From Pseudoxanthomonas kalamensis DSM 18571 (GTDB lineage Bacteria > Pseudomonadota > Gammaproteobacteria > Xanthomonadales > Xanthomonadaceae), in contig NZ_PDWQ01000002.1 of NCBI RefSeq assembly GCF_010211745.1, positions 186,001-250,000 on the forward strand: 64,000 nt of DNA, written 5' to 3'. Below, in pieces: positions 1 to 64,000 of the stretch (position 1 is its first letter; every line of letters begins with the position of its first letter). Position numbers and translations under genes: made by a program. A model generated the notes under the pieces. That model did no database searches and was not told the DNA's origin. It saw only the letters and a program-made list of their open reading frames with translations.

Positions 1-1506
1 CGAATCCTGCATCCGCAATTGCGCGAGCGCATTGTCTCGGCCGAACAGGCGGCAACCCTGATCCAGCCCGGCGAAACCGTCGCGATGAGCGGCTTCACCG
101 GTTCCGGCTATCCGAAATCGGTGCCTCTGGCGCTGGCCGCGCGCATCGAGCAGTCGCACGCCGCGGGTACCCCGTTCCGGATCAAGGTGCTGACCGGTGC
201 CTCGACCGCGCCCGAACTCGATGGCGCACTGGCCAAGGCCGACGCCATTTCGCTGAGGCTCCCGTTCCAGTCCGACCCGGATGCGCGCAAGCGGATCAAC
301 GACGGCCAGCTGGAATACATCGACATGCACCTGAGCCAGGTCGCGCAGCAGACCTGGTTCGGCATATACGGCGACATCGACACCGCGATCGTCGAGGCCA
401 CTGCGATCCGCGAAGACGGCCGCCTGGTCCCGTCCACGTCGGTCGGCAACAACAAGACCTGGCTCGACCTTGCCCGCAAGGTCATCATCGAGGTCAACCA
501 GTGGCAGCCGGCCGAAATCGACGGCATGCACGACATCTACTACGGCACCGCCCTGCCGCCGCAGCGCAAGCCGATCCCGCTGGTGAAGTCCGACGACCGT
601 ATCGGCGAGCCCTATCTGCGTTGCGATCCGGACAAGGTCGTGGCCGTGGTGCTGACCGACAAGCCGGATCGCAACAGCCCCTTCGCCCCGATCGACGCGA
701 CCAGCGAACGGATCGCGGGACACTTCATCGAGTTCCTCGGCCATCAGGTCAAGCACGGCCTGTTGCCGTCCAACCTGTTGCCGCTGCAATCCGGGGTCGG
801 CAACATCCCCAACGCAGTGCTGGCCGGACTCGGCAACAGCGGACTGCGCGGCCTGCACGCCTTCACCGAGGTCATCCAGGACGGCATGCTGGACCTGCTC
901 AAGTCCGGCGTCCTGGCCAGCGCCTCATGCACCGGCTTCGCGCTGAGCCCGGCTGCCAGCGAGGAATTCAAGCGCGGCATCCGCTTCTACCGCGAACGCA
1001 TCATCCTGCGCACGCAGGAGATATCGAACCATCCGGAACTGGTGCGCCGGCTGGGTTGCATCGCGATGAACGGAATGATCGAGGTCGACCTCTACGGCAA
1101 CGTCAACTCCACCCACATCATGGGCTCACGCATCCAGAACGGTATCGGCGGCTCCGGCGATTTCGCCCGCAACGGCTATCTTTCGGTATTCCTGAGCCCG
1201 AGCACCGCGCGCAACGGCAGCATTTCCTCCCTCGTGCCGATGGTCAGCCATGTCGACCATACCGAACACGATGTGGCGGTCATCGTCACCGAGCGGGGGC
1301 TGGCCGACCTGCGCGGGCTGTCGCCCAAGCAACGCGCCCGCGCCTTGCTCGACAATTGCGCACACCCGGACTACCGCGATCAACTGGAAGACTATTTCGA
1401 CCGCGCCTGCCGGGAAAGCTACGGACGGCACACGCCCCACCTGCTGCCCGAGGCGCTGTCCTGGCACCAGCGCTGGCTGGATACCGGCAGCATGAAGGCG
1501 AACTGA
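1..1506 (+). CDS. Acetyl-CoA hydrolase / succinyl-CoA:acetate CoA-transferase family protein (5' end outside window)
   Basis: This is a cytosolic enzyme of the Ach1/Cat1/AarC family, which moves CoA between acetate, succinate and related acids or hydrolyses the thioester. The frame is open to the left edge. The first start-like codon is TTG at 19, giving 495 residues, but the codons before it also read sensibly, so the real start is probably upstream. Numbered from the TTG, the motif FTEVIQDG (about 281-288) carries the Glu (284) that aligns with the catalytic glutamate of the family, and a glycine-rich GGSGDF lies at 377-382. The length fits the family (about 500 aa). It converges on pilU with a 49-bp gap. 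The family assignment is firm; transferase versus hydrolase activity cannot be decided from sequence. Confidence 0.86.
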   Translation, partial: RILHPQLRERIVSAEQAATLIQPGETVAMSGFTGSGYPKSVPLALAARIEQSHAAGTPFRIKVLTGASTAPELDGALAKADAISLRLPFQSDPDARKRINDGQLEYIDMHLSQVAQQTWFGIYGDIDTAIVEATAIREDGRLVPSTSVGNNKTWLDLARKVIIEVNQWQPAEIDGMHDIYYGTALPPQRKPIPLVKSDDRIGEPYLRCDPDKVVAVVLTDKPDRNSPFAPIDATSERIAGHFIEFLGHQVKHGLLPSNLLPLQSGVGNIPNAVLAGLGNSGLRGLHAFTEVIQDGMLDLLKSGVLASASCTGFALSPAASEEFKRGIRFYRERIILRTQEISNHPELVRRLGCIAMNGMIEVDLYGNVNSTHIMGSRIQNGIGGSGDFARNGYLSVFLSPSTARNGSISSLVPMVSHVDHTEHDVAVIVTERGLADLRGLSPKQRARALLDNCAHPDYRDQLEDYFDRACRESYGRHTPHLLPEALSWHQRWLDTGSMKAN

Positions 1507-1555
1507 GGGGCTGCCGTCTGCCGCGGCATCGGCCACAACCGCGCCGCGGCGCTTC

Positions 1556-2689
1556 TCAGTTGCGTACCTCGGCCACTTCCACCCCATCCAGCCCCTGCGC
1601 CAGGGTCCGCGCATCGCCGCCCTGCGACAGCTTGATCTTGAGCCGGACCTCGTTCTGCGAGTCGGCGTGGCGCAGCGCGTCCTCGTAGCTGATCTCGCCG
1701 GCCTGGTACAGCTCGAACAGGCTCTGGTCGAAGGTCTTCATGCCCAGGTTGGTGGATTCCTTCATCACTTCCTTGAGCTTGTGGATCTCGCCGTCGCGGA
1801 TGTAGTCCTGCACCAGCGGCGTGCCGAGCAGGATCTCCATCGCCACCCGCCGCGCCTTGCCGTCGGGGGTCGGGATCAGCTGCTGCGCGACCACGCCCTT
1901 GAGGTTCAGCGACAGGTCCATCAGCAACTGCTGGCGGCGATCTTCCGGGAAGAAGTTGATGATGCGGTCCATCGCCTGGTTGGCGTTGTTGGCGTGCAGC
2001 GTGCACAGCACCAGGTGGCCGGTTTCGGCGAAGGCGATGGCGTGGTCCATGCCCTCGCGGGTGCGCACCTCGCCGATCATGATCACGTCGGGGGCCTGGC
2101 GCAGGGTGTTCTTCAGCGCCGCGTCCCAGCTGTCGGTGTCGATGCCGACCTCGCGCTGGGTGATGATGCAGCCCTCGTGCTTGTGCACGAACTCGATCGG
2201 GTCCTCGATGGTGATGATGTGGCCGGTCGAATTCTGGTTGCGGTAGCCGATCATCGCCGCCAGCGAGGTCGACTTGCCGGTGCCGGTGGCGCCGACGAAG
2301 ATGATGATGCCGCGCTTGGTCATCGCCAGCGTCTTGATGATCGGCGGCAGGTTCAATTCCTCCACCGTCGGGATCCGCGCCTCGATCCGGCGCAGCACCA
2401 TGCCGACCTGGTTGCGCTGGTAGAAGCAGCTGACGCGGAAGCGGCCGACGCCGGCCACGCCGATGGCGAAGTTGCACTCGTGGGTCTTTTCGAACTCCTC
2501 GCGCTGCGCCGGCGTCATCACGTTCAGCACCAGGTCGCGCGACTGCTGCGGCGTCAGCGGCGTCTGCGTCACCGGCGAGATCTTGCCGTGCACCTTGATC
2601 GACGGCGGCATGCCCGCGGTGATGAACAGGTCCGAGGCCTTCTGGTGCGCCATCAGTTTGAGGAAGGAGGTGAAATCAATGGTGCTCAT
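1556..2689 (-). CDS. pilU: Twitching motility ATPase PilU
   Basis: This is a hexameric AAA-type retraction motor of the type IV pilus, acting on the inner-membrane face together with PilT. The 377 residues contain Walker A GATGTGKST (133-141), an Asp box with IEDPIEF, a Walker B-like IMIGEVR, and a His box (TLHANNANQ). The acidic, longer C-terminal tail after the ATPase core and the partner pilT just upstream identify it as PilU rather than PilT. The ATG is preceded by a GAGGA ribosome binding site. It lies 54 bp downstream of pilT on the same strand, so the two are probably co-transcribed. PilU usually depends on PilT and adds force to retraction. Confidence 0.95.
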   Translation of the reverse strand: MSTIDFTSFLKLMAHQKASDLFITAGMPPSIKVHGKISPVTQTPLTPQQSRDLVLNVMTPAQREEFEKTHECNFAIGVAGVGRFRVSCFYQRNQVGMVLRRIEARIPTVEELNLPPIIKTLAMTKRGIIIFVGATGTGKSTSLAAMIGYRNQNSTGHIITIEDPIEFVHKHEGCIITQREVGIDTDSWDAALKNTLRQAPDVIMIGEVRTREGMDHAIAFAETGHLVLCTLHANNANQAMDRIINFFPEDRRQQLLMDLSLNLKGVVAQQLIPTPDGKARRVAMEILLGTPLVQDYIRDGEIHKLKEVMKESTNLGMKTFDQSLFELYQAGEISYEDALRHADSQNEVRLKIKLSQGGDARTLAQGLDGVEVAEVRN

Positions 2690-2743
2690 TGGAATTCCTC
2701 TGTATGAGGCCGTCGCGGCGACAGCCCGCCGGCAGTGGTCGGC

Positions 2744-3781
2744 TTATTCGAACAGGCGCTTGTCCTTGGCGTATTCCCTGGCCTGCTGGCGGGTGATCAG
2801 GCTGCGCTTGACCAGGTCCTGCAGGTTCTGGTCCAGCGTCTGCATGCCCATCTGCTGGCCGGTCTGGATCGCCGAATACATCTGCGCCACCTTGTCTTCG
2901 CGGATCAGGTTGCGGATGGCCGGGGTGGCCACCATGATCTCGTGCGAGGCGATGCGACCGCCGCCGACCCGCTTGAGCAGCGCCTGCGAGATCACCGCAC
3001 GCAGCGACTCGGACAGCATCGAGCGCACCATCGGCTTCTCGCCGGCGGGGAACACGTCGATGATGCGGTCGATGGTCTTGGCCGCCGAACTGGTGTGCAG
3101 GGTGCCGAACACCAGGTGGCCGGTTTCCGCCGCGGTCAGCGCCAGGCGGATGGTTTCCAGGTCGCGCAACTCGCCGACCAGGATGTAGTCCGGGTCCTCG
3201 CGCAGGGCCGAACGCAGCGCCTCGTTGAAGCCGTGGGTGTCGCGGTGCACTTCGCGCTGGTTGACCAGGCACTTCTGCGAGGTGTGGACGAACTCGATCG
3301 GGTCCTCGACAGTGAGGATGTGGCCGTATTCGTTCTTGTTGATGTGGTCGACCATCGCCGCCAGAGTGGTCGACTTGCCCGAGCCGGTCGGCCCGGTCAC
3401 CAGGATCAAGCCCTGCGGCTGCTCGATCAGCTGGCGGAACACCGGCGGGCAGGCCAGGTCCTCCAGGGTCAGCACTTCCGAGGGAATGGTGCGGAACACC
3501 GCGCCGGCGCCGCGGTTCTGGTTGAAGGCGTTGACGCGGAAGCGAGCCAGCGACGGGATCTCGAACGAGAAGTCGACCTCGAGGAATTCCTCGTAGTCGC
3601 GGCGCTGCTTGTCCGACATGATGTCGTAGACCAGCGCGTGGACCTGCTTGTGGTCCAGCGCCGGAATGTTGATCCGGCGCACGTCGCCGTCCACCCGGAT
3701 CATGGGCGGCAGGCCGGCGGACAGATGCAGGTCCGATGCCTTGTTCTTGACCGAAAATGCCAGCAGTTCGGCAATATCCAT
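2744..3781 (-). CDS. pilT: Twitching motility / pilus retraction ATPase PilT
   Basis: This is the main type IV pilus retraction motor. The 345 residues beginning MDIAELL match the normal PilT length. Walker A is GPTGSGKST (130-138), followed by the Asp box (VEDPIEF), the Walker B region ILVGELRD and the His box TLHTSSA; the AIRNLIRE motif typical of PilT is near the C terminus. The reading frame stays open upstream to 4108, but that extension lies over yggS on the other strand, so the ATG at 3781 was chosen. It is preceded by a purine-rich GGGGGAAA. pilT is divergent from yggS, and pilU follows. Confidence 0.96.
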   Translation of the reverse strand: MDIAELLAFSVKNKASDLHLSAGLPPMIRVDGDVRRINIPALDHKQVHALVYDIMSDKQRRDYEEFLEVDFSFEIPSLARFRVNAFNQNRGAGAVFRTIPSEVLTLEDLACPPVFRQLIEQPQGLILVTGPTGSGKSTTLAAMVDHINKNEYGHILTVEDPIEFVHTSQKCLVNQREVHRDTHGFNEALRSALREDPDYILVGELRDLETIRLALTAAETGHLVFGTLHTSSAAKTIDRIIDVFPAGEKPMVRSMLSESLRAVISQALLKRVGGGRIASHEIMVATPAIRNLIREDKVAQMYSAIQTGQQMGMQTLDQNLQDLVKRSLITRQQAREYAKDKRLFE

Positions 3782-3836
3782 GTGTCGCTTTCCCCCAGAT
3801 GCCGCGAAAATTTGGAAACCTTTGGCCCCTCGCGGC

Positions 3837-3844
3837 AGTATAGC
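3837..3844. promoter_or_regulatory. Overlapping -10 boxes of the divergent pilT and yggS promoters
   Basis: In the 96-bp gap between the divergent starts of pilT (3781) and yggS (3878), TATACT reads on the minus strand (3842-3837) and TATAGC on the plus strand (3839-3844). The two boxes overlap almost completely, so the two promoters would compete for polymerase. No convincing -35 box was found for either. This is inferred from hexamer similarity only. Confidence 0.35.
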
Positions 3845-3877
3845 GCCCCCGCCACGATATCCAACGGTTGATGGAAC

Positions 3878-4573
3878 ATGCTCGCCGGCACCCTCAGCGA
3901 GACCCTGCAACGCCTTGATAACGCAGCAAAAGCCGCGCACAGGCCAGTGCCCCGCCTGCTGGCCGTTTCCAAGCTGAAACCGGCGGCCGACATCGCCGCG
4001 CTGGCCGCTGCCGGGCAGCGCGCCTTCGGCGAAAACTACGTGCAGGAGGCCCAGGCCAAGGTTGCCGAACTGGCCGGACTGGGGCTGGAGTGGCATCTGA
4101 TCGGCCACCTGCAGTCCAACAAGGCCGAACTAGCCGCCCAGCTGTTCGACTGGGTACAGACCGTGGACCGGCCCAAGCTGGTGACCGCACTGGGCTCGGC
4201 GCGCCCGGTCGACCGCCCACCGCTCAAGGTTCTGATCCAGGTCAACGTGGACGACGAGGCCGGCAAGCACGGCTGCCGGCCGGAGCAGGTCGACGCGCTG
4301 GCCGCCGCGATCGCCGGCCAGCCGGGCCTGAGCCTGCGCGGACTGATGGCCATCCCTACTCCGCATGCCGACATCGAGCGCCGGCGCCCGGCCTTCCGCT
4401 GCATGCGCGAACTGTTCGACGACCTGGCCGCTCGCCATCGCCAGGTCGACACCCTGTCGATGGGCATGAGCGACGATTTCGCCGTGGCCATCGCCGAAGG
4501 GGCGACAATGGTGCGCATCGGTACCGCACTGTTCGGTGCCCGCCCGCCCAAACCACAAGGAATCCCCGCATGA
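3878..4573 (+). CDS. yggS: YggS / PLPBP family pyridoxal-phosphate homeostasis protein
   Basis: This is a cytosolic single-domain PLP-binding protein (fold of the alanine racemase N-terminal barrel) that buffers pyridoxal phosphate; it has no known catalytic reaction. In its 231 residues the PLP-lysine motif AVSKLKP lies near residue 30, with GENYVQE, WHLIGHLQSNK and the C-terminal SMGMSDDF and VRIGTALFG phosphate-cradle motifs. Its stop codon overlaps the proC start (ATGA), so the two are translationally coupled. The yggS-proC pairing is common in proteobacteria. Confidence 0.95.
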   Translation: MLAGTLSETLQRLDNAAKAAHRPVPRLLAVSKLKPAADIAALAAAGQRAFGENYVQEAQAKVAELAGLGLEWHLIGHLQSNKAELAAQLFDWVQTVDRPKLVTALGSARPVDRPPLKVLIQVNVDDEAGKHGCRPEQVDALAAAIAGQPGLSLRGLMAIPTPHADIERRRPAFRCMRELFDDLAARHRQVDTLSMGMSDDFAVAIAEGATMVRIGTALFGARPPKPQGIPA

Positions 4574-5391
4574 GCACCGACCCGATTGCCTTCGTCGGCG
4601 GCGGCAACATGGCGCGCAGCCTGATCGGCGGCCTGATCGCAGGCGGCATGCCGGCCGCATCGATCCGCGTCGCCGAACCGCAGGCGGCCCTGCGCGAAGC
4701 CCTGGTCGACGATTTCGGCATCCACACCTTCGAGCGCGCCGACGACGCCGTGACCGGTGCCGCGACCTGGCTGCTGGCGGTCAAACCGCAGGTCATGCGC
4801 ACCGTCTGCGAAGCATTGGCGCCGCAAGCCGGCGCCGCGCGGCCGCTGGTCGTCTCGATCGGCGCCGGGATCACCACCGGGCAATTGCAGCGCTGGCTGG
4901 GGACGCAATTGCCGGTCGTACGCGCGATGCCCAACACCCCGGCCCTGCTCGGCGCCGGCATCACCGGCTTGTATGCCAACGCACTGGCCGGCGAGGACGG
5001 CTATCGCCGCGCCGAAGCCCTGCTGGCCGGGGCGGGCCAGACCGTGCGGGTCGACGACGAAGCCCTGATCGACGCGGTCACCGCCGTGTCCGGCAGCGGT
5101 CCGGCCTATGCCTTCCTGCTGGCCGAAGCGATGGAAGCCGCCGCCCGCGAACAGGGCATGCCCGCCGACACCGCCCGCGCCCTGGTCCTGCAGACCCTGC
5201 TCGGCGCCGCCCGCATGCTGACCGAAACTGGCGAAGCCCCGGCCGAGCTGCGTCGCCGCGTCACCTCCCCCGGCGGCACCACCCAGGCCGCCGTGGAGAC
5301 TTTCGAAGCCGGCGGTTTCGCCGCACTGGTCGCCGATGCCATCGCCGCAGCCACCCGGCGCGGCCGCGAACTGTCGCAAGCCAACGATTGA
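4570..5391 (+). CDS. proC: Pyrroline-5-carboxylate reductase
   Basis: This enzyme catalyses the last step of proline synthesis, reducing 1-pyrroline-5-carboxylate with NAD(P)H in the cytosol. The 273 residues start with the Rossmann motif FVGGGNMA. VVRAMPNTPALLGAG and the family signature near VSGSGPAYAFLLAEAM and TSPGGTTQAA are present. Start and upstream stop overlap as ATGA with yggS. The lipoprotein gene at 5406 follows after 14 bp, so all three probably form one operon. Confidence 0.97.
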   Translation: MSTDPIAFVGGGNMARSLIGGLIAGGMPAASIRVAEPQAALREALVDDFGIHTFERADDAVTGAATWLLAVKPQVMRTVCEALAPQAGAARPLVVSIGAGITTGQLQRWLGTQLPVVRAMPNTPALLGAGITGLYANALAGEDGYRRAEALLAGAGQTVRVDDEALIDAVTAVSGSGPAYAFLLAEAMEAAAREQGMPADTARALVLQTLLGAARMLTETGEAPAELRRRVTSPGGTTQAAVETFEAGGFAALVADAIAAATRRGRELSQAND

Positions 5392-5405
5392 ACCGGGAGA
5401 TATCC

Positions 5406-5876
5406 GTGCGCATTCCGTCCCTGTCCCCACGCCTGCCCGCGCTGGCGTTCCTGCTGGCCCTGGCCGCCTGCTCCGAAAGCGAACAGCCTCGCCCCGCGCA
5501 GCCGGTGCCGCCGACGCAGTCGGTGTCCGAGTTCGGCGACCTGCGCGTGCGCTACAACGCCCTGCCGACGCTGTCGATGAACGAAGCCGTCGCCCGCGAA
5601 TACGGCGTGCAACGCGACGCCGGCACCGCCTTGCTGGTGATCGCACTACGCAAGGCGCAAGCCGAGGACGAAATCGCGGCCGACGGCCAGGTCGAAGCCG
5701 TGGTCGTCGACCTGCAGGGCCGGCGCCAGGAAGTCGAGCTCCGCGCCGCCGGCACCGGCGACTACGTCGACCATATCGGCACATTCGCCATCGACCCGCA
5801 CGACACCTATCGCATCGAGGCGCGGATCCGCCACGAGGGCCGCACCGAAACGGTGAAGTTCCAGCGCAGCTTCTGA
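5406..5876 (+). CDS. DUF4426-type lipoprotein
   Basis: This is a predicted outer-membrane or periplasmic lipoprotein of 156 residues. A basic start (MRIPSLSPR), a hydrophobic core and the lipobox LAAC predict lipidation at about Cys21. The mature part (FGDLRVRYNALPT, then alternating beta-like stretches ending in FQRSF) resembles the DUF4426 family of small beta-sandwich proteins of unknown function. The start is GTG at 5406, preceded by GGGAGA; no ATG fits the signal sequence. It lies 14 bp after proC. Function unknown. Confidence 0.8.
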   Translation: MRIPSLSPRLPALAFLLALAACSESEQPRPAQPVPPTQSVSEFGDLRVRYNALPTLSMNEAVAREYGVQRDAGTALLVIALRKAQAEDEIAADGQVEAVVVDLQGRRQEVELRAAGTGDYVDHIGTFAIDPHDTYRIEARIRHEGRTETVKFQRSF

Positions 5877-5895
5877 GGCCGAAAAGCCCTGGCCG

Positions 5896-8109
5896 CTACA
5901 GGTCGATGCCGAAACCGACACCCGCCGACTTTTCGCTGCCGCTGAAAGCGCCGCCGAGGCTGAACGTCGCGGTCTTGCCGATGCGCTTGCCATAGCCCAC
6001 CGACAATGCGCTCTCGCCTCCCTGCCAGCCGGCGCCGACCGCGATCCGTCCACGCGGGCTCTGCGTGCCGGCAGCGTTGATCGCCATGTTCAGCATCGCG
6101 CTGCCCATCGCACCCTGGCGGTCGATCCGCCGGTCCTGCTGCCCCAGACGGCGTTCGACCTGGTCGAAACGATCATCCAGCGCATCCAGCCGTCCGTTGA
6201 TGGCCGACGGATCGAAACCGGTCAATGCCGCGACCTGCGTATCGGTATAGGCATTGGCCGCGCTCAGCGTGCTCGCGTCGCCATTGTCAGCATAGGTTTC
6301 CGCCGCCGCCTTCGTGTCGGAATCGCCGGCATCCGCATAATCCTGAGCGGAAGCCAGCGTGGCTGCATCCCCCGTATCGGCATATGTCCGGCTGGCGGCA
6401 GCCGTCGCCGCATCACCATTGTCGGCAATGGCCTGCACCTCCGGCTCGGAAAGCCCCGTCGTCAAACCAGCTATCTGCGTGTCGGTGTAGGCATAGGCAT
6501 CGACCAATGCGGCCTGCAATTGGCTCAGATTGACCGCATCGGTGGCCTCGGTTCCGGCGGCGACATAGGTAATCTGGGTCAGGCTGCTGGAACTACCTAC
6601 CGACAGCGTGCCCTCGCGATCGGCCACCGCACCATAGCCGATAGCAGTGCTGTAGTCCGCCTCGGCCCGCGCGTTCACCCCGGACGCACTGCTGTAATCG
6701 CCCAGCGCCACCACGCCCGCACCCATCGCCACCGCACTAGTGCCGGCGGCATAGCCCGTCTCGCTGCTGGCGTCAAGAATCCCGTCACCATCGGCATCGA
6801 AGTCCGCATTGATGGAGCCGCTGTCATCCCTGTCCCACCACCCCGTCACCGTCACGCTGCCGTTTCCGGCAGCTGCGCTCACTGTTCCGAATGCACTACT
6901 GCGTTCGCCGCTGGCTATACTGTAGCTGCCGAACGCGTTGCTGGAATCTCCGCTGGCCGTGTTGTGAAGGCCGAACGCGTTGCTGGAATCTCCGCTGGCC
7001 TCGTTGCTATAGCCGAACGCGCCGCTGAATTCTCCACTGGCCTCGTTGCTATAGCCGAACGCGCCGCTGAATTCTCCACTAGTCTCGTTGCTAAAGCCGA
7101 ACGCACTGCTAGAAACACCGCTGGCCGTGTTGCGAAGGCCAAACGCGCTGCTGGAATATCCGCTGGCCTCGTTGCTATAGCCGATTGCAGTGCTGTAGTC
7201 CGCCTCGGCCCGCGCGCTCACCCCGAACGCGCTACTGTAATCGCCCAGCGCCACCACACCCGCACCTACCGCCACCGCACTGGTGCCGGCGGCATAGCCC
7301 GTCTCGCTGCTCGCGTCAAGAATCCCGTCGCCATCGGCATCGAAGTCCGCATTGATGGCGCCGTCGCCATTCCTGTCCCACCAGCCCGCCACCGCCACGC
7401 TGCCGTTTCCGGCGGCTGCGCTCACTGTTCCGAATGCGCTACTGCGTTCGCCGCTGGCTATGCTGTAACTGCCGAACGCGTTGCTGTAATCGCCGCTGGC
7501 TTTGCTGTAACTGCCGAACGCACTGCTGGAACCTCCGCTGGCCGTGTTGCGATAGCCGAACGCACTGCTGGAACCCCCGCTGGCCGTGTTGCTATTGCCG
7601 AACGCATTGCTGGCGCTGCCCCCGGCCGTGTTGCTGATTCCGAACGCATTGCTGGCGCTGCCCCCGGCCTGGTTGTTGTAACCGAATGCGTTGTTCCGCG
7701 CGTCGGTCGCCTGATTGTTGAAACCGAAAGCCGAACTGGACAACCCGCTGGCCGTGTTACGCGCACCGACGGCGGAGGCATCCTGGGAAGCGGTCTGGTT
7801 GAAACTGCCGATGGCCACCGACCGAAGCCCATCGGCTTCATTGGCGTAGCCCACGGCACTGGACGATGCCCCGGTCGCAAGGTTGTAGTTGCCCAACGCC
7901 ACCGCCACGGTTCCTGAGGCGGAATTGTTCTGCCCGTAGGCGCTTGCCGAAAGATCGCAGGTCGTGTTGTCGGTTCCGTCCTCGTTGCCCCGATCTGTAC
8001 TGCCGGCATCCGGGCAAGGCGCATCCACCGCCCACGCCGGCGCGGAAAAGCCCAAGGCCGCGAGAATTGCAAAGACCAATGGCGCGGGATATCGCAGTCG
8101 TATCTTCAT
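5896..8109 (-). CDS. Trimeric autotransporter adhesin (YadA-like)
   Basis: This is a surface adhesin of 737 residues. A signal peptide (about 1-28, cleaving after PAWA) is followed by a YadA-type head of 14-residue SxAxGxxNxASG repeats. At 245-265 and 426-446 the head is interrupted by acidic loops (DRNGDGAI, DADGDGIL) that look like calcium-binding loops. The neck motif ATDAVNLSQL is near 520-530, a YAD-rich coiled-coil stalk spans about 535-650, and a YadA membrane anchor fills the last 70-100 residues. The head contains an internal duplication of 181 residues. ATG 8109 was preferred over 8115 because AAGGG then sits 8 nt upstream. It ends the minus-strand exported-protein run and faces the lipoprotein gene with an 18-bp gap. 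Confidence 0.9.
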   Translation of the reverse strand: MKIRLRYPAPLVFAILAALGFSAPAWAVDAPCPDAGSTDRGNEDGTDNTTCDLSASAYGQNNSASGTVAVALGNYNLATGASSSAVGYANEADGLRSVAIGSFNQTASQDASAVGARNTASGLSSSAFGFNNQATDARNNAFGYNNQAGGSASNAFGISNTAGGSASNAFGNSNTASGGSSSAFGYRNTASGGSSSAFGSYSKASGDYSNAFGSYSIASGERSSAFGTVSAAAGNGSVAVAGWWDRNGDGAINADFDADGDGILDASSETGYAAGTSAVAVGAGVVALGDYSSAFGVSARAEADYSTAIGYSNEASGYSSSAFGLRNTASGVSSSAFGFSNETSGEFSGAFGYSNEASGEFSGAFGYSNEASGDSSNAFGLHNTASGDSSNAFGSYSIASGERSSAFGTVSAAAGNGSVTVTGWWDRDDSGSINADFDADGDGILDASSETGYAAGTSAVAMGAGVVALGDYSSASGVNARAEADYSTAIGYGAVADREGTLSVGSSSSLTQITYVAAGTEATDAVNLSQLQAALVDAYAYTDTQIAGLTTGLSEPEVQAIADNGDAATAAASRTYADTGDAATLASAQDYADAGDSDTKAAAETYADNGDASTLSAANAYTDTQVAALTGFDPSAINGRLDALDDRFDQVERRLGQQDRRIDRQGAMGSAMLNMAINAAGTQSPRGRIAVGAGWQGGESALSVGYGKRIGKTATFSLGGAFSGSEKSAGVGFGIDL
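6640..6960 (-). repeat. Copy B of the 543-bp-offset duplication in the adhesin head
   Basis: This segment is a near-identical copy of 7183-7503, offset by 543 bp (181 codons, in frame). Both encode the module running from the YSTAIGY-like head repeat through the acidic DxDGDG loops and the AAAGNGSV segment. Small differences (for example ADNGDG-type versus DDSGS in the first loop) show that the copies have diverged. It looks like unequal crossing-over within the gene. Ends are approximate. Confidence 0.8.
7011..7094 (-). repeat. Tandem 42-bp head repeats (two almost identical units)
   Basis: Units 7011-7052 and 7053-7094 are almost identical and each encodes one 14-residue head repeat (GAFGYSNEASGEFS). 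Similar but more diverged 42-bp units extend on both sides through the adhesin head. The high identity suggests recent gain or loss of units, so repeat number may vary between strains. Confidence 0.75.
7183..7503 (-). repeat. Copy A of the 543-bp-offset duplication in the adhesin head
   Basis: Partner of 6640-6960. This copy encodes the N-terminal acidic-loop module (residues 245-265, with DRNGDG followed by DADGDG). Confidence 0.8.
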
Positions 8110-8396
8110 ATTCATTTCCCTTCGGTTCGTATCGTGTTGTGGGCGACCCAATGACGCATGCACGCCTCTAGGGTTCGGTCGTGCAATGGAACAACTTCCG
8201 GATCAGGGCACGGCATGCATGCGCCACGCCAGGCCCGTGCTGGTCATTCGCTTGCTGTTGTTATCGCTTTTGCAACCGCCGTTGCACTTGCTGCCAAAGA
8301 AACCGCCGATGCAGCCATGGCGAAGCCGCAAGCAAACCGCATGGTTGCTGCGCATGACCCATCCTTGATGCCACGACGGATGTCTGGCTTCATTGA
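8110..8396 (-). other. Long leader of the adhesin gene with possible small or decayed ORFs
   Basis: This is 287 nt without a clear gene, between a sigma-motif promoter (8397-8428) and the adhesin start. Two overlapping small minus-strand frames exist. One runs 8355-8203 (50 codons, cysteine- and glycine-rich, with AAGGA 7 nt before its ATG and its start 42 bp from the -10 element, close to the 46-50 bp of the other regulon genes). The other runs 8342-8244 (32 codons, with a hydrophobic alanine-rich signal-like core). They could be a short exported peptide, a frameshifted remnant of one, or just a long untranslated leader. I cannot choose between these. Confidence 0.35.
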
Positions 8397-8428
8397 GAAC
8401 ATTCGACAAATCACTACAAAGCGGGCCA
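8397..8428 (-). promoter_or_regulatory. Predicted ECF-sigma promoter (copy 1, upstream of the adhesin)
   Basis: On the minus strand TGGCCCGCTT (8428-8419), a 12-bp spacer and TCGAATGTTC (8406-8397) match the bipartite motif found at four other sites in this region. The adhesin start is 288 bp further on, much farther than the 46-50 bp at the other four sites. Inferred to be read by the sigma factor encoded at 18193-18747. Confidence 0.6.
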
Positions 8429-8500
8429 CCGCAGTGACAAAAGGTCAGTGATCGGCCCGATCACCATCCCGGACTGTCCGGCTTCTGCAGCGCACCCCAG

Positions 8501-9565
8501 CTATTTGCAGGGTGTGTCGTCCGGGACCGGCAGGCCACGCTTGCGTGCGAATTCACGCATTTCCTCGGCGAGTTGCTCGCACGACATTTCGCCGCGCATC
8601 GCCCGGCGACCGATGTCCGTGGATTCCTCGATGCCCTGGGTGGTAAACGCAGTGACCAATGGGTAGCTACCGGTATCGAAGCTGCGCTGCTGCATGCGGA
8701 AGTCCAGCAGCTGGCAGGTGATGTCGCCGCCGTCCGTGTCGGCCCCCTCGTGCACGACGTAGCGGGCCACGCGGTTGACCTGGGCCAGGTAGTCCTTGAA
8801 CAACCCCGAGCAGAATCCGAGCCAAGGCTGCTCGGTCGGCACGGTGCTGGGCACGTTGTCGTACCACAGCGTCATCGTGCTGCCTTCGTAAGCAGTCCCG
8901 CGCATGTCGCTGGTATTCGGAACCGGCGTGGCCATCGCCGTCGGCGGGGTGTTCGCGACACTACGCAGGAATTCGTTCATGTTGCCGTAGTCCAGCGACC
9001 AGTTGGTCGCACCCGGAGTCGCATCGCCGCCGGCCTGGATGCAGGCTTTACCGTATTCGACCGATTGTCCGCACATCAGCGCGTTGCCGGCACCGCGCAG
9101 TACGGCGAATTCGTAGGTGACGCCGGGAATGGCCTGCCCGCCCATCGCCTGCCTTATGCTCTCGAGGTCGAACAGGCCGATGCTGCCATCGGCAGTATTG
9201 ACGTAATAGTTGATTTCGCCGTTGGCGAGGTGACTATCGACATGCTCGCGAATGGCCAGGTCGAATTTGTAGATGCCAATCGGTTCGTCCGGATTGGGCG
9301 AAAAGCTGCTGGCAGCGGCAAATGCCTCGCGGTAGCTGCGCATCGCTGCATCGTTCGGGTCGACACCCTCACCCGCGCCGTCCGTATCCGTCGCCGAAGC
9401 TGATGCAGAGTCGTCCGTGCTCGCAAGCAGGGTCGGGCGGTGTTCCGGATCCCCAAGCCAATCACGCACGCCGGCAGGCAACGGAATCACCCCGGTCCAT
9501 GCCAGTGCCATAGCACCAACGAGCAATGCGCCGGAGCCAAGCACGATGGCGAGGCCACGCCTCAC
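8501..9565 (-). CDS. Membrane-anchored protein of unknown function
   Basis: This is a 354-residue protein with one N-terminal hydrophobic segment (about 4-24) that could be a signal anchor, then a Ser/Asp/Thr-rich linker (about 47-70) and a periplasmic-type domain rich in Tyr and Asn with about six Cys. I recognise no family. The start is GTG at 9565, which overlaps the stop of a 20-codon reading frame as GTGA, so translation may be coupled. It belongs to the minus-strand exported-protein run, 172 bp after the gene at 9738, with no sigma-motif promoter of its own; it may depend on read-through or a separate promoter. Confidence 0.7.
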   Translation of the reverse strand: MRRGLAIVLGSGALLVGAMALAWTGVIPLPAGVRDWLGDPEHRPTLLASTDDSASASATDTDGAGEGVDPNDAAMRSYREAFAAASSFSPNPDEPIGIYKFDLAIREHVDSHLANGEINYYVNTADGSIGLFDLESIRQAMGGQAIPGVTYEFAVLRGAGNALMCGQSVEYGKACIQAGGDATPGATNWSLDYGNMNEFLRSVANTPPTAMATPVPNTSDMRGTAYEGSTMTLWYDNVPSTVPTEQPWLGFCSGLFKDYLAQVNRVARYVVHEGADTDGGDITCQLLDFRMQQRSFDTGSYPLVTAFTTQGIEESTDIGRRAMRGEMSCEQLAEEMREFARKRGLPVPDDTPCK

Positions 9566-9624
9566 GACCGCGTTCCCGTCACGATGCCACGGGTGGACAG
9601 GTTGCGGCCTTCATGTGTCTTCAT
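9562..9624 (-). CDS. Possible 20-residue leader peptide coupled to the next gene
   Basis: An ATG at 9624 is preceded by a strong AGGAG at 7-nt spacing and opens a 20-codon frame (MKTHEGRNLSTRGIVTGTRS). Its TGA overlaps the GTG start of the 354-residue gene as GTGA. The downstream GTG has only a weak ribosome binding site, so the small frame could carry ribosomes to it. The peptide is polar and has no signal sequence. It may be a coupling device or chance. Confidence 0.4.
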   Translation of the reverse strand: MKTHEGRNLSTRGIVTGTRS

Positions 9625-9737
9625 CGAAATTCTCCTGCCCACCGACGCAAGTTGCATCGCCGAGTGGAACTGCCACAGTGATCGCATCCCCTGCCGACAC
9701 CCCATGTGACCCGGGACACGCGATATCAACCGTCCAT

Positions 9738-10598
9738 CTAGCGGGATCGGGGCATCCATGCAGGGTTGCCGTACACGACCCTGCCGCCGGCATCGAAGGT
9801 GAACACCTGCCCTTCGGACACGACCCCGGCGTCGTTCACGAAAAAGACGTAACCGAGATGGTTGTCCTCGGTACCTGCATCGTCGCGGGCCCTGATGCCG
9901 GCGATCAGCGTGTAATAGCGGTTGGTTTCCAGGTTCAGGGGCTGCGTCACCTGACGGCGCGCCAGCGTTGCCGAGCCCAACGGGGTGCGAACCGAAATGC
10001 GCTCGGCGCGCGAATGTTCGAGTACGGCATTGATCGTCACGAGCTGCCCCGGCGCCAGCCCTCCGGCAACGTTGGACACGCCAGCGCCCTCGACATGAGC
10101 CGATTCCCAGGCCGGCGTCTGCGACTGCGACCTTCCGATCACCGCCGTCGAGTGGGAGACGCCGGACAGCCAGCCGGACAGCCAGCTCGAGCTGCGAGCG
10201 ACCGGCCGCCCCCGCTCCAGCCTGAAAAGGACCGCATCGTCGAAGCCCCAGCGCATCCGACCCCGGTTGCTGACCTTCGCACCGATGGAAAATGCCTGAA
10301 TCTTGTGGTTCTTGATCTTCGCCGCCGGCACGGCCAACCCGCTGATGGCGAGGTTGAAGTCCGGGTCGGTGCGCGTTCGCACGTGTACCACGGCAGGCGA
10401 GGCGTCTTCGGGCGAAGTGGACTGCGTCGGCGGTGCCGGCTTCAGTTCACTGGAAATCTGCCGACCCGCCAATGGCTTGCTTTTCAACACCGGCTTTACG
10501 GCAGGCGATTTTTCCTGTGCACTGGCGAACACGGGCAACAGCAGCGCCAGGATCGTCGCCAGAAAGCAAACCTGGGTTCGGGACTGCATGGATTCCAT
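9738..10598 (-). CDS. Exported protein with a CARDB-like region, unknown function
   Basis: This is a 286-residue predicted secreted protein. MESMQSRTQ is followed by a hydrophobic core and a cleavage-like FASA/Q near residue 28, then a Lys/Pro-rich linker. The mature part contains a CARDB/APHP-like beta-sandwich stretch (FNLAISGLAVP to AFSIGAKVSNRG), a pattern also seen in the exported protein at 14200. The ATG at 10598 is supported by AGGAGGAG upstream. It lies 34 bp after the lipoprotein gene at 10633, so it is probably in the OmpA-lipoprotein operon. Function unknown. Confidence 0.72.
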   Translation of the reverse strand: MESMQSRTQVCFLATILALLLPVFASAQEKSPAVKPVLKSKPLAGRQISSELKPAPPTQSTSPEDASPAVVHVRTRTDPDFNLAISGLAVPAAKIKNHKIQAFSIGAKVSNRGRMRWGFDDAVLFRLERGRPVARSSSWLSGWLSGVSHSTAVIGRSQSQTPAWESAHVEGAGVSNVAGGLAPGQLVTINAVLEHSRAERISVRTPLGSATLARRQVTQPLNLETNRYYTLIAGIRARDDAGTEDNHLGYVFFVNDAGVVSEGQVFTFDAGGRVVYGNPAWMPRSR

Positions 10599-10632
10599 TC
10601 GACTCCTCCTGCGCCTCCAGTCGGGCACCTGT

Positions 10633-11229
10633 CTATTTGCGGTACTTGGCGATCAACGCGTTCGCCACCTTCTGTGCGTTTTCTCCGGCCGTCTTGCGGT
10701 CGGTCACCGTCACCCTCTTGTTGGCGGCGCCGAAGACCAGCGTGTCGAAACTCAGCCGGAAATACCGGTCGTAGTCCGGGTTGTAGATGAACAACCAGCC
10801 CCGCGGCTTGTGCATGGCCAGAACGTTGTCACCGGTCGCATCCGGCACGGCCGACAGCAGCCCGGTCTGGTCCTTGCGCATGTCGTCGATTGCACGCCGG
10901 ACTTCGGCTCGGGCCATCTCGCCGGTACGGAAAAGCAGCGGGCTTTTGCTGCCATCGACCAGGTTGATCACATAGCGGCAACCATCCGCTTCAACATTGC
11001 CCGCCGGGATGGACAGCGCAGCCGCGACCTCTTCGGTGGAGAGGAACGGGCAAGCCCCTTCGGCCAGCGAGAACAGGTCGGAGTAGTCACCACTTTGCGG
11101 ACGCGCTGCGCCATCGCTCCCGACATCTGCAACCTTGGCGGGGGACACGTCCGCCTCTGGCGTGGCCTGCTTGCCGCAGGCCAGCAACGATCCGAACAGC
11201 AACAGGGCAAGCAGGAGTTTGGTCTTCAT
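10633..11229 (-). CDS. Lipoprotein of unknown function
   Basis: This is a 198-residue predicted lipoprotein: MKTKLLLALLLFGSLLAC has a classical lipobox (LLAC, Cys18). The mature part has ACPFLSTEEVAAAL followed by a second Cys (DGCRYVI), a pattern seen in small lipoproteins whose paired cysteines may form a disulfide, and it ends with a Lys-rich helix. It lies 34 bp behind the OmpA-domain gene and 34 bp before the next exported protein, so all three probably share the promoter at 12452-12483. No enzymatic motif is visible. Confidence 0.75.
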   Translation of the reverse strand: MKTKLLLALLLFGSLLACGKQATPEADVSPAKVADVGSDGAARPQSGDYSDLFSLAEGACPFLSTEEVAAALSIPAGNVEADGCRYVINLVDGSKSPLLFRTGEMARAEVRRAIDDMRKDQTGLLSAVPDATGDNVLAMHKPRGWLFIYNPDYDRYFRLSFDTLVFGAANKRVTVTDRKTAGENAQKVANALIAKYRK

Positions 11230-11263
11230 GTCGACTCCGTGGTCCTGAAGTTAAAGACAGGCA

Positions 11264-12406
11264 TCACTGCTTGACCAGTTCCACCCGCCGGTTCTGCGCG
11301 CGGCCGTCCTCGGTGTCGTTGCTGGCCACCGGCACGCTGCTGCCGACGCCTTGCGCGCTCAATCGCGTGGCGGCCACGCCTTGCGCAATCAGCGCCTTGC
11401 GCACACTGTCGGCGCGCTGCTGCGACAGCTTCATGTTGGTCGCCGCGTTGCCGGTGCTGTCGGTATGCCCGACCACCAGCAGCTTGAGCTGCGGTTGCTG
11501 GCCCATCAGGATCACGACCTGTTCCAGCGAGGCATCGGATTCGGCCTTCAGGCTGGCCTTGCCGGTATCGAAGAAAATTCCGTCCAGGGTAACCTTGCCG
11601 CTTGCGGCCAAGCCCGCGGCCAGCGCGTCGGCGGAAACCCCGACCATGCCGGTATCCATCGCCGCGCTTTCCAGCACGTGCACGTAGGCGATGCTCGGAT
11701 TCACCCCGACCGAGACATAGGCGGTTCCGCCGCCGTAACCGACCCTGCCGGTGAAATAGCGTACATCGCCGCCGATGCCGAGGTTCATGCCGTTGATCTC
11801 GCCCCAACCCGGCGAACCCTTGGTCGTCGAACCCGTAGTGCCGCAGTTTTCGCGTTTCACGCACTCGTAGTCCACCTGGAAGCCTTGCGCAACCAAGGCA
11901 TTGCGATAGTTGCTGATGACCTCGAAGGTCGAACGCCCCTTCGGGTTGTTGTATTTCAACCGGGTCAGGGTGCCTTCCAGGCGTTCGGTCAGGTTTACCT
12001 TGTCCTTCCAGCCGACGATGCGGTAGTACTCGTTGTAGTCGTCATACTTGCGCTCCTTGCGCTTGGATCCTTGGTACGGCGTGATCAGCGGGTGGTCCCC
12101 GCCCGGATCGACGGATGCGACCGCACCGCCAGCTGAATCCGAATAGCCGGCGCCCGAGCCGTCATCGTAAATCTCGACTTCCTGACCTTGCTGCCTGGCC
12201 AGCTTGATGCACTCCTCGTCCCCCAGCGCGCAGCGCGCGACCTTGCGCGACTGCTCGTCGACCTTCTGCTCGACTTCGCTCTTGGCGGCGTTTTCGGCGA
12301 TCTTCTTCAGCCGATCGAGCCAGCTCTGCGCCGACGCCGTGGATGGTGCGGCCAGCGCGATGGCGAACGGCAGCAGGAAGGCGGCAATACGGACACGGTG
12401 GTGCAT
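11264..12406 (-). CDS. OmpA-domain outer-membrane protein with a DUF4892-like N-terminal part
   Basis: This is a 380-residue exported protein. A signal peptide (MHHRVRI, cleaving after STASA near residue 27) precedes a charged helical segment (about 30-75), a middle region resembling DUF4892 (LEGTLTRLKYNNPKGRS, then a pair of Cys in YECVKRENCG), and a C-terminal OmpA domain (about 270-380) with TLDGIFFDTGKASL, VVGHTDSTGN and NRRVELV that should bind peptidoglycan. The upstream frame extension through MSVQAAF reads across the repeated promoter cassette and was rejected; the ATG at 12406 has GAGGA 7 nt upstream. It probably leads an operon with the lipoprotein and the exported protein downstream. 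Confidence 0.85.
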   Translation of the reverse strand: MHHRVRIAAFLLPFAIALAAPSTASAQSWLDRLKKIAENAAKSEVEQKVDEQSRKVARCALGDEECIKLARQQGQEVEIYDDGSGAGYSDSAGGAVASVDPGGDHPLITPYQGSKRKERKYDDYNEYYRIVGWKDKVNLTERLEGTLTRLKYNNPKGRSTFEVISNYRNALVAQGFQVDYECVKRENCGTTGSTTKGSPGWGEINGMNLGIGGDVRYFTGRVGYGGGTAYVSVGVNPSIAYVHVLESAAMDTGMVGVSADALAAGLAASGKVTLDGIFFDTGKASLKAESDASLEQVVILMGQQPQLKLLVVGHTDSTGNAATNMKLSQQRADSVRKALIAQGVAATRLSAQGVGSSVPVASNDTEDGRAQNRRVELVKQ

Positions 12407-12451
12407 GGCAGATTCCTCGGATCGTGGCGCGACCGCGAAGGCCGCTTGTAC

Positions 12452-12483
12452 AGACATTCGAAAATTCAGTGGGAAACAGGCCA
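12452..12483 (-). promoter_or_regulatory. Predicted ECF-sigma promoter (copy 2, before the OmpA-domain gene)
   Basis: Minus-strand TGGCCTGTTT (12483-12474), 12-bp spacer, TCGAATGTCT (12461-12452). The ATG is 46 bp downstream. The sequence from here to the start codon is nearly the same as in front of the genes at 14049 and 14787. Confidence 0.72.
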
Positions 12484-12510
12484 CGCTGGCGCGGCGGCAC
12501 TGTGTTCCGC

Positions 12511-13248
12511 TCAGGGATTGACCGGGGTGATCTCGCAGCCGCCGTAACGATAGCCACTACCGCCCGCTCCCCTGCTTCCGCTTACGGGAATCAGTTGGAT
12601 GGCGCGCTCACGACTTGTGTTCGGCTCGAGCACAAAGCTGACCAGGCTGCCCGGCGCTGGAGGCAAGGGTTGCCAACGACCCGTACCGCCGGTCGAACTC
12701 CCATATTCGCCACGCGGCGAACGTACATAGGAATCCATGGCCACCAGGTTCCCTTCCCCCTCCACATAACACTCCAGCAACAACCAGTCTCTCGGGGCCG
12801 CAGGCAAGTTTGCCAGCAGGATCGAGCGAGCACCTGCAATCTGGCCATACGGCATGCCCTCGCTGGAGTTGTAATCGATTTGGCCGCCGCCACCCATCAT
12901 CATCAGTTGCGCACCGCTGGCTAGGTAAGGCTGCTGTGGCGCCAACAAGATGGAAGGCTTCAATGCACTGGCGCCGACATTCAGACCCCACGCGCGCAGC
13001 GTGGTCAATTTGCGGCGCTGGGTGGCGCTGAGCGGAGGTGGCTTGGGCAACATCAGCGTTTTCGGCGGCGCCGGCACCTTCACGCCGCTGCCGACGGCGG
13101 GAGGCCGGATCTGCGCGGACTGGATGGTCTGTGCCGCCCGTGGCGTGAGGGATTGCGGGCTCTTCACCACCTGCCCGAAGGCGCCCGGCAATGCCAGGGC
13201 AATAACGAGGGACAGCACTGTTGCGCAGATACGGACATGACGATGCAT
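12511..13248 (-). CDS. Exported protein, tandem paralogue of the next gene upstream
   Basis: This is a 245-residue predicted secreted protein. The signal peptide (MHRHVRICATVLSLVIALALPGAFG) is followed by a Pro/Lys segment (VKVPAPPKTLMLPKPPP), then SATQRRKLTTLRAWGLNVGASALKP and a region beginning RDWLLLECY, ending in GCEITPVNP. The same blocks in the same order occur in the gene at 13264, so the two are tandem duplicates. No known domain was recognised. TAGGAG lies 6 nt before the ATG. It follows the paralogue after 15 bp and has no sigma-motif promoter of its own, so it should be co-transcribed. Confidence 0.75.
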   Translation of the reverse strand: MHRHVRICATVLSLVIALALPGAFGQVVKSPQSLTPRAAQTIQSAQIRPPAVGSGVKVPAPPKTLMLPKPPPLSATQRRKLTTLRAWGLNVGASALKPSILLAPQQPYLASGAQLMMMGGGGQIDYNSSEGMPYGQIAGARSILLANLPAAPRDWLLLECYVEGEGNLVAMDSYVRSPRGEYGSSTGGTGRWQPLPPAPGSLVSFVLEPNTSRERAIQLIPVSGSRGAGGSGYRYGGCEITPVNP

Positions 13249-13263
13249 GGCGGACTCCTAGAC

Positions 13264-14049
13264 TCAGGGGTTGACCGGGGTGACTTCGCAGCCACCGAAG
13301 GTGGATACCGGCCTGCGCTTCAGCGTGATCGTGCGTTTGCTTTGCGTACTGGGCACCAACACGAAGCCGACGATTCCTCCCCCTGGCGGCACGTGCCGGG
13401 TATAGCCCCGGATCTGGTTGTCGTCGTACGCGCTGCCATGCCATGACCTTCCCTGCATGTAGGCAGGCGTCGGCGAGTTGGGATGCGTAACCGAAGCAGT
13501 GAGGTCAAAGCCGTCGGGATAATGGTAGCCATCGCCCGCCTCATAGCACTCCACCAGCAACCAATCCCTTGGCGTCGCGGGGATATCCTTGAAGATCACC
13601 ATCGAGTCGACGGCCAGGAGCTTGATCGAACCATAGGGCAGCCCCTCCTTGGAGGCATAGTCGATCGTGGTGCCGCGATCGCTGACCACGCTCATCACCG
13701 CCCCATTGGCCAAATAGGGTTGCTGCGGCGTGAGCAGATAGGACGGCTTCAATGCACTGGCACCGACATTGAGGCCCCAATCGCGCAGTGCGAGCAACTT
13801 GCGCCGCTGGGTGGCGCTGGGCGGCGGCGGCTTGGGCAGCGCCAGTGTTTTCGGCGGTGCCGGTACGCGCACGCCGCTGTGACTGGCGGGCAACTCGACC
13901 TGCGTCGAGCTGATCTGGCTGGACTGGATGGCGCGTGTCGCCTGCGGTGTGAGCGTCTTCTGCGGCAGCTGCTGGGCAATGGCACTGGCCGGCACTGCGG
14001 CAAGGGCAAGCGGCAGCAGGGTGATGGCGATGCGGGCATGACAACGCAT
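13264..14049 (-). CDS. Exported protein of unknown function (paralogue pair, first gene)
   Basis: This is a 261-residue predicted secreted protein with a signal peptide (MRCHARIAITLLPLALAAVPASAIA, cleaving near residue 25). It shares with the next gene a VRVPAPPKTLALPKPPP segment, QRRKLLALRDWGLNVGASALKPS, RDWLLVECYEAG and the C-terminal GCEVTPVNP. The constant Cys close to the C terminus may form a disulfide or an anchor point. The ATG at 14049 has GAGGAG 9 nt upstream; a longer frame starting at 14148 runs through the promoter cassette and was rejected. Confidence 0.77.
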   Translation of the reverse strand: MRCHARIAITLLPLALAAVPASAIAQQLPQKTLTPQATRAIQSSQISSTQVELPASHSGVRVPAPPKTLALPKPPPPSATQRRKLLALRDWGLNVGASALKPSYLLTPQQPYLANGAVMSVVSDRGTTIDYASKEGLPYGSIKLLAVDSMVIFKDIPATPRDWLLVECYEAGDGYHYPDGFDLTASVTHPNSPTPAYMQGRSWHGSAYDDNQIRGYTRHVPPGGGIVGFVLVPSTQSKRTITLKRRPVSTFGGCEVTPVNP

Positions 14050-14096
14050 GGCGCGAACTCCTCGGGTCGTGGCGCGACCGCGAAGGCCGCTTGTAC

Positions 14097-14127
14097 AGAC
14101 ATTCGAAATTCGGCGGGAAACGGGCCA
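14097..14127 (-). promoter_or_regulatory. Predicted ECF-sigma promoter (copy 3, before the paralogue pair)
   Basis: Minus-strand TGGCCCGTTT (14127-14118), 11-bp spacer, TCGAATGTCT (14106-14097), with the ATG 48 bp downstream. It is part of the same repeated cassette of about 80 bp as copies 2 and 4. Confidence 0.72.
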
Positions 14128-14199
14128 AGCGAGCGAAAACGAAGGCATGCGCGCACCTTCATCTGCGCGCGGGAATCCGGCTCCCGGCGCTTCCCGCGA

Positions 14200-14787
14200 T
14201 CAGCGACCGGATTGCAGCAGGCGGATCACCTCCGTGCTGCTCAGGGTCTTCTGGTTGTTGCCGGGGTTGCAGTCGTCGTTGGCCTTGTTGCCGTCAGCGT
14301 AGATGTCCGGGTCGTAGGTGATGGACGCGGTCACGGTATTGGCGAGATTGTTGTAGGGCGCCCAGCGTTCCTGGTCATCGACCTGGCCGCGCTCCTGCCC
14401 GGGCTCGAGCGAGGTGAAGTCGATGCCGGGCAAATTGCGGCCGTTGACGCGAATGGTCAGGCTCTGCTGACCCGTACCGGACGACCAGGCGGTCTTGCCC
14501 AGGTTGCGTACCGTGGCGAATACATCGAAATAGTATTTCCCGTCGGCGGTACGGCGCAGGCGCTGCACGCCCACTTCGGTAATGGCCGGGTCCGGTCCCA
14601 GACATTCGCCAGGCTTGAACAATGGCGGCCTTTTGAGCACGTTGGGCGGGGTCACCTGCTTGGCTGGAATGACAGGCTTGACTGGCTTGACTGGCTTGAC
14701 CAGGGTGGGCTGACTAACCTGGGCGATGGCCACCTGGGCCATGGCCAACGGCAGCAGGACGGTGGCGATGCGGATATGACGATGCAT
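14200..14787 (-). CDS. Exported CARDB-like protein with a KPV-repeat linker
   Basis: This is a 195-residue predicted secreted protein. The signal peptide (MHRHIRIATVLLPLAMAQVAIA) is nearly the same as in the neighbouring exported proteins. A short (VKP)n linker (VKPVKPVKPVIPAK) precedes a beta-sandwich-like domain (EVGVQRLRRTADGKYYFDVFATVRNLG) reminiscent of CARDB/APHP cell-adhesion folds, with two cysteines (C62, C176 approximately). It has its own sigma-motif promoter 48 bp upstream and lies 93 bp downstream of the kinase gene. A role in the envelope or in adhesion is only inferred. Confidence 0.76.
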   Translation of the reverse strand: MHRHIRIATVLLPLAMAQVAIAQVSQPTLVKPVKPVKPVIPAKQVTPPNVLKRPPLFKPGECLGPDPAITEVGVQRLRRTADGKYYFDVFATVRNLGKTAWSSGTGQQSLTIRVNGRNLPGIDFTSLEPGQERGQVDDQERWAPYNNLANTVTASITYDPDIYADGNKANDDCNPGNNQKTLSSTEVIRLLQSGR

Positions 14788-14834
14788 GGCGCGAGTTCCT
14801 CGAATCGTGGCGCGGCTGCAAAGACCGCTTGTCC

Positions 14835-14865
14835 AGACATTCGAAGTTCGACGGGAAACGGGCCA
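14835..14865 (-). promoter_or_regulatory. Predicted ECF-sigma promoter (copy 4, before the CARDB-like gene)
   Basis: Minus-strand TGGCCCGTTT (14865-14856), 11-bp spacer, TCGAATGTCT (14844-14835), with the ATG 48 bp downstream. It lies in the 93-bp gap behind the kinase gene, so the exported gene can be expressed apart from the kinase. Confidence 0.72.
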
Positions 14866-14880
14866 CGCCGGTGCGCCGTG

Positions 14881-17670
14881 TCAGGTGCCGATGGCCTCCC
14901 TGAGCTTGCCGAACAGCCGTCGTTGCGCTGGGACGTCGCGTGCGATCACCTCCCAGCCTTCAGCACGCAGCGCTTCGCAGACCTCCCGGTCGGGTCCCTT
15001 GCACTTGCCGGAAATCGCCTTGATCAGCACCGTCACGTAATTCGAGGTGTCGCGGTGGTCCTTGCGCAGTGCGGACAGCGCGCCGAGCACCATGGCGGAG
15101 GCTTCCTCGGGCCGTCCGAGCTGTGCCATCGCCACGCCGCGTTCGGCATCGAGGACCAGCGATTCGGCCGTGTCCTTGCCGTTCGCGTCGAGATAGGCGG
15201 GCCGCGCGGCGAGATATTGCGCATCGGCGGCCCGTGGATCGCCGCTGCGCATCAGCAGGCGCGCCAGTGCGATCTGCAGTTGTGCGAGCTGTCGGCTGCC
15301 GGCGGGCTTGCTCTTGCGCATGCGTGCGACGAGGTCGCGCATGAGCGCGATGGCCTCGGGAAGCTGGCCGGTGTCGGCGAGGTGCGCGACCTTGTGGCGG
15401 GTGAGGGTCAGCACCCGGGCATTGTCGTTTCCGTAGATGGCGCGCATCCGCGGCAGCAGGTCCTCGACCGCGGCGTTGGCCTCGTCCTTCCGGCCCATGC
15501 GCAGCAGGATCCGGATGCGCACCTCCCCCAGATTGACGGCACGCACGGACGCCTTGCCCTCGATCGAGACCGCATCCGCGATGCCGCGGTCGATCGTGGC
15601 CAGCGCTTCGTCCAGGCGGTTGAGCTGGTACTGGCTCAGGGCCCTGACATTCAGCGCATTGATGGAAGTGACCGTCGGGCCAGCATAGAAACGGGCGTGG
15701 CGTTCCAGGATCCGGTCCGTCAGCGCCAATGCATCGTCGAAGCGCCCGAATCCCTCCAGTGCCAGCGCATACCGCATCAGGAAGGTATCGTACTCGTCCG
15801 CCGACAGCGACTGTTCCAAGTCCGGCTGGCGCCAGAGTTCGTCCTTTTTCGCGACCGATGCCGCAGTCTTGCCCGCGTTCCACAGGATGTCCGATTCGCG
15901 CACGGCAATGGCCGTGCAGAACCGCTTGCCGGCGCCGGGACACAACGCCCATGCGCGCGCATTCGCCGCTTCGGCCTCGTCGTAGCGGGAAGCGCCGATC
16001 AGGGCGGATGTCAGCCACGACACCATGGACAGGTGATCGCCGCTGCCAGGGCGAGCATGGGAGACAGCATTCTCGATTTCGGCGAGGCGCTTGATTTCCG
16101 CTGCCCAGTCCGTGCGTGGCTTGAGGACCAGTCGCGCAGCGATCAGTCGGGCTTCCCGGAGCAGGCTGTCGATGTCGCCTGCGGTGGGAGGCGCGAGACG
16201 ATTGGCTTCCTCCAGCAGGGCGACCGCCTCCTTGTTGCGGCCCGCCTGCGAGTGGATGGTCGCCAGCGAGACGAGTACGTCGGCAAGCGTCGAGGGATCG
16301 TCGGCCAGTTGCCGGTGCGCTTCGGATTCGGCGTGTGCCAGCAATTGCTTCCGCGGAATGTTGGTCGGCATGTTCCTGGAAGGAGAAAGCGACAGCAAGA
16401 GTTCCTGCAGGAATTTCAGTTGCCGTTGCGCCGAGGCTTCCGCCGTGGTCGCCTGTTCGACGGCGGCAAGAGCGGCGGCGCGCTGTACCAACGACATCCA
16501 GATGCCTCCGACCAAGGCGAGCAGCAAGGCGGTCGTCAGCGAAGCTGCCAGTCGGTGGCGCGCAATGAACTTGCCGAAGCGGTACCAGCCGCTGTCATGA
16601 TGCGCGGCCACCGGTCTGCCAGCCTGCCACGCGCGCAGATCTGCGCCCAGTTCGGCCGCGCCGGGATAGCGCCGGACCGGTTCACGGGCGAGCGCCTTTT
16701 TCAGGATCGCACCAAGGTCACCGACCAGTAGCCTGCGCCGCGCGCGATCGTTCTCACGATCCAGCAGCACGGCAGGATCGCGGCATTCGGCGTCGGCAAC
16801 GTCTTCGGGGAATTGTGGCGGCTTTCCGACCAACAACTGGTGCAAAAGACTGCCTAGGCCGTAGACGTCGGTGGCGGTGGTAATGGCTCCGCCATGCAGC
16901 TGTTCCGGTGCCGCGTAGCGCGGTGTGAGGGCATAGATACCGGTACCGGTCAGCTCGCTGGCGCCCTCTTCCAGCATCCGCGAAATGCCGAAATCCAGCA
17001 GCACCACCCGGCCTTCGTGATCGACCAGGACGTTGGACGGCTTGATGTCGCGATGGATGACCAAGTGCCGATGGGCGTATTCCACCGCGTCGCAGACTTG
17101 CAGGAACAGCTCGACGCGCTGTGCCGTATCCAGCCCCTGCTCGCGACACCAGGTTTCGATGTCGATGCCTTCGACCAGCGCCATCGCGAACCAGGGCGTG
17201 CCGTCCTCGGCCACGCCGGCGTCCAGCACCGGCGCGATGCCGGGATGGCTCAATCGCACAAGGATGTCGATCTCGCGGGCGAAGCGCGCCTTGCCCTCGT
17301 CCGTGGCTGCGGCCAGCGACAGCAGTTTCACTGCCGCCCTCTGCCCTGCCGGCGGCTGCAGCGAGCGGGCGCGATACACCACCGACATGCCGCCCTTGCC
17401 CAGCAGATCGGTCAGCAGCCAGCGCCCCAGTTGGCGGCCAGACAAGGCGGCGGTTTCACCAGCGCTGGCGGCCAGCGACGGCAACGGCGAATCCAGCACG
17501 CTGGGACGATGCTCGGTCGCCAGCATCCGCTCGGCCAGCGCCCGCACCTCGGACGGCACGTCGGGCGCATACAGTTCGGCCTGCCGCTCGGCCTCGGGCA
17601 GATCCATCAGCCGCTCGACCAATGTCAGCGCGGCCTGCCAATGCTTCGACGGTTCCCGTGTGTCCGTCAT
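14881..17670 (-). CDS. Membrane Ser/Thr protein kinase with a repeat-rich C-terminal region
   Basis: This is a 929-residue Hanks-type kinase. The N-terminal 80 residues are helical, and the kinase domain spans about 81-345: glycine loop GKGGMS (91-96), Lys115, catalytic HRDIKPSN (206-213), DFG (226-228) and APE (254-256) are all present, so it should be active. A single transmembrane helix lies at about 373-394. The large C-terminal part (400-929) consists of helical TPR-like repeats and would be periplasmic, acting as sensor. The ATG at 17670 has GAGGG upstream. It lies 39 bp after the small secreted gene, which follows an ECF sigma gene, matching the kinase-sigma pairs EcfK/PknS of Xanthomonas citri and EcfP/PknT of Vibrio. 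The likely role is to phosphorylate that sigma factor in response to an envelope signal. Confidence 0.93.
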   Translation of the reverse strand: MTDTREPSKHWQAALTLVERLMDLPEAERQAELYAPDVPSEVRALAERMLATEHRPSVLDSPLPSLAASAGETAALSGRQLGRWLLTDLLGKGGMSVVYRARSLQPPAGQRAAVKLLSLAAATDEGKARFAREIDILVRLSHPGIAPVLDAGVAEDGTPWFAMALVEGIDIETWCREQGLDTAQRVELFLQVCDAVEYAHRHLVIHRDIKPSNVLVDHEGRVVLLDFGISRMLEEGASELTGTGIYALTPRYAAPEQLHGGAITTATDVYGLGSLLHQLLVGKPPQFPEDVADAECRDPAVLLDRENDRARRRLLVGDLGAILKKALAREPVRRYPGAAELGADLRAWQAGRPVAAHHDSGWYRFGKFIARHRLAASLTTALLLALVGGIWMSLVQRAAALAAVEQATTAEASAQRQLKFLQELLLSLSPSRNMPTNIPRKQLLAHAESEAHRQLADDPSTLADVLVSLATIHSQAGRNKEAVALLEEANRLAPPTAGDIDSLLREARLIAARLVLKPRTDWAAEIKRLAEIENAVSHARPGSGDHLSMVSWLTSALIGASRYDEAEAANARAWALCPGAGKRFCTAIAVRESDILWNAGKTAASVAKKDELWRQPDLEQSLSADEYDTFLMRYALALEGFGRFDDALALTDRILERHARFYAGPTVTSINALNVRALSQYQLNRLDEALATIDRGIADAVSIEGKASVRAVNLGEVRIRILLRMGRKDEANAAVEDLLPRMRAIYGNDNARVLTLTRHKVAHLADTGQLPEAIALMRDLVARMRKSKPAGSRQLAQLQIALARLLMRSGDPRAADAQYLAARPAYLDANGKDTAESLVLDAERGVAMAQLGRPEEASAMVLGALSALRKDHRDTSNYVTVLIKAISGKCKGPDREVCEALRAEGWEVIARDVPAQRRLFGKLREAIGT

Positions 17671-17709
17671 CGATCGCCCTCGATCATTGCCCCAGACTGT
17701 CGCGTGGAT

Positions 17710-18105
17710 TCAATCTTTGTACAACCAGGTCCCGGAGCCATCGCATGGCTGCGCCTCGACCTTGCATGTATGCTGTTTCCCAAGTGCCCGAAACGTACTG
17801 CATTCAATCCGCTTCGAATACGGATTGGCAAGCTTCCATTTGGAAAAATCCGGCCCATATTTCTCCTTGGCCTTCTTCTTCCAGTCATCGATGGCAGAAT
17901 CCTTTGCCCGGTCTTTTATCCGGAATCCTCCGGTCTTGGAAAAGCCGAAGATCGGATCGACCACGCAGCCGTTCGAGCTGGTCGCTGGCCGCACCGGTGC
18001 CGGTCGTTTGGTCGCCTTGCCGTCGGCAAGCACTGCATCGGTCTGGCCGACGGCAATGGCGCAAATAGCAACCAGAACCAGGCGACGGAAGAAAGTTACG
18101 CTCAT
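17710..18105 (-). CDS. Small secreted cysteine-containing protein between sigma factor and kinase
   Basis: This is a 131-residue predicted periplasmic protein. MSVTFFRRLVLVAICAIAVG and a cleavage-like VLA/D near residue 28 are followed by a Lys-rich mature chain with four cysteines (two of them in CSTFRALGKQHTC). No family was recognised. It sits between the sigma gene and the kinase gene on the same strand and has its own copy of the sigma motif 50 bp upstream. That position makes it a candidate ligand or modulator of the kinase's periplasmic part, or simply a first regulon member. The start at 18105 was chosen over the longer frame (18141) because the signal peptide begins there. Confidence 0.72.
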   Translation of the reverse strand: MSVTFFRRLVLVAICAIAVGQTDAVLADGKATKRPAPVRPATSSNGCVVDPIFGFSKTGGFRIKDRAKDSAIDDWKKKAKEKYGPDFSKWKLANPYSKRIECSTFRALGKQHTCKVEAQPCDGSGTWLYKD

Positions 18106-18154
18106 TCGAATCTCCGGTTCGGACCGGATGGCGAATTGCATCCGGACCCAACAA

Positions 18155-18186
18155 AGACATTCGATGCGCGGTGCAAAAGCGGGCCA
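18155..18186 (-). promoter_or_regulatory. Predicted ECF-sigma promoter (copy 5, before the small secreted gene and kinase)
   Basis: Minus-strand TGGCCCGCTT (18186-18177), 12-bp spacer, TCGAATGTCT (18164-18155), with the ATG 50 bp downstream. It starts 7 bp past the sigma gene's stop. The spacer and leader differ from copies 2-4, so the two conserved boxes are not just part of the duplicated cassette. It would place the kinase under control of the sigma factor (positive feedback). Confidence 0.7.
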
Positions 18187-18192
18187 TGCCCA

Positions 18193-18747
18193 CTACTCCA
18201 TCAATGTCTGCAGCGCCGCTCGGGCCGCCGCCCACTCACGCTTCAGCGTGCGCTCGGACCGACCCAGCATCGGCGCCAGCTCGGCATAATCCAGCCCCGC
18301 GAAGAAACGCAGTTCGACCAGCTCGCGCCTCGCTGGGTCGATTTTCTGCAGCTGGTCCAGCGCCGCGTCCAGGGCCAGCACTTCCTCGGGACGGGTCTCC
18401 TGCAGCAGGTTGTCCTCCAGCTCGACCCGAACCAAGTCACCGCCATGGCGTCCGGTCTGCGCCCTGCGCGCATGATCGACCACAATCCAGCGCATCGCCT
18501 GCGCGGCCGTGGCATAGAAATGCTTGCGGCTCTCCAGATTCAGCGACTCGTTGCCGCACAGACGCAGGTAGGCCTCGTTGACCAGCACGGTCGGGGTCAG
18601 CGTGTCCTGCCCACCGCGGGCGATACCGCGGGCAATCTTGCGCAACTCGGCGTACAGCAACCCACAGACCCGGGACAGACTGTCCGGATCATCGGTGGCG
18701 GCCTGCCGCAATAACAGGGTGATGTCGCCGGTGGCGTTCTCGTCCAT
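18193..18747 (-). CDS. ECF sigma factor of the TIGR02999 / kinase-associated type
   Basis: This is a 184-residue sigma-70 family factor. Region 2 (about 8-90) has LLYAELRKIARGIAR and NEAYLRL followed by HFYATAAQAMRWIVVDHARR; region 4 (about 122-180) has ELRFFAGLDYAELAPMLGRSERTLKREW, a typical helix-turn-helix. At the place of the acidic DAED motif of region 2.2 it has TPTV (T51, T53). In kinase-linked ECF factors such a threonine becomes phosphorylated and supplies the missing charge. There is no anti-sigma gene nearby. The ATG at 18747 (AGGA upstream) is preferred to the TTG one codon earlier. It is followed by the secreted gene and the kinase. Confidence 0.92.
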   Translation of the reverse strand: MDENATGDITLLLRQAATDDPDSLSRVCGLLYAELRKIARGIARGGQDTLTPTVLVNEAYLRLCGNESLNLESRKHFYATAAQAMRWIVVDHARRAQTGRHGGDLVRVELEDNLLQETRPEEVLALDAALDQLQKIDPARRELVELRFFAGLDYAELAPMLGRSERTLKREWAAARAALQTLME

Positions 18748-18928
18748 CAATTCCTGCCCGCTCTACCCCATGCCATTCGCGTCGCAGCCGGAGCCTCTTC
18801 CGGCCGCTCGTGACTACTGAAGCATATCGCAGCGGGATGCGCCCGAGGTCAGCGAAAACACAAAGACTTGCCTGAAATGCCGATGCGCTTCACAAACCGC
18901 CTTTCCTCAGCCGTACGCTGCAAACAAC

Positions 18929-19528
18929 TCAGGGAAACAGCATCTGCTTGTGCCAGGTACCACCATCATCTCGGTGATAACGCCAGCGCTCATGCAGACG
19001 GAATTCGGCGCCGTACCAGAACTCGATCGCCTGCGGCACCACCCGGTAGCCGCTCCAGCCCGATGGCCGCGGCACCGGCTTGCCCTCGAAACGGGCCTCG
19101 ACCTGCACCAGGTGCTGCTCGAATTCCTCACGCGAGCCTAGCGGCTGCGACTGATGCGAGGCCCAGGCACCGATCTGGCTCAGCCGCGGACGCGAGGCAA
19201 AATACGCGTCGGCTTCGGTATCCGAGACCGGCTCCACCCTGCCTTCGATCCGCACCTGGATGCCGGCCTCGCGCAAGGTGCGCCACAGGAACAGCAGCGC
19301 CGCTTGTGGATTCTGCGCCAGTTCGCGCCCTTTCTGGCTGCCGGTATGGGTATAGAAGACGAAACCGCGCGCGTCAAAAGCCTTCAACAGCACGATGCGC
19401 GCGGAAGGGCGCCCGTCCGCCGTGGCCGTCGCCACCGTCATTGCGTTCGGCTCGGCCTCGTGGCTAGCCTTGGCCTCCTCGAACAGTTCGGCAAAGGTCG
19501 TCAGGGCTTCCGTGTACAACTCGGTCAT
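18929..19528 (-). CDS. pdxH: Pyridoxamine 5'-phosphate oxidase
   Basis: This is an FMN-dependent cytosolic enzyme oxidising PNP/PMP to pyridoxal 5'-phosphate, the last step of vitamin B6 synthesis and salvage. The 199 residues match the family in length. Recognisable blocks are [29 protein letters not shown] (FMN site), RIEGRVEPV, the [14 protein letters not shown] segment and the C-terminal [18 protein letters not shown] signature. The start MTELYTEAL at 19528 was chosen; the longer frame upstream overlaps the divergent kinase gene. The 38-bp gap to that gene must hold both promoters. Confidence 0.96.
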
Positions 19529-19566
19529 GGCGGTTGGCCTGCGGGGGTTTGCGCTATTGTCGCGCG

Positions 19567-20418
19567 ATGACGTCCGCAACGCACCCACCTTCCGCTGCGG
19601 GGTTCCCCGCCGCGCTGGTCGAGTCCCTGCTGCGCGAACTGCCGACGGCGGCCGACGGACACGCACCCGTGTTCGGCATCAGCGGCCTGCAGGGCAGCGG
19701 CAAGTCCACGCTAGCCGCGCAACTGGCCGCAGCCGCAACCGGCGCCGGTCTGCGCACGGCGATGGTGTCGATCGACGACTTCTACCTGACCCGTGCGGAG
19801 CGGCTGCAGCTGGCGCAACAGGCGCATCCGTTGCTGGCTACCCGGGGGCCGCCCGGAACGCACGATCTGACCCTGGCGATGGACACCCTGGGAGCCCTCC
19901 GCATGCGGCAACCGGCCAGCCTGCCGCGATTCGACAAGCTGGCCGACGACCGCCTGCCGCCTGAGCGCTGGCCGCGCATGGATGCGGGTGTCGATCTGGT
20001 GATCTTCGAGGGCTGGTTCCTCGCCACCCCGGCCGAACCGGATCCAGCGCTGGCCACGCCATTGAACGCACTGGAGCGCGACGAGGACGCCGACGGTCGC
20101 TGGCGGCACCATTGCAACACGGCGCTGGCGCGCGACTATCCGCCGCTGTGGAACCTCATCGACCGCCTGCTGTTCCTGCAACCACCAGGTTTCGAGGTCG
20201 TACCGGAATGGCGCTGGCAGCAGGAACAGGGCCTGCAGGCCGCCGATCCGTCACGTCCGGGGATGTCGCAGGCGCAGCTCCAGCGCTTCGTGCAGCACTA
20301 CGAACGGGTCAGCCGGCAGGCCTTGCGCACCCTGCCGGCCTTGGCCGACCGCGTCGTCCGCCTAGACGCGCGACGGCGACCGCTGGACGACGGAGGCCTT
20401 ACGCCACCACGAAGGTGA
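19567..20418 (+). CDS. P-loop kinase, D-glycerate 3-kinase-like
   Basis: This is a 283-residue cytosolic P-loop kinase related to plant/fungal glycerate 3-kinase and the phosphoribulokinase/uridine kinase group. Walker A is GLQGSGKST (40-48). [24 protein letters not shown] (the substrate loop) and FEGWFLA are the family hallmarks. It probably phosphorylates glycerate to 3-phosphoglycerate. A TATTGT box ends 6 nt before the ATG and there is no ribosome binding site, so the mRNA may be leaderless. Its last 20 bp overlap the end of the convergent dodecin gene. Confidence 0.82.
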
Positions 20419-20602
20419 TGCGCAGGTTGACCCGCCATTCCTGCACGTTGCCGGCATCGTCGGTCACCACCTTGATCTCGTTGACCCAGGCGCCCTTGAT
20501 GCCCTTCACCGTCTCGGCGGTCTTCTTCAGCCCGGACTTGACCGCGTCCTCGACGCTGCTGGCGGAGGAAGCGTTGACTTCGATGATCTTGGCGATGGAC
20601 AT
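20399..20602 (-). CDS. Dodecin (flavin-binding storage protein)
   Basis: This is a 67-residue protein of the dodecin family, which forms hollow dodecamers that bind FMN/riboflavin or CoA. SIAKIIEVNASSASSVEDAV, LKKTAETVKGIKGAWVNE and the C-terminal [12 protein letters not shown] match the whole family length; the Trp in GAWV is the flavin-stacking residue. A strong AAGGAG lies 8 nt before the ATG. The 3' end overlaps the convergent kinase gene by 20 bp. Confidence 0.95.
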   Translation of the reverse strand: MSIAKIIEVNASSASSVEDAVKSGLKKTAETVKGIKGAWVNEIKVVTDDAGNVQEWRVNLRITFVVA

Positions 20603-20662
20603 TCGGTGTCTCCTTACGTGTGGCGGCGATGCGCCGGGGCAGCCAGCCTAATCCGTTGCCTG

Positions 20663-20690
20663 TTAAGCGATCGCTACGGGGTGCTAGCAT
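20663..20690 (+). promoter_or_regulatory. Possible aroK promoter
   Basis: TTAAGC (20663-20668), 16-bp spacer and TAGCAT (20685-20690), 9 nt before the aroK ATG, with no ribosome binding site visible. Hexamer similarity only. Confidence 0.35.
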
Positions 20691-20699
20691 CCCTGCAGC

Positions 20700-21242
20700 A
20701 TGAATCCCGCCCCGAACCTCGTCCTGATCGGCCCGATGGGCTCCGGCAAAACCTCCATCGGCAAGCGCCTGGCCGAGCGATTCGGCCTGCGCTTCGTCGA
20801 TGTCGACCAGGCCATCGTCGACCGGGTCGGCGCCAGCATTCCCGCCATCTTCGAGCATGTCGGCGAAGCCGGCTTCCGCGAACGCGAGCGCGCCGTGCTC
20901 GATCAGTTGCTCGATGGTCAGGACCAGCTGGTCTCTACCGGCGGCGGCGCCGTGCTGGATGCGCACAACCGCAGCCGCATGCGTGACCGCAGCTACGTGA
21001 TCTATCTGCGTACCCGTGTGGAGACCCAGCTCAAGCGACTGAAGCACGATCGCCACCGCCCTCTCTTGCAGCGCGAAGACCGCGAACAGGCCCTGCACGC
21101 CATGGCCGAATTGCGCAATCCGCTGTACGAGGAAGTCGCCGACCTGGTGCACGATACCGATGGACTGAACCCCGGCCAGGCGGTCGGCAGCCTGGTCGAG
21201 CGCATTGCCCGCCTGTGGCAGAACAACGGAAGCCTCGCATGA
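20700..21242 (+). CDS. aroK: Shikimate kinase
   Basis: Cytosolic shikimate kinase phosphorylates shikimate with ATP (fifth step of the shikimate pathway). The 180 residues contain Walker [10 protein letters not shown] (11-19), the shikimate-binding FVDVDQAI (DxD), FREREAVL-type segment and STGGGAV. The stop overlaps the aroB start (ATGA), the conserved aroK-aroB pair of proteobacteria. Confidence 0.97.
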
Positions 21243-22345
21243 CCTCCTCCCTGCGCCACGTCGATGTCGGCGGACAGACGCCCTATCGCATCCACATCGG
21301 CCCGCACCTGCTGACCGAAGGTGCCGCGTTGGCCGCGCAGGTTCGCGGCCGACATGTGTTGCTGGTCAGCGACTCCAACGTCGCCCCGCTGTACGCCGCC
21401 GGCGTGCGCGAAGCCCTGCACGCCGCGCGATCGGAACTGCAGATCGCCACCTTCGTGCTGCCGGCCGGCGAGGAATCGAAGACCCTGGCCCACTTCGGCG
21501 GCGCCATCGAAGCACTGGCCGGCCTGGGCGCCACCCGCGACGCCTGCGTGTTTGCCCTCGGCGGCGGGGTGGTCGGCGACCTGGCCGGCTTCGCCGCCGC
21601 CTGCTGGATGCGCGGCATCGACTGCGTGCAGCTGCCGACCACCCTGCTGTCGATGGTCGATTCCTCGGTCGGCGGCAAGACCGCGGTGGACATTCCGCAG
21701 GGCAAGAACCTGGTCGGCGCCTTCCATTCGCCGCGGGCGGTGTTCGCCGACACCGGCGCGCTGCGTACCCTGCCGATCCGCGAATTGCGTGCCGGCCTGG
21801 CCGAAGTGATCAAGTACGGTGCCATCCGCGACCCGCTGTTCTTCGAGTGGCTGCAGGCCGAGCGCGAGGCCCTGCTGGCCGGCGATGCAGCTGCGCTGGC
21901 CCAGGCCATCGCCCGCAGTTGCGAGCACAAGGCCGAGATCGTCGAGCGCGACCCGCTGGAAAAGGGCGAGCGTGCCCTGCTCAACCTCGGCCATACCTTC
22001 GGCCATGCGATCGAGGCCGAACAGGGCTACGGCGGCGCCGGCAACGACAACCTGAACCACGGCGAGGCCGTCGCCGTCGGCATGGTGCTGGCCGCAAGAC
22101 TGTCGGCCGACTTGGGCATGGCCACGACCGAAGATGCCGAGCGACTGGCCACCCTGCTGGCCGGCTACGGCCTGCCGACCGCGATCCCGGCCGGACTGGC
22201 GCCGGACGCCCTGCTGGCGCGGATGCGGCTGGACAAGAAGAATCTGGCCGGTCGCCTGCGGCTGGTGCTGTGGCGCGGCGTCGGCCATGCCGAAATCGTC
22301 CCCGACGTCGACGAAGCCGCGGTGCTGGGCGTGCTCGTAGGATAG
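21239..22345 (+). CDS. aroB: 3-dehydroquinate synthase
   Basis: This is an NAD- and divalent metal-dependent enzyme that cyclises DAHP to 3-dehydroquinate (second step of aromatic amino acid synthesis). The 368 residues fit. Seen: the NAD-binding [16 protein letters not shown], the substrate region [25 protein letters not shown] and the metal-binding [12 protein letters not shown] with a later [10 protein letters not shown]. The start codon overlaps the end of aroK by 4 nt, so translation is coupled. Confidence 0.97.
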
Positions 22346-22366
22346 AGCGCAGGCGCCGGCAACCGC

Positions 22367-22372
22367 TACAAT
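22367..22372 (+). promoter_or_regulatory. -10 box of the WGR gene, leaderless arrangement
   Basis: TACAAT lies exactly 7 nt before the ATG at 22380. Transcription would start at or next to the A of the ATG. No -35 match at the usual distance and no ribosome binding site. Confidence 0.5.
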
Positions 22373-22379
22373 TCACGCC

Positions 22380-22637
22380 ATGCGCGTCTTTCTGCAGCAA
22401 CGCCCGTCCGCGGGCGAAGCTCCCCGCTACGTCCAGCTGACCCTGCAACCGGATCTGTTCGGTGGCTGGGAGCTGCTGCGCGAAAGCGGCCAGCTCGGCG
22501 GTCGCGCCCAACTCCGGCGCGAGCAGTACCTGCTGCAGGACGAGGCGACCAATGCCTTCGAGAAAGCCCGCGACAGCTGCCTGAAGCGCGGCTTCCAACA
22601 GACCTTCGCGCAGGGCGCGCACATGCCGAAGCACTGA
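22380..22637 (+). CDS. Stand-alone WGR-domain protein
   Basis: This is an 85-residue protein made almost entirely of a WGR domain ([35 protein letters not shown], with the Trp-Gly-Arg motif degenerate as LGGRAQ). It is the domain found next to PARP catalytic domains and at the N terminus of MolR-type proteins, where it binds nucleic acid. No other domain is present. A nucleic-acid-binding role is inferred only. It lies between aroB and hemE on the same strand and has its own -10 box. Confidence 0.75.
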
Positions 22638-22692
22638 TCCGCGACCCGCCGCTTCCGACCCGACCCAACGCCAACGCTTACCGAGATATCCC

Positions 22693-23769
22693 TTGTCCCA
22701 CGCCCCGCTCGAAAACGACCGCTTCCTCCGCGCCCTGCGCCGCCAGCCCGTCGACCGCACCCCTGTCTGGCTGATGCGCCAGGCCGGGCGCTACCTGCCC
22801 GAATACCGCGCCACCCGCGCTCGCGCCGGCAGCTTCCTCGGCATGGCCAAGAACCCGGAGATCGCCTGCGAAGTCACCCTGCAACCGCTGGCGCGCTTCG
22901 ACCTCGACGCGGCGATCCTGTTCTCCGACATCCTGACCATTCCCGATGCGATGGGGCTGGGGCTGTATTTCGCCGAGGGCGAGGGGCCGAAGTTCGAACG
23001 CCCGGTGCGCGATGCCGCCTCGATCGCCGCGCTGTCGGTGCCGGACATGGAAACCGAACTGCGCTACGTGATGGACGCAGTGCGGCTGATCCGCCGCGAA
23101 CTGCGCGGCAAGGTGCCGCTGATCGGCTTCTCCGGCAGTCCGTGGACGCTGGCCTGCTACATGGTCGAAGGCGGCGGCAGCAAGGACTTCGCCCGGATCA
23201 AGGCGATGGCGCTGAACGAACCGGCCGCGCTACACACGTTGCTGAAGGTCAACACCGATGCGGTGATCGCCTACCTGGCCGCGCAACGCGCGGCGGGTGC
23301 GCAGGCGCTGCAGGTGTTCGACACCTGGGGCGGGGTGCTGTCACCGGCGATGTACCGCGAATTTTCGCTGCCGTACCTGTCGCGGATCGCGCGCGAACTG
23401 CCGCGCGGTGAAGGCGACCAGCGCGCACCGCTGATCCTGTTCGGCAAGGGCAATGCCGCGCATCTGGAGGCGCTGGCCGACTCGGGCACCGAGGCGGTCG
23501 GCGTGGACTGGCTGGTCGAGCTGGGCGAAGCTGCGCGCCGCACCGGCGGCAAGGTCGCGTTGCAGGGCAACCTGGACCCGGCGGTACTGTACGGCTCGCC
23601 CGACGCCATCCGCGTCCAGGCCCGCGCCGCGCTGGACAATTACCGCGACGGCAATGGCGGCTCGCGCGAAGGGCACGTGTTCAACCTCGGTCACGGCATG
23701 TCGCCGGATATGAATCCGGAGCACGTCGCCGTGCTGGTCGAGGAAGTACATACCTACAGCGCGCGCTGA
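22693..23769 (+). CDS. hemE: Uroporphyrinogen decarboxylase
   Basis: This cytosolic haem-pathway enzyme converts uroporphyrinogen III to coproporphyrinogen III by removing four carboxyl groups. The 358 residues show the N-terminal signature [28 protein letters not shown] (catalytic Asp), [16 protein letters not shown] and the C-terminal [13 protein letters not shown]. The start is TTG at 22693: the frame has no nearby ATG, and [15 protein letters not shown] aligns with the normal start of the family. A TTG start may keep expression low. Confidence 0.96.
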
Positions 23770-23776
23770 GCCCCAC

Positions 23777-25183
23777 ATGCCGTCGGCAGCGGTTCCCCAC
23801 GCCTCCCGCCCGCTGCTGTGGCTGGTGGCGGCGAGCGTCTTCATGCAGATGCTCGATTCCAGCATCGTCAATACGGCACTGCCGTCGATGGCGAACAGCC
23901 TGGGCGAGAGTCCGCTGCAGATGCAGTCGGTGGTGATGATCTATGCGCTGGCCAATGCGGTGTTCATTCCCGCCTCGGGCTGGCTGGCCGATCGCTTCGG
24001 CACCCGCCACGTCTACCTGATCGCGGTGCTGCTGTTCGCCGCCGGTTCGCTCGCCTGCGCCCTCTCGCAAAGCTTGGCCCAACTGGTCGCCTCGCGCGCA
24101 CTACAGGGGCTGGGGGGCGCCCTGCTGCTGCCGGTCGGGCGGCTGGCCATCCTGCGCACGGTGTCGCGCGAGGAGTTCCTGCCGGCGATGAGCTTTGTCG
24201 CCATCCCCGCCCTGGTCGGCCCGCTGGTCGGCCCGACCCTGGGCGGCTGGCTGACCGAAATTGCCTCATGGCACTGGATTTTCCTGATCAATCTGCCGAT
24301 CGGCGTTCTTGCCATTCCGGTGGCGCTGCGGGTCATGCCCAACCATCGCGGCAGGGAACGGACCCGTTTCGACGCCGTGGGCTATCTGCTGCTGGCCATT
24401 GGCATGGTGCTGCTGACCCTGGCGCTGGACGGCCTGTCCGGCCTGGGCACGGCGCATGCGCTGGTGTTGCTGATGGCGGTGTTCGGCCTGGCCGCAATGG
24501 CCGGTTACTGGCTGCACGCCGGCGCGGTGGCGCACCCGCTGTTCCCGCTGCAGATGTTCCGCCTGCCCAGCTTCCGGATCGGCATTCTGGGCAACCTGTT
24601 CTCGCGCGTGGGCAGCGGCAGTGTCCCCTACCTGATCCCGCTGCTGCTGCAGGTGGGCATGGGCCTGTCACCGATGCAGGCCGGGACGATGATGGTGCCG
24701 GTGGCGCTGGCCGGCATGGCCTCCAAACGCGCCGCGGTGATGCTGGTCGGACGCTTCGGCTACCGACGAGTGCTGATGGTCAATACGGTGCTGGTGGGCC
24801 TGATGATCGCCGCCTTCGTGCTGGTCGGAGCACAGCAGCCGCTCTGGCTGCGGATCGTGCAGTTCGCGCTGTTCGGTGCGGTCAATTCGCTGCAGTTCAC
24901 CGCCATGAACACCGTCACCCTGCGCGATCTGGATACCGAATACGCCAGCGCCGGCAACAGCCTGCTGTCGATGGTAATGATGCTGGCCACCAGCTTCGGC
25001 GTGGCCGCCGCCGGCAGCCTGCTGGCGGCTTTCGACCAATACCTGGGAGCGCATGGTGCGCAACTGCCGCTGCAGGCCACCTTCATCTGCATGGGCACGA
25101 TGACGCTGGCATCGACCCTGGTGTTCTGGCAGTTGCCGGACCAGCGCCCCCCTGCCCGCACGGTCGAGCCGGTCGCCGAATAG
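23777..25183 (+). CDS. MFS multidrug transporter of the DHA2 (MdtD/EmrB-like) type
   Basis: This is a 468-residue inner-membrane drug:proton antiporter with about 14 predicted helices. Motif A appears as GWLADRFGTRHVYL, the LDSSIVNTALPSM motif of DHA2 pumps is in helix 1, and motif C-like ALVGPLVGPTLGGWL is in helix 5. The general layout matches MdtD. It begins 7 bp after hemE, which suggests the same transcript. The substrate is unknown. Confidence 0.88.
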   Translation: MPSAAVPHASRPLLWLVAASVFMQMLDSSIVNTALPSMANSLGESPLQMQSVVMIYALANAVFIPASGWLADRFGTRHVYLIAVLLFAAGSLACALSQSLAQLVASRALQGLGGALLLPVGRLAILRTVSREEFLPAMSFVAIPALVGPLVGPTLGGWLTEIASWHWIFLINLPIGVLAIPVALRVMPNHRGRERTRFDAVGYLLLAIGMVLLTLALDGLSGLGTAHALVLLMAVFGLAAMAGYWLHAGAVAHPLFPLQMFRLPSFRIGILGNLFSRVGSGSVPYLIPLLLQVGMGLSPMQAGTMMVPVALAGMASKRAAVMLVGRFGYRRVLMVNTVLVGLMIAAFVLVGAQQPLWLRIVQFALFGAVNSLQFTAMNTVTLRDLDTEYASAGNSLLSMVMMLATSFGVAAAGSLLAAFDQYLGAHGAQLPLQATFICMGTMTLASTLVFWQLPDQRPPARTVEPVAE

Positions 25184-25205
25184 GTAAATGCCGCGTCCGC
25201 CGCGA

Positions 25206-28200
25206 TCAGTCGTGGCGGTTGCCAAGCATCGTGCCGATCGCCGCGGCCAGCATCTCGCCGGTCACCGGCTTGCGCAGGAAACCGTCGAAGCCGGCCGCGC
25301 GCGCCGCCGGTTCGGCATCGGCGTCGGCACGTGCGGTCACTGCCAGCAGCGGCAGATCCAGCCCCTGCGCCCGCAGTTGGCGGGCCAGCGCCAACCCGTC
25401 GAGGCCCGGCAGATCCAGATCCAGCAGGGCGATGTCGAAGCTATCGGTCGCGGTTTCGGTCAGTGCCGCCAATCCATGCGCCACGTGCTGCACCCGGTGT
25501 CCGCGCGCGGTCAGCAGCCCGGTGATGACCTCGGCCACGGTCGGATCGTCTTCCACCAGCAGAATGCGCAGGCTGGCGCTGGCCTTCAGCAACGGGCGCT
25601 CCATCGGCTGACGGCCGGAACTCGCCGCCTCCGGCAACGGCAGCTCGACGATGAACCGGGTGCCGTTGCCCGGTGCGCTGTCCACCGTGATCTGTCCGCC
25701 CATCGCCACCGACAACTCCTGGCAGATTGCCAGCCCCAGCCCGCTGCCGCCGTAACGGGTCGCGGTCTGCGCGCCCTCGGCCTGCTCGAAGCGCCGGAAC
25801 AGCCGTTGCTGCTGCTCGGCGTTGATGCCCGGGCCGGTATCGCTGACCACGAAACGCACGCCTTCCCCGGCCAGGGCTTCGACCCGCAGTTCGACGCTGC
25901 CGCGCTCGGTGAACTTGATCGCGTTGTTGAGCAGGTTCAGCAGGATCTGTCTTACCCGCATCGAGTCGCCGCGCAGCGCCAGTGGCGCGCGCGCGTCGAT
26001 CTGGCTGGAGAACGCCAGTCCGCGTTTGGCCGCCATCGGTGCGGTCAGCGACGCCACTTCGGACACCAGTTCACGTAGACCGAAATCCTGCTGGTCCAGC
26101 TCGAGCTTGCCGGCTTCGATACGGGCCAGGTCCAACGCGTCGTTGACCAGTCGCAACAGGTGCGCACCAGCATTGCGGATCGCTTCGGCGTAACCGCGCT
26201 GGCGCGGGTCCAGCCGGGTACCGAGCAGCAGCTCGCTCATCCCCAGCACGCCGGTCATCGGCGTGCGCACCTCGTGGCCAAGGGTGGCCAGGAAGCGGGT
26301 CTTTGCCTGCGAAGCCTGTTCGGCGACCTCGCGCTTGTGCAGCGCCAGCTGCCACTCGCTGCGATCGCGCACGCGCCGGCGGTATCCGGCCGCCAGCAAC
26401 AGCACCGTCAACACCCCCAGTACGGCGAACAGCAGGATGCCCCAGCGACTGCGCCACCATGGCGGAGCGACGCCGAAATCGACGAACTGGCTGGCCGACC
26501 ACAGGTTGTCTTCCGAGCGGCCCTGCACTTCGATCCGGTACTTGCCGGGCGGAAGTTGCGACAGCGTGCGTTCGCCGTTGCGGCCGACCTGCACCCAGTT
26601 GTCGTCGAACCCCGGCAGGCGGTAGCGGTACACATGGCTGGACACGTTGGTGTAGCTCAGCAGGCGTGCGGTCACTTGCAGGTCGCGGTCGTCGTGCGCC
26701 ATCTCGAAATAGGCACCGGGTTCAACCCGGCGTTCGCCGTCGTGCGTACGCACGATGATCGAATCGACCGCCAGCCGCGGCGGTTCGGTTTCCGGCCGTA
26801 CCGCGATGGGGTCGAAGATCGCCACGCCATGCGCGGCAGCCACGACGATGCGGCCATCGCCCTTGCGTTGCACCGGCCAGCCCAGGATCTCCTGCCCCGG
26901 CAGGCCGTCGTGGATGTCGTAGATGCGCGTCTGCTTCCTGGCCGGGTCGATCCGGATCAGGCCGCGCTTGCTCGACAGCCAGATCACCCCGCGCCGATCC
27001 ACGGTCATGCCGTCGAAGATCACCTGCGGCAGGTCCTGCGCCCGGTCCAGGTGTTCGATGCGGCGATAGCGGCCCTGTTCGAAGCGATAGGCCGTCAGCG
27101 CGCCCATCGTGCCGATCCACAGCGTGCCGTCCTCGTCGGAGGCGAAGGTGCCGACCCGCGCCGTGTCGTCGATGCCCGGCGGCCGGACGAAAGCGCCTTG
27201 CGCGTCGTCCCAGGCCAGCACGCCATTGCCGGCCAGCCATGCCCGTCCATCCGGCCCGATCTTCAGGAACGAGGGATCGAAGCCCGCCTCCAGCGCCCGA
27301 CCGCCGTCCAGAAGCGCATCCACCACCACCGCACCGCCGGGATCGCGGGCCTGGACGCCGACATTGCGCACCAGTTGCCAGATCCGTCCCTGCGCATCCT
27401 GTCCGATCGCGGTCACATCCCCCGCCAGCGCAGCGTCGCTCGCATCCTCCGATCCCCACCGCCGCACCCGGCCGCTGTCCGGATCGTAGCGCGCCACCCC
27501 GCCCAGATACCCCATCCACACGCCGCCATCGGCGGCTTCCATCACGCAATTGAGCGGGCGGTCGCCGGCCGCATCCTCCAGCACGTGCCGGACCTGTCCG
27601 CTTTCGGGGTCCAGTTCGTCGAGAATGCCGGTGCTGCCGACCATCCACATGTTGCCGCTGCGCGAAGGCGCGATGGAATAGACCTGCGTGTTGCCCAGCG
27701 AGGCGGGGTCGCGCTCGTTCTTGGTCAGCACCGAGAACTGGCGCCAGTTGGACGGCAGGTACCACAGGCCGGCGTCGGAACTGGCGAACCACAATCCGCC
27801 CTCGCGGTCTTCCAGTGCCCGGCTCCATTGCGGGTAGACGTCGCCGCGGGTCAGGTCGCTGTACAGCGGAACCCGGTGGATCGGCACGTCGGGCTCGGCG
27901 CGCTGCATGCCTTCGAAGGCGTCCAGCCAGTAGGCGCCGCTGCGGTCGTGCAGCAGCAGGCCATACAGCGTCATCCGTCCGCGCACGCCCCAGGGATCCA
28001 GCGAACTGCTGCCATCGGCACGGTAATGACTCATGCCCAGCACCGTGTTGATCCAGACGCCGCCCTCGCCGTCATCCGAGAGCCCGGTGGCATAGGGCGT
28101 GACCATCGCCTCGGCCGGCACTCGCTCGAAATCGTCCCCGGTCCAGCGCGCCACGCCGCCGTCGGTCGCCACCCACAACGTGCCGTCGCCGGCGATGATC

Positions 28201-28745
28201 AGGTCGGTGATGGCAGTTCCCGGCACACTGCGCTCGTTTCCCGGCTCCGGCATGAAGCGTTCGACGGTGTCGTCCGTGCGGATCCGGTACAACCCGCTCG
28301 AACCGGTGCCGAACCAGACCTCGCCGTCCGGCGTCGCGGTCACGCTCCAGACGATGTTGCTGCCGATCACCGGATAGGCTGCGCTGTCGTAGTAGCGGAA
28401 CTCGCGCCGGCGCGCATCCAGTATCGCCAGACCGGCGCCGTGGGTACCGACCAGCACCCGGTTGTCCGCATCCACGTGCACCGCCAGCACGATGTTGTCG
28501 CGCAGGCCCTCGCCTATCCGCCAGACCCGGAAATTCACCCCGTCGTACCGCGCCAGGCCATCCATGGTCGCCAACCAGATATAGCCGTCGGCATCCTCGG
28601 CAATGTCGTTGACCGAGTTCGACGGCATGTCGTTGGCTACCGTGATCTGGCGCAAGCGCGGAGTCTCCGGCAACCCCGCGGCAGCCTTCCCGGCCAGCAG
28701 CAGCGCCAGCAGCATCACTGCGCATCCCATTCCCCGAGCCGTCAT
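25206..28745 (-). CDS. Hybrid sensor histidine kinase with a beta-propeller sensor
   Basis: This is a 1179-residue one-piece two-component system. A signal peptide (to about residue 24) precedes a large periplasmic region of two-component propeller repeats (about 30-700, many GxxWxGT-like blades) and a Y_Y_Y domain (about 690-760). A transmembrane helix at 767-787 is followed by the HisKA domain with phosphoacceptor His824 ([12 protein letters not shown]), an HATPase domain ([23 protein letters not shown]) and a receiver domain with Asp1109 (ALLDLDLPG). No DNA-binding domain is fused, so the output needs a further partner. Such propeller sensors often detect oligosaccharides. The ATG at 28745 was chosen for the signal peptide. 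Confidence 0.92.
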
Positions 28746-28842
28746 GGCCTGTTTCCGTCCTCGTCGAGTCGCCCGCGCGGTTCCGCCGCATCCTCGCAAC
28801 GGATCGTTGTGCATGCAAGCGCGCTCCTGCGGCACGGGCGGC

Positions 28843-28848
28843 TAGAAT
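28843..28848 (+). promoter_or_regulatory. -10 box of the YceI operon, leaderless arrangement
   Basis: TAGAAT lies exactly 7 nt before the ATG at 28856. No ribosome binding site, no clear -35. Confidence 0.5.
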
Positions 28849-28855
28849 CCCGGTC

Positions 28856-29524
28856 ATGCCCGTCCCCATCGCCCTCGCCCGCTGGCTGCTGCTGTCCTTC
28901 GGATTCGCGTCCATCGCCGCACACGCCGAGCCCGTGCGCTATGCACTGGACCCGGTGCATACGCGGGTGATGTTTGCGGTGCAGCATGCCGGCTTCTCGC
29001 ATGCGCTGGGCACGATCTCCGGTAGCCGCGGCGAGCTGTGGTTCGACCCCGACGACTGGAGCACGGCGCGGGTGGTGGTCGAAGTGCCGTTGCAGCGCGC
29101 CGACCTTGGCGACGCCGACTGGAACCACGCGGTGCTGGCGCGCAACCTGCTGGATGCGGAAGGCTTTCCGGTCGCCCGCTTCGTCTCGACCCGGATCGAG
29201 CCGGTCGACGCATCGACCGCCAACGTGCACGGTGAGCTGACCCTGCGCGGCGCCACTCGCGAGGCCACCCTGACCGTGACCCTCAACGCGCTCAAGCGCC
29301 ATCCGCTGCCGCCGTTCCGGCGCACCGCCGGCTTTTCCGCCACCGCCACGCTCCTGCGCAGCGACTACGGCATCGATGCCTGGAAGTCGGTGATCGGCGA
29401 TGAAGTCGAGCTGCGCATCGAGGCCGAAGCGGTACGCGATCGCAATGGCGACGATGCAGAGCAAACGCCTGCGACCGAGACTTCTGCGCCAACAGCTTCC
29501 CCCGAACCGGAACCGACGCCATGA
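28856..29524 (+). CDS. YceI-family periplasmic protein
   Basis: This is a 222-residue exported protein. The signal peptide (to HAEP, about residue 23) is followed by a YceI lipocalin-like barrel: YALDPVHTRVMFAVQHAGFSHALGT is the family start and FSATATLLRSDYGIDAWKSVIGDEVEL its end. The last 25 residues are a Glu/Pro/Thr-rich tail unusual for the family. Family members bind isoprenoid chains such as polyprenol or ubiquinone. It overlaps the cytochrome b561 gene by ATGA and is one of two YceI genes around it. Confidence 0.92.
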   Translation: MPVPIALARWLLLSFGFASIAAHAEPVRYALDPVHTRVMFAVQHAGFSHALGTISGSRGELWFDPDDWSTARVVVEVPLQRADLGDADWNHAVLARNLLDAEGFPVARFVSTRIEPVDASTANVHGELTLRGATREATLTVTLNALKRHPLPPFRRTAGFSATATLLRSDYGIDAWKSVIGDEVELRIEAEAVRDRNGDDAEQTPATETSAPTASPEPEPTP

Positions 29525-30111
29525 CCTTGAAGAACACCGACACGCAATGGGGAATGGTCAGCCAGGCCTTCCACTGGCTGATCGTGGTGCTGATCCTCGG
29601 CCTGGGCATCGTCGGCCTGACCATGGGCGAGCTGCCGCGCACGCCGAAATACTTCTGGGTCTATACCGCGCACAAGTCGATGGGCATCACCGTGCTGGCG
29701 CTGATGCTGCTGCGGCTGGGCTGGCGACTGTACGCCGGCGCGCCACGGCCGGTGCCCGGCACGCCCGGCTGGCAGCACGCCATCGCCACCATCACCCACT
29801 GGCTGCTGTACGCGCTGGCGCTGGCGATCCCGCTGTCGGGCTGGCTGTACGACTCGGCCAGCGGGCTGCGCCCGTTCCGCTATTTCGGCCTGTTCGAAAT
29901 GCCCAAGCTGGTCGCGCCCAGCGAATCGCTGCAGGACGCCGCCCACCAGGCGCACGAACTGCTGTTCTGGGTGCTGATCGCGCTGGTCGCGCTGCACGCC
30001 GGCGCCGCGTTCTATCACCACCTGTTCCAGCGCGACGACACGCTGGCCCGCATGCTGCCGCGCCGACGCCGGCAGACTCCCCCCAGCCCGGAGCCCGATC
30101 ATGTCGCATAA
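29521..30111 (+). CDS. Cytochrome b561 family membrane protein
   Basis: This is a 196-residue inner-membrane dihaem cytochrome with four predicted helices. QAFHWLIVVLIL, AHKSMGITVLALMLLRLGWR, HAIATITHWLLYALALAIPLSGWLYDSA and HELLFWVLIALVALHAGAAFYHHLF carry the conserved haem-ligand His residues. It probably moves electrons between the quinone pool and the periplasm. Both ends overlap YceI genes (4 bp and 11 bp), so the three form one operon; the partnership of cytochrome b561 with YceI is frequent. Confidence 0.94.
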   Translation: MTLKNTDTQWGMVSQAFHWLIVVLILGLGIVGLTMGELPRTPKYFWVYTAHKSMGITVLALMLLRLGWRLYAGAPRPVPGTPGWQHAIATITHWLLYALALAIPLSGWLYDSASGLRPFRYFGLFEMPKLVAPSESLQDAAHQAHELLFWVLIALVALHAGAAFYHHLFQRDDTLARMLPRRRRQTPPSPEPDHVA

Positions 30112-30667
30112 GCTGCTTCCGCCCGCCCTGACCGCCGCCGCCCTGGTGGCGATGATGGCCTCCGCGCCGGCACGCGCCGCCGACTACCTGCAGGCGCCTG
30201 GCTCGACCCTGGTATTCGCCACCCAGTACGACGGCGAAATCTTCACCGGCCGCTTCGGCGGTTTCAAGACCCGCCTCAGTTTCGACCCGGCCCGGCTGGA
30301 GGCCGCCAGCCTAGAGGTCGTTATCGACCTGGCCGGCACCGATACCGGCAACGACGATCGCGATTCGACCCTGGTCGGCAGCGCCTTCTTCGACGTCGGC
30401 AAGTACGCCCAGGCCCGTTACAGCGCACGCACGTTTCGCGACCTCGGCGATGGCCGCTATGCCGCCGACGGCACCCTGAGCCTGCACGGGGTCAGCAAGC
30501 CGGTGACGCTGACCTTCACCTGGACCCCCGGCGAACGCCCGGTGCTGGCCGGCAGGGCGCGGGTCAGGCGGCTGGATTTCGGCATCGGCAGCGGCGACTG
30601 GGCCGACACCGCGCTGATCCCCGACGAGGTGGCAATCAGCACCAAGGTCGTGCTGCAGCCGAGGTAG
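30101..30667 (+). CDS. YceI-family periplasmic protein (second copy)
   Basis: This is a 188-residue exported protein with a signal peptide (to ARAA, about residue 26) and a complete YceI barrel (QAPGSTLVFATQYDGEIFTGRFGGFKTRLSFDP, then LSLHGVSKPVTLTFTW and GSGDWADTALIPDEV). It is clearly diverged from the copy two genes upstream, so it is a paralogue rather than a recent duplicate. Its start lies 11 bp inside the cytochrome b561 gene. Confidence 0.92.
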   Translation: MSHKLLPPALTAAALVAMMASAPARAADYLQAPGSTLVFATQYDGEIFTGRFGGFKTRLSFDPARLEAASLEVVIDLAGTDTGNDDRDSTLVGSAFFDVGKYAQARYSARTFRDLGDGRYAADGTLSLHGVSKPVTLTFTWTPGERPVLAGRARVRRLDFGIGSGDWADTALIPDEVAISTKVVLQPR

Positions 30668-30679
30668 GACCAAACCGTC

Positions 30680-30916
30680 CTAGCCGCTCCCCTGGCCCAG
30701 AAACCGTCGCACCTGCCCGATACCGAACGGCCAGTCCAGTTCGGCGCCGCCCTGCGGGTCGCGCAGCACCGGCACCCTCATGCCGTAACGCGCCTCCAGC
30801 GCCTCGTCGTCGTCGATGAACACGCTGTCGAAATCCGGCACCCGCGCCTGCGCCAGCACCTCCAGTGCCTGGTCGCACAGATGGCAGTCGTCTCTCTGGT
30901 ACAGGATCAGCGGCAC
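30680..30916 (-). CDS. Glutaredoxin-family thiol protein
   Basis: This is a 78-residue thioredoxin-fold protein with a redox motif CHLC (11-14) in [19 protein letters not shown] and the cis-proline VPVLRD. It resembles the glutaredoxin-like DUF836 group of small proteins. Convergent with the second YceI gene; divergent from sdaA. Confidence 0.87.
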
Positions 30917-30974
30917 GGCGGCATCCGACGGAAAGCTGTTGCGACGCGCAAGATGTCCGCGCCGGGAGCGGCCT

Positions 30975-30980
30975 TAGAAT
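30975..30980 (+). promoter_or_regulatory. -10 box of sdaA, leaderless arrangement
   Basis: TAGAAT lies exactly 7 nt before the ATG at 30988; no ribosome binding site is present. Confidence 0.5.
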
Positions 30981-30987
30981 ACGCCAC

Positions 30988-32370
30988 ATGGCCGTCAGCA
31001 CCTTCGACCTCTACAAGATCGGCATCGGGCCGAGCTCCTCGCATACCGTCGGCCCGATGCGCGCGGCCGCGCGCTTCGTCGATCGCCTGCTGGTGCAGCC
31101 AGGACGGCTGGATGACGTGGCGCGCGTACGTGCCGAAGTGTTCGGCTCGCTGGCCCTGACCGGGCGCGGACACGGCACCGACAAGGCTCTGCTGATGGGG
31201 CTGGAAGGGCACTATCCCAATGCCATCAACCCCGACATCATCCCGGCCGCACTGGAACGCATCCGCGGCGAGAAGCGCTTGCAGCTGCACGGCAGCCACG
31301 CCATTGGCTTCGACGAGAAGCGCGACCTGGCGATGAACAGGCGTCAGAAACTGCCTTACCACACCAACGGCATGCGCTTCACCGCCTACGACGCTGCCGA
31401 TGACGTCGTCGCCACCCGCGACTACTACTCGGTCGGCGGCGGTTTCGTGGTCAACCAGGACGAAGCGGCCGAGGACCGCATCGTGCCCGACGACACCCCG
31501 CTGCCGTATCCGTTCGCCACCGGCGACGAGCTGCTGCAGCGCGCGCAGGCCAGCGGACTGGGCATCGCCGCGCTGATGCTGGAGAACGAGAAGAGCTGGC
31601 GCAGCGAAGAGGAAATATTCGCCGGCCTGCGCGAGATCTGGAACGCGATGCAGGACTGCGTGGCCCGCGGCATCCGCCAGACCGGCACCCTGCCCGGCGG
31701 CCTGCACGTGGCGCGTCGCGCGCCCACGCTACACGCCGAACTGTCCTCGCGCCCGGAAGCGGCCATGCGCGACCCGCTGACCGTACTCGACTGGGTCAAC
31801 CTGTATGCGCTGGCGGTCAACGAGGAAAACGCCGCCGGCGGGCGCGTGGTCACTGCGCCGACCAATGGCGCCGCCGGCATCATCCCGGCAGTGCTGCACT
31901 ACTACGACCGCTTCTGCGCCGGCAGCAGCGAGGCGCGCATCTTCGACTTCCTGCTCACCGCTGCCGCCATCGGCATCCTGTACAAGGAAAACGCCAGCAT
32001 CAGCGGCGCCGAGGTCGGCTGCCAGGGCGAAGTCGGGGTGGCCTGTTCGATGGCCGCCGCCGGACTGACCGCGGCGCTGGGCGGCACGCCCAGCCAGATC
32101 GAGAACGCCGCCGAGATCGGCATGGAGCACAACCTGGGCCTGACCTGCGACCCGATCGGCGGCCTGGTGCAGATTCCCTGCATCGAACGCAACGCGATGG
32201 GCGCGGTGAAGGCGATCAACGCCAGCCGCATGGCCCTGCGCGGCGACGGCAAGCACAAGGTCTCGCTGGACAAGGTCATCAAGACCATGCGCGACACCGG
32301 CCGCGACATGCAGGACAAATACAAGGAAACCAGCCGCGGCGGGCTGGCGGTCAACGTCATCGAGTGCTGA
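30988..32370 (+). CDS. sdaA: L-serine ammonia-lyase (single chain, Fe-S type)
   Basis: This cytosolic [4Fe-4S] enzyme deaminates L-serine to pyruvate and ammonia. The 460 residues carry the beta domain first ([24 protein letters not shown]) and the catalytic alpha domain behind it. Cys353, Cys387 and Cys398 ([18 protein letters not shown]) are the three conserved cluster ligands. NAASIS and the [13 protein letters not shown] segment are family-typical. The ATG at 30988 was chosen over a longer frame beginning inside the glutaredoxin gene. Confidence 0.96.
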
Positions 32371-32387
32371 GTTCCTTCCCTGCAACT

Positions 32388-32425
32388 GCATGGCCATGCT
32401 GCGATGCAGTGTGAAAACGTTTTCA
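32388..32425. promoter_or_regulatory. LacI-family operator and a second palindrome before the sulfatase pair
   Basis: In the 135-bp gap between sdaA and the sulfatases, TGAAAACGTTTTCA (32412-32425) is a perfect 14-bp palindrome with the central CG and A/T arms typical of LacI/GalR-family operators. A second perfect palindrome, GCATGGCCATGC, lies at 32388-32399. No LacI-type regulator is encoded in the window. The site probably controls the sulfatase genes that start at 32506. Confidence 0.6.
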
Positions 32426-32505
32426 TGAGCGGTTAGGGTACGTCGGTCATCGCCCTCCATGCCGTCCTGCGGCGATGTTTCCTGCCATCGACCCAGGAGC
32501 CGCCA

Positions 32506-34059
32506 ATGTCGTCCCGATTCAACCGCCGCAAGGCCATGCAGTTGTTCGGCGCGGGCGCCGCCGGCCTGTCGCTGCCGGGCATCCTCGCCCAGGCCCGTGC
32601 CCGCGGCGCTGATACTCCACCGGCCAAGGCCCGCAAGGGCGCGCCCAACATCCTGTTCATCATGACCGACGATCAGGCCAGGGGCGCCCTGAGCATTTAC
32701 GGCAACCCCATCCTCAAGACGCCGAACATGGATCGCGTCGGCCTGGAGGGCATGCGTTTCGACCAGGCCTTCGTCACCACGTCGGTGTGCGCGCCCAGCC
32801 GCGCCTCCTATCTGACCGGCCTGTATGCGCACAGCCACGGCGTGACCAGCAACGGCGAGGAACCGGGCTGGTACCAGCAGATGGGGTTGGCCCATGACCA
32901 GATCACCTACCCGATGCTGCTGCGCCAGGCCGGCTACCACACCGCCGTGGTCGGCAAGTGGCACATCAAGTCGATGCCGACCGGGTTCGACCACGCCGCG
33001 ATCCTGCGCGGCCAGGGCAGCTATTTCGATCCCGAATTCATCGTCAACGGCGCGCCGGTGCGTTTCCGTGGCCACACCGACGATGTGATCGGCGACCAGG
33101 CTATGACCTATCTGCGGCAACGGCCCAAGGATCAGCCGTTCTGCCTGTGCTACCAGTTCAAGGCGCCGCACGGGCCGTGGGAACCGGACTCGCGCTTTTA
33201 TTCCGCGTTCGAGGACGTCGACATCCCCTTACCGCCGGGCTTCGGAGAGCCGCAACCCGATGGTGCGCCCGTCGCGTTCTCGAAGACCACGCAGGAAATC
33301 GCCAACATGCGCGATTTCTTCCACAAGGCCGAACGGCGACCGCCGCAGGTCGACGAGAGCCTGCCGGAAGACCAGCGCCTTCGCGCCGTCTACCAGGCCT
33401 ACATCCGCAACTACTATCGCGTGCTGCTGGGCGTGGACGAAAACGTCGGCCGCGTGCTCGACTTCCTCGACAAAGAAGGTCTGGCCGAGAACACCATCGT
33501 CGTCTACACCACCGACAATGGGATGTTCATGGGCGAGCACGGCTTCTATGACAAACGGTTGATGCTCGAACCCTCGATCCGCGTTCCGCTGCTGATGCGC
33601 TGGCCGGGGCATATCCAGCCCGGTCGCGTCGACGGGGATCACATGGTCCTCAACATCGACGTGGCACCGACCCTGCTGGAACTGGCCGGGGTCGAACCGC
33701 CGGACTGGATGCAGGGCCGCAGCTGGAAACCGATCGTCGAGGACCGCAAGACCGACTGGCGCGAGGATTTCCTCTACGAATGGTACGAGTACCCGGCCGT
33801 GCATTGCGCGCGCAAGCACCACGGGGTCCGCACCACGCGCTGGAAGCTGATTCACTTCTGGCAGCAGCCGGAAGAGTGGGCGCTGTACGACCTGCAGGAC
33901 GATCCCGGCGAAACCCGCAACCTGGCCGGCGATCCGCAGCATGCCGACACGTTCGCACGGCTGAAGCGGCGCATCGCGGAACTGCGTGCGGAAACCGGCG
34001 ACCACGGTGAGCCAGGGGAAACGCTGCCCGTGCTCGAGCCCGGGAAGTGCCCCGCCTAG
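32506..34059 (+). CDS. Sulfatase, Tat-exported (first of a tandem pair)
   Basis: This is a 517-residue type I sulfatase that hydrolyses sulfate esters, probably of glycans. [21 protein letters not shown] is a twin-arginine export signal. The formylglycine motif C95-A-P-S-R followed by ASYLTG is complete, with [10 protein letters not shown] (metal ligands), VVGKWH and [16 protein letters not shown]. The Cys must be converted to formylglycine by a maturase not seen in the window. AGGAG lies 8 nt before the ATG. It is followed after 75 bp by a paralogue; the two probably act on the same kind of sulfated substrate. Confidence 0.92.
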
Positions 34060-34134
34060 GCACCACGACTGCCTCGCATCCGGAAACCCGCAATTGCCGC
34101 CAGCTTCACCTCAAACGGACAAGGAACCCCGCTC

Positions 34135-35646
34135 ATGCCTACCCGTCACGATCGTCGCTCCGCACTGAAGCGCCTGGCCGGCGCATCGCTTGGCCTGTCG
34201 CTGGCCCCGCTGTTCGGCGGCGGCCTGCGGGCCGCCATGCGCGGCTCCGCCGCACGCCGTCCGAACATCATCTTCATGATGACCGACGACCAGGCCTTCG
34301 GCGCGATGAGCCTGTACGGCAACCGCATCCTGCAGACGCCGAACATGGACCGGATCGGGCGCGAAGGCGTGCGCTTCGGCCAGGCCTTCGTCACCAACTC
34401 TCTGTGCCTGCCCAGCCGCGCCAGTTATCTCACCGGCCAGTACTCGCATACCCACGGCATGCTGACCAACGGCGAGGAATCCGGCTTCAACGACCAGCCG
34501 GCGATCCGCAACGAGGACACCTGGCCGATCCTACTGGGCAAGGCCGGCTACCACACCGGGATGGTCGGTAAGTGGCACGTCAATTCACCACCGCAGGGCT
34601 ACGACCTGACCGCCATCCTGCAGGGACAAGGGGTGTATTTCGATCCGCCGATGCTGGTCAACGGCCGCTTGCAGGCACAACGCGGGCACGCGGACGACGT
34701 CATCGGCGACCATGCACTGCGCTTCCTGCAGCAGGTGCCGGACGATCGTCCGTTCTGCCTGTTGTGCCAGTTCAAGGCGCCGCACCGCGGCTGGGAACCG
34801 GCACCGCGCTTCGCCAAGCGTTTCGAGAATGTCGACATCCCGCTGCCGGCGCATTTCGACGAGAGTCTGGCCACCCGTCCTCTGGCGGTGCAGAAATCGC
34901 AGATGCGCATCGCCGACATGCCCGACTTCCACGATCGCGGCGTTCCGGCCAGTTTGCCCGAAGCCGAACAGGCACGCGCCAACTACCAGGCCTTCATCAG
35001 GCACTACTACCGTGTGCTTCTGGGCGTGGACGAAAACGTCGGCCGCGTGCTCGATTACCTGGACCGGCAGGGATTGGCGGACAACACTCTGATCGTCTAC
35101 ACCTCCGACAACGGCTTTTTCCTCGGCGAGCACGGCCTGTTCGACAAGCGGCTGATGTACGAGCCCTCGATCCGGGTGCCGATGTTGCTGCGCTGGCCCG
35201 CACAGGTCGATGCCGGACAAGTCGACGACGACAACTTCGTGCTCAATATCGATGTCGCCCCGACCCTGCTGGATCTGGCCGGCGCCGACGTGCCGGACAA
35301 CATGCAGGGACGCAGCTGGCGGCCGCTGCTGGGTCTGGGCGGCGGCTCGGTGCCGTGGCGGCAGGACTTTCTGTACGAATACTTCGAGTTCCCCGCCGCG
35401 CACTGCGTGCGTCGCCATCGCGGCGTGCGCAACCATCGCTGGAAACTGATCCAGTTCTTCGACGACCCGCAGGAATGGGAACTGTACGACCTGCAGGACG
35501 ATCCGGACGAGATGCGCAACCTCGCCGGCGATCTCGCCCATGCCGTCACCCTGCGCAAACTGCGCCAGCGGCTGGCGCAACTGCGCCGCGAATACGACGA
35601 CCACCTGGACTTGCCCGTTCCCGACCCGAAGCAATGTCCGGCCTGA
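34135..35646 (+). CDS. Sulfatase, Tat-exported (second of a tandem pair)
   Basis: This is a 503-residue paralogue of the preceding sulfatase. HDRRSALKRLAGASLGLSL is a twin-arginine signal, the formylglycine motif is C91-L-P-S-R, and NIIFMMTDDQ, MVGKWH and TSDNGFFLGEHGLFDK mark the active site. Overall similarity to the neighbour is high in the core and lower at the ends, indicating an old duplication with possible substrate divergence. AAGGA lies 9 nt before the ATG. It converges on hom with an 18-bp gap. Confidence 0.92.
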   Translation: MPTRHDRRSALKRLAGASLGLSLAPLFGGGLRAAMRGSAARRPNIIFMMTDDQAFGAMSLYGNRILQTPNMDRIGREGVRFGQAFVTNSLCLPSRASYLTGQYSHTHGMLTNGEESGFNDQPAIRNEDTWPILLGKAGYHTGMVGKWHVNSPPQGYDLTAILQGQGVYFDPPMLVNGRLQAQRGHADDVIGDHALRFLQQVPDDRPFCLLCQFKAPHRGWEPAPRFAKRFENVDIPLPAHFDESLATRPLAVQKSQMRIADMPDFHDRGVPASLPEAEQARANYQAFIRHYYRVLLGVDENVGRVLDYLDRQGLADNTLIVYTSDNGFFLGEHGLFDKRLMYEPSIRVPMLLRWPAQVDAGQVDDDNFVLNIDVAPTLLDLAGADVPDNMQGRSWRPLLGLGGGSVPWRQDFLYEYFEFPAAHCVRRHRGVRNHRWKLIQFFDDPQEWELYDLQDDPDEMRNLAGDLAHAVTLRKLRQRLAQLRREYDDHLDLPVPDPKQCPA

Positions 35647-35664
35647 AGACCAGGCCCTTCGGTT

Positions 35665-36753
35665 TCAGGAGCGATCGGCCGTCAGGGATTCCAGCACATC
35701 ATCCAGCAAGGCGGCGGCGGTGACTTCGGCGCCGGCGCCCGGACCCTGGATCAGCAACGGCTGGTTCGGGTAGCGGTCGCACCAGATCGCGACCCGATTG
35801 TCGGTGCCGCTGCCGGCGCACAACGGATGCGAACGCGGCAACGCGCGCAGCCCGACTTCCGCGCCGGATTCGGGGGCAAAGTTGCCGACGAAGCACAACC
35901 GGCAATCGTCCCATTCAGCCTGCCGCAAGCGCTGGGCCAGCATCTCGTCGAGCAGGGGCCAGCGCGCTTCGGCTTCGCCGTCCGGCGCGGTGCGCAACAG
36001 CGGCGGCAGCAGCGAATCCACACGGACCTCGTGCGACTCCAGTGCAAAGCTGGCCGCGCGCGCCAGGATCAGCAGCTTGCGGCGCACATCCTCGCCCGAC
36101 AGGTCCTGGCGCGGGTCGGGCTCGGTATAGCCGGCGTCGCGGGCCTGCCGCAGGCGTTGCGAAAATGCCTGGGTGCCGTCGAAACCGGACAGCAGCCAGG
36201 CCAGCGATCCGGACATCACCCCCTCGATGCGATGGATGCGTTCGCCTCCGCGCAGCAAGGCGCGCAGCGAGCGCAGCAACGGCAACCCCGCGCCGACCGT
36301 GGCGCTGTCGCCGTAGCGCGCGCCGGAATCATGCGCGGCACGGATGATCGCCTGCGCCCGCACAAGTTCTCCGCCGCTGCCGAGCTTGTTCGCCGTCACT
36401 ACATGCACGCCGTCCTGCAACCAGCCCGCATGCCGGTCCGCTACTGCATCGCTCGCGGTGGCGTCGATGACGAAGTCACCTGCTCGCAAAGGGGTGGGTT
36501 CGGCCGATGACGGCGAAGCGCCACGCGCGCGTGGTGCGGCACGTGCCTGCTCCAATGCGGCGTCGATGCCGCCACCGCGGCAGTCATGCACTCCCCGCGA
36601 ATTGGCCAGCCACGCCAGCGACGGCAACTCCAGACCCTGCGTGCGCAGACGCTGGTAGCGCGCGACGAAGGCGCTGCCGACCGTGCCGGTGCCGAACAGG
36701 GTCAGCCGCGGCGCCGCGGCCGCGCCGACATCCAGGCGCAGTACCCGGCTCAT
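35665..36753 (-). CDS. hom: Homoserine dehydrogenase (stand-alone)
   Basis: This enzyme reduces aspartate semialdehyde to homoserine with NAD(P)H. The 362 residues carry a Rossmann start (LTLFGTGTVGSAFV), VVTANK, and the substrate-binding region GVMSGSLAWLLSGFDG and DARDAGYTEPDPRQDLSGEDVRRK. It lacks both an aspartokinase domain and a C-terminal ACT domain, so it should not be feedback-inhibited by threonine. The start overlaps the metB stop (ATGA), making it the third gene of metX-metB-hom and so dedicated to methionine supply. Confidence 0.93.
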   Translation of the reverse strand: MSRVLRLDVGAAAAPRLTLFGTGTVGSAFVARYQRLRTQGLELPSLAWLANSRGVHDCRGGGIDAALEQARAAPRARGASPSSAEPTPLRAGDFVIDATASDAVADRHAGWLQDGVHVVTANKLGSGGELVRAQAIIRAAHDSGARYGDSATVGAGLPLLRSLRALLRGGERIHRIEGVMSGSLAWLLSGFDGTQAFSQRLRQARDAGYTEPDPRQDLSGEDVRRKLLILARAASFALESHEVRVDSLLPPLLRTAPDGEAEARWPLLDEMLAQRLRQAEWDDCRLCFVGNFAPESGAEVGLRALPRSHPLCAGSGTDNRVAIWCDRYPNQPLLIQGPGAGAEVTAAALLDDVLESLTADRS

Positions 36754-37976
36754 GCGTCGGCGCGCTTGCGCTCGCCTTTGGCCACCACCGTTTGCGCACG
36801 CGACAGGGCCGCCTGTAGATCGGCCAGCAGATCGTCCAGCGCCTCGATCCCGACCGACAGCCGCAGCAGGCCGTCGGAAATGCCGGCCTTGGCCCGCGCC
36901 TCCGGCGTCATCGCCGCATGCGTCATCGTCGCCGGATGCGCGACCAGGCTTTCCACGCCACCCAGCGATTCGGCCAGGGTGAAACAGCGCAGACCATCGA
37001 CGAAGGCGCGCACCTCGTCCTCGCCGCCGTGCAGCTCGAACGAGATCATCGCGCCGAATCCCTTCTGCTGGCGCGCGGCCAGCGCATGATCGCGGTGCGA
37101 GGCCAGGCCCGGGTAATGCACCTTGGCCACCGACGCGTGCCCCTCCAGCAATTCGGCGACGGCTTGCGCATTCTCCTGGTGCACGCGCAGGCGCGCGTCC
37201 AGCGTGCGCAGGCCGCGCAGGGTCAGGAAGCTGTCGAACGGCGAGCCGGTCAGGCCCAGCGCATTGGCCCACCAGACCAGTTGCTCGTGCACGTCGGCAT
37301 CGCGGGCGACGACCGCGCCACCGACGACGTCGCTGTGGCCGTTGACGTACTTGGTGGTCGAATGCAGCACCAGGTCGGCGCCGAACTCCAGCGGCCGCTG
37401 CAGCGCCGGCGACAGGAAGGTGTTGTCGACCGCGACCCTGGCCCCTGCCTTGTGCGCGGCATCGATGACGAAACGCAGGTCGGTCACCCGCAGCAGCGGA
37501 TTGGACGGCGTTTCCACCAGCACCAGCTTCGGCGACTGCGCCAGCGCCTCGGCCAGCGAACGCGGGTCGGTCAGGTCGGCGGTGATCAGTTCGAAATGGC
37601 CCTTGGCGGCCAGCGCGTTGAACAGCCGCCAGCTGCCGCCATAAGCATCATGCGGCACCACCAGCCGGTCGCCGGGCGACAGCAGCGCGTGCAGGACCAG
37701 GGCGATCGCGCCCATGCCGGTCGCGGTGACCACGCCGCCGATGCCGCCTTCCAGTTCGGCCAGCGCCTCGGCCAGCAGGTCGCGGGTCGGGTTGCCGCTG
37801 CGGGTGTAGTCGTACTGGCGCTTGTTGCCGAAGCCGTCGAAGCTGAAGTTGGACGACAGCACGATCGGCGGAGTCACCGCGCCGTACGCGGTATCGCGGT
37901 CGATACCGGCGCGCACCGCGGAGGTGGCGGTCGAAAAGGGGGTGCTGTCGTTGGCGGTGCCGTCGATGGCGCTCAT
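36750..37976 (-). CDS. metB: Cystathionine gamma-synthase / O-succinylhomoserine sulfhydrylase-type enzyme
   Basis: This is a 408-residue PLP enzyme of the Cys/Met metabolism family joining activated homoserine to cysteine (transsulfuration) or sulfide. TRSGNPTRDLLAEALAELEGG, VVPHDAYGG, VDNTFLSPALQ and the PLP lysine in LVLHSTTKYVNGHSDVVGG are seen. The neighbour metX supplies the activated homoserine. The start overlaps the metX stop by 4 nt. Synthase versus direct sulfhydrylase cannot be told from sequence. Confidence 0.93.
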   Translation of the reverse strand: MSAIDGTANDSTPFSTATSAVRAGIDRDTAYGAVTPPIVLSSNFSFDGFGNKRQYDYTRSGNPTRDLLAEALAELEGGIGGVVTATGMGAIALVLHALLSPGDRLVVPHDAYGGSWRLFNALAAKGHFELITADLTDPRSLAEALAQSPKLVLVETPSNPLLRVTDLRFVIDAAHKAGARVAVDNTFLSPALQRPLEFGADLVLHSTTKYVNGHSDVVGGAVVARDADVHEQLVWWANALGLTGSPFDSFLTLRGLRTLDARLRVHQENAQAVAELLEGHASVAKVHYPGLASHRDHALAARQQKGFGAMISFELHGGEDEVRAFVDGLRCFTLAESLGGVESLVAHPATMTHAAMTPEARAKAGISDGLLRLSVGIEALDDLLADLQAALSRAQTVVAKGERKRADA

Positions 37977-39013
37977 GCGGAGTCTCCGGCGCCGTCGGCG
38001 CTGTGCAATGCGTGGGAAAGCAGGGCGTCGATGCGATCGGTTTCCTTGAGGAAGGCATCGTGGCCGTAGGGCGAGCGCAGGATGCGCAAGGTACCGAGCC
38101 GGCCGAGGCCCTCGACCAGTCCGACCAGGTCGGCCAGCGGCACCAGACGGTCGCCTTCGACCGCGATCACCGTGGTCGGCACGCCGACTGCGGCCGGGTC
38201 GACGTTCTGCAGGTCGATCGATTCGGACAGCCGCAGGAAGGCGTTGACCGGCGTGCGCGCCACGTATTGCGCGCCGACCGCGTCCAGATAGTCCTCCGCC
38301 GCCACCCGCACGCGACCGTTGACCACTTCAGGCAGGGCGTCGAAGCGTTCGGCAAATTCTTCCTGAGTGCGGTAGCTGAGCATGGCGAACTGCCGCGCCA
38401 GCGACAGCCCCTGCGCATCGGCGCACTGCAACTGGCCCAGCGCCACCGCCTTGCGCTGCAGCGCGCGCCAGGCCGCCGCATACGGATGGGCGCGGTGTGC
38501 GCCGCTGACTGCCACCAATCGCTGCAGGCGCTGCGGGTGACGGACCGCCAATTGCAGCCCGACCAGGGCGCCGTAGGAATAGCCGACGAAGCCCTGCAGG
38601 CGCTCGATCTCCAGTGCGTCCAGCAAGGCGACGATGGCATCGGCCTGGTCGGCGGGATCGATCGGCGCATCCAGCTTGCCGTCGGCGCCGACGAAATCGA
38701 AGGCCAGGACCCGACGATGTGCCGGATCCAGCGTGCGGCCTTCGCCGACCAGTTCGTCGGCCCAGCCCTTCTCCGGGAATTCGGCGCTGGCCGACACATG
38801 GCGATGCGCGGAAATGCCGCCGGCCACGAACACCACCGGCGCTGCGGCCGGCCCCTGCACTTCATAGCGCAGGGTCAGCGTGCGCGTGCCCGCATGGCGC
38901 ATGGCCAGCACCACCGGCAGTTCGCCACGGCTGGCGTGCGAAGTCCGCGCCGGGCCGGCATTGGTCGGGGGGATCGAAGCGGGTACGGTGGGCGGCTCTT
39001 TCACGGGACTCAT
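37973..39013 (-). CDS. metX: Homoserine (or serine) O-acyltransferase, MetX family
   Basis: This is a 346-residue alpha/beta-hydrolase-fold acyltransferase that activates homoserine by O-succinylation or O-acetylation. FVAGGISAHRHV (oxyanion region), nucleophile elbow GYSYGALVGLQLA and the C-terminal SPYGHDAFLKET (catalytic His) are seen. Family members from related bacteria use succinyl-CoA, and some act on serine; the operon with metB and hom favours homoserine. The start MSPVKEP at 39013 follows the riboswitch; a longer frame from 39133 lies inside the aptamer and was rejected. Confidence 0.92.
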   Translation of the reverse strand: MSPVKEPPTVPASIPPTNAGPARTSHASRGELPVVLAMRHAGTRTLTLRYEVQGPAAAPVVFVAGGISAHRHVSASAEFPEKGWADELVGEGRTLDPAHRRVLAFDFVGADGKLDAPIDPADQADAIVALLDALEIERLQGFVGYSYGALVGLQLAVRHPQRLQRLVAVSGAHRAHPYAAAWRALQRKAVALGQLQCADAQGLSLARQFAMLSYRTQEEFAERFDALPEVVNGRVRVAAEDYLDAVGAQYVARTPVNAFLRLSESIDLQNVDPAAVGVPTTVIAVEGDRLVPLADLVGLVEGLGRLGTLRILRSPYGHDAFLKETDRIDALLSHALHSADGAGDSA

Positions 39014-39087
39014 GGCGTTTCCAGCGGTGGATCGGCCATCGAGCTTCGCGGAGCCCGCGTTCGCCATGCACGAGGCATGGATCGAAC

Positions 39088-39203
39088 CATCTTTCGGCGG
39101 ACGCACGCAGGTCCCCGCAGGATTTGGCACCAAACACGCGGCGCCGAAGCGCCCGCTGGTTGCCCCGGCATCAAAGGGCCTGTCCCTCCGCCGGTCTCGA
39201 TGG
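39088..39203 (-). ncRNA. SAM-I type (S-box) riboswitch in front of metX
   Basis: On the minus strand the leader has CCATCGAGA, GGCGGAGGGAC, GGCCC, UGAUGCC, GGCAACC, then GGUGCCAAAUCCUGC and CGAAAGAUGG in the order of the SAM-I aptamer. The first CCAUC pairs with the last GAUGG to close P1. SAM binding should shut off metX-metB-hom. The 75 nt between the aptamer and the ATG hold a hairpin (CCATGC/GCATGG, 39064-39080) but no terminator with a U run, so control may be at translation initiation. Confidence 0.85.
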
Positions 39204-39210
39204 TCCGCGC

Positions 39211-39239
39211 AGATTGCCAGCCCGGTTTCCGCTTGTCAA
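39211..39239 (-). promoter_or_regulatory. Sigma-70 promoter of the metX riboswitch operon
   Basis: Minus-strand TTGACA (39239-39234), exactly 17 bp, CAATCT (39216-39211). Transcription would begin near 39204, directly at the first base of the riboswitch P1 stem. The perfect -35 makes this the best classical promoter in the window. Confidence 0.75.
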
Positions 39240-39291
39240 TCGCTTTATGCGCATGAAGCGATGGAATGCATCGCCAGCGGCACGGACACCG

Positions 39292-39297
39292 CATAAT
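39292..39297 (+). promoter_or_regulatory. -10 box of the M23 peptidase gene, leaderless arrangement
   Basis: CATAAT lies exactly 7 nt before the ATG at 39305; no ribosome binding site is seen. Confidence 0.45.
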
Positions 39298-39304
39298 TCC
39301 GGCG

Positions 39305-40252
39305 ATGCCCGGTTCCACTCTCCCCCGCCCCCTGCGCCGCGTCACCCTGCTCGCCTGGCTGATCGGCTTGGCCGCCTTCGCCACCACGGCGGATGCGGCC
39401 CGGCTGTACAAGTGGAAGGACCTGCAGGGGGTGACCCGCTACGGCGACCAGCCCCCGGACAACGCCCAGCCCGTGACCGGCAAGGTCGAAGTCCTGCGCT
39501 ACCGCAACCCCGGCGCGCCACTGGTCCGTCTGCGCCTGGAAAAACAACCCACCCGCTACCTGGCCTGGGCCGACAACGACATGCATGGGCCGGTCCAGGT
39601 GCAGCTGGAATTCCGCCGCAACCGCAACATGCTGGCCTCCCCGGCACTGCCGGTCGCCGCCACCGTGGCCGGCGGCGACAGCACGCAACTGGCTGCACTG
39701 CTGATCACCGACGGCTCGGGCAAGGGCGACTTCGAACTGGACATGCGCTCGGTGCCGGGCGACCCGCGCGCCCATCCCCGCGACCATCTGTACCGGCTGC
39801 CCTTCCAGGCCGACATGGTCCGCGTGGACCAGGGGCCCGGCGGCCGCTTCAGTCATGACGATGCGCAGAATCTGTACGCGGTCGATTTCGCCATCCCCGA
39901 GGGCACTCCGGTACTGGCCGCACGCGCCGGCGTGGTCATGCAGGTCGAGGGCGACTTCGACCGCGCCGGCCCGGACCGCGAGGCCTACGGCGGCCGCGCC
40001 AACTTCATCCGCATCCTGCACGACGACGGCAGCATGGCGGTGTACGCGCACCTGCAACCGGAAGGCGTGCAGGTGCGCGAAGGCCAGTCGGTGCACGAGG
40101 GCCAGCGCATCGGGCTGTCCGGCAATACCGGCTTCAGCACCGCCCCGCACCTGCACTTCGTGGTCCAGGTCAACCGCGGCATGCGGCTGGAATCGATCCC
40201 GGTGCGGATCCAGGGGCCGCTGGGCGAACTGAAATTCCCGGCGATTCACTGA
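39305..40252 (+). CDS. Exported M23 (LytM/peptidoglycan) endopeptidase with DUF4124 N terminus
   Basis: This is a 315-residue exported protein. The signal peptide (to ADAA, about residue 31) is followed by a DUF4124 segment ([19 protein letters not shown]), a middle beta region and a C-terminal peptidase M23 domain (about 180-305): [16 protein letters not shown] holds the zinc Asp, and APHLHFVVQ is the HxH motif. It should cut peptide cross-bridges in murein or assist amidases. The first zinc His is not in the usual HxxxD spacing; the nearest His ([12 protein letters not shown]) precedes the Asp by more than usual, as in some relatives. Confidence 0.88.
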
Positions 40253-40282
40253 GGCAGCGGCCGGCGATGGGCCAGTCCCCGC

Positions 40283-40288
40283 TATAAT
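40283..40288 (+). promoter_or_regulatory. -10 box of prfC
   Basis: A consensus TATAAT lies 46 nt before the prfC ATG at 40335. No good -35 was found at 17 bp. Confidence 0.45.
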
Positions 40289-40334
40289 CGCCGCCTTCCC
40301 GAGCCCTGCTGACGCCGTCTCCGGCGCCGTTCCC

Positions 40335-41954
40335 ATGTCTGCTGCCCCTCTCTCCGATGTCGCCCACGAAGCCGCGCGCCGCCGCACCTTTGCCATCATC
40401 TCCCACCCCGACGCCGGCAAGACCACGCTGACCGAAAAGCTGCTGCTGTTCGGCGGTGCGATCCAGATGGCGGGCTCGGTCAAGGGCCGCAAGGCCGCCC
40501 GCCATGCGACCTCCGACTGGATGGCGCTGGAAAAGGAACGCGGCATCTCGGTGACCAGCTCGGTGATGCAGTTCCCCTACGAGGGCCGCATCGTCAACCT
40601 GCTGGATACCCCCGGCCACGCCGACTTCGGCGAGGACACCTACCGGGTGCTGACCGCGGTGGACAGCGCGCTGATGGTCATCGACGTGGCCAAGGGCGTG
40701 GAGGAACGCACGATCAAGCTGATGGAAGTGTGCCGCCTGCGCGACACCCCGATCATGACCTTCATCAACAAGCTCGACCGCGAAGGCAAGGACCCGATCG
40801 AACTGCTGGACGAAGTCGAACGCGTGCTGGGCATCCAGTGCGCGCCGGTGACCTGGCCGATCGGCATGGGCCAGCGGCTGAAGGGCGTGGTCCACCTGAT
40901 CAGCGGCGAGGTGCATCTGTACGAACCGGGACGCAACTTCACCCGCCAGGATTCGACCATCTTCCCGTCGCTGGACGCGCCGGGGCTGGCCGAAAGGATC
41001 GGCGCCGACATGCTGGCCGCGCTGCGCGATGAACTGGAACTGGTGCAGGGCGCCGCCGCCGAATTCGACCCCGAGGCCTACCTGCGTGGCGAACAGACCC
41101 CGGTGTTCTTCGGCTCCGGCGTCAACAACTTCGGCGTGCAGCCGTTGCTGGATTTTTTCGTCGAACACGCACCCTCGCCGCAGCCGCGCGCCACCACTGG
41201 GCGCACGGTGCAACCGACCGAGGACAAGCTGAGCGGTTTCGTGTTCAAGATCCAGGCCAACATGGATCCGCAACACCGCGATCGCGTCGCCTTCATGCGC
41301 GTTTGCTCGGGGAAATTCACTGCGGGCATGAAAGCCTTCCACGTCCGCAGCGGCAAGGAAATGAAGCTGGCGAACGCGTTGACCTTCATGGCCAGCGACC
41401 GCGAAATCGCCGCCGAGGCGTATCCGGGCGACGTGATCGGCATCCACAACCACGGCACCATCTCGATCGGCGACACCTTCACCGAAGGCGAGTCGCTGTC
41501 GTTCACCGGCATCCCCAACTTCGCCCCGGAACTGTTCCGCCGTGCCCGCCTGCGCGATCCGCTCAAGCTGAAGCAGTTGCAGAAAGGCCTAGCCCAGCTG
41601 TCGGAGGAAGGCGCCACCCAGTTCTTCCGCCCGCTGATGAGCAACGACCTGATCCTCGGCGCGGTCGGCGTGCTGCAGTTCGACGTGGTCGCCTACCGGC
41701 TCAAGGACGAATACGGCGTGGACGCCAGCTTCGAACCGGTGCAGGTGGCGACCGCGCGCTGGATCCACTGCGACGACGCCAGGAAGCTGGAAGAGTTCCG
41801 CGAGAAGAACGCGCTGAACCTGGCCCTGGACGCCGCCGGCGAGCTGGTCTACATCGCCCCGACCCGGGTCAACCTGCAACTGGCCGAAGAACGCGCCCCC
41901 GGCGTCGAGTTCCGCGCCACCCGCGAACACGCGCACAGCGTGGCGGTGGAATAG
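40335..41954 (+). CDS. prfC: Peptide chain release factor 3
   Basis: This translational GTPase recycles RF1/RF2 from the ribosome after peptide release. The 539 residues carry G1 [11 protein letters not shown]2 ([11 protein letters not shown]), G3 DTPGHADF and G4 NKLDREG, with the RF3-specific [14 protein letters not shown] insert; the C-terminal domains II and III are complete and end in HAHSVAVE. No ribosome binding site is obvious directly before the ATG. Confidence 0.97.
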
Positions 41955-42066
41955 AGGCCTCAGGCATCGATCCGGGCGCGTGATTCCCATCACCAGCCAT
42001 ACCCGCCGCTGAATCTGACGTCGGCGCACGGATGCACCGATTGCTGCATTGCGGTAATTTGGGCGC

Positions 42067-42723
42067 ATGAACCCCCATGCCTCGCTGCACGACGATCTGA
42101 CCGAACTGCGCGACGAGATCGCCAACGCGTTGACCCACGGGGTCGGTGCGGCGGCGGCATTGGCCGGCGGTGCGGTGCTGATCACCCTGGCTGCCATCTA
42201 CGGCGATGGCTGGCAACTGGCCGGTGCCATCGTGTTCGGCGTGGCCCTGCTGCTGCTGTACACGGCCTCCACCCTGTACCACGCCATCCAGCACCCGGTC
42301 GCCAAGGGCCGGCTGAAGGTGTTCGACCACTGCGCGATCTACCTGCTGATCGCCGGCACCTATACGCCGTTCACCCTGATCGGCCTGCGCGGGCCGTGGG
42401 GCTGGGGGCTGTTCGCGGCGATCTGGGCGCTGGCCATTGCCGGGGTGCTGTTCAAACTGTTCTACACCGGCCGCTTCAAGACGCTATCGACCCTGATCTA
42501 CGTGGCGATGGGCTGGCTGGTGATCGTGGCGATCAAGCCGATGCTGTCGTCGCTGGATGCCTGGACCTTGGGCTGGCTGCTGGGCGGCGGCGTGTTCTAC
42601 ACGCTGGGCACCTACTTCTACCACCGCGAGTCGATCCGCTACTCGCACGCCATCTGGCATTTGTTCGTCATCGCCGGTAGCGTCTGCCACTTCGTCGCGG
42701 TGACTCGGCAGGTGTTGTCCTGA
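42067..42723 (+). CDS. Hemolysin III / PAQR family membrane protein
   Basis: This is a 218-residue seven-helix inner-membrane protein of the hemolysin-III (TrhA, PAQR-like) family. Conserved blocks are DEIANALTHGVGAA, LYTASTLYHAI (Ser and His of the metal site), FDHCAIYLLIAGTYTPF, and YFYHRESIRYSHAIWHLFVIAGSVCHF with the two C-terminal His. Relatives influence membrane fluidity; haemolytic activity is doubtful. TAATTT lies 6 nt before the ATG. Confidence 0.92.
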   Translation: MNPHASLHDDLTELRDEIANALTHGVGAAAALAGGAVLITLAAIYGDGWQLAGAIVFGVALLLLYTASTLYHAIQHPVAKGRLKVFDHCAIYLLIAGTYTPFTLIGLRGPWGWGLFAAIWALAIAGVLFKLFYTGRFKTLSTLIYVAMGWLVIVAIKPMLSSLDAWTLGWLLGGGVFYTLGTYFYHRESIRYSHAIWHLFVIAGSVCHFVAVTRQVLS

Positions 42724-42765
42724 CGCAAGGCAGCATCACAATAGACATACGACTGGAGTGGATTG

Positions 42766-42996
42766 TCAGTCCGTGTGGCATCCGACGACGTTGCTGGCTT
42801 CAAGCAGACTAGCGCCCGTCTGCTTCCGATATGCACGGATCGCGGCAACCATCTTTCCACACCCCATGAGTTCTCGAACCTCATCGGAAGGCCCCGGCAA
42901 ATCGGAAACGGGACGAGGCTTGGGTTGCATTGGTTGCATTGCAATGACAACTACCATGAGTGCAACGACCGCGCTTATGTATGCCGCTGTTTCCAT
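42766..42996 (-). CDS. Small membrane protein with an L7/L12-C-terminal-like domain
   Basis: This is a 76-residue protein: METAAYISAVVALMVVVIAMQPM is one transmembrane helix, and the soluble tail (MVAAIRAYRKQTGASLLEASNVV) resembles the helix-turn-helix of ribosomal protein L7/L12 C-terminal domains, as found in a group of small membrane proteins of unknown role. The start at 42996 puts GGA about 9 nt upstream; the ATG at 43017 is possible. The region has a visibly lower GC content than its neighbours. Confidence 0.65.
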   Translation of the reverse strand: METAAYISAVVALMVVVIAMQPMQPKPRPVSDLPGPSDEVRELMGCGKMVAAIRAYRKQTGASLLEASNVVGCHTD

Positions 42997-43083
42997 TGCT
43001 GAGAATCCATTCGTCAAAAATAATTTCCGTAGATCACAATCAAAGCAATGTCACCGATTGAGGGCGACTTGTTCAGAGGTTCC

Positions 43084-43512
43084 CTAACTCGCGATATACC
43101 GCTGCAACTGATCCAGTTCGACCTGCTGGTCCTCGATCACCGCCTTGACCAGGTCGCCGATGGAAATCACTCCGACGACCTCGTCCCCTTGCGTCACCGG
43201 CAAATGGCGGATGCGGTGCTCGGTGACGACCTGCATGCAGCGATCCACGCTGTCGTCCGGGCCCACCGTGATGACCTTGGCGGTCATGATCTCGCTGACC
43301 GGTGTGCCCGACGAGGACTTGCCGTGCAGGACGATCTTGCGCGCGTAGTCGCGCTCGGAAACGATGCCGGCCAACCTGGGGCCTTCCATCACCAGTACCG
43401 CACCGACGCCTTTCTCGGCCATCAGCCGGATTGCGTCGATCACCGAATCGCCCGGAGCTACCGCGTAGATCTCAGGCGTCTTCTCCCCCAACAACTGCCT
43501 TACCGTGCGCAT
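43084..43512 (-). CDS. CBS-domain protein
   Basis: This is a 142-residue cytosolic protein made of two CBS domains (a Bateman module): VAPGDSVIDAIRLMAEKGVGAVLVME with GIVSERDYARKI, then VGPDDSVDRCMQVVTEHRIRHLPV with GVISIGDLVKAVI. Such modules bind adenine nucleotides and sense energy state. There is no fused effector domain. The start at 43512 (GGAAGG upstream) makes it overlap the 3' end of the glycosyltransferase gene by 41 bp. Confidence 0.93.
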   Translation of the reverse strand: MRTVRQLLGEKTPEIYAVAPGDSVIDAIRLMAEKGVGAVLVMEGPRLAGIVSERDYARKIVLHGKSSSGTPVSEIMTAKVITVGPDDSVDRCMQVVTEHRIRHLPVTQGDEVVGVISIGDLVKAVIEDQQVELDQLQRYIAS

Positions 43513-44491
43513 GGCCGACCTTCCCCGTGTGGATGCCAGACAAGGATACTCCTGCCGCATCGGGTTGCCACACATCGACCAGATACAGCGGCCGCTGCTT
43601 GACCTCGTCGTACAAGCGCCCCAGATATTCGCCGATCAGCCCCAGCGCAACGAGTTGTACGCCACCGAGGAACAGAATCACCACCATCATCGACGGCCAG
43701 CCGGCCACCGGGTCGCCCCAGAACAGCGCCTTGAGCACGATCCACACCGCGAAGGCGAACGCCAGCAGCGCGGTCAGCACGCCCAGATAGGTCGCCACCC
43801 GTAGCGGCGCAGTGGAAAAGCTGGTGATGCCTTCCAGCGCGAAGTTCCACAGCTTCCATAGGCCGAAGTTGCTGCTTCCGGCCAGCCGCGCCTCGCGCCG
43901 GTACGGAATCGACACCTGGTTGAAGCCGACCCAGCCGAACAACCCCTTCATGAAACGATGCCGTTCGCGCAACTGCCGCAGGGCGGCCAGCGCGCGCGGC
44001 GACAGCAGGCGGTAGTCGCCGGTGTCGGCCGGTATCGGCGTCTTCGACAGCCGCCCGATTACCCGGTAGAACGCCGCTGCGGTAGCGCGCTTGAGCCAGC
44101 CCTCGCCATCGCGCTGGATGCGGGTGCCGTGCACATCGTCGTGGCCTTCGCGCCACTGGGCGACGAACTGCGGGATCAGTTCCGGCGGGTCCTGTCCGTC
44201 CGCGTCCAGAATCATGGCTGCGCCGTGCTCGACCCGGTCCAGTCCGGCGGTCAACGCCAGTTCCTTGCCGAAGTTGCGCGACAACCGCAGTAGCGACACC
44301 GTCGGGTCGTTGCGGGCGATGCGCTGCATCTGCGCCCAGGTGTCGTCGGTACTGCCGTCGTCGACGTACAACACCCGGCCGTCGATGTCGTCCAGCCGGC
44401 GCAGCACCGCGGCGATACGTGGGTGCAGCTTCGGCAGCGAGGCGGCTTCGTTCTTCGCCGCGATCACCACGGTCAGGCGTTCCTGGCTCAT
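43472..44491 (-). CDS. Family 2 glycosyltransferase, GtrB/DPM-like, membrane-bound
   Basis: This is a 339-residue enzyme transferring a sugar to a polyprenyl phosphate carrier. The N-terminal GT-A domain (about 1-225) contains VVIAAKNEAASLP, YVDDGSTDDT (nucleotide site), LILDADGQDPPE and DTGDYRLLSPRA; two C-terminal helices (about 232-254 and 268-292) anchor it. This matches the GtrB group, which supplies sugars for lipopolysaccharide or wall modification. It lies between mtgA and the CBS gene on the same strand. No flippase or acceptor enzyme is next to it. Confidence 0.9.
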   Translation of the reverse strand: MSQERLTVVIAAKNEAASLPKLHPRIAAVLRRLDDIDGRVLYVDDGSTDDTWAQMQRIARNDPTVSLLRLSRNFGKELALTAGLDRVEHGAAMILDADGQDPPELIPQFVAQWREGHDDVHGTRIQRDGEGWLKRATAAAFYRVIGRLSKTPIPADTGDYRLLSPRALAALRQLRERHRFMKGLFGWVGFNQVSIPYRREARLAGSSNFGLWKLWNFALEGITSFSTAPLRVATYLGVLTALLAFAFAVWIVLKALFWGDPVAGWPSMMVVILFLGGVQLVALGLIGEYLGRLYDEVKQRPLYLVDVWQPDAAGVSLSGIHTGKVGHAHGKAVVGGEDA

Positions 44492-44498
44492 CGGGCGA

Positions 44499-45236
44499 TC
44501 ATTCCAGATTCCGCAGGTAAGCGGTACCGCCCAGTTGGCGCACCTGGCGCTGGATCCACCGTGCCCGCCGCTGTACGTAGGGCCCCGGCCGGGTCGCACT
44601 GTAGCGCCGGGGCGCCGGCAGCACCGCCGCAAGTCGCGCGCTCTGCCCGGCCTCCAGCCGCAGGGCCGGCTTCTTCCAGTAACTGCCCGCCGCCGCTTCG
44701 GCACCGTAGATGCCATTGCCGAATTCAGCCACGTTGACGTACACCTCCAGGATCCGCCGCTTCGGCCACAAGGCTTCGATCAGCATCGTGTACCAGGCTT
44801 CCAGCCCCTTGCGCAGCCAGCGCGAGGGCCGGCTGCTGCCCTGCCACAGGAACAGGTTCTTGGCCGTCTGCTGGCTGATCGTGCTGGCGCCGCGCAGCTT
44901 GCGCCCTTTGGCATTGCTGGCCTGCGCCTTGCGGATGGCCTGCAGGTCGAAACCCGAATGCGCGGCGAAGTTCTGGTCCTCGGCGGCGATCACCGACATT
45001 GGCAGCGACGGCGCGATCCGGTCCAGGTCGCGCCAGTCGTAGGCGATGCGGAACGACCCGTCGCCCTGCATCCAGGCTTCGCCCTGGCGGATCAGCATGA
45101 ACGAGGAAAACGGCGGATCGACGAAGCGCAGCACCAGCACCTGCAACACGCTGAACGCCGCCAGCAGCAACGGCAGCGCCAGCAGACGCCGCAGCCAGCG
45201 GTGGCGACGCGGAGGAGCGGCAACCGTTTCGTTCAC
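44499..45236 (-). CDS. mtgA: Monofunctional biosynthetic peptidoglycan transglycosylase
   Basis: This 245-residue inner-membrane enzyme polymerises lipid II into glycan strands. One transmembrane helix (about 16-37) precedes the GT51 domain with the catalytic Glu86 in [17 protein letters not shown], then [42 protein letters not shown] and [15 protein letters not shown] motifs. The start is GTG at 45236, supported by the length of the family and by GGGGAAA upstream. It stands 7 bp before the glycosyltransferase gene, so probably the same operon. Confidence 0.95.
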
Positions 45237-45345
45237 CGGCAGTTTCCCCGCTTGCGCATGTCCGCCATCGCCCCCATCTTCCAGCGATCCGTTTCCCTTG
45301 CATTATGCCTGCAGCCGCATCCCTTCCCGCCTTCCTGCACCCGCC

Positions 45346-46239
45346 ATGCCTGACCAGACTTCCGACGCCCTGACCCGCTTCCTGCTGCCTGCCGCCGGTG
45401 TGCGCGGCGTGCATGTGCGCCTGCAGGATCCTTGGCAACAGGTCCTCTCGCATGGCGATTACCCGGCCTCGGTCGCAAGCCTGCTCGGCGAGGCCACCGC
45501 GGCCGCGGCGTTGTTCACCGGCCACGTGAAAGTCGACGGACGCCTGTCGGTGCAATTGCGCGGCAGTGGCGACCTGCGCACCCTGTTCGCCGAATGCACC
45601 GCCCAAGGCACCCTGCGCGGGATCGCGCGCTGGGAGGAAGGCACGACGCCGTCGCGCGACCTGGCCCGGCTGGGCGAGGACGCCGTGCTGGCCATCACCA
45701 TCGAGAATCCCGGCCTGGATCCGCGCGAGCCGCAGCGCTATCAGAGCCTGGTGAGCCTGCAGGCACCCAGCTTGGCCGAGGCCTTCGAAGACTATTTCCG
45801 GCAGTCCGAGCAACTGCCCACCCGCCTGCTACTGGCGGCCACGGAGCATGAGGCCGCCGGCCTGATGCTGCAGAAGCTGCCCGGCGACGAGGGCGACGAG
45901 GATGGCTGGAACCGGGCCGGAGCCCTGTTCGACACGCTGGCCGAGCCGGAACTGCTGGACACCTCCGCCGAAACCCTGCTGGTCCGCCTGTTCCACGAAG
46001 AACAGGTGCAGCTGCTGGGTACCCGCCCGCTGGCGTTCGCCTGCTCCTGCTCGCGGGAACGGGTCGCGGCCATGCTGCAATCGCTTGGCAGCGAGGAAGC
46101 GCATGCTGCACTGCAAGATGATACCGTCCGGGTCAAATGTGAGTTTTGTGGACACGACTATTTGTTCGGCCGGGCTGGAATCGATGAACTTTTCAGCGCT
46201 GCGGCGGTCGAAGCCCCTGTCCCGAGTCGGCTACATTGA
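45346..46239 (+). CDS. hslO: Redox-regulated chaperone Hsp33
   Basis: This cytosolic holdase is switched on by oxidative unfolding. The 297 residues contain the four zinc cysteines of the redox switch, C233/C235 (CSC) and C265/C268 (CEFC), the N-terminal dimer domain and GHVKVDGRLSVQLRG. Start at 45346; an upstream extension in the same frame covers mtgA and was rejected. Confidence 0.96.
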   Translation: MPDQTSDALTRFLLPAAGVRGVHVRLQDPWQQVLSHGDYPASVASLLGEATAAAALFTGHVKVDGRLSVQLRGSGDLRTLFAECTAQGTLRGIARWEEGTTPSRDLARLGEDAVLAITIENPGLDPREPQRYQSLVSLQAPSLAEAFEDYFRQSEQLPTRLLLAATEHEAAGLMLQKLPGDEGDEDGWNRAGALFDTLAEPELLDTSAETLLVRLFHEEQVQLLGTRPLAFACSCSRERVAAMLQSLGSEEAHAALQDDTVRVKCEFCGHDYLFGRAGIDELFSAAAVEAPVPSRLH

Positions 46240-46361
46240 CCGGGCGGGGCGTGGATGCTTAACATTTGTTGAACATTCATGAATCGGCTAAGATTCGCTT
46301 TCCCCTTAACTTATTAGGGGCGGGGAACTGCCTTCGGCACGTTGGGAGCCTGAAATCCGTC

Positions 46362-47216
46362 ATGAAATCGCGTCGCCTGCGATCATCGCTCGCACTGCTG
46401 CTTGCCCTCGGCATGGCAGCGGGGGCGCATGCGCAATCGCGGACGCAGTCCGGCAATGACGGCTCGGCGTATCTGCCAGTTCTCAACAACAACGGCAAGG
46501 TCGAAGCGCTGCTGCTGCTGGAGCCCACCGGCGAAGCCAGCGCCGGCACCAAGTGGCGCTTCGGCGCCAATACCATCAATACCGCCTTCGGCCTGCAGTC
46601 CGGCGATTCGCTGGGCTTGGTCTGCAACCGCCAGACCGGCATCGCCAGCACCATCGGCAGTCTGGTCAACCACTGCAACCTGGCCGCGTTCGACGGCGAC
46701 TCGAATGCCAGCCAGCGCGTGTCGGCCGGCGCCACCTTGTCCCGCCCCGGCGCACGGCTCGGCCTTTCGGCCGGCAGCGGGCGCGACACCCTGCCCTCCT
46801 GGCTGATGTCCGGCAAGGGCGGCACCCAGATCGAGCAGAACGACTTGGCCGTATTCGGCGAGAAGAACATCGGCCGCGAAGGCTTCGTCCGCATCGGCGG
46901 CGCGATCGCCCGTGCCCGCCTGATTCCCGCCGCCGATCTGCCGACGATCGCCGACCGCTGGAACAGCAAGAGCCTCAGCGTGGGTGGCGGCTACGGCGAC
47001 TTCAGCGCCAACATCGTCGGCCGCGTGGTCGATGTCCCCGGCCAGTCCAGCAGCTGGGAAGGCCTCGGCGTCGGCCTGACCTGGCGCACCCCGTGGAGCG
47101 GTCAGCTCACCGTCGGCGCCGAAAACGTCGTCACCCGCGGCAAGAACCCCTTCTCGCCTAACAACGAGAGCGACGAGGGTACCGTGCCCTACGTGCGGTA
47201 TCAGCAGGATCTCTGA
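46362..47216 (+). CDS. Exported protein of unknown function (beta-barrel-like)
   Basis: This is a 284-residue predicted secreted or outer-membrane protein. A signal peptide (MKSRRLRSSLALLLALGMAAGAHAQ, cleaving near 25) precedes glycine- and aromatic-rich alternating strands (for example SLSVGGGYGDFSANIVGRVVDV and GLGVGLTWRTPWSGQLTVGAENVV), suggesting a small beta barrel. Two cysteines (LVCNRQTG, VNHCNLA) may form a disulfide. I recognise no named family. The 122-bp leader has ATTCATGAAT (46275-46284) and a weak CCCC/GGGG hairpin (46302-46320), either a regulator site or the end of the hslO transcript. Confidence 0.72.
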   Translation: MKSRRLRSSLALLLALGMAAGAHAQSRTQSGNDGSAYLPVLNNNGKVEALLLLEPTGEASAGTKWRFGANTINTAFGLQSGDSLGLVCNRQTGIASTIGSLVNHCNLAAFDGDSNASQRVSAGATLSRPGARLGLSAGSGRDTLPSWLMSGKGGTQIEQNDLAVFGEKNIGREGFVRIGGAIARARLIPAADLPTIADRWNSKSLSVGGGYGDFSANIVGRVVDVPGQSSSWEGLGVGLTWRTPWSGQLTVGAENVVTRGKNPFSPNNESDEGTVPYVRYQQDL

Positions 47217-47227
47217 CGGCTCACTCG

Positions 47228-48979
47228 TTGGAAAATAGGCGTCTAGAATCCCAAGTCGAGACTGCCAGCGGGCTTATTGACAGAGGGGATTTGCGTGGTG
47301 CCGAGCATGTTCTGTCCGGCCTGACGCTTGCCACGAATCCATCACTTCACTGCTGCCTGAAGATAGCACTGTCATGGTCGCGCCTTGGATGTCATGAGCG
47401 GGCGGCGCCATACATGGTCAGAGCGTGCAAACTCGATCCGAACTCTTCTGATACGAAATTTCGGACTGGCTGCTTGCTTGCATACCTTAGACGTTTGGAT
47501 GAAGCCGTCGAATACCTTCGCGACAATGTTTCTATGGTGCCGACGCATTTAGAAGGATGGGAGACCTTAGCACGGGTACTCAAGGAATCGGGCAAAGCTG
47601 AAGAAGCCGCGCAAGCTTTGGAGCAAGCGAATCACCTGCTTCCGGACAATCCGAGATTGATCAAGCCACTCGCAAGCCTGATGCTTGAGTCTGGTCATTT
47701 TCGTATCGCAGCGAATCATTACCTCCGACTTAGTCAGCTTTCACCGAACAATCAAGACTTGCGCTTGAAAGCCGGCTGGGCTTTTGACCAATGCGGAGAG
47801 CATTCGAAGGCTCGCGATTTGTATCAGGATGCGCTACGTAGAAGCTCGGGCACTCCCGAACTGTGGATGGCACTGGCTCAATCTTGCGAAGACCTTGGAA
47901 AGCGCGAGGAAGCATTGGAAGCATACCAGCGCGCCCACGCGGTAAAACCCGATTGGGGACTTCCTCTCGCCGCCATGCTCGGGCTAGGGCCAACCAATGA
48001 CATGACTCAGCTGCTGGCCAAAGCAGACAAATTGCTTTCCAGCACGAAGCTGGAAGCAGAAGAATATTCCATTCTTTCGAAAGAAGTGGGCAAGGTATTG
48101 GACAAGCGAGGCGACTATGCCGGCGCGATGCTCCACTGGCATGCTGGAAACTCTGCCAAGCGAAAGAAATATGGCGCACTGGATCGAGCAATGTTGTCCA
48201 GATGGACGCGACAGTCATTGCAGTTCGTATCTGCAGAATTGCGATCCGCCGCAGAAGATTTGGCATCCACGGATCCCAGGCCAGTATTGGTGGTCGGCAT
48301 GCCTCGCAGCGGAACGACTTTGGTCGAGCAGATCATCTCTACGCACTCCAAGGCATATGGGCGAGGAGAGCTGCAGGAGTTGTGGTGGATAGAAAGGCGA
48401 TTGATGTCTCGTTTGCAGCCCATGCGAGACAAGCCTTCGTTTGCTGTTGCTGCACGAGCCCTCATCAAAGAAGAAATTTCAAACTATTTGAACGAACTAA
48501 CCCAGGGAGCACCAAACGACTCGATCCGTATCGTGGATAAGGCGCCGCTGAATTTTCTTAGACTAGGGCTCATCCAGCTGATGTTCCCCCTGGCGCACGT
48601 AATCTGGTGCCGCAGGGATGCGCGCGATCTTGCAATTTCAACCTATAGCGAAAACATGGCCCCCGAAGCTCGTTTCGCCACTGATCTGGATGACATTGCG
48701 CACTATGCCGCCATGCAGGAGCAAGTCATGCATCATTGGCAGCACAATACCCAACTGCCCATCCTGGAAGTACAGTACGAAAGACTTGTGCAAGAGCCAC
48801 GAGTAGTATCAAAGGCGATGATCGAGTTCTTGGGGCTGAATTGGGAGCAGGATTGCCTCTCCCCTCACCTTGGAAGAAGCGTCATTCACACACCTAGTCG
48901 TTGGCAAGTTCAGCAGCCGATCCACCACAAATCCGTAGGCCGATGGCGCCATTATTCTGAGCATTTTGTCTCGAAGTAG
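47228..48979 (+). CDS. TPR-repeat sulfotransferase (first of two in the block)
   Basis: This is a 583-residue cytosolic-type protein. The N-terminal half (about 10-300) consists of tetratricopeptide repeats (for example LARVLKESGKAEEAAQALEQANHL), and the C-terminal half is a PAPS-dependent sulfotransferase: 5'-phosphosulfate loop VVGMPRSGTTLVEQII (about 357-372), then VDKAPLNFLRLG and WCRRDARDLAISTYSEN (3'-phosphate site). It would sulfate a peptide, glycan or lipid held by the TPR part. The start is uncertain: TTG at 47228 opens the frame and no ATG lies near it. The GC content is clearly lower than in flanking genes. Convergent with the methyltransferase. Confidence 0.85.
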   Translation: MENRRLESQVETASGLIDRGDLRGAEHVLSGLTLATNPSLHCCLKIALSWSRLGCHERAAPYMVRACKLDPNSSDTKFRTGCLLAYLRRLDEAVEYLRDNVSMVPTHLEGWETLARVLKESGKAEEAAQALEQANHLLPDNPRLIKPLASLMLESGHFRIAANHYLRLSQLSPNNQDLRLKAGWAFDQCGEHSKARDLYQDALRRSSGTPELWMALAQSCEDLGKREEALEAYQRAHAVKPDWGLPLAAMLGLGPTNDMTQLLAKADKLLSSTKLEAEEYSILSKEVGKVLDKRGDYAGAMLHWHAGNSAKRKKYGALDRAMLSRWTRQSLQFVSAELRSAAEDLASTDPRPVLVVGMPRSGTTLVEQIISTHSKAYGRGELQELWWIERRLMSRLQPMRDKPSFAVAARALIKEEISNYLNELTQGAPNDSIRIVDKAPLNFLRLGLIQLMFPLAHVIWCRRDARDLAISTYSENMAPEARFATDLDDIAHYAAMQEQVMHHWQHNTQLPILEVQYERLVQEPRVVSKAMIEFLGLNWEQDCLSPHLGRSVIHTPSRWQVQQPIHHKSVGRWRHYSEHFVSK

Positions 48980-48986
48980 CTCGCGA

Positions 48987-49952
48987 TCATTGCAGAAGAG
49001 CTTTGACGCCCCAGCCAAGTACTCCTTCATCCTGCTGCAATTCAGTGATATCTAGCCTGGCACCAGGATACCTCCGCATCACAATATGACCGAACTCGAG
49101 AATGGAATCAGCATTCCGTGCAGACTCGATCATGCTTGTGGTTCTCGACTTGGACGCTTCCAATGCATCGCGCCATTGTCTGAGTCGGTTGAACGCTGTG
49201 TCGACCCCGATCTCGGCCCTGCTCACGCGCGACAGTAGCGCATGAACCTCATGCCGAAACTGAAGCAAGATGTCCGGTACAAAGTTGTCAACTAGAACTT
49301 CGGCGATCTTGTCCATTGCGGTGTTGTAGCCCAATCGAGCTTGCACTTTCTCGGGGAAGTTCGATGCCGGCACTGTCGCATGCCTTGCATCACCTAACCA
49401 CGGCAGCACCTTCGAGGCCGCGTCCAAAACCCCATCATCCGCCAACAAGAGAGACAAATTAGTGTTCTCTTGCTCTCCAACGCGAACAACGACCGAATTC
49501 TCGTGATGAATTACGCACGCAAGTCGGCCACCCGCTTCACACACCCTGACCGCTTCATTCACGGCCTGCGGCCACTCTGCGTATTCGATCCCGTACTGAC
49601 TCGTAATCAAGTCAAATTCTCCGTCCGAAAACGGCAGCGTCTCAAGGTGAACTCCGGAATGCATGTGCAAGATATCCTTTTGCCCATCATTGATCCAATC
49701 CGGCAAGATATCTGCCAAATCCACGCCTACAATCTCGAGAGGCCGTGTCCGTATGCATTCCAAGGCCAACTTCGGCACGGCACCATTCCCCGTCGCGAGA
49801 TCTAGCATCCGTCTTGCTGGTCTCTCCTGGAAGACCTCCATCCAGAAATCCGCCAATATGCCGGAATAATTTCCATGAAAACTGCTTGTGCATGAATGCA
49901 GGGCGCCCGATGACCAATAGGTGGACCAAGCTTGCCGTTTTCCGGTATCCAT
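48987..49952 (-). CDS. Class I SAM-dependent methyltransferase
   Basis: This is a 321-residue predicted methyltransferase: motif I MLDLATGNGAVPKLAL, acidic loop VGVDLADI and motif IV-like FDLITSQYGIEYAEWPQA fit a Rossmann-fold enzyme binding S-adenosylmethionine; the C-terminal third is helical and may set substrate choice. The ATG at 49952 has GGA 7 nt upstream (a second ATG at 49955 is too close). It lies between a sulfotransferase gene and the TonB receptor. The substrate is unknown; context suggests modification of the same molecule as the sulfotransferases. Confidence 0.82.
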   Translation of the reverse strand: MDTGKRQAWSTYWSSGALHSCTSSFHGNYSGILADFWMEVFQERPARRMLDLATGNGAVPKLALECIRTRPLEIVGVDLADILPDWINDGQKDILHMHSGVHLETLPFSDGEFDLITSQYGIEYAEWPQAVNEAVRVCEAGGRLACVIHHENSVVVRVGEQENTNLSLLLADDGVLDAASKVLPWLGDARHATVPASNFPEKVQARLGYNTAMDKIAEVLVDNFVPDILLQFRHEVHALLSRVSRAEIGVDTAFNRLRQWRDALEASKSRTTSMIESARNADSILEFGHIVMRRYPGARLDITELQQDEGVLGWGVKALLQ

Positions 49953-49991
49953 CATGATTTCCACAAGATATGCGATTCGGCACTCCACGCA

Positions 49992-50024
49992 AAGAAAAAG
50001 GCCCCGACATGCGGGGCCTTTTCC
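49992..50024 (-). terminator. Rho-independent terminator of the TonB receptor gene
   Basis: Minus strand: GGCCCC, 7-nt loop (gcatgtc), GGGGCC, followed by TTTTTCTTT. It starts about 22 bp after the receptor's stop codon. The A run on the other side lets it work on the plus strand as well. Confidence 0.85.
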
Positions 50025-50045
50025 ATGCAACAGGGTCCAGCTGTA

Positions 50046-52613
50046 TCAGAAACGCTGGGTGTAGCGGAAGTACGTGGTACGCCCGTAGGCATCATAGAGA
50101 TAGAAGTTCCATGGACGACCATCATACCCAACAAGTTCCGGATAACGGTCACCGATGTTCATCGCGCCGACGCTGATCGTCGAGTTCCACGGGGTCTCCC
50201 AGTTGAACTGAAGATCATTGGTGGCATAACCACCGACGCTGGTACCGTCCGGATCTTCCTGACCATCAATATAGTTGATTCCCCAGATCACACCGAAATC
50301 ACCAAGCTTCCAATAGTTCTGCAAGTTGGCACGGTACTTCGGCGTCCCCAGATACCCGATGTAATCAATAGTGGATCCCGGAGAGGTGATTTCGTACTTG
50401 TTGGTATACGACACCGTCAGCATGTTCTTCAGACTGCCTGCAGCCCCAAAGTCGAAGTCCGTATTGGCGCGGAAATCGAAACCATTCGTCTTCAAGTTAC
50501 CCACATTGCCGTAACCAGCGATGATTTCGGTGATGTGCCCATCCACTGGAGAGCGGGTAATGCTCAAACCGGGTGGAATCTCGCCGTAATTCGCCGGATC
50601 CAGATCCATGTTGACGATGTCCTGGGCACTGATCGACGAAATATTGTTATCAATCTCGATGTTCCAGAAGTCCACGGACAGGTCCAACCACTCGGTCGGA
50701 TCCCAGACCACGCCGATGCTGTACTGCTCGGACTGCTCGGAAGACAGGCCCGGATTGGCGATGTAGTAGGTATCAACCTGAACTTCGTCCGAAACTCCGT
50801 TGTTGAGGCAGTCCGCGGTCAATCCGTTGAACAAGCAGCTTGCCGGGTCCTGCACTGGATCGGCCGAGAAAGACGGCGCCTGAGTCAGGATATCCAGACC
50901 CGGGGCACGGAAACCCTGGCCCCACGACGCACGGAATGTCAGATTATCCATCGGCTGCCAGCGACCCGAGATCTTCGGGGAGAAATCATTACCGTAATCA
51001 CTGTACTTGTCATAACGGCCAGCTACGGTCACATCGAACGCACTAGTGAACGGAAAGAGCCACTCAAAGTAGGCGGAAGACACTTCACGACCACCGGCAG
51101 ACGCGCCACCCGCCGAACCCAAGACAACACCCGCCTGCGACAGCGAATCATACAAGTCCATGTAGTCCTCTTCGCGGTATTCGCCACCGACGACCACAGA
51201 AGAGAGGCCTCCACCCATTTCGAACAGATCGAAGGTGGCGTTACCGAACCATTCTTTGGTCTTGAAGAACGAATTGCGCCCGATCGTGGCAGTGAAGCCG
51301 TTCAGCGTTTCCTGACTGGCACCATACGGATCGGTCAGCACGTAATCACCCGCATCCACCGCCTGATTGGCCAGACTCTGGATGATGTAGCCGTAGCCCA
51401 GTTCGTCATAGTCGTAGTTGGTGCGGCGAGCGCCAAACTCGACCGAAATCTTGTCGGTCAACTGACCCTGGAAGCCAATCAGATAGTCAGCATTGTTGGC
51501 CGTGGTGTAAGTATCGCGATTGCCGGCAGCCGCAAAGCGGTGGAAGAAGTATGTCGGCAAACCGTCGCCCTGGACGACGTCATTCGGAGTACCGTCACTG
51601 GCGATAACAACACCCGGCACCGGAGCATAACGACCGAAGGTCTCGACCTTTGTGTTGGAGAACGTGGCATATACCAGCCAATCGTCGTTGATCTGGTAAT
51701 CCCCGCGCACGAAGACCGCAGTATTGTCCACCGACGCTTCGTTAGCCGCCACAGAGTTGAAGTCGAACGAGCAACGACCGTTCGACTGCGCCCAGAACGG
51801 ATAGTCGACATTGCGCTCGGTGGTTGACGGGCAGTCGAAGCCTGGAACAGCAACAATCAGACCGGTATCCCAGTCGTAGTAGTTGTTGCCGTAAGTCGAA
51901 ACACCGAGAGTTTCGCCACCGATCTGGTCACGAGTGAACACCATGCCACGGCTGGCCTTCGACGCACCACCCACCAAACGACCACGGTCACCGGACACGC
52001 CGAACACTGCCGAAGCATCTTCCAGATCGCCACCAGTGATCGCGGTTTGGCCAGTGCCAATTCGAAGTTCTGCGCCATTGAAATCCTTACGCAGGATGAT
52101 GTTGACCACGCCGCCAATTGCATCGGAACCGTAGACAGCTGAGGCGCCATCAGACAGGATTTCGATCCGTTCCACAGCTGCAAGCGGAATCGCATTCACG
52201 TCCGCGCCAGACGAGGCCGACATCGGGTTGGTCGGGGCACGACGTCCGTCAATCAGGACAAGCGTGCGGCCAGAACCCAAACCACGCAAGTTGATAGTCG
52301 ACAAGCTCTGCGCCGAACTACCAGACTGCGGCTTGAAGTTACCGAACGAGGCAAAAGTGCTGTCGCGCAGCACATCGGCAACCGACACGTCACCGGACGC
52401 ATCGATCTGCGCACGGTCAATCACGATGACCGGGGATGCGCCTTCGATATCGGCGCGCTTCAGTCGCGAACCCGTGACTTCAACGCGATCCAGCGTCGTG
52501 GCTTCACCAGACGAGTCGCTGTCCTGCGCAAAGGCAGTCCCGGTGCTCAACGACGCCGCACTGACGAAAAGCGCAAGCTTGATCGCGTTGGGCAGTTTCT
52601 TGAGGTTAGTCAT
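50046..52613 (-). CDS. TonB-dependent outer-membrane receptor
   Basis: This is an 855-residue receptor. The signal peptide (to AFAQ, about residue 30) is followed by a TonB-box-like LDRVEVTGSRLKR (about 41-53), the plug domain (INLRGLGSGRTLVLIDGRR, about 107-125; GASAVYGSDAIGGVVNII) and a 22-strand barrel ending in a terminal Phe (YTQRF). It resembles the large Oar/peptide- or glycan-uptake receptors of Xanthomonadaceae rather than siderophore receptors. A terminator follows. The substrate is unknown. Two sulfotransferase genes and a methyltransferase gene surround it. Confidence 0.93.
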   Translation of the reverse strand: MTNLKKLPNAIKLALFVSAASLSTGTAFAQDSDSSGEATTLDRVEVTGSRLKRADIEGASPVIVIDRAQIDASGDVSVADVLRDSTFASFGNFKPQSGSSAQSLSTINLRGLGSGRTLVLIDGRRAPTNPMSASSGADVNAIPLAAVERIEILSDGASAVYGSDAIGGVVNIILRKDFNGAELRIGTGQTAITGGDLEDASAVFGVSGDRGRLVGGASKASRGMVFTRDQIGGETLGVSTYGNNYYDWDTGLIVAVPGFDCPSTTERNVDYPFWAQSNGRCSFDFNSVAANEASVDNTAVFVRGDYQINDDWLVYATFSNTKVETFGRYAPVPGVVIASDGTPNDVVQGDGLPTYFFHRFAAAGNRDTYTTANNADYLIGFQGQLTDKISVEFGARRTNYDYDELGYGYIIQSLANQAVDAGDYVLTDPYGASQETLNGFTATIGRNSFFKTKEWFGNATFDLFEMGGGLSSVVVGGEYREEDYMDLYDSLSQAGVVLGSAGGASAGGREVSSAYFEWLFPFTSAFDVTVAGRYDKYSDYGNDFSPKISGRWQPMDNLTFRASWGQGFRAPGLDILTQAPSFSADPVQDPASCLFNGLTADCLNNGVSDEVQVDTYYIANPGLSSEQSEQYSIGVVWDPTEWLDLSVDFWNIEIDNNISSISAQDIVNMDLDPANYGEIPPGLSITRSPVDGHITEIIAGYGNVGNLKTNGFDFRANTDFDFGAAGSLKNMLTVSYTNKYEITSPGSTIDYIGYLGTPKYRANLQNYWKLGDFGVIWGINYIDGQEDPDGTSVGGYATNDLQFNWETPWNSTISVGAMNIGDRYPELVGYDGRPWNFYLYDAYGRTTYFRYTQRF

Positions 52614-52931
52614 TTAGAGGCTCTCTCCAGAGTTCAGAATAATGGACACGGACTTGCGACCCGCACCAAAGGAGCAGCTGCAGGAAACGGACCCACAGCT
52701 GGTGACTGAAGGATAACGCAATTTTTACGGCGATGAAATGGCCTCCCGCTCACTACTTGCGATTCAAGCCGTTTGTGATTTTTCTTCTTATTTTTCATGC
52801 ACTTGATGATTGATCTCACAAAAACGTGAGATTGCAACGAGCGCACCTAATCCCCTCTGCCGTCTTAATCCGGCAAATACGGGCTGAATGCAAAACTCAG
52901 GTTACGGCCGACTTATCTACGCCGCCCCGAG
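52614..52931 (-). promoter_or_regulatory. Upstream region of the TonB receptor gene with an inverted repeat
   Basis: This is 318 bp of low-GC sequence without a gene. It contains ATCTCAC-6 nt-GTGAGAT (52813-52832), a perfect 7-bp inverted repeat that could be a repressor site; it has no T run for a terminator. I see no coding potential beyond short frames. The receptor's promoter must lie here, but no convincing -10/-35 pair was found. Confidence 0.4.
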
Positions 52932-54491
52932 TCAAGCTTCTGTCTCACCGAGCTGACTTTGCAAGCGCCCAAGATGGGCCCGATACCGCTGCCACTGCCC
53001 CACATAGCCGGAATGGACCGGCTCGCGCACCTGCACCGTACTAGCGGTTCCTATCATTCCGTCCAGTCTCGTCGTCGCAAAATCGATTCCGGGCGCCCGC
53101 CTTATCCCGCAGAACTCTAGTACACGAGACATGCCAACTTCGGGCTGGGCCACCAACTCCTCATAGCGGATGTCCAGTATCCGCCCAGGAAACATCTCAT
53201 GCCAATGAGACATCAGTCGGCGGTACCACAAGAAATGACGTGCCATCTCTCCCTGATCGTAGCTGTATGGATACGCGTCGGCGAACAATGCCTTCATGTT
53301 GGAAAAACAGGCATCCATCGGGTCGCGTGCTATGTGAACGATCTTCGCCATGGGTAACGCTTGGGCAATGTAGCCCGCGACCATGGAATTTGCAGGAAGT
53401 TTGTCAGTATAAAACCCAGCGCTGCCGGCCCGCCATTGGGTGTGTTCAAGGTATCGGCGACCTAGCTCTGTCCAGTCGCACTCTTTCGCCCTATCTACCA
53501 GTTGCACATCAAGATGCGGGCCACCGATGCTGTCGCACACCCATCGCAACTGACAGACGAAATCACGCAACTCGCCCGCATCGACCACACCTGGATTCGT
53601 GCACAACATCCGTTCCAGCAGGGTGCTGCCGGACCTGGGCAGCCCGACGATGAATATCGGCACCGCTCCGGTTACATCCGACGCAGCATCACATTGCTGT
53701 GGCGCAAACTGCTCCAGCGCATCGAACAGGGCGCGCTGTCCAGGTTCGTCATAGCTGATCTGGGCACGCCGGAGCCTCATGCCCGCTTCCAGATGGGTCC
53801 AAGCCGTTCGCTCGTCTCCCATGTCGTCGAATGTCTTGAACAGACTGTAATGCAGCAACGGAGCGAAGGCATGCTGATCGCCGACACGCGCCAGGAGCGA
53901 ACGCATCCTGTCAGCATGATTGTTGTCTGCAGTTTGGCGGCGGCTAGTTACTAGGGCCCGCATGGCCGGGGCGAAGCCAGGATCGATGCGCAAGCACGCC
54001 TCAAGCGATTCCTGCGCCATTCCAATCTTGCCGCAGTACATCCGCGAAAGACCGATCAGATACTCGATTACGGCAGATCTGACTCCGGCACGTGCAGCAC
54101 GTACGAGAAACTCCTCTGCACGGTCATAAAAGGAAAAATCGGCGAGCGTCTTCCCCGCATTCGCTAGAACGGAGGGGTCAATCCCATCCAGAACGCCAAG
54201 CTCCTCTATGCAACCCAGTGCCGATTGCAGCTCTCCCAGATCGGCAAGCTGCCTCGCCAGCATCAGCTGAAATTCAGGATCAGGGTGTTGCGCAGAAGCA
54301 GATGCAAGGGTATGCGCCACCGCATCCCGCATCCTCCCCGCTCTGGCGGCTATGACCCCCAGTCTGAGGTGTGCCATCCCCTTCAGATCCGAACAGGAAA
54401 GCAAGGACTCAAACGCATTGAGAGCCTTTTCAGGATGGTTCCTGGCAATGGCTTCTGCACGACTCCAAGCTTGCGCTGAGGTCAGCTGCAT
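52932..54491 (-). CDS. TPR-repeat sulfotransferase (second of two in the block)
   Basis: This is a 519-residue protein with N-terminal tetratricopeptide-like repeats (about 1-245) and a C-terminal sulfotransferase domain: PAPS loop FIVGLPRSGSTLLERML (about 278-294), TDKLPANSMVAGYIAQALP and IVHIARDPMDACFSNMKALF. It has the same architecture as the gene at 47228 but low overall identity, so they are not recent duplicates. The ATG at 54491 is the first in the frame. It precedes the receptor gene by 318 bp on the same strand. Its GC content is lower than its neighbours downstream. Confidence 0.85.
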   Translation of the reverse strand: MQLTSAQAWSRAEAIARNHPEKALNAFESLLSCSDLKGMAHLRLGVIAARAGRMRDAVAHTLASASAQHPDPEFQLMLARQLADLGELQSALGCIEELGVLDGIDPSVLANAGKTLADFSFYDRAEEFLVRAARAGVRSAVIEYLIGLSRMYCGKIGMAQESLEACLRIDPGFAPAMRALVTSRRQTADNNHADRMRSLLARVGDQHAFAPLLHYSLFKTFDDMGDERTAWTHLEAGMRLRRAQISYDEPGQRALFDALEQFAPQQCDAASDVTGAVPIFIVGLPRSGSTLLERMLCTNPGVVDAGELRDFVCQLRWVCDSIGGPHLDVQLVDRAKECDWTELGRRYLEHTQWRAGSAGFYTDKLPANSMVAGYIAQALPMAKIVHIARDPMDACFSNMKALFADAYPYSYDQGEMARHFLWYRRLMSHWHEMFPGRILDIRYEELVAQPEVGMSRVLEFCGIRRAPGIDFATTRLDGMIGTASTVQVREPVHSGYVGQWQRYRAHLGRLQSQLGETEA

Positions 54492-54618
54492 GCATACACC
54501 TTAGGGCTCTCTCCTCTACGCCAACATCATAAGACGAACCGACGATATCCATCACCCGATAATGATGTTCTCCTCCGAACAAACGTCTGGCTACTTCAAG
54601 CGCGCTGCAATGATCGGA

Positions 54619-55518
54619 TCATTCAACCCTCAGGGTGGCGCTGCCCGAGAACGTCTCGATACGGATCTCGCCATCGCCATTGCCGTAGCGGGTGTCGAAG
54701 CTGGCGCCGGGGCCGTATTTGGGACGATCGACGGTTACGCCGGGGGCCTTGAGGTTGCCGCTGAAGGTTTCGGCGCTGACCCGCGCCGACAGGTTGGCCG
54801 GCAGTACCAAGCCGACGTCGCCGCTGACGGTTTCGACATCGATCTCGCCGTTTTCGGCCAGGGCCGTCTGCAGGCGGATGCGGCCGCTGACCGTGCTGGC
54901 CGAGAACTTGCGCACACGCTCTTCCGGGTTGACCTGAACGGTGATGTTGCCCGAGACCGTCTCGACATCCACTTCGCCCACCAGGCGCCCCTTCAGGCTC
55001 AGGTTGCCGCTGACGGTTTCGGCGCTGATCTCGGCGGTGTTCAGCGTCAGCAGCAGGTTGCCGCTGACGCTCTCGATGTCGGCTTCGTGCGGCGCGGCGG
55101 CAACGACCACATCGCCGCTGACGCTGTCGATGGACAGCGAACGCGATGCCACGCCGTTGACGTCGACATCGGCCGATACCGATTCGATATCCAGCCCGGC
55201 CTGCAGCGGCACGATCAGTTCCAGCCGGGTCGGCTCGGTCTTGTCGCCGCGCCAGCCGTTGTTCTTCGGGTAGCGGACCTTGACCACCAGGTGCCGGCCA
55301 TCGCCTTCGACGACCAGCTTCTCCACGCCCTCGCCCAGGCTGCCGCGGATCTCCACCTGCTCGCAGCGGCAGGCGCGGACCTGGATGCTGCCCTTGAGGT
55401 TTTCGATCTCGACCTGGCCGTCGGCGTCGAGCGGGCGGGTTTCGTTGATCGGGGTGGCGGCCATGGCCGATGGCGCCAGGGCCAGCAGCAGGCAGGAAGA
55501 CAGGCAGGCGATACGCAT
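54619..55518 (-). CDS. DUF4097-type exported protein with repeated beta strands
   Basis: This is a 299-residue exported protein (signal peptide MRIACLSSCLLLALAPSAMAA). From about residue 110 the sequence is a right-handed, solenoid-like series of short repeats around the motif ESVSGDV / ETVSGNI / ETFSGNL, about eight of them, typical of the DUF4097/DUF4098 beta-helix family. Acidic residues line each turn. These proteins are found next to ECF sigma operons and are of unknown function. It follows the membrane protein gene after 10 bp, making it third in the operon. Confidence 0.85.
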   Translation of the reverse strand: MRIACLSSCLLLALAPSAMAATPINETRPLDADGQVEIENLKGSIQVRACRCEQVEIRGSLGEGVEKLVVEGDGRHLVVKVRYPKNNGWRGDKTEPTRLELIVPLQAGLDIESVSADVDVNGVASRSLSIDSVSGDVVVAAAPHEADIESVSGNLLLTLNTAEISAETVSGNLSLKGRLVGEVDVETVSGNITVQVNPEERVRKFSASTVSGRIRLQTALAENGEIDVETVSGDVGLVLPANLSARVSAETFSGNLKAPGVTVDRPKYGPGASFDTRYGNGDGEIRIETFSGSATLRVE

Positions 55519-55528
55519 GATGGTTTCC

Positions 55529-56041
55529 TCAGGTCGGAATGGCGCGCTGGGTCAGTTCCAGGCGCAGGGCGTAGGTGCGGCGCAGCTGCTCCAGCAGGCG
55601 TCGCGACGACGGGTTGTGGTCGATGGCATCGAGGATCTGGACGACGTTGCGGTCCAGATCCTGCAAGGCCGGGGCGTATTCGGGCCGCGCCTGGGCCTGC
55701 GGCATGACCGCCAGCGCGGTTTCGTACTGGCGCGCCAGGCGCACGGCTTCGCGCTCGATGACGGGACTGCTGCTCGCCATGGGCGCATGACCGAGCGTGT
55801 CGGCGGGCCCACCGCCCAGCCAGACGCCCCCGACCGCCAGCAGCACCGAGGCGGCCAGCGCGGCCGGCAACCAGCGCGGTGCCTGCCAGCGGGCATCGCG
55901 CGTCGCTGTCTGCTGCTGCGGGGTGGCGGCGATGCGCGCGGCGATCTCCGGCCACAGGTCGCGGCCGGGGGGAGTGTCCTGACGCAGGGCGCGCAGCTGC
56001 CAGCGCAAACCATCGTCGCGGGTTTCTTCGATCCGGTTCAT
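55529..56041 (-). CDS. Membrane protein, probable anti-sigma factor
   Basis: This is a 170-residue protein: a cytosolic N-terminal segment (about 1-55), one transmembrane helix (about 57-76) and a helical periplasmic part. The position directly behind an ECF sigma gene (overlap ATGA) suggests an anti-sigma factor. The N-terminal part lacks the zinc HxxxCxxC motif of common anti-sigma domains, so the assignment rests on context. Start at 56041; a longer frame inside the sigma gene was rejected. Confidence 0.7.
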   Translation of the reverse strand: MNRIEETRDDGLRWQLRALRQDTPPGRDLWPEIAARIAATPQQQTATRDARWQAPRWLPAALAASVLLAVGGVWLGGGPADTLGHAPMASSSPVIEREAVRLARQYETALAVMPQAQARPEYAPALQDLDRNVVQILDAIDHNPSSRRLLEQLRRTYALRLELTQRAIPT

Positions 56042-56631
56042 GTGCCGTCTCCCAAGCGCCCGCGCAGCAACTGCCGGGCGCGATGCAATTGTGCCTTGGA
56101 ACTGCCGACCGCCATGCCCAGCTCGGCGGCGATCTCCTCGTGCTTCCAGCCTTCCACGTCGTGCAGGACCAGTACCGCCCGCGCCCGCGGCGGCAGGCTG
56201 TCGACCGCGCGTTGCAGATCCATGCCCAGCGCCATGCCGTGGCCGGCCGAATCCGGCACGTCCAACCTGTCCAGGGTGTCGTCCTCGGCGTCCCAGCGCG
56301 GTCCGCTGCGACGGCTGCGCAATTCCATCAGCGCGGTGTTCACTGCCAGCCGGTGCAACCAGGTCGATACCGCGCTTTCGAAGCGGAACCGCGGCAGGGC
56401 CTGCCACGCGCGCACGAAGGCTTCCTGGGTCAGGTCCTCGGCCCGCGCGCCCTGCCCGCCGACCAGGCGGGCGATGACGCCGTGCACGCGTCCGGCGTGG
56501 CGCTGGTAGAGCGAGGCAAAGGCTTTGCCGTCACCGCCGGCAGCATCGCGCGCCAGGGCGGCATCGATCTCCGCGACCGCATCGGCGGACGGGGCTTCGG
56601 TCAGGACTTCGCTCACGGCTGCATTCAGCAT
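56038..56631 (-). CDS. RNA polymerase ECF sigma factor (RpoE-like)
   Basis: This is a 197-residue sigma factor with region 2 (about 35-105: FASLYQRHAGRVHGVIARLVG, DLTQEAFVRAWQALPRFR, STWLHRLAVN) and region 4 (about 138-190: LPPRARAVLVLHDVEGWKHEEIAAELGMAVGSSKAQLHRAR). Unlike the sigma factor at 18193, it keeps the acidic region 2.2 (EDLTQEAF). It should be held by the membrane protein behind it and direct a stress response; the DUF4097 gene is its likely local target. Confidence 0.92.
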   Translation of the reverse strand: MLNAAVSEVLTEAPSADAVAEIDAALARDAAGGDGKAFASLYQRHAGRVHGVIARLVGGQGARAEDLTQEAFVRAWQALPRFRFESAVSTWLHRLAVNTALMELRSRRSGPRWDAEDDTLDRLDVPDSAGHGMALGMDLQRAVDSLPPRARAVLVLHDVEGWKHEEIAAELGMAVGSSKAQLHRARQLLRGRLGDGT

Positions 56632-56680
56632 ACCGTCTGGGATGCCGGGACCGCCGCGATGGTTTAAGCCGCGCGGGCGG

Positions 56681-57274
56681 TCAGGGCACCAAGGTCTGGA
56701 TGACGTGTTCCAGATAGGCCTCGAACTCGTCGTGCTGCAGCTTCGGCTGCTGCAGTTGCAGATTCAGCTGCAGGAAGCCGATGTAGGCGGCATAGGTCAG
56801 GCGCGCGCGGTGGCGGGAATCGTCGCGGCCGAGGCCGGCCTGGCGGAAGGTCGCGGTCAGGTAGTCGAGCCGGCGCTTGGACACGCGGTCGATCACCGGC
56901 TGCACGGCCGGATGGTCCAGCGCTTTCAGCAGTTCGCTGTAGATGATGTGCGGCTTGACCTCGAAGCCGACCACGCGGAACAGCTCACGCAGCCGCTGGT
57001 GCGGGTCGGACACCGCCTCCAGGCTGCCGAACACGCTTTCCTGCTCGACCGTCTCCCAGCGCTCCAGCGCGGCGCGCAACAGGGCGTCGCGTGACGGGAA
57101 GTGCCAGTAGAAGCTGCCCTTGGTCACTCCCAGCCGGCGCGCCAGCGGCTCGACCGCGACCGCGGCCACGCCCTGCTCGGCGACCAGGTCCAGGGCCGCC
57201 TGCGCCCAGTCGTCGGCGCTGAGGCGGGCATTGCGTTGGGCGGGGACGGGTGCCTGGGCTGCGGTCGTGGTCAT
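56681..57274 (-). CDS. TetR-family transcriptional regulator
   Basis: This is a 197-residue regulator: N-terminal helix-turn-helix (about 18-62; ALDLVAEQGVAAVAVEPLARRLGVTKGSFYWHFPSRDALL) and a ligand-binding helical C-terminal domain. It is divergent from the hydrolase-fadE genes, and the half-site CCATACGG (57288-57295) stands just before its start while the same sequence is half of a palindrome over the hydrolase promoter. So it probably represses both; ligands may be acyl-CoA. The start at 57274 or 57283. Confidence 0.88.
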   Translation of the reverse strand: MTTTAAQAPVPAQRNARLSADDWAQAALDLVAEQGVAAVAVEPLARRLGVTKGSFYWHFPSRDALLRAALERWETVEQESVFGSLEAVSDPHQRLRELFRVVGFEVKPHIIYSELLKALDHPAVQPVIDRVSKRRLDYLTATFRQAGLGRDDSRHRARLTYAAYIGFLQLNLQLQQPKLQHDEFEAYLEHVIQTLVP

Positions 57275-57287
57275 GACCCGCATTTAA

Positions 57288-57295
57288 CCATACGG
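57288..57295. promoter_or_regulatory. Half-site of the putative TetR operator near the regulator gene
   Basis: CCATACGG matches exactly, in inverted sense, the right arm (CCGTATGG) of the palindrome at 57448-57465. It lies within 15-20 bp of the tetR start, as expected for autoregulation. Confidence 0.4.
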
Positions 57296-57424
57296 GGAGG
57301 TTTGCAGCAGTATGTTTTCGGCCGCAATCGCGGAAATTTGCGCTGCGGCGCAGCACCGGCAGGCCCGAATTTCCGGGCTGAGGGGGCCAATCCGCGGGTT
57401 CGAGCCAATAATGTGACTTCCGGA

Positions 57425-57465
57425 TTGACTCCTGCAATTTGCCAACTCCATACTAATCCGTATGG
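57425..57465 (+). promoter_or_regulatory. Promoter and overlapping palindrome of the hydrolase-fadE operon
   Basis: TTGACT (57425-57430), 18-bp spacer, CATACT (57449-57454), then 7 nt to the ATG at 57462. The palindrome CCATACTAATCCGTATGG (57448-57465) covers the -10 box and the start codon itself. A TetR dimer bound there would block transcription start, and the mRNA is likely leaderless. Confidence 0.65.
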
Positions 57466-58403
57466 AACAAGACGAGACTCTCGCGCAGACTGGTCTGCAG
57501 TCATCGCCGACGATGACGGGCGCCGAAGGTTTGTCGCTGGCAGTCAGCCGTTTCGACACCCCGGCCGCGCTGCAGTCGGGGCCGGCCCTGCTGTTCGCCC
57601 ACGGATTCGGCCAGACCCGCCATGCCTGGCAGCGCAGCGCCCAGCAACTGGCGCGATTGGGCTACCCCGGGCTGACATACGACGCCCGCGGCCATGGCGG
57701 ATCGGGCTGCAACCCGGCCGGGCTTGCCTATGCCGGCGAACAGTTCACCGACGACCTGATCGTGCTCGCCGGCGAACAGCCGCAGCCGCCGGTGCTGGTC
57801 GGCGCCTCGATGGGCGGCCTGTTCGGCCTGCTGGCCGAGGCGCGCTGGCCGGGCCTGTTCCGCGCCATGGTGCTAGTCGACATCACCCCGCGCTGGGAAG
57901 CCGCCGGCCTGGAGCGGATTCTGGCGTTCATCACCGCCTTCCCGCAGGGCTTCGATTCGCTGGAGCACGCCAGCGAGGTCATCGCCGCCTACCTGCCGCA
58001 GCGGCGCACTCGCAAGAGCGCCGAGGAACTGCGCGAGATCCTGCGGCAGAACGCCGAAGGGCGCTGGAACTGGCACTGGGACCCGCGCCTGGTCGACGAT
58101 CTGGTCCGCGACTGCGCCCGCCACCAGGACGACATCGCCGAGGCCGCGCACACGATCCGCTGCCCGCTGCTACTGATCAGCGGCGGACGCAGCGACCTGG
58201 GGTCCGCGCGCACGGTCGAGGAATTCCGTACGCTGGCGCCGCATGCGCAACACGCGCACCTGCCGGACGCCACCCACATGCTGGCCGGCGACGACAACGA
58301 CAGCTTCACCTCCACCGTCCGCGACTATCTGGCCGGTCTGCCGGCCGTCGTCCCGGTTTCCACTCACCCTGCCACGGCCCCCGCTACAGGAGCCCACCCA
58401 TGA
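57462..58403 (+). CDS. Alpha/beta hydrolase
   Basis: This is a 313-residue cytosolic hydrolase: oxyanion motif LLFAHGFGQTRHAW, nucleophile elbow VGASMGGLFGLL (Ser near 112), a predicted acid near LLISGGRSD and the catalytic His in DATHMLAGD. The substrate is unknown; position before fadE suggests an ester or acyl-thioester. The stop codon overlaps the fadE start (ATGA), which couples translation. Confidence 0.88.
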   Translation: MEQDETLAQTGLQSSPTMTGAEGLSLAVSRFDTPAALQSGPALLFAHGFGQTRHAWQRSAQQLARLGYPGLTYDARGHGGSGCNPAGLAYAGEQFTDDLIVLAGEQPQPPVLVGASMGGLFGLLAEARWPGLFRAMVLVDITPRWEAAGLERILAFITAFPQGFDSLEHASEVIAAYLPQRRTRKSAEELREILRQNAEGRWNWHWDPRLVDDLVRDCARHQDDIAEAAHTIRCPLLLISGGRSDLGSARTVEEFRTLAPHAQHAHLPDATHMLAGDDNDSFTSTVRDYLAGLPAVVPVSTHPATAPATGAHP

Positions 58404-60877
58404 GCATCGCGATCCCCATCCTCGTCGTCCTGCTGATCGGCGCCATTGCCGCCTTCCATCGCATGCGCCTGGCGGTCTGGGCTGCACTGACCGGCTCGGC
58501 CCTGGTCGCCTGCTGGCTGCTGGGCGCCAGCGCGCCGACCGTTGTCGTGCTCGGCGCATTGCTCGCCGTGATCGCCCTGCCGCTGCTGATCCCGGCCGTG
58601 CGCAAGCCGCTGCTGACCGCGCCGGCGCTGAAATTCCTGCGCAAGGCGCTGCCGCCGCTGTCGCAGACCGAACGCATCGCGCTGGAAACCGGCTCGGTCG
58701 GTTTCGAGGGCGACCTGTTCAGCGGCGACCCCGACTGGAACAAGCTGCTGAACTATCCCAAGCCGCAGCTGAGCGACGATGAACAGGCCTTCCTCGACGG
58801 CCCGGTCGAAGAACTGTGCCGGATGACCAACGACTGGGAGATCACCCACGTCTACGCCGACCTGCCGCCGGAGCTGTGGGATTTCATCAAGCAGAACCGC
58901 TTCTTCGGCCTGATCATTCCGAAGAACTACGGTGGCCTGGGCTTTTCCGCGCTGGCCCACCACAAGGTGATCCAGAAGCTGGCCTCGGTCAGCAGCGTGG
59001 TCAGCTCGACCGTTGGCGTGCCCAATTCGCTGGGCCCGGGCGAGCTGCTGATGCACTACGGCACCCAGGAACAGAAGGACCATTACCTGCCGCGGCTGGC
59101 CGCCGGCCAGGAAGTGCCCTGCTTCGGCCTGACCGGGCCGTTCGCCGGCTCCGACGCCACCTCGATCCCCGACTACGGCATCGTCTGCAAGGGTGAGTGG
59201 AACGGCGCCAACGTGCTTGGCGTGCGCATGACCTTCGACAAGCGCTACATCACCCTGGCGCCGGTGGCGACCCTGATCGGCATGGCCTTCCGCATGTACG
59301 ATCCGGACGGCCTGCTGGGCGACACCCAGGACATCGGCATCACCCTAGCCCTGCTGCCGCGCGATACCGAGGGCGTGGAGATCGGCCGTCGCCACTTCCC
59401 GCTGAACTCGACCTTCCAGAATGGGCCGATCCGCGGCAAGGACGTGTTCATCCCGCTCAGCCAGCTGATCGGCGGCGTGGAAATGGCCGGCAAGGGCTGG
59501 AACATGCTCAACGAATGCCTGGCCGTGGGCCGTTCGATCACCCTGCCCTCCACCGCCTCCGGTGGGGCCAAGTCCGGCGCCGCGGTGACCGGCGCCTATG
59601 CGCGCATCCGCAAGCAGTTCGGGCTGTCGGTCGGCCGCTTCGAGGGCGTCGAGGAGGCGCTGGCGCGGATCGGCGGCAAGGCCTACGCGATCAGCGCGCT
59701 GTCGCAGGCGACCGCGGCCGCGGTCGATCGCGGCGACGTGCCGTCGGTGCCGTCGGCGATCGCCAAGTACCACTGCACCACCATGGGCCGCGACGTCGCC
59801 AAGGACGTGATGGACATCATCGGCGGCAAGGGCATCATCCTGGGGCCGCGGAATTTCGCCGGCCGCGCCTGGCAGGCCTCGCCGATCGCGATAACGGTCG
59901 AAGGCGCCAACATCATGACCCGCAGCCTGCTGATCTTCGGCCAGGGGTCGATCCTGTGCCACCCGTACATCATGAAGGAGATGAAGGCGGCGCAGGAAAG
60001 CGACCCGCGCGCCGGGGTCGATGCGCTGGACGCGGCGCTGTTCCCGCACATCGGCGCCGCCATCTCCAACGCGGTGCGTTCGTTCTGGTTCGGCATCACC
60101 GGCTCGAAGTTCGGTTCGGCGCCGGGCGACGACTACACCCGCCGCTACTTCCGCAAGCTGGACCGCTACGCGGCCAACCTGGCCCTGCTGACCGACGTCT
60201 CGCTCGGCGCGCTGGGCGGCAAGCTGAAGTTCAAGGAGTCGCTATCCGGGCGCCTGGGCGACGTGCTCAGCCATCTGTACATGATGGGTGCGGTGCTCAA
60301 GCGCCACCACGATGAAGGCGCGCCGCAGAGCGACCGTCCGCTGCTGGCCTGGGCCTTCCACAACAGCGCCTACGAGATCGAGCTGGCGCTGTCGCAGGCG
60401 CTGCGCAACTTCCCGATCAAGCCGCTGGGCTGGCTGCTGTGGCCGGTGGTGTTTCCGTGGGGCCGGCGTGCGGTCGCGCCGGGCGATCGCCTGAGCCATC
60501 GCGTGGCCCTGCTGCTGATGGCGCCCAACGAGGCCCGCGAGCGCCTGGCCCGCGGCGTGTTCCTGACCCCGTGCGAAAACAACCCCGGCGGTCGCATTAA
60601 CAGCTATCTGGCCAAGGCGGTGCTGGCCGAACCGGTGGAGCGCAAGTTCCTGAAGGCGCTGAAGAACAGCGACATCGAGGCGCTGGACTTCGAGACCCAG
60701 CTCGACGAGGGCGTCAACGAGGGATGGATCACCGCCGATGAGCGCAAGCAACTGGAAGAACTGCGCGAAATCACCCTGGACGCGATCACGGTGGACGATT
60801 TCGACCCACACGAACTGCGCGCGGCCAGCTATTACGACCTGCCGCAGCACAAGCGGCAGCCGCGCGAAGCGGCGTAA
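58400..60877 (+). CDS. fadE: Acyl-CoA dehydrogenase FadE
   Basis: This is an 825-residue FAD enzyme of fatty-acid beta-oxidation, first step. The N-terminal 75 residues hold two or three hydrophobic helices (membrane attachment); the dehydrogenase core follows (KQNRFFGLIIPKNYGG, GPGELLMHYGTQEQKDHYLPRLA, CFGLTGPFAGSDAT, then IIGGKGIILGPRNF), and a long C-terminal FadE-specific extension (DUF1974) ends in YDLPQHKRQPREAA. Its start overlaps the hydrolase gene. Confidence 0.95.
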   Translation: MSIAIPILVVLLIGAIAAFHRMRLAVWAALTGSALVACWLLGASAPTVVVLGALLAVIALPLLIPAVRKPLLTAPALKFLRKALPPLSQTERIALETGSVGFEGDLFSGDPDWNKLLNYPKPQLSDDEQAFLDGPVEELCRMTNDWEITHVYADLPPELWDFIKQNRFFGLIIPKNYGGLGFSALAHHKVIQKLASVSSVVSSTVGVPNSLGPGELLMHYGTQEQKDHYLPRLAAGQEVPCFGLTGPFAGSDATSIPDYGIVCKGEWNGANVLGVRMTFDKRYITLAPVATLIGMAFRMYDPDGLLGDTQDIGITLALLPRDTEGVEIGRRHFPLNSTFQNGPIRGKDVFIPLSQLIGGVEMAGKGWNMLNECLAVGRSITLPSTASGGAKSGAAVTGAYARIRKQFGLSVGRFEGVEEALARIGGKAYAISALSQATAAAVDRGDVPSVPSAIAKYHCTTMGRDVAKDVMDIIGGKGIILGPRNFAGRAWQASPIAITVEGANIMTRSLLIFGQGSILCHPYIMKEMKAAQESDPRAGVDALDAALFPHIGAAISNAVRSFWFGITGSKFGSAPGDDYTRRYFRKLDRYAANLALLTDVSLGALGGKLKFKESLSGRLGDVLSHLYMMGAVLKRHHDEGAPQSDRPLLAWAFHNSAYEIELALSQALRNFPIKPLGWLLWPVVFPWGRRAVAPGDRLSHRVALLLMAPNEARERLARGVFLTPCENNPGGRINSYLAKAVLAEPVERKFLKALKNSDIEALDFETQLDEGVNEGWITADERKQLEELREITLDAITVDDFDPHELRAASYYDLPQHKRQPREAA

Positions 60878-60885
60878 GGCATGCG

Positions 60886-60919
60886 CAACAACGGCGTCTA
60901 CCCGACGCCGTCGTTGTTT
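60886..60919 (+). terminator. Terminator-like hairpin after fadE
   Basis: ACGGCGTC (60891-60898), 5-nt loop, GACGCCGT (60904-60911), with weaker flanking pairing and TTGTTTA behind it, beginning 9 nt after the fadE stop. The T stretch is short, so termination strength is uncertain. Confidence 0.55.
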
Positions 60920-60941
60920 ACTGGAAAGCAAACCCTTGGAT

Positions 60942-60979
60942 CGTCATCCCGGCGGCTGTTAAAAGCCGCCGGGATGACG
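60942..60979. repeat. REP-like perfect inverted repeat
   Basis: 16-bp arms starting CGTCATCCCGGCGG, 6-nt loop (GTTAAA). The arm with CGTCATCCCGGC is typical of repetitive extragenic palindromes in Gammaproteobacteria. No other copy was noticed in the window. It stands between fadE and the DUF4442 gene and may act as terminator or mRNA stabiliser. Confidence 0.65.
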
Positions 60980-60990
60980 GACAAGAAACA

Positions 60991-61479
60991 ATGGCGGTCG
61001 CGATGAGCAATCAGGTCCTGTCCCTCTACAACACGCTCGCCGGCAAGCCGCTCGGCAAGTGGTTGTTCTCGAAGCTGATCTGCTTCAAGGCGCCATATTT
61101 CGGCAGCATCGGCCCGCGGGTGACGCGACTGCAACCGGGACGCGGCGAAGCGACAATCCGGCATCGCCGCGGCGTCACCAACCATATCGGCACCGTACAC
61201 GCGATCGCCCTGTGCAACCTGGCCGAATTCATCGGCGGCCTGAGCTGCGAGGTCAGCCTGCCACCCTCGATGCGCTGGATTCCCAGAGGCATGGCGGTGG
61301 AATACCTGAAGAAAGCCGTGGGCACGATGCATGCGGTGGCCACCCCGGCCTTCGAGCCGCACGAAACCAGCGAAGGCTACGAGCTGCCGGTCGAAGTGAC
61401 GATCTCCGACCCGCAGGGTGAAACGGTGTTCCGCGCCCGCATCGGCATGTGGGTAACGCCGAAGCGTGCGGCGCAGTAG
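60991..61479 (+). CDS. DUF4442 hotdog-fold protein, thioesterase-like
   Basis: This is a 162-residue protein of the DUF4442 family in the hotdog superfamily (KAPYFGSIGPRVTRLQPGRGEATIRHRRGVTNHIGTVHAIALCNLAEFIGG), similar to acyl-CoA thioesterases such as YiiD. The position behind fadE fits removal of CoA from acyl chains. Start at 60991; 61003 is an alternative. Confidence 0.85.
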   Translation: MAVAMSNQVLSLYNTLAGKPLGKWLFSKLICFKAPYFGSIGPRVTRLQPGRGEATIRHRRGVTNHIGTVHAIALCNLAEFIGGLSCEVSLPPSMRWIPRGMAVEYLKKAVGTMHAVATPAFEPHETSEGYELPVEVTISDPQGETVFRARIGMWVTPKRAAQ

Positions 61480-61513
61480 CGAACACGCCCCGCCACGACG
61501 CGAGCCGATAGCG

Positions 61514-61867
61514 TCAGGTCACCAGGATCACTGTGAGGATCGCCGCGAGCGCCGGCAGCCCCTGCACGAAGAAGATGCGCTTGCTGACGCTGTACGCGCC
61601 GTACAGCGCGGCCACCACCACGCAACCGAGGAAGAACAGCACCACATTCCATTGCGAGGTACACAACCCCCATAGCAGGCCGGCGGCGAGGAAGCCGTTG
61701 TACAGGCCCTGATTGGCCGCCAGCACCCGCGTCGTCTCGGCCTTCTCCGGCGTGTTGCGGAAGGTCTTCAACCCCAGCGGGCGGGTCCACAGGAACATCT
61801 CCAGCACCAGGAAATACCCGTGCAACCCTGCCACCAGCAGGGTCAATATCTTGGCCAACATCAGCAT
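61514..61867 (-). CDS. DUF1304 membrane protein
   Basis: This is a 117-residue inner-membrane protein with four predicted helices matching DUF1304 along its whole length (LHGYFLVLEMFLW, FRNTPEKAETTRVLAANQGLYNGFLAAGL, LFFLGCVVVAALYGAYSV). Function unknown. GGGAGG lies 5-6 nt before the ATG. Same strand as, and 19 bp behind, the transporter gene, so probably one operon. Confidence 0.92.
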   Translation of the reverse strand: MLMLAKILTLLVAGLHGYFLVLEMFLWTRPLGLKTFRNTPEKAETTRVLAANQGLYNGFLAAGLLWGLCTSQWNVVLFFLGCVVVAALYGAYSVSKRIFFVQGLPALAAILTVILVT

Positions 61868-61886
61868 CACGTCCTCCCGGTTCGCT

Positions 61887-63215
61887 TCAGCGGCGCGCGG
61901 CCACGGCATCGGTGGTGTTCTCGACCCGGCGCCACAGCCGCCAGCCGATCCCGGCCGCCAGGAAGGCCGCGCCCGCGCTGAGGGCGGCAAATCCGCCGAT
62001 GCTCATGCCCAGCGTCTTCAGGCCGTTCATGCCGGTGGCAATGGCCACGTCGCCAAAGCGCCAGACGGCGGTGTCGACCGCATCCTGGCCCTTGTAACGC
62101 ACGTTGCGCGGTACCCGCGTGTACAGGCTGTGCCGCGCCGGTTCGGCCATGCCGTAGGCCAGGCCGCGGCTGACGATCAGCGCCAGCACCGTCGGCGCCA
62201 GCGGGCCGACCAACCACGGCAGGGTGAACAGCGGGGCATGCGGATCCTGCGCGAACACCACGACCAGCAGGACCGCCACGCTGATCGACGCCCACAACAT
62301 GATCAACACCCCCGGCCCCTTCCGCGGCAACAGCCAACGGGTCACGAATACCTGCATCAGCACGGTCAGGATGTTGCAGACCAGGTCCACATCGGCATGG
62401 AAACGCGTGCGCGCCGCCGCGTCGGCGAAGGTCGCGCCGGAATAGTCGATCATCAGCGCATAGTTGACCGTGCCGATACCGTCGGCCAGCAGCAGCAGCA
62501 CCGCCATGCCGCGGATGAAAGGATCGGTGAATATCTGCTTCAACCCGTCCCACATGCTGCCGCCGACCGCGTCCTCGTGGCCGGCCTCGTGCCGACGGGC
62601 GCCATGCACACGCGCCCAGCGACCCAGCAGCACCACGCAGACCGTCGCGATGCCCAGCAAGCCGGCCGACACCATCAGCAACGGCGCCACCCCGATCACG
62701 TCGACCAGCGAGCGCGTCAGCGCCGGACCGGCCAGCGCGCCCAGCGTGCCGGCGACGGCGATCACCGGGAACAACCGCTTCGACTGGTCCAGGCTCCAGA
62801 TGTCGGACATGAAAATCCAGAACACCGACACCACGATCAGATTGAACACGCTGACCCAGACGAAGAACACCATACCAAGCATGCGCGGGCTGAGCAGGCC
62901 CACATTGGTGAACGCCGGCACGAAGGCCAGCAGGCAGGCGATGAAGAACAGGTACACCACCGGCACCAGCTTGCGCCGCGGCCAGCGCGAGGCCAGCGCG
63001 GCGAACACCGGGGTGAGTATCAACGTGGCGACGAAGGTGGCAGCGTAGAACCACGGCAACTGGGTCGAGCCGACCGCGGCCGACAGCTGCTCCCGCACCG
63101 GGCGGATCACGTAGTACGCGGCCAGCACGCAGAAGAAATAGACGAAGGAGATGCCCACCGCGCGCCATTCGCCCGCATGCACCCGGCTTGCCGTGGGCGC
63201 GTGTTCAGTCTGCAT
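61887..63215 (-). CDS. Polytopic transporter, major-facilitator / nucleotide-exchange-like
   Basis: This is a 442-residue protein with about 12 predicted helices (FVYFFCVLAAYYVIRPVREQLSAAVG, MVFFVWVSVFNLIVVSVFWIFMSDIW, MAVLLLLADGIGTVNYALMIDY and more). The VFWIFMSDIWSLDQSKRLFPVIAVAGTLGALAGPALT segment resembles the NTP/NDP carrier-like (TlcC/Npt) proteins that are widespread in Xanthomonadaceae and not necessarily nucleotide transporters. The start at 63215 follows a cytosolic N terminus (MQTEHAPTASR). The substrate is unknown. Confidence 0.82.
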   Translation of the reverse strand: MQTEHAPTASRVHAGEWRAVGISFVYFFCVLAAYYVIRPVREQLSAAVGSTQLPWFYAATFVATLILTPVFAALASRWPRRKLVPVVYLFFIACLLAFVPAFTNVGLLSPRMLGMVFFVWVSVFNLIVVSVFWIFMSDIWSLDQSKRLFPVIAVAGTLGALAGPALTRSLVDVIGVAPLLMVSAGLLGIATVCVVLLGRWARVHGARRHEAGHEDAVGGSMWDGLKQIFTDPFIRGMAVLLLLADGIGTVNYALMIDYSGATFADAAARTRFHADVDLVCNILTVLMQVFVTRWLLPRKGPGVLIMLWASISVAVLLVVVFAQDPHAPLFTLPWLVGPLAPTVLALIVSRGLAYGMAEPARHSLYTRVPRNVRYKGQDAVDTAVWRFGDVAIATGMNGLKTLGMSIGGFAALSAGAAFLAAGIGWRLWRRVENTTDAVAARR

Positions 63216-63321
63216 CTGTGCGTGCCCCACGTATTCCGACGGCCGCAGTATACGATGCAGCGCAGCATCGGCAGCAAGCGGGCTGCCGCTATGCTCCGTT
63301 CCACCCAGCCCGGACTGCATC

Positions 63322-64000
63322 GTGTACGACTTCATCATCATCGGCGCCGGCTCGGCCGGCTGCGTGCTGGCCCACCGGCTGTCCGAAGACCCCGACGCCC
63401 GCGTGCTGCTACTGGAAGCCGGGCCGCGCGACTGGCACCCGTTCATCCACATGCCAGCCGGGCTGTCGCGGCTGGTCAAGCTGAAAAGCGTCAACTGGAA
63501 CTACGACACCGAACCACAGCCGCACTTGAACGGCCGCAGGCTGTGGTGGCCGCGCGGGCGGGTGCTGGGCGGCTCCAGCTCGATCAACGCCATGTGCTAT
63601 ATCCGCGGGCTGCCGGACGATTACGACGAATGGAGTGCGCTCGGTGCGCAGGGCTGGAGCTGGCGCGAGGTACTGCCCTACTTCCGCCGCAGCGAAGGCA
63701 ACAGCCGCGGTAGCGACGCCTTGCACGGTGGCGACGGTCCGTTGAAGGTCTCGGACCTGCGCCACGTCAATTCGCTGTCCTCGGCCTTCATCGAGGCCGC
63801 GCAACAGGCCGGCCAGCCGCGCAACGACGACTTCAACGGCCCGCGGCAGGACGGCGCCGGCTTCTACCAGGTCACCCAGAAGGACGGCACGCGCTGTTCC
63901 ACCGCGGTCGCCTACCTGGATCCGGCACGCAGCCGCCCCAATCTCGAAATCGCCACCGGCGCCCGCGTGCAGCGCATCGTGCTGGAAGGCGGTCGTGCCG
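63322..64000 (+). CDS. GMC-family FAD oxidoreductase (3' end outside window)
   Basis: The first 226 residues of a glucose-methanol-choline oxidoreductase, such as choline dehydrogenase, are in the window. The FAD motif YDFIIIGAGSAGCVLAHRLSED is at the very start, followed by the GMC signature WPRGRVLGGSSSINAMCYIRG and GFYQVTQKDGTRCSTAVAYL. The start is GTG at 63322, since no in-frame ATG fits the family N terminus. The substrate is probably an alcohol. Divergent from the transporter gene with 106 bp between. Confidence 0.88.
   Translation, partial: MYDFIIIGAGSAGCVLAHRLSEDPDARVLLLEAGPRDWHPFIHMPAGLSRLVKLKSVNWNYDTEPQPHLNGRRLWWPRGRVLGGSSSINAMCYIRGLPDDYDEWSALGAQGWSWREVLPYFRRSEGNSRGSDALHGGDGPLKVSDLRHVNSLSSAFIEAAQQAGQPRNDDFNGPRQDGAGFYQVTQKDGTRCSTAVAYLDPARSRPNLEIATGARVQRIVLEGGRA

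What the first reader, a model, noticed from the sequence alone, without database searches (positions are those of the whole stretch)
8397..18186. Five copies of one bipartite promoter-like motif across the exported-protein cluster
TGGCCYGYTT, then 11-12 bp, then TCGAATGTYT occurs five times, always on the minus strand: 8397-8428, 12452-12483, 14097-14127, 14835-14865, 18155-18186. At four sites the start codon follows after 46-50 bp. The spacing and two-box layout look like an ECF sigma promoter, and the sigma gene is in the same cluster. The copies at 8397 and 18155 have different spacers and flanks, so the conservation is not only due to duplication.
Basis: seen in the sequence. Interest (0 to 1): 0.85.

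Follow-up and report, generated by a model that had tools for sequence, protein, structure and literature searches.

The report
Kinase-linked sigma factor's promoter set
Five copies of one two-part promoter-like sequence stand before groups of exported-protein genes, and similar copies stand in the same places beside the same sigma-factor and kinase genes in several related bacteria, so this looks like a small self-contained switch for remodelling the cell surface.

Summary
TGGCC-N17/18-CGAATGT occurs five times, all on the minus strand; the 8397 copy ends TTC, not TYT. In the 3.03-Mb genome its five exact matches all lie in this 10-kb cluster. The cluster encodes an ECF sigma factor (TIGR02999), a Hanks-type kinase with C-terminal TPRs, and OmpA-domain, YadA-type and other apparently exported proteins. 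The sites head every likely transcription unit except the sigma gene.

Conservation supports the promoter reading. A matrix from the five sites alone put its top hit before an exported cluster gene in 6 of 20 related loci (6 of 9 with the closest sigma factors). A relaxed pattern, shaped after seeing some sites, gave 30 hits against 7.25 in shuffles; 21 of 30 precede a frame with a hydrophobic N-terminus, against 98 of 6000 random positions. The -10 box varies between lineages, roughly with sigma residue 72, with exceptions. Thr53 lies where ECF43 sigma factors are phosphorylated. Best reading: a phosphorylation-activated ECF43-type regulon for envelope proteins. No transcript data were available. 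New member of a known kind, with a promoter and cargo I found undescribed in the papers searched.

The parts
18193..18747 (-). ECF sigma factor gene, 184 aa, TIGR02999 / PF07638; Thr53 in TPTV-LVNEA; no copy of the motif upstream
   Evidence: no motif hit upstream
18155..18186 (-). promoter copy P1: -35 TGGCCCGCTT 18177-18186, -10 TCGAATGTCT 18155-18164; six bases separate it from the sigma gene's stop codon
   Evidence: same position just after the ECF gene in L094, L043-L045, L104 and, as TCGAGTG, L095
17710..18105 (-). 131-aa protein with hydrophobic N-terminus (likely signal peptide), no Pfam family; homologues between ECF and kinase genes in L094 and L095, none found by tblastn in L036-L046
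14881..17670 (-). Hanks-type Ser/Thr kinase, 929 aa, one likely transmembrane segment (about 372-396), C-terminal TPRs; probably cotranscribed from P1
14835..14865 (-). promoter copy P2: -35 14856-14865, -10 14835-14844
14200..14787 (-). 195-aa protein with signal-like N-terminus and Lys/Pro repeats, no Pfam family above cut-off
14097..14127 (-). promoter copy P3: -35 14118-14127, -10 14097-14106
13264..14049 (-). 261-aa protein with signal-like N-terminus, paralogue of the next gene (by eye)
12511..13248 (-). 245-aa protein with signal-like N-terminus, paralogue of 13264-14049, 15-base gap, likely the same transcript
12452..12483 (-). promoter copy P4: -35 12474-12483, -10 12452-12461
   Evidence: orthologous site before OmpA in 5 other genomes
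11264..12406 (-). OmpA-domain protein with signal-like N-terminus, 380 aa
10633..11229 (-). 198-aa protein with lipoprotein-like N-terminus (LLACGK, by eye), likely in the P4 transcript
9738..10598 (-). 286-aa protein with signal-like N-terminus (by eye), no Pfam family
8501..9565 (-). 354-aa membrane-anchored or exported protein; homologues behind OmpA in L037, L039-L041, L094, L095
8446..8466 (-). terminator-like hairpin with T-rich tail, between 8501-9565 and the next promoter copy; weak evidence (6 such sites in the region, shuffles mean 9.0)
8397..8428 (-). promoter copy P5: -35 8419-8428, -10 TCGAATGTTC 8397-8406
5896..8109 (-). YadA-type trimeric autotransporter adhesin (head repeats, stalk, anchor), 737 aa, start 287 bases after P5

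Best explanation
The five sites are promoters read by the ECF sigma factor encoded at 18193-18747. Inferred chain: the membrane kinase (14881-17670) senses an envelope signal through its C-terminal, probably periplasmic, TPR part; it phosphorylates the sigma factor at Thr53, perhaps at linker residues too, supplying the missing negative charge in region 2.2; the sigma factor then binds core RNA polymerase and transcribes units P1 (small exported protein + kinase), P2, P3, P4 (OmpA operon) and P5 (YadA adhesin). The sigma gene has no copy and the kinase lies behind one, so feedback would run through kinase dosage. Shown here: the sites, their exclusive clustering in this genome, the gene content and the conservation across genera. 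Inferred: recognition by this sigma factor, phosphorylation, and the envelope signal.
For: Five exact hits, all in the cluster, in 3.03 Mb. By gene order the promoters would cover all cluster genes except the sigma gene. Held-out matrix: top hit before an exported cluster gene in 6 of 20 relatives, P about 6e-7 against the random-position rate; 6 of 9 with sigma identity of 56% or more, 0 of 11 others. Relaxed pattern 30 hits vs 7.25 (sd 2.2, max 11, 20 shuffles), reversed control 4; 21 of 30 followed by an SD-ATG ORF with hydrophobic N-terminus vs 98 of 6000 random positions. L094 carries the motif before its 17710-like gene, its OmpA gene and its YadA gene. The -10 third base (A/T/G) goes with sigma residue 72 (E / A,T / T,S,V) in the 20 loci classed. 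[ST]PT replaces the acidic motif in all 21 aligned sigma factors, as a Thr motif does in ECF43 (passages of PMC13147305 and PMC8999054). No sigma-70-like promoter in 5700-19100 (0 found, shuffles 2.1).
Against: No transcript, binding or mutant data. In the held-out test 14 of 20 relatives did not give a cluster promoter as top hit, including 3 of the 9 with the closest sigma factors (L038, L040, L041); L038 has a relaxed-pattern site, L040/L041 have only CGTA-type boxes before OmpA although their sigma factors carry the Glu of the CGAATG class. In five relatives a looser pattern gave 27 genome-wide hits, only 8 in the cluster (reversed control 8), so exclusive clustering was shown in the own genome only. 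The relaxed pattern was shaped after seeing some sites. The residue-72 link follows phylogeny, was not corrected for it, and uses classes assigned by hand. At P5 the YadA start is 287 bases away. In X. citri the T51A variant of EcfK alone still works, so one-Thr activation is not the whole story there.
Confidence: 0.85

Rival explanations
1. The two boxes are read by another sigma factor of the same genome (for example a paralogue), and the adjacent ECF gene is only a neighbour.
For: The own genome holds a second match to this sigma factor at E 1e-20 or better (2 matches). Genomes without an adjacent close sigma gene (G246, G147, G076; genus g42, Arenimonas by contig-length match) show TGGCAC/GCGAT- or GCGT-like sequences before OmpA (by eye, not tested).
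Against: All exact sites of the own genome sit within 10 kb of this sigma gene; similar boxes accompany sigma-kinase pairs in other genera; the CGAATG box precedes OmpA in 6 of 9 genomes with the pair adjacent and 0 of 5 without (Fisher P 0.03).
Confidence: 0.08
2. The boxes are a bipartite binding site for a transcription factor rather than a sigma promoter.
For: Two conserved boxes with a variable spacer could also be an activator site.
Against: The boxes are neither direct nor inverted repeats of each other; the spacer fits -35/-10; the sites point into genes; no sigma-70-like promoter was recognised in the region; no transcription-factor family was among the cluster genes scanned.
Confidence: 0.04
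3. The copies are a dispersed repeat or leftovers of tandem duplication with no function.
For: Copies 12452, 14097 and 14835 share flanks, and genes 12511/13264 look like paralogues.
Against: 8397 and 18155 share only the boxes; similar boxes stand at orthologous positions in other genera while spacers and flanks differ; a two-mismatch site elsewhere precedes another apparently exported protein.
Confidence: 0.02

Closest known systems
EcfK-PknS of Xanthomonas citri (ECF43; passages of PMC13147305, and of PMC6653060)
   Same: ECF sigma factor beside a membrane Hanks-type kinase in Xanthomonadaceae; part of the acidic region-2.2 motif replaced, with a conserved Thr
   Different: EcfK controls a type VI secretion system; here the genes behind the motif are a YadA-type adhesin, an OmpA-domain protein and small exported proteins. 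EcfK reads QATE at the phosphosite, this one TPTV. None of the 8 places with the word promoter in PMC13147305 gives a target sequence.
EcfP-PknT of Vibrio parahaemolyticus (ECF43; passages of PMC8999054 and PMC8103513)
   Same: Sigma factor activated by Thr phosphorylation in region 2.2 (STTA) by a cognate kinase
   Different: Linked to polymyxin resistance; different lineage; its promoter was not available to compare
Trimeric autotransporter adhesins (YadA family)
   Same: Head, stalk and anchor domains in 5896-8109
   Different: Only one component here; what matters is its placement behind the promoter

Membership tests
STK-associated ECF sigma factors, group ECF43 | ECF sigma factor with sigma2 and sigma4 only, TIGR02999/PF07638-type | tested here: met
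   184 aa, TIGR02999 165 bits (cut-off 126), PF07638 148 bits; that ECF43 members belong to these families is recalled
STK-associated ECF sigma factors, group ECF43 | Hanks-type kinase gene in the neighbourhood | tested here: met
   14881-17670, PF00069; a kinase homologue near the ECF gene in 19 of 20 relatives, L043 being cut by its contig end
STK-associated ECF sigma factors, group ECF43 | Acidic DxxD of region 2.2 replaced by uncharged residues with Thr at the EcfK T51 position | tested here: met
   TPTV before LVNE; [ST]PT in all 21 aligned sigma factors; register taken from PMC13147305 passages, EcfK itself was not aligned
STK-associated ECF sigma factors, group ECF43 | Assignment by the published ECF43 model | not testable with these tools
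   The classification paper is not held
STK-associated ECF sigma factors, group ECF43 | Kinase phosphorylates the sigma factor and activates it | not testable with these tools
   needs biochemistry
ECF-type promoter | Two boxes 16-18 bases apart at a fixed distance before target genes | tested here: met
   17-18 bases between TGGCC and CGAATG; 45-49 bases to the start codon at 4 of 5 sites, 287 at the fifth
ECF-type promoter | Transcription starts just downstream and depends on the sigma factor | not testable with these tools
   no transcript data

The most novel reading that the evidence does not exclude
The ECF-kinase pair and its promoter form a portable surface-display cassette: the switch and promoter stay fixed in a lineage while the exported cargo behind the promoters (adhesins, OmpA-type proteins, small secreted proteins) is exchanged, the small exported protein made with the kinase acts on the kinase's outer TPR domain as a feedback ligand, and sigma residue 72 sets the lineage-specific -10 base.
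Probability: 0.3. Interest if true: 0.65.

Novelty: new member of a known kind. Interest (0 to 1): 0.52.

Why it matters
Only two ECF43-type pairs with known outputs came up in the papers seen. This gives a concrete promoter consensus, a compact predicted regulon of envelope and adhesin proteins, and natural promoter/sigma variants in Xanthomonadaceae, so promoter recognition and phospho-activation of this sigma class can be tested directly with reporters.

Tried and rejected
The family-wide scan of the short pattern (153 of 297 genomes with a match) was taken as mostly chance and not used. A strict scan of 27 loci, 16 of them outside Xanthomonadaceae, gave hits in three of those 16 (L052, L054, L056), taken as chance and not examined. 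The 27 hits of a looser pattern in five relatives include 19 outside the clusters; I did not examine these. OmpA orthologues without the adjacent sigma gene are only a partly clean control: none of five has a CGAATG box upstream (216-300 bases searched), but some show similar-looking boxes, and G312 has a 39%-identical ECF gene about 1 kb away. A C149 hit with two mismatches lies antisense to an ORF in what looks like an integron cassette array and is taken as chance. The leader before YadA is not unusually structured (280 bases, z 0.34), 5000-20000 has no Rfam match, and it stays unexplained. Solved structures gave one match, over residues 111-177 only, so residue 72 was not placed on a structure; that it lies in the loop reading the -10 element is recalled. 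Literature searches (listings only, apart from passages of four papers) showed no paper on this promoter or on an ECF43-controlled YadA/OmpA cluster; the classification paper and the first X. citri paper are not held, so a published motif cannot be excluded.

In one search, L040, L041, L100, L101, L107 and L158 were left out for lack of a classifiable site (L158's only hit was a CGAATG site away from the cluster) and L159 as a repeat of L046; L105 was classed by eye (site at 13319, outside the pattern).

Full report
OBSERVATION. The motif is present as described. One search finds four exact copies on the minus strand and none elsewhere in the window (shuffled expectation 0.00). The fifth, at 8397-8428, fits through TCGAATGT but ends TTC. 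Between TGGCC and CGAATG there are 17 or 18 bases. In the whole genome (3,031,349 bases in 160 contigs) TGGCCN{16,18}CGAATGT has five matches, all here; the reversed control has one. With up to two mismatches to the longer pattern at the two observed spacings only two more appear. One, at C94:364028-364057, ends its CGAATG 71 bases before the start of a 161-aa Pro/Lys-rich protein with a signal-like N-terminus, a plausible sixth target; the other looks like chance.

ANATOMY. The cluster reads leftwards from the sigma gene (18193-18747). Six bases after its stop codon comes copy P1, before a 131-aa exported-looking protein and the 929-aa kinase. P2 follows the kinase and precedes a 195-aa protein. 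P3 precedes a pair of paralogous proteins. P4 precedes an OmpA-domain protein and three further genes (a 172-base gap before the last). P5, after a terminator-like hairpin (8446-8466, where such sites are no commoner than in shuffles, 6 against 9.0), precedes a YadA-type trimeric autotransporter, 287 bases away. No copy precedes the sigma gene. The sigma factor is TIGR02999/PF07638. No sigma-70-like promoter was found in 5700-19100 (0, shuffled mean 2.1).

CONSERVATION. Leaving out repeats of the same genome, 20 loci were used: L036-L046, L094, L095, L100-L102, L104-L107. A kinase homologue is near the ECF gene in 19 of 20 (L043 ends), OmpA in 8, YadA in 6 and the 8501 gene in 6. A matrix from the window's five sites alone was run over the 20: the top hit lies directly before an exported cluster gene in six (L036, L037, L039, L042, L094, L095) and not in the other fourteen. 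The six are among the nine with sigma identity of 56% or more; the other eleven gave none (Fisher P 0.002; threshold chosen afterwards). L094 has copies before its 17710-like gene, its OmpA gene and its YadA gene. Genome-wide, TGGCMCN{14,18}CGAATG has 27 hits in five relatives, 8 of them in the clusters, against 8 for the reversed control; the other 19 were not examined.

WIDER CLASS. Reading upstream regions showed related boxes TG[GT]C[AC] and CG[ATG]ATG. This pattern, shaped after seeing some of the sites, has 30 hits in the 20 loci against 7.25 (sd 2.2, max 11) in 20 shuffles and 4 for the reversed pattern. Of the 30, 21 are followed within 130 bases by an SD-ATG reading frame with a hydrophobic N-terminus, against 98 of 6000 random positions. 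By my reading one of the 21 (L102:12303) lies inside the kinase gene and is probably chance, while two not counted (L094:10105, L046:13620) precede exported proteins that start at an internal ATG. L043 and L045 share one identical site, so not all hits are independent. In Pseudoxanthomonas (L043-L045) and L104 the box is CGTATG and one copy sits just after the sigma gene. Six further loci each gave at least one hit; L159 repeats L046's genome, L158's hit is away from the pair, and the CGGATG sites after the kinase in L154 and L155 have no start within 130 bases (in L154 a lipoprotein-like gene starts about 211 bases on).

SIGMA FACTOR. All 21 aligned sigma factors have [ST]PT before LV[NH]E. 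PMC13147305 (passages) says ECF43 members replace the acidic motif, consensus QTTA with a phosphorylated Thr; PMC8999054 (passages) says EcfP has STTA, its second Thr phosphorylated; Thr53 falls on that position. The same passages report further phosphosites in the EcfK linker and a working T51A variant, so Thr53 need not be the only site. Among 20 loci classed by hand by the third base of the -10 box, residue 72 is Glu in 8 of 8 CGAATG loci, Ala or Thr in 6 of 6 CGTATG loci and Thr, Ser or Val in 6 of 6 CGGATG loci. Other columns separate the classes nearly as well, phylogeny was not corrected, and L040/L041 (Glu, but CGTA-like boxes) were outside the 20 and go against it.

OMPA TEST. OmpA orthologues at E 1e-50 or better occur in 14 of 395 family genomes. 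The CGAATG box precedes OmpA in 6 of the 9 with the sigma-kinase pair adjacent (G000, G123, G332, G019, G171, G278, the last with OmpA split between contigs; not G164, G351, G158) and in 0 of 5 without a close sigma gene beside it (G011, G312, G246, G147, G076; Fisher P 0.03).

JUDGEMENT. The kind of system (kinase-activated, ECF43-type) is known; the promoter, its cargo and its variants did not come up in what I could search (limits).

Noticed in passing
window 8110-8396 (-): A 287-base stretch between promoter copy P5 and the YadA start; it contains a 50-aa ORF starting 44 bases after CGAATG and, in another frame from 8342, a signal-peptide-like reading of 32 codons. Possibly a small gene or a gene remnant.
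   Followed up: partly
L139 (own genome, contig C149), about 1-4300: Short ORFs separated by repeats that resemble integron attC sites (by eye), with a tyrosine-recombinase-like ORF at about 3132-4286: apparently a chromosomal integron cassette array.
   Followed up: no
L138:3473-3958 (-), own genome contig C94: Stand-alone 161-aa exported-looking Pro/Lys-rich protein behind a two-mismatch copy of the motif, with a composition like the window's 14200-14787 protein.
   Followed up: partly
L037 and L094: ORFs that read like groES and groEL lie near the sigma-kinase-OmpA-YadA cluster in both loci (by eye); none was seen among the window's called ORFs at 4000-22000.
   Followed up: no
L042 about 3762 (-): A TGTCACGTTT-N11-TCGTCTG site 37 bases before a gene with a signal-like start, resembling a different ECF promoter class (class recalled, not tested).
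   Followed up: no
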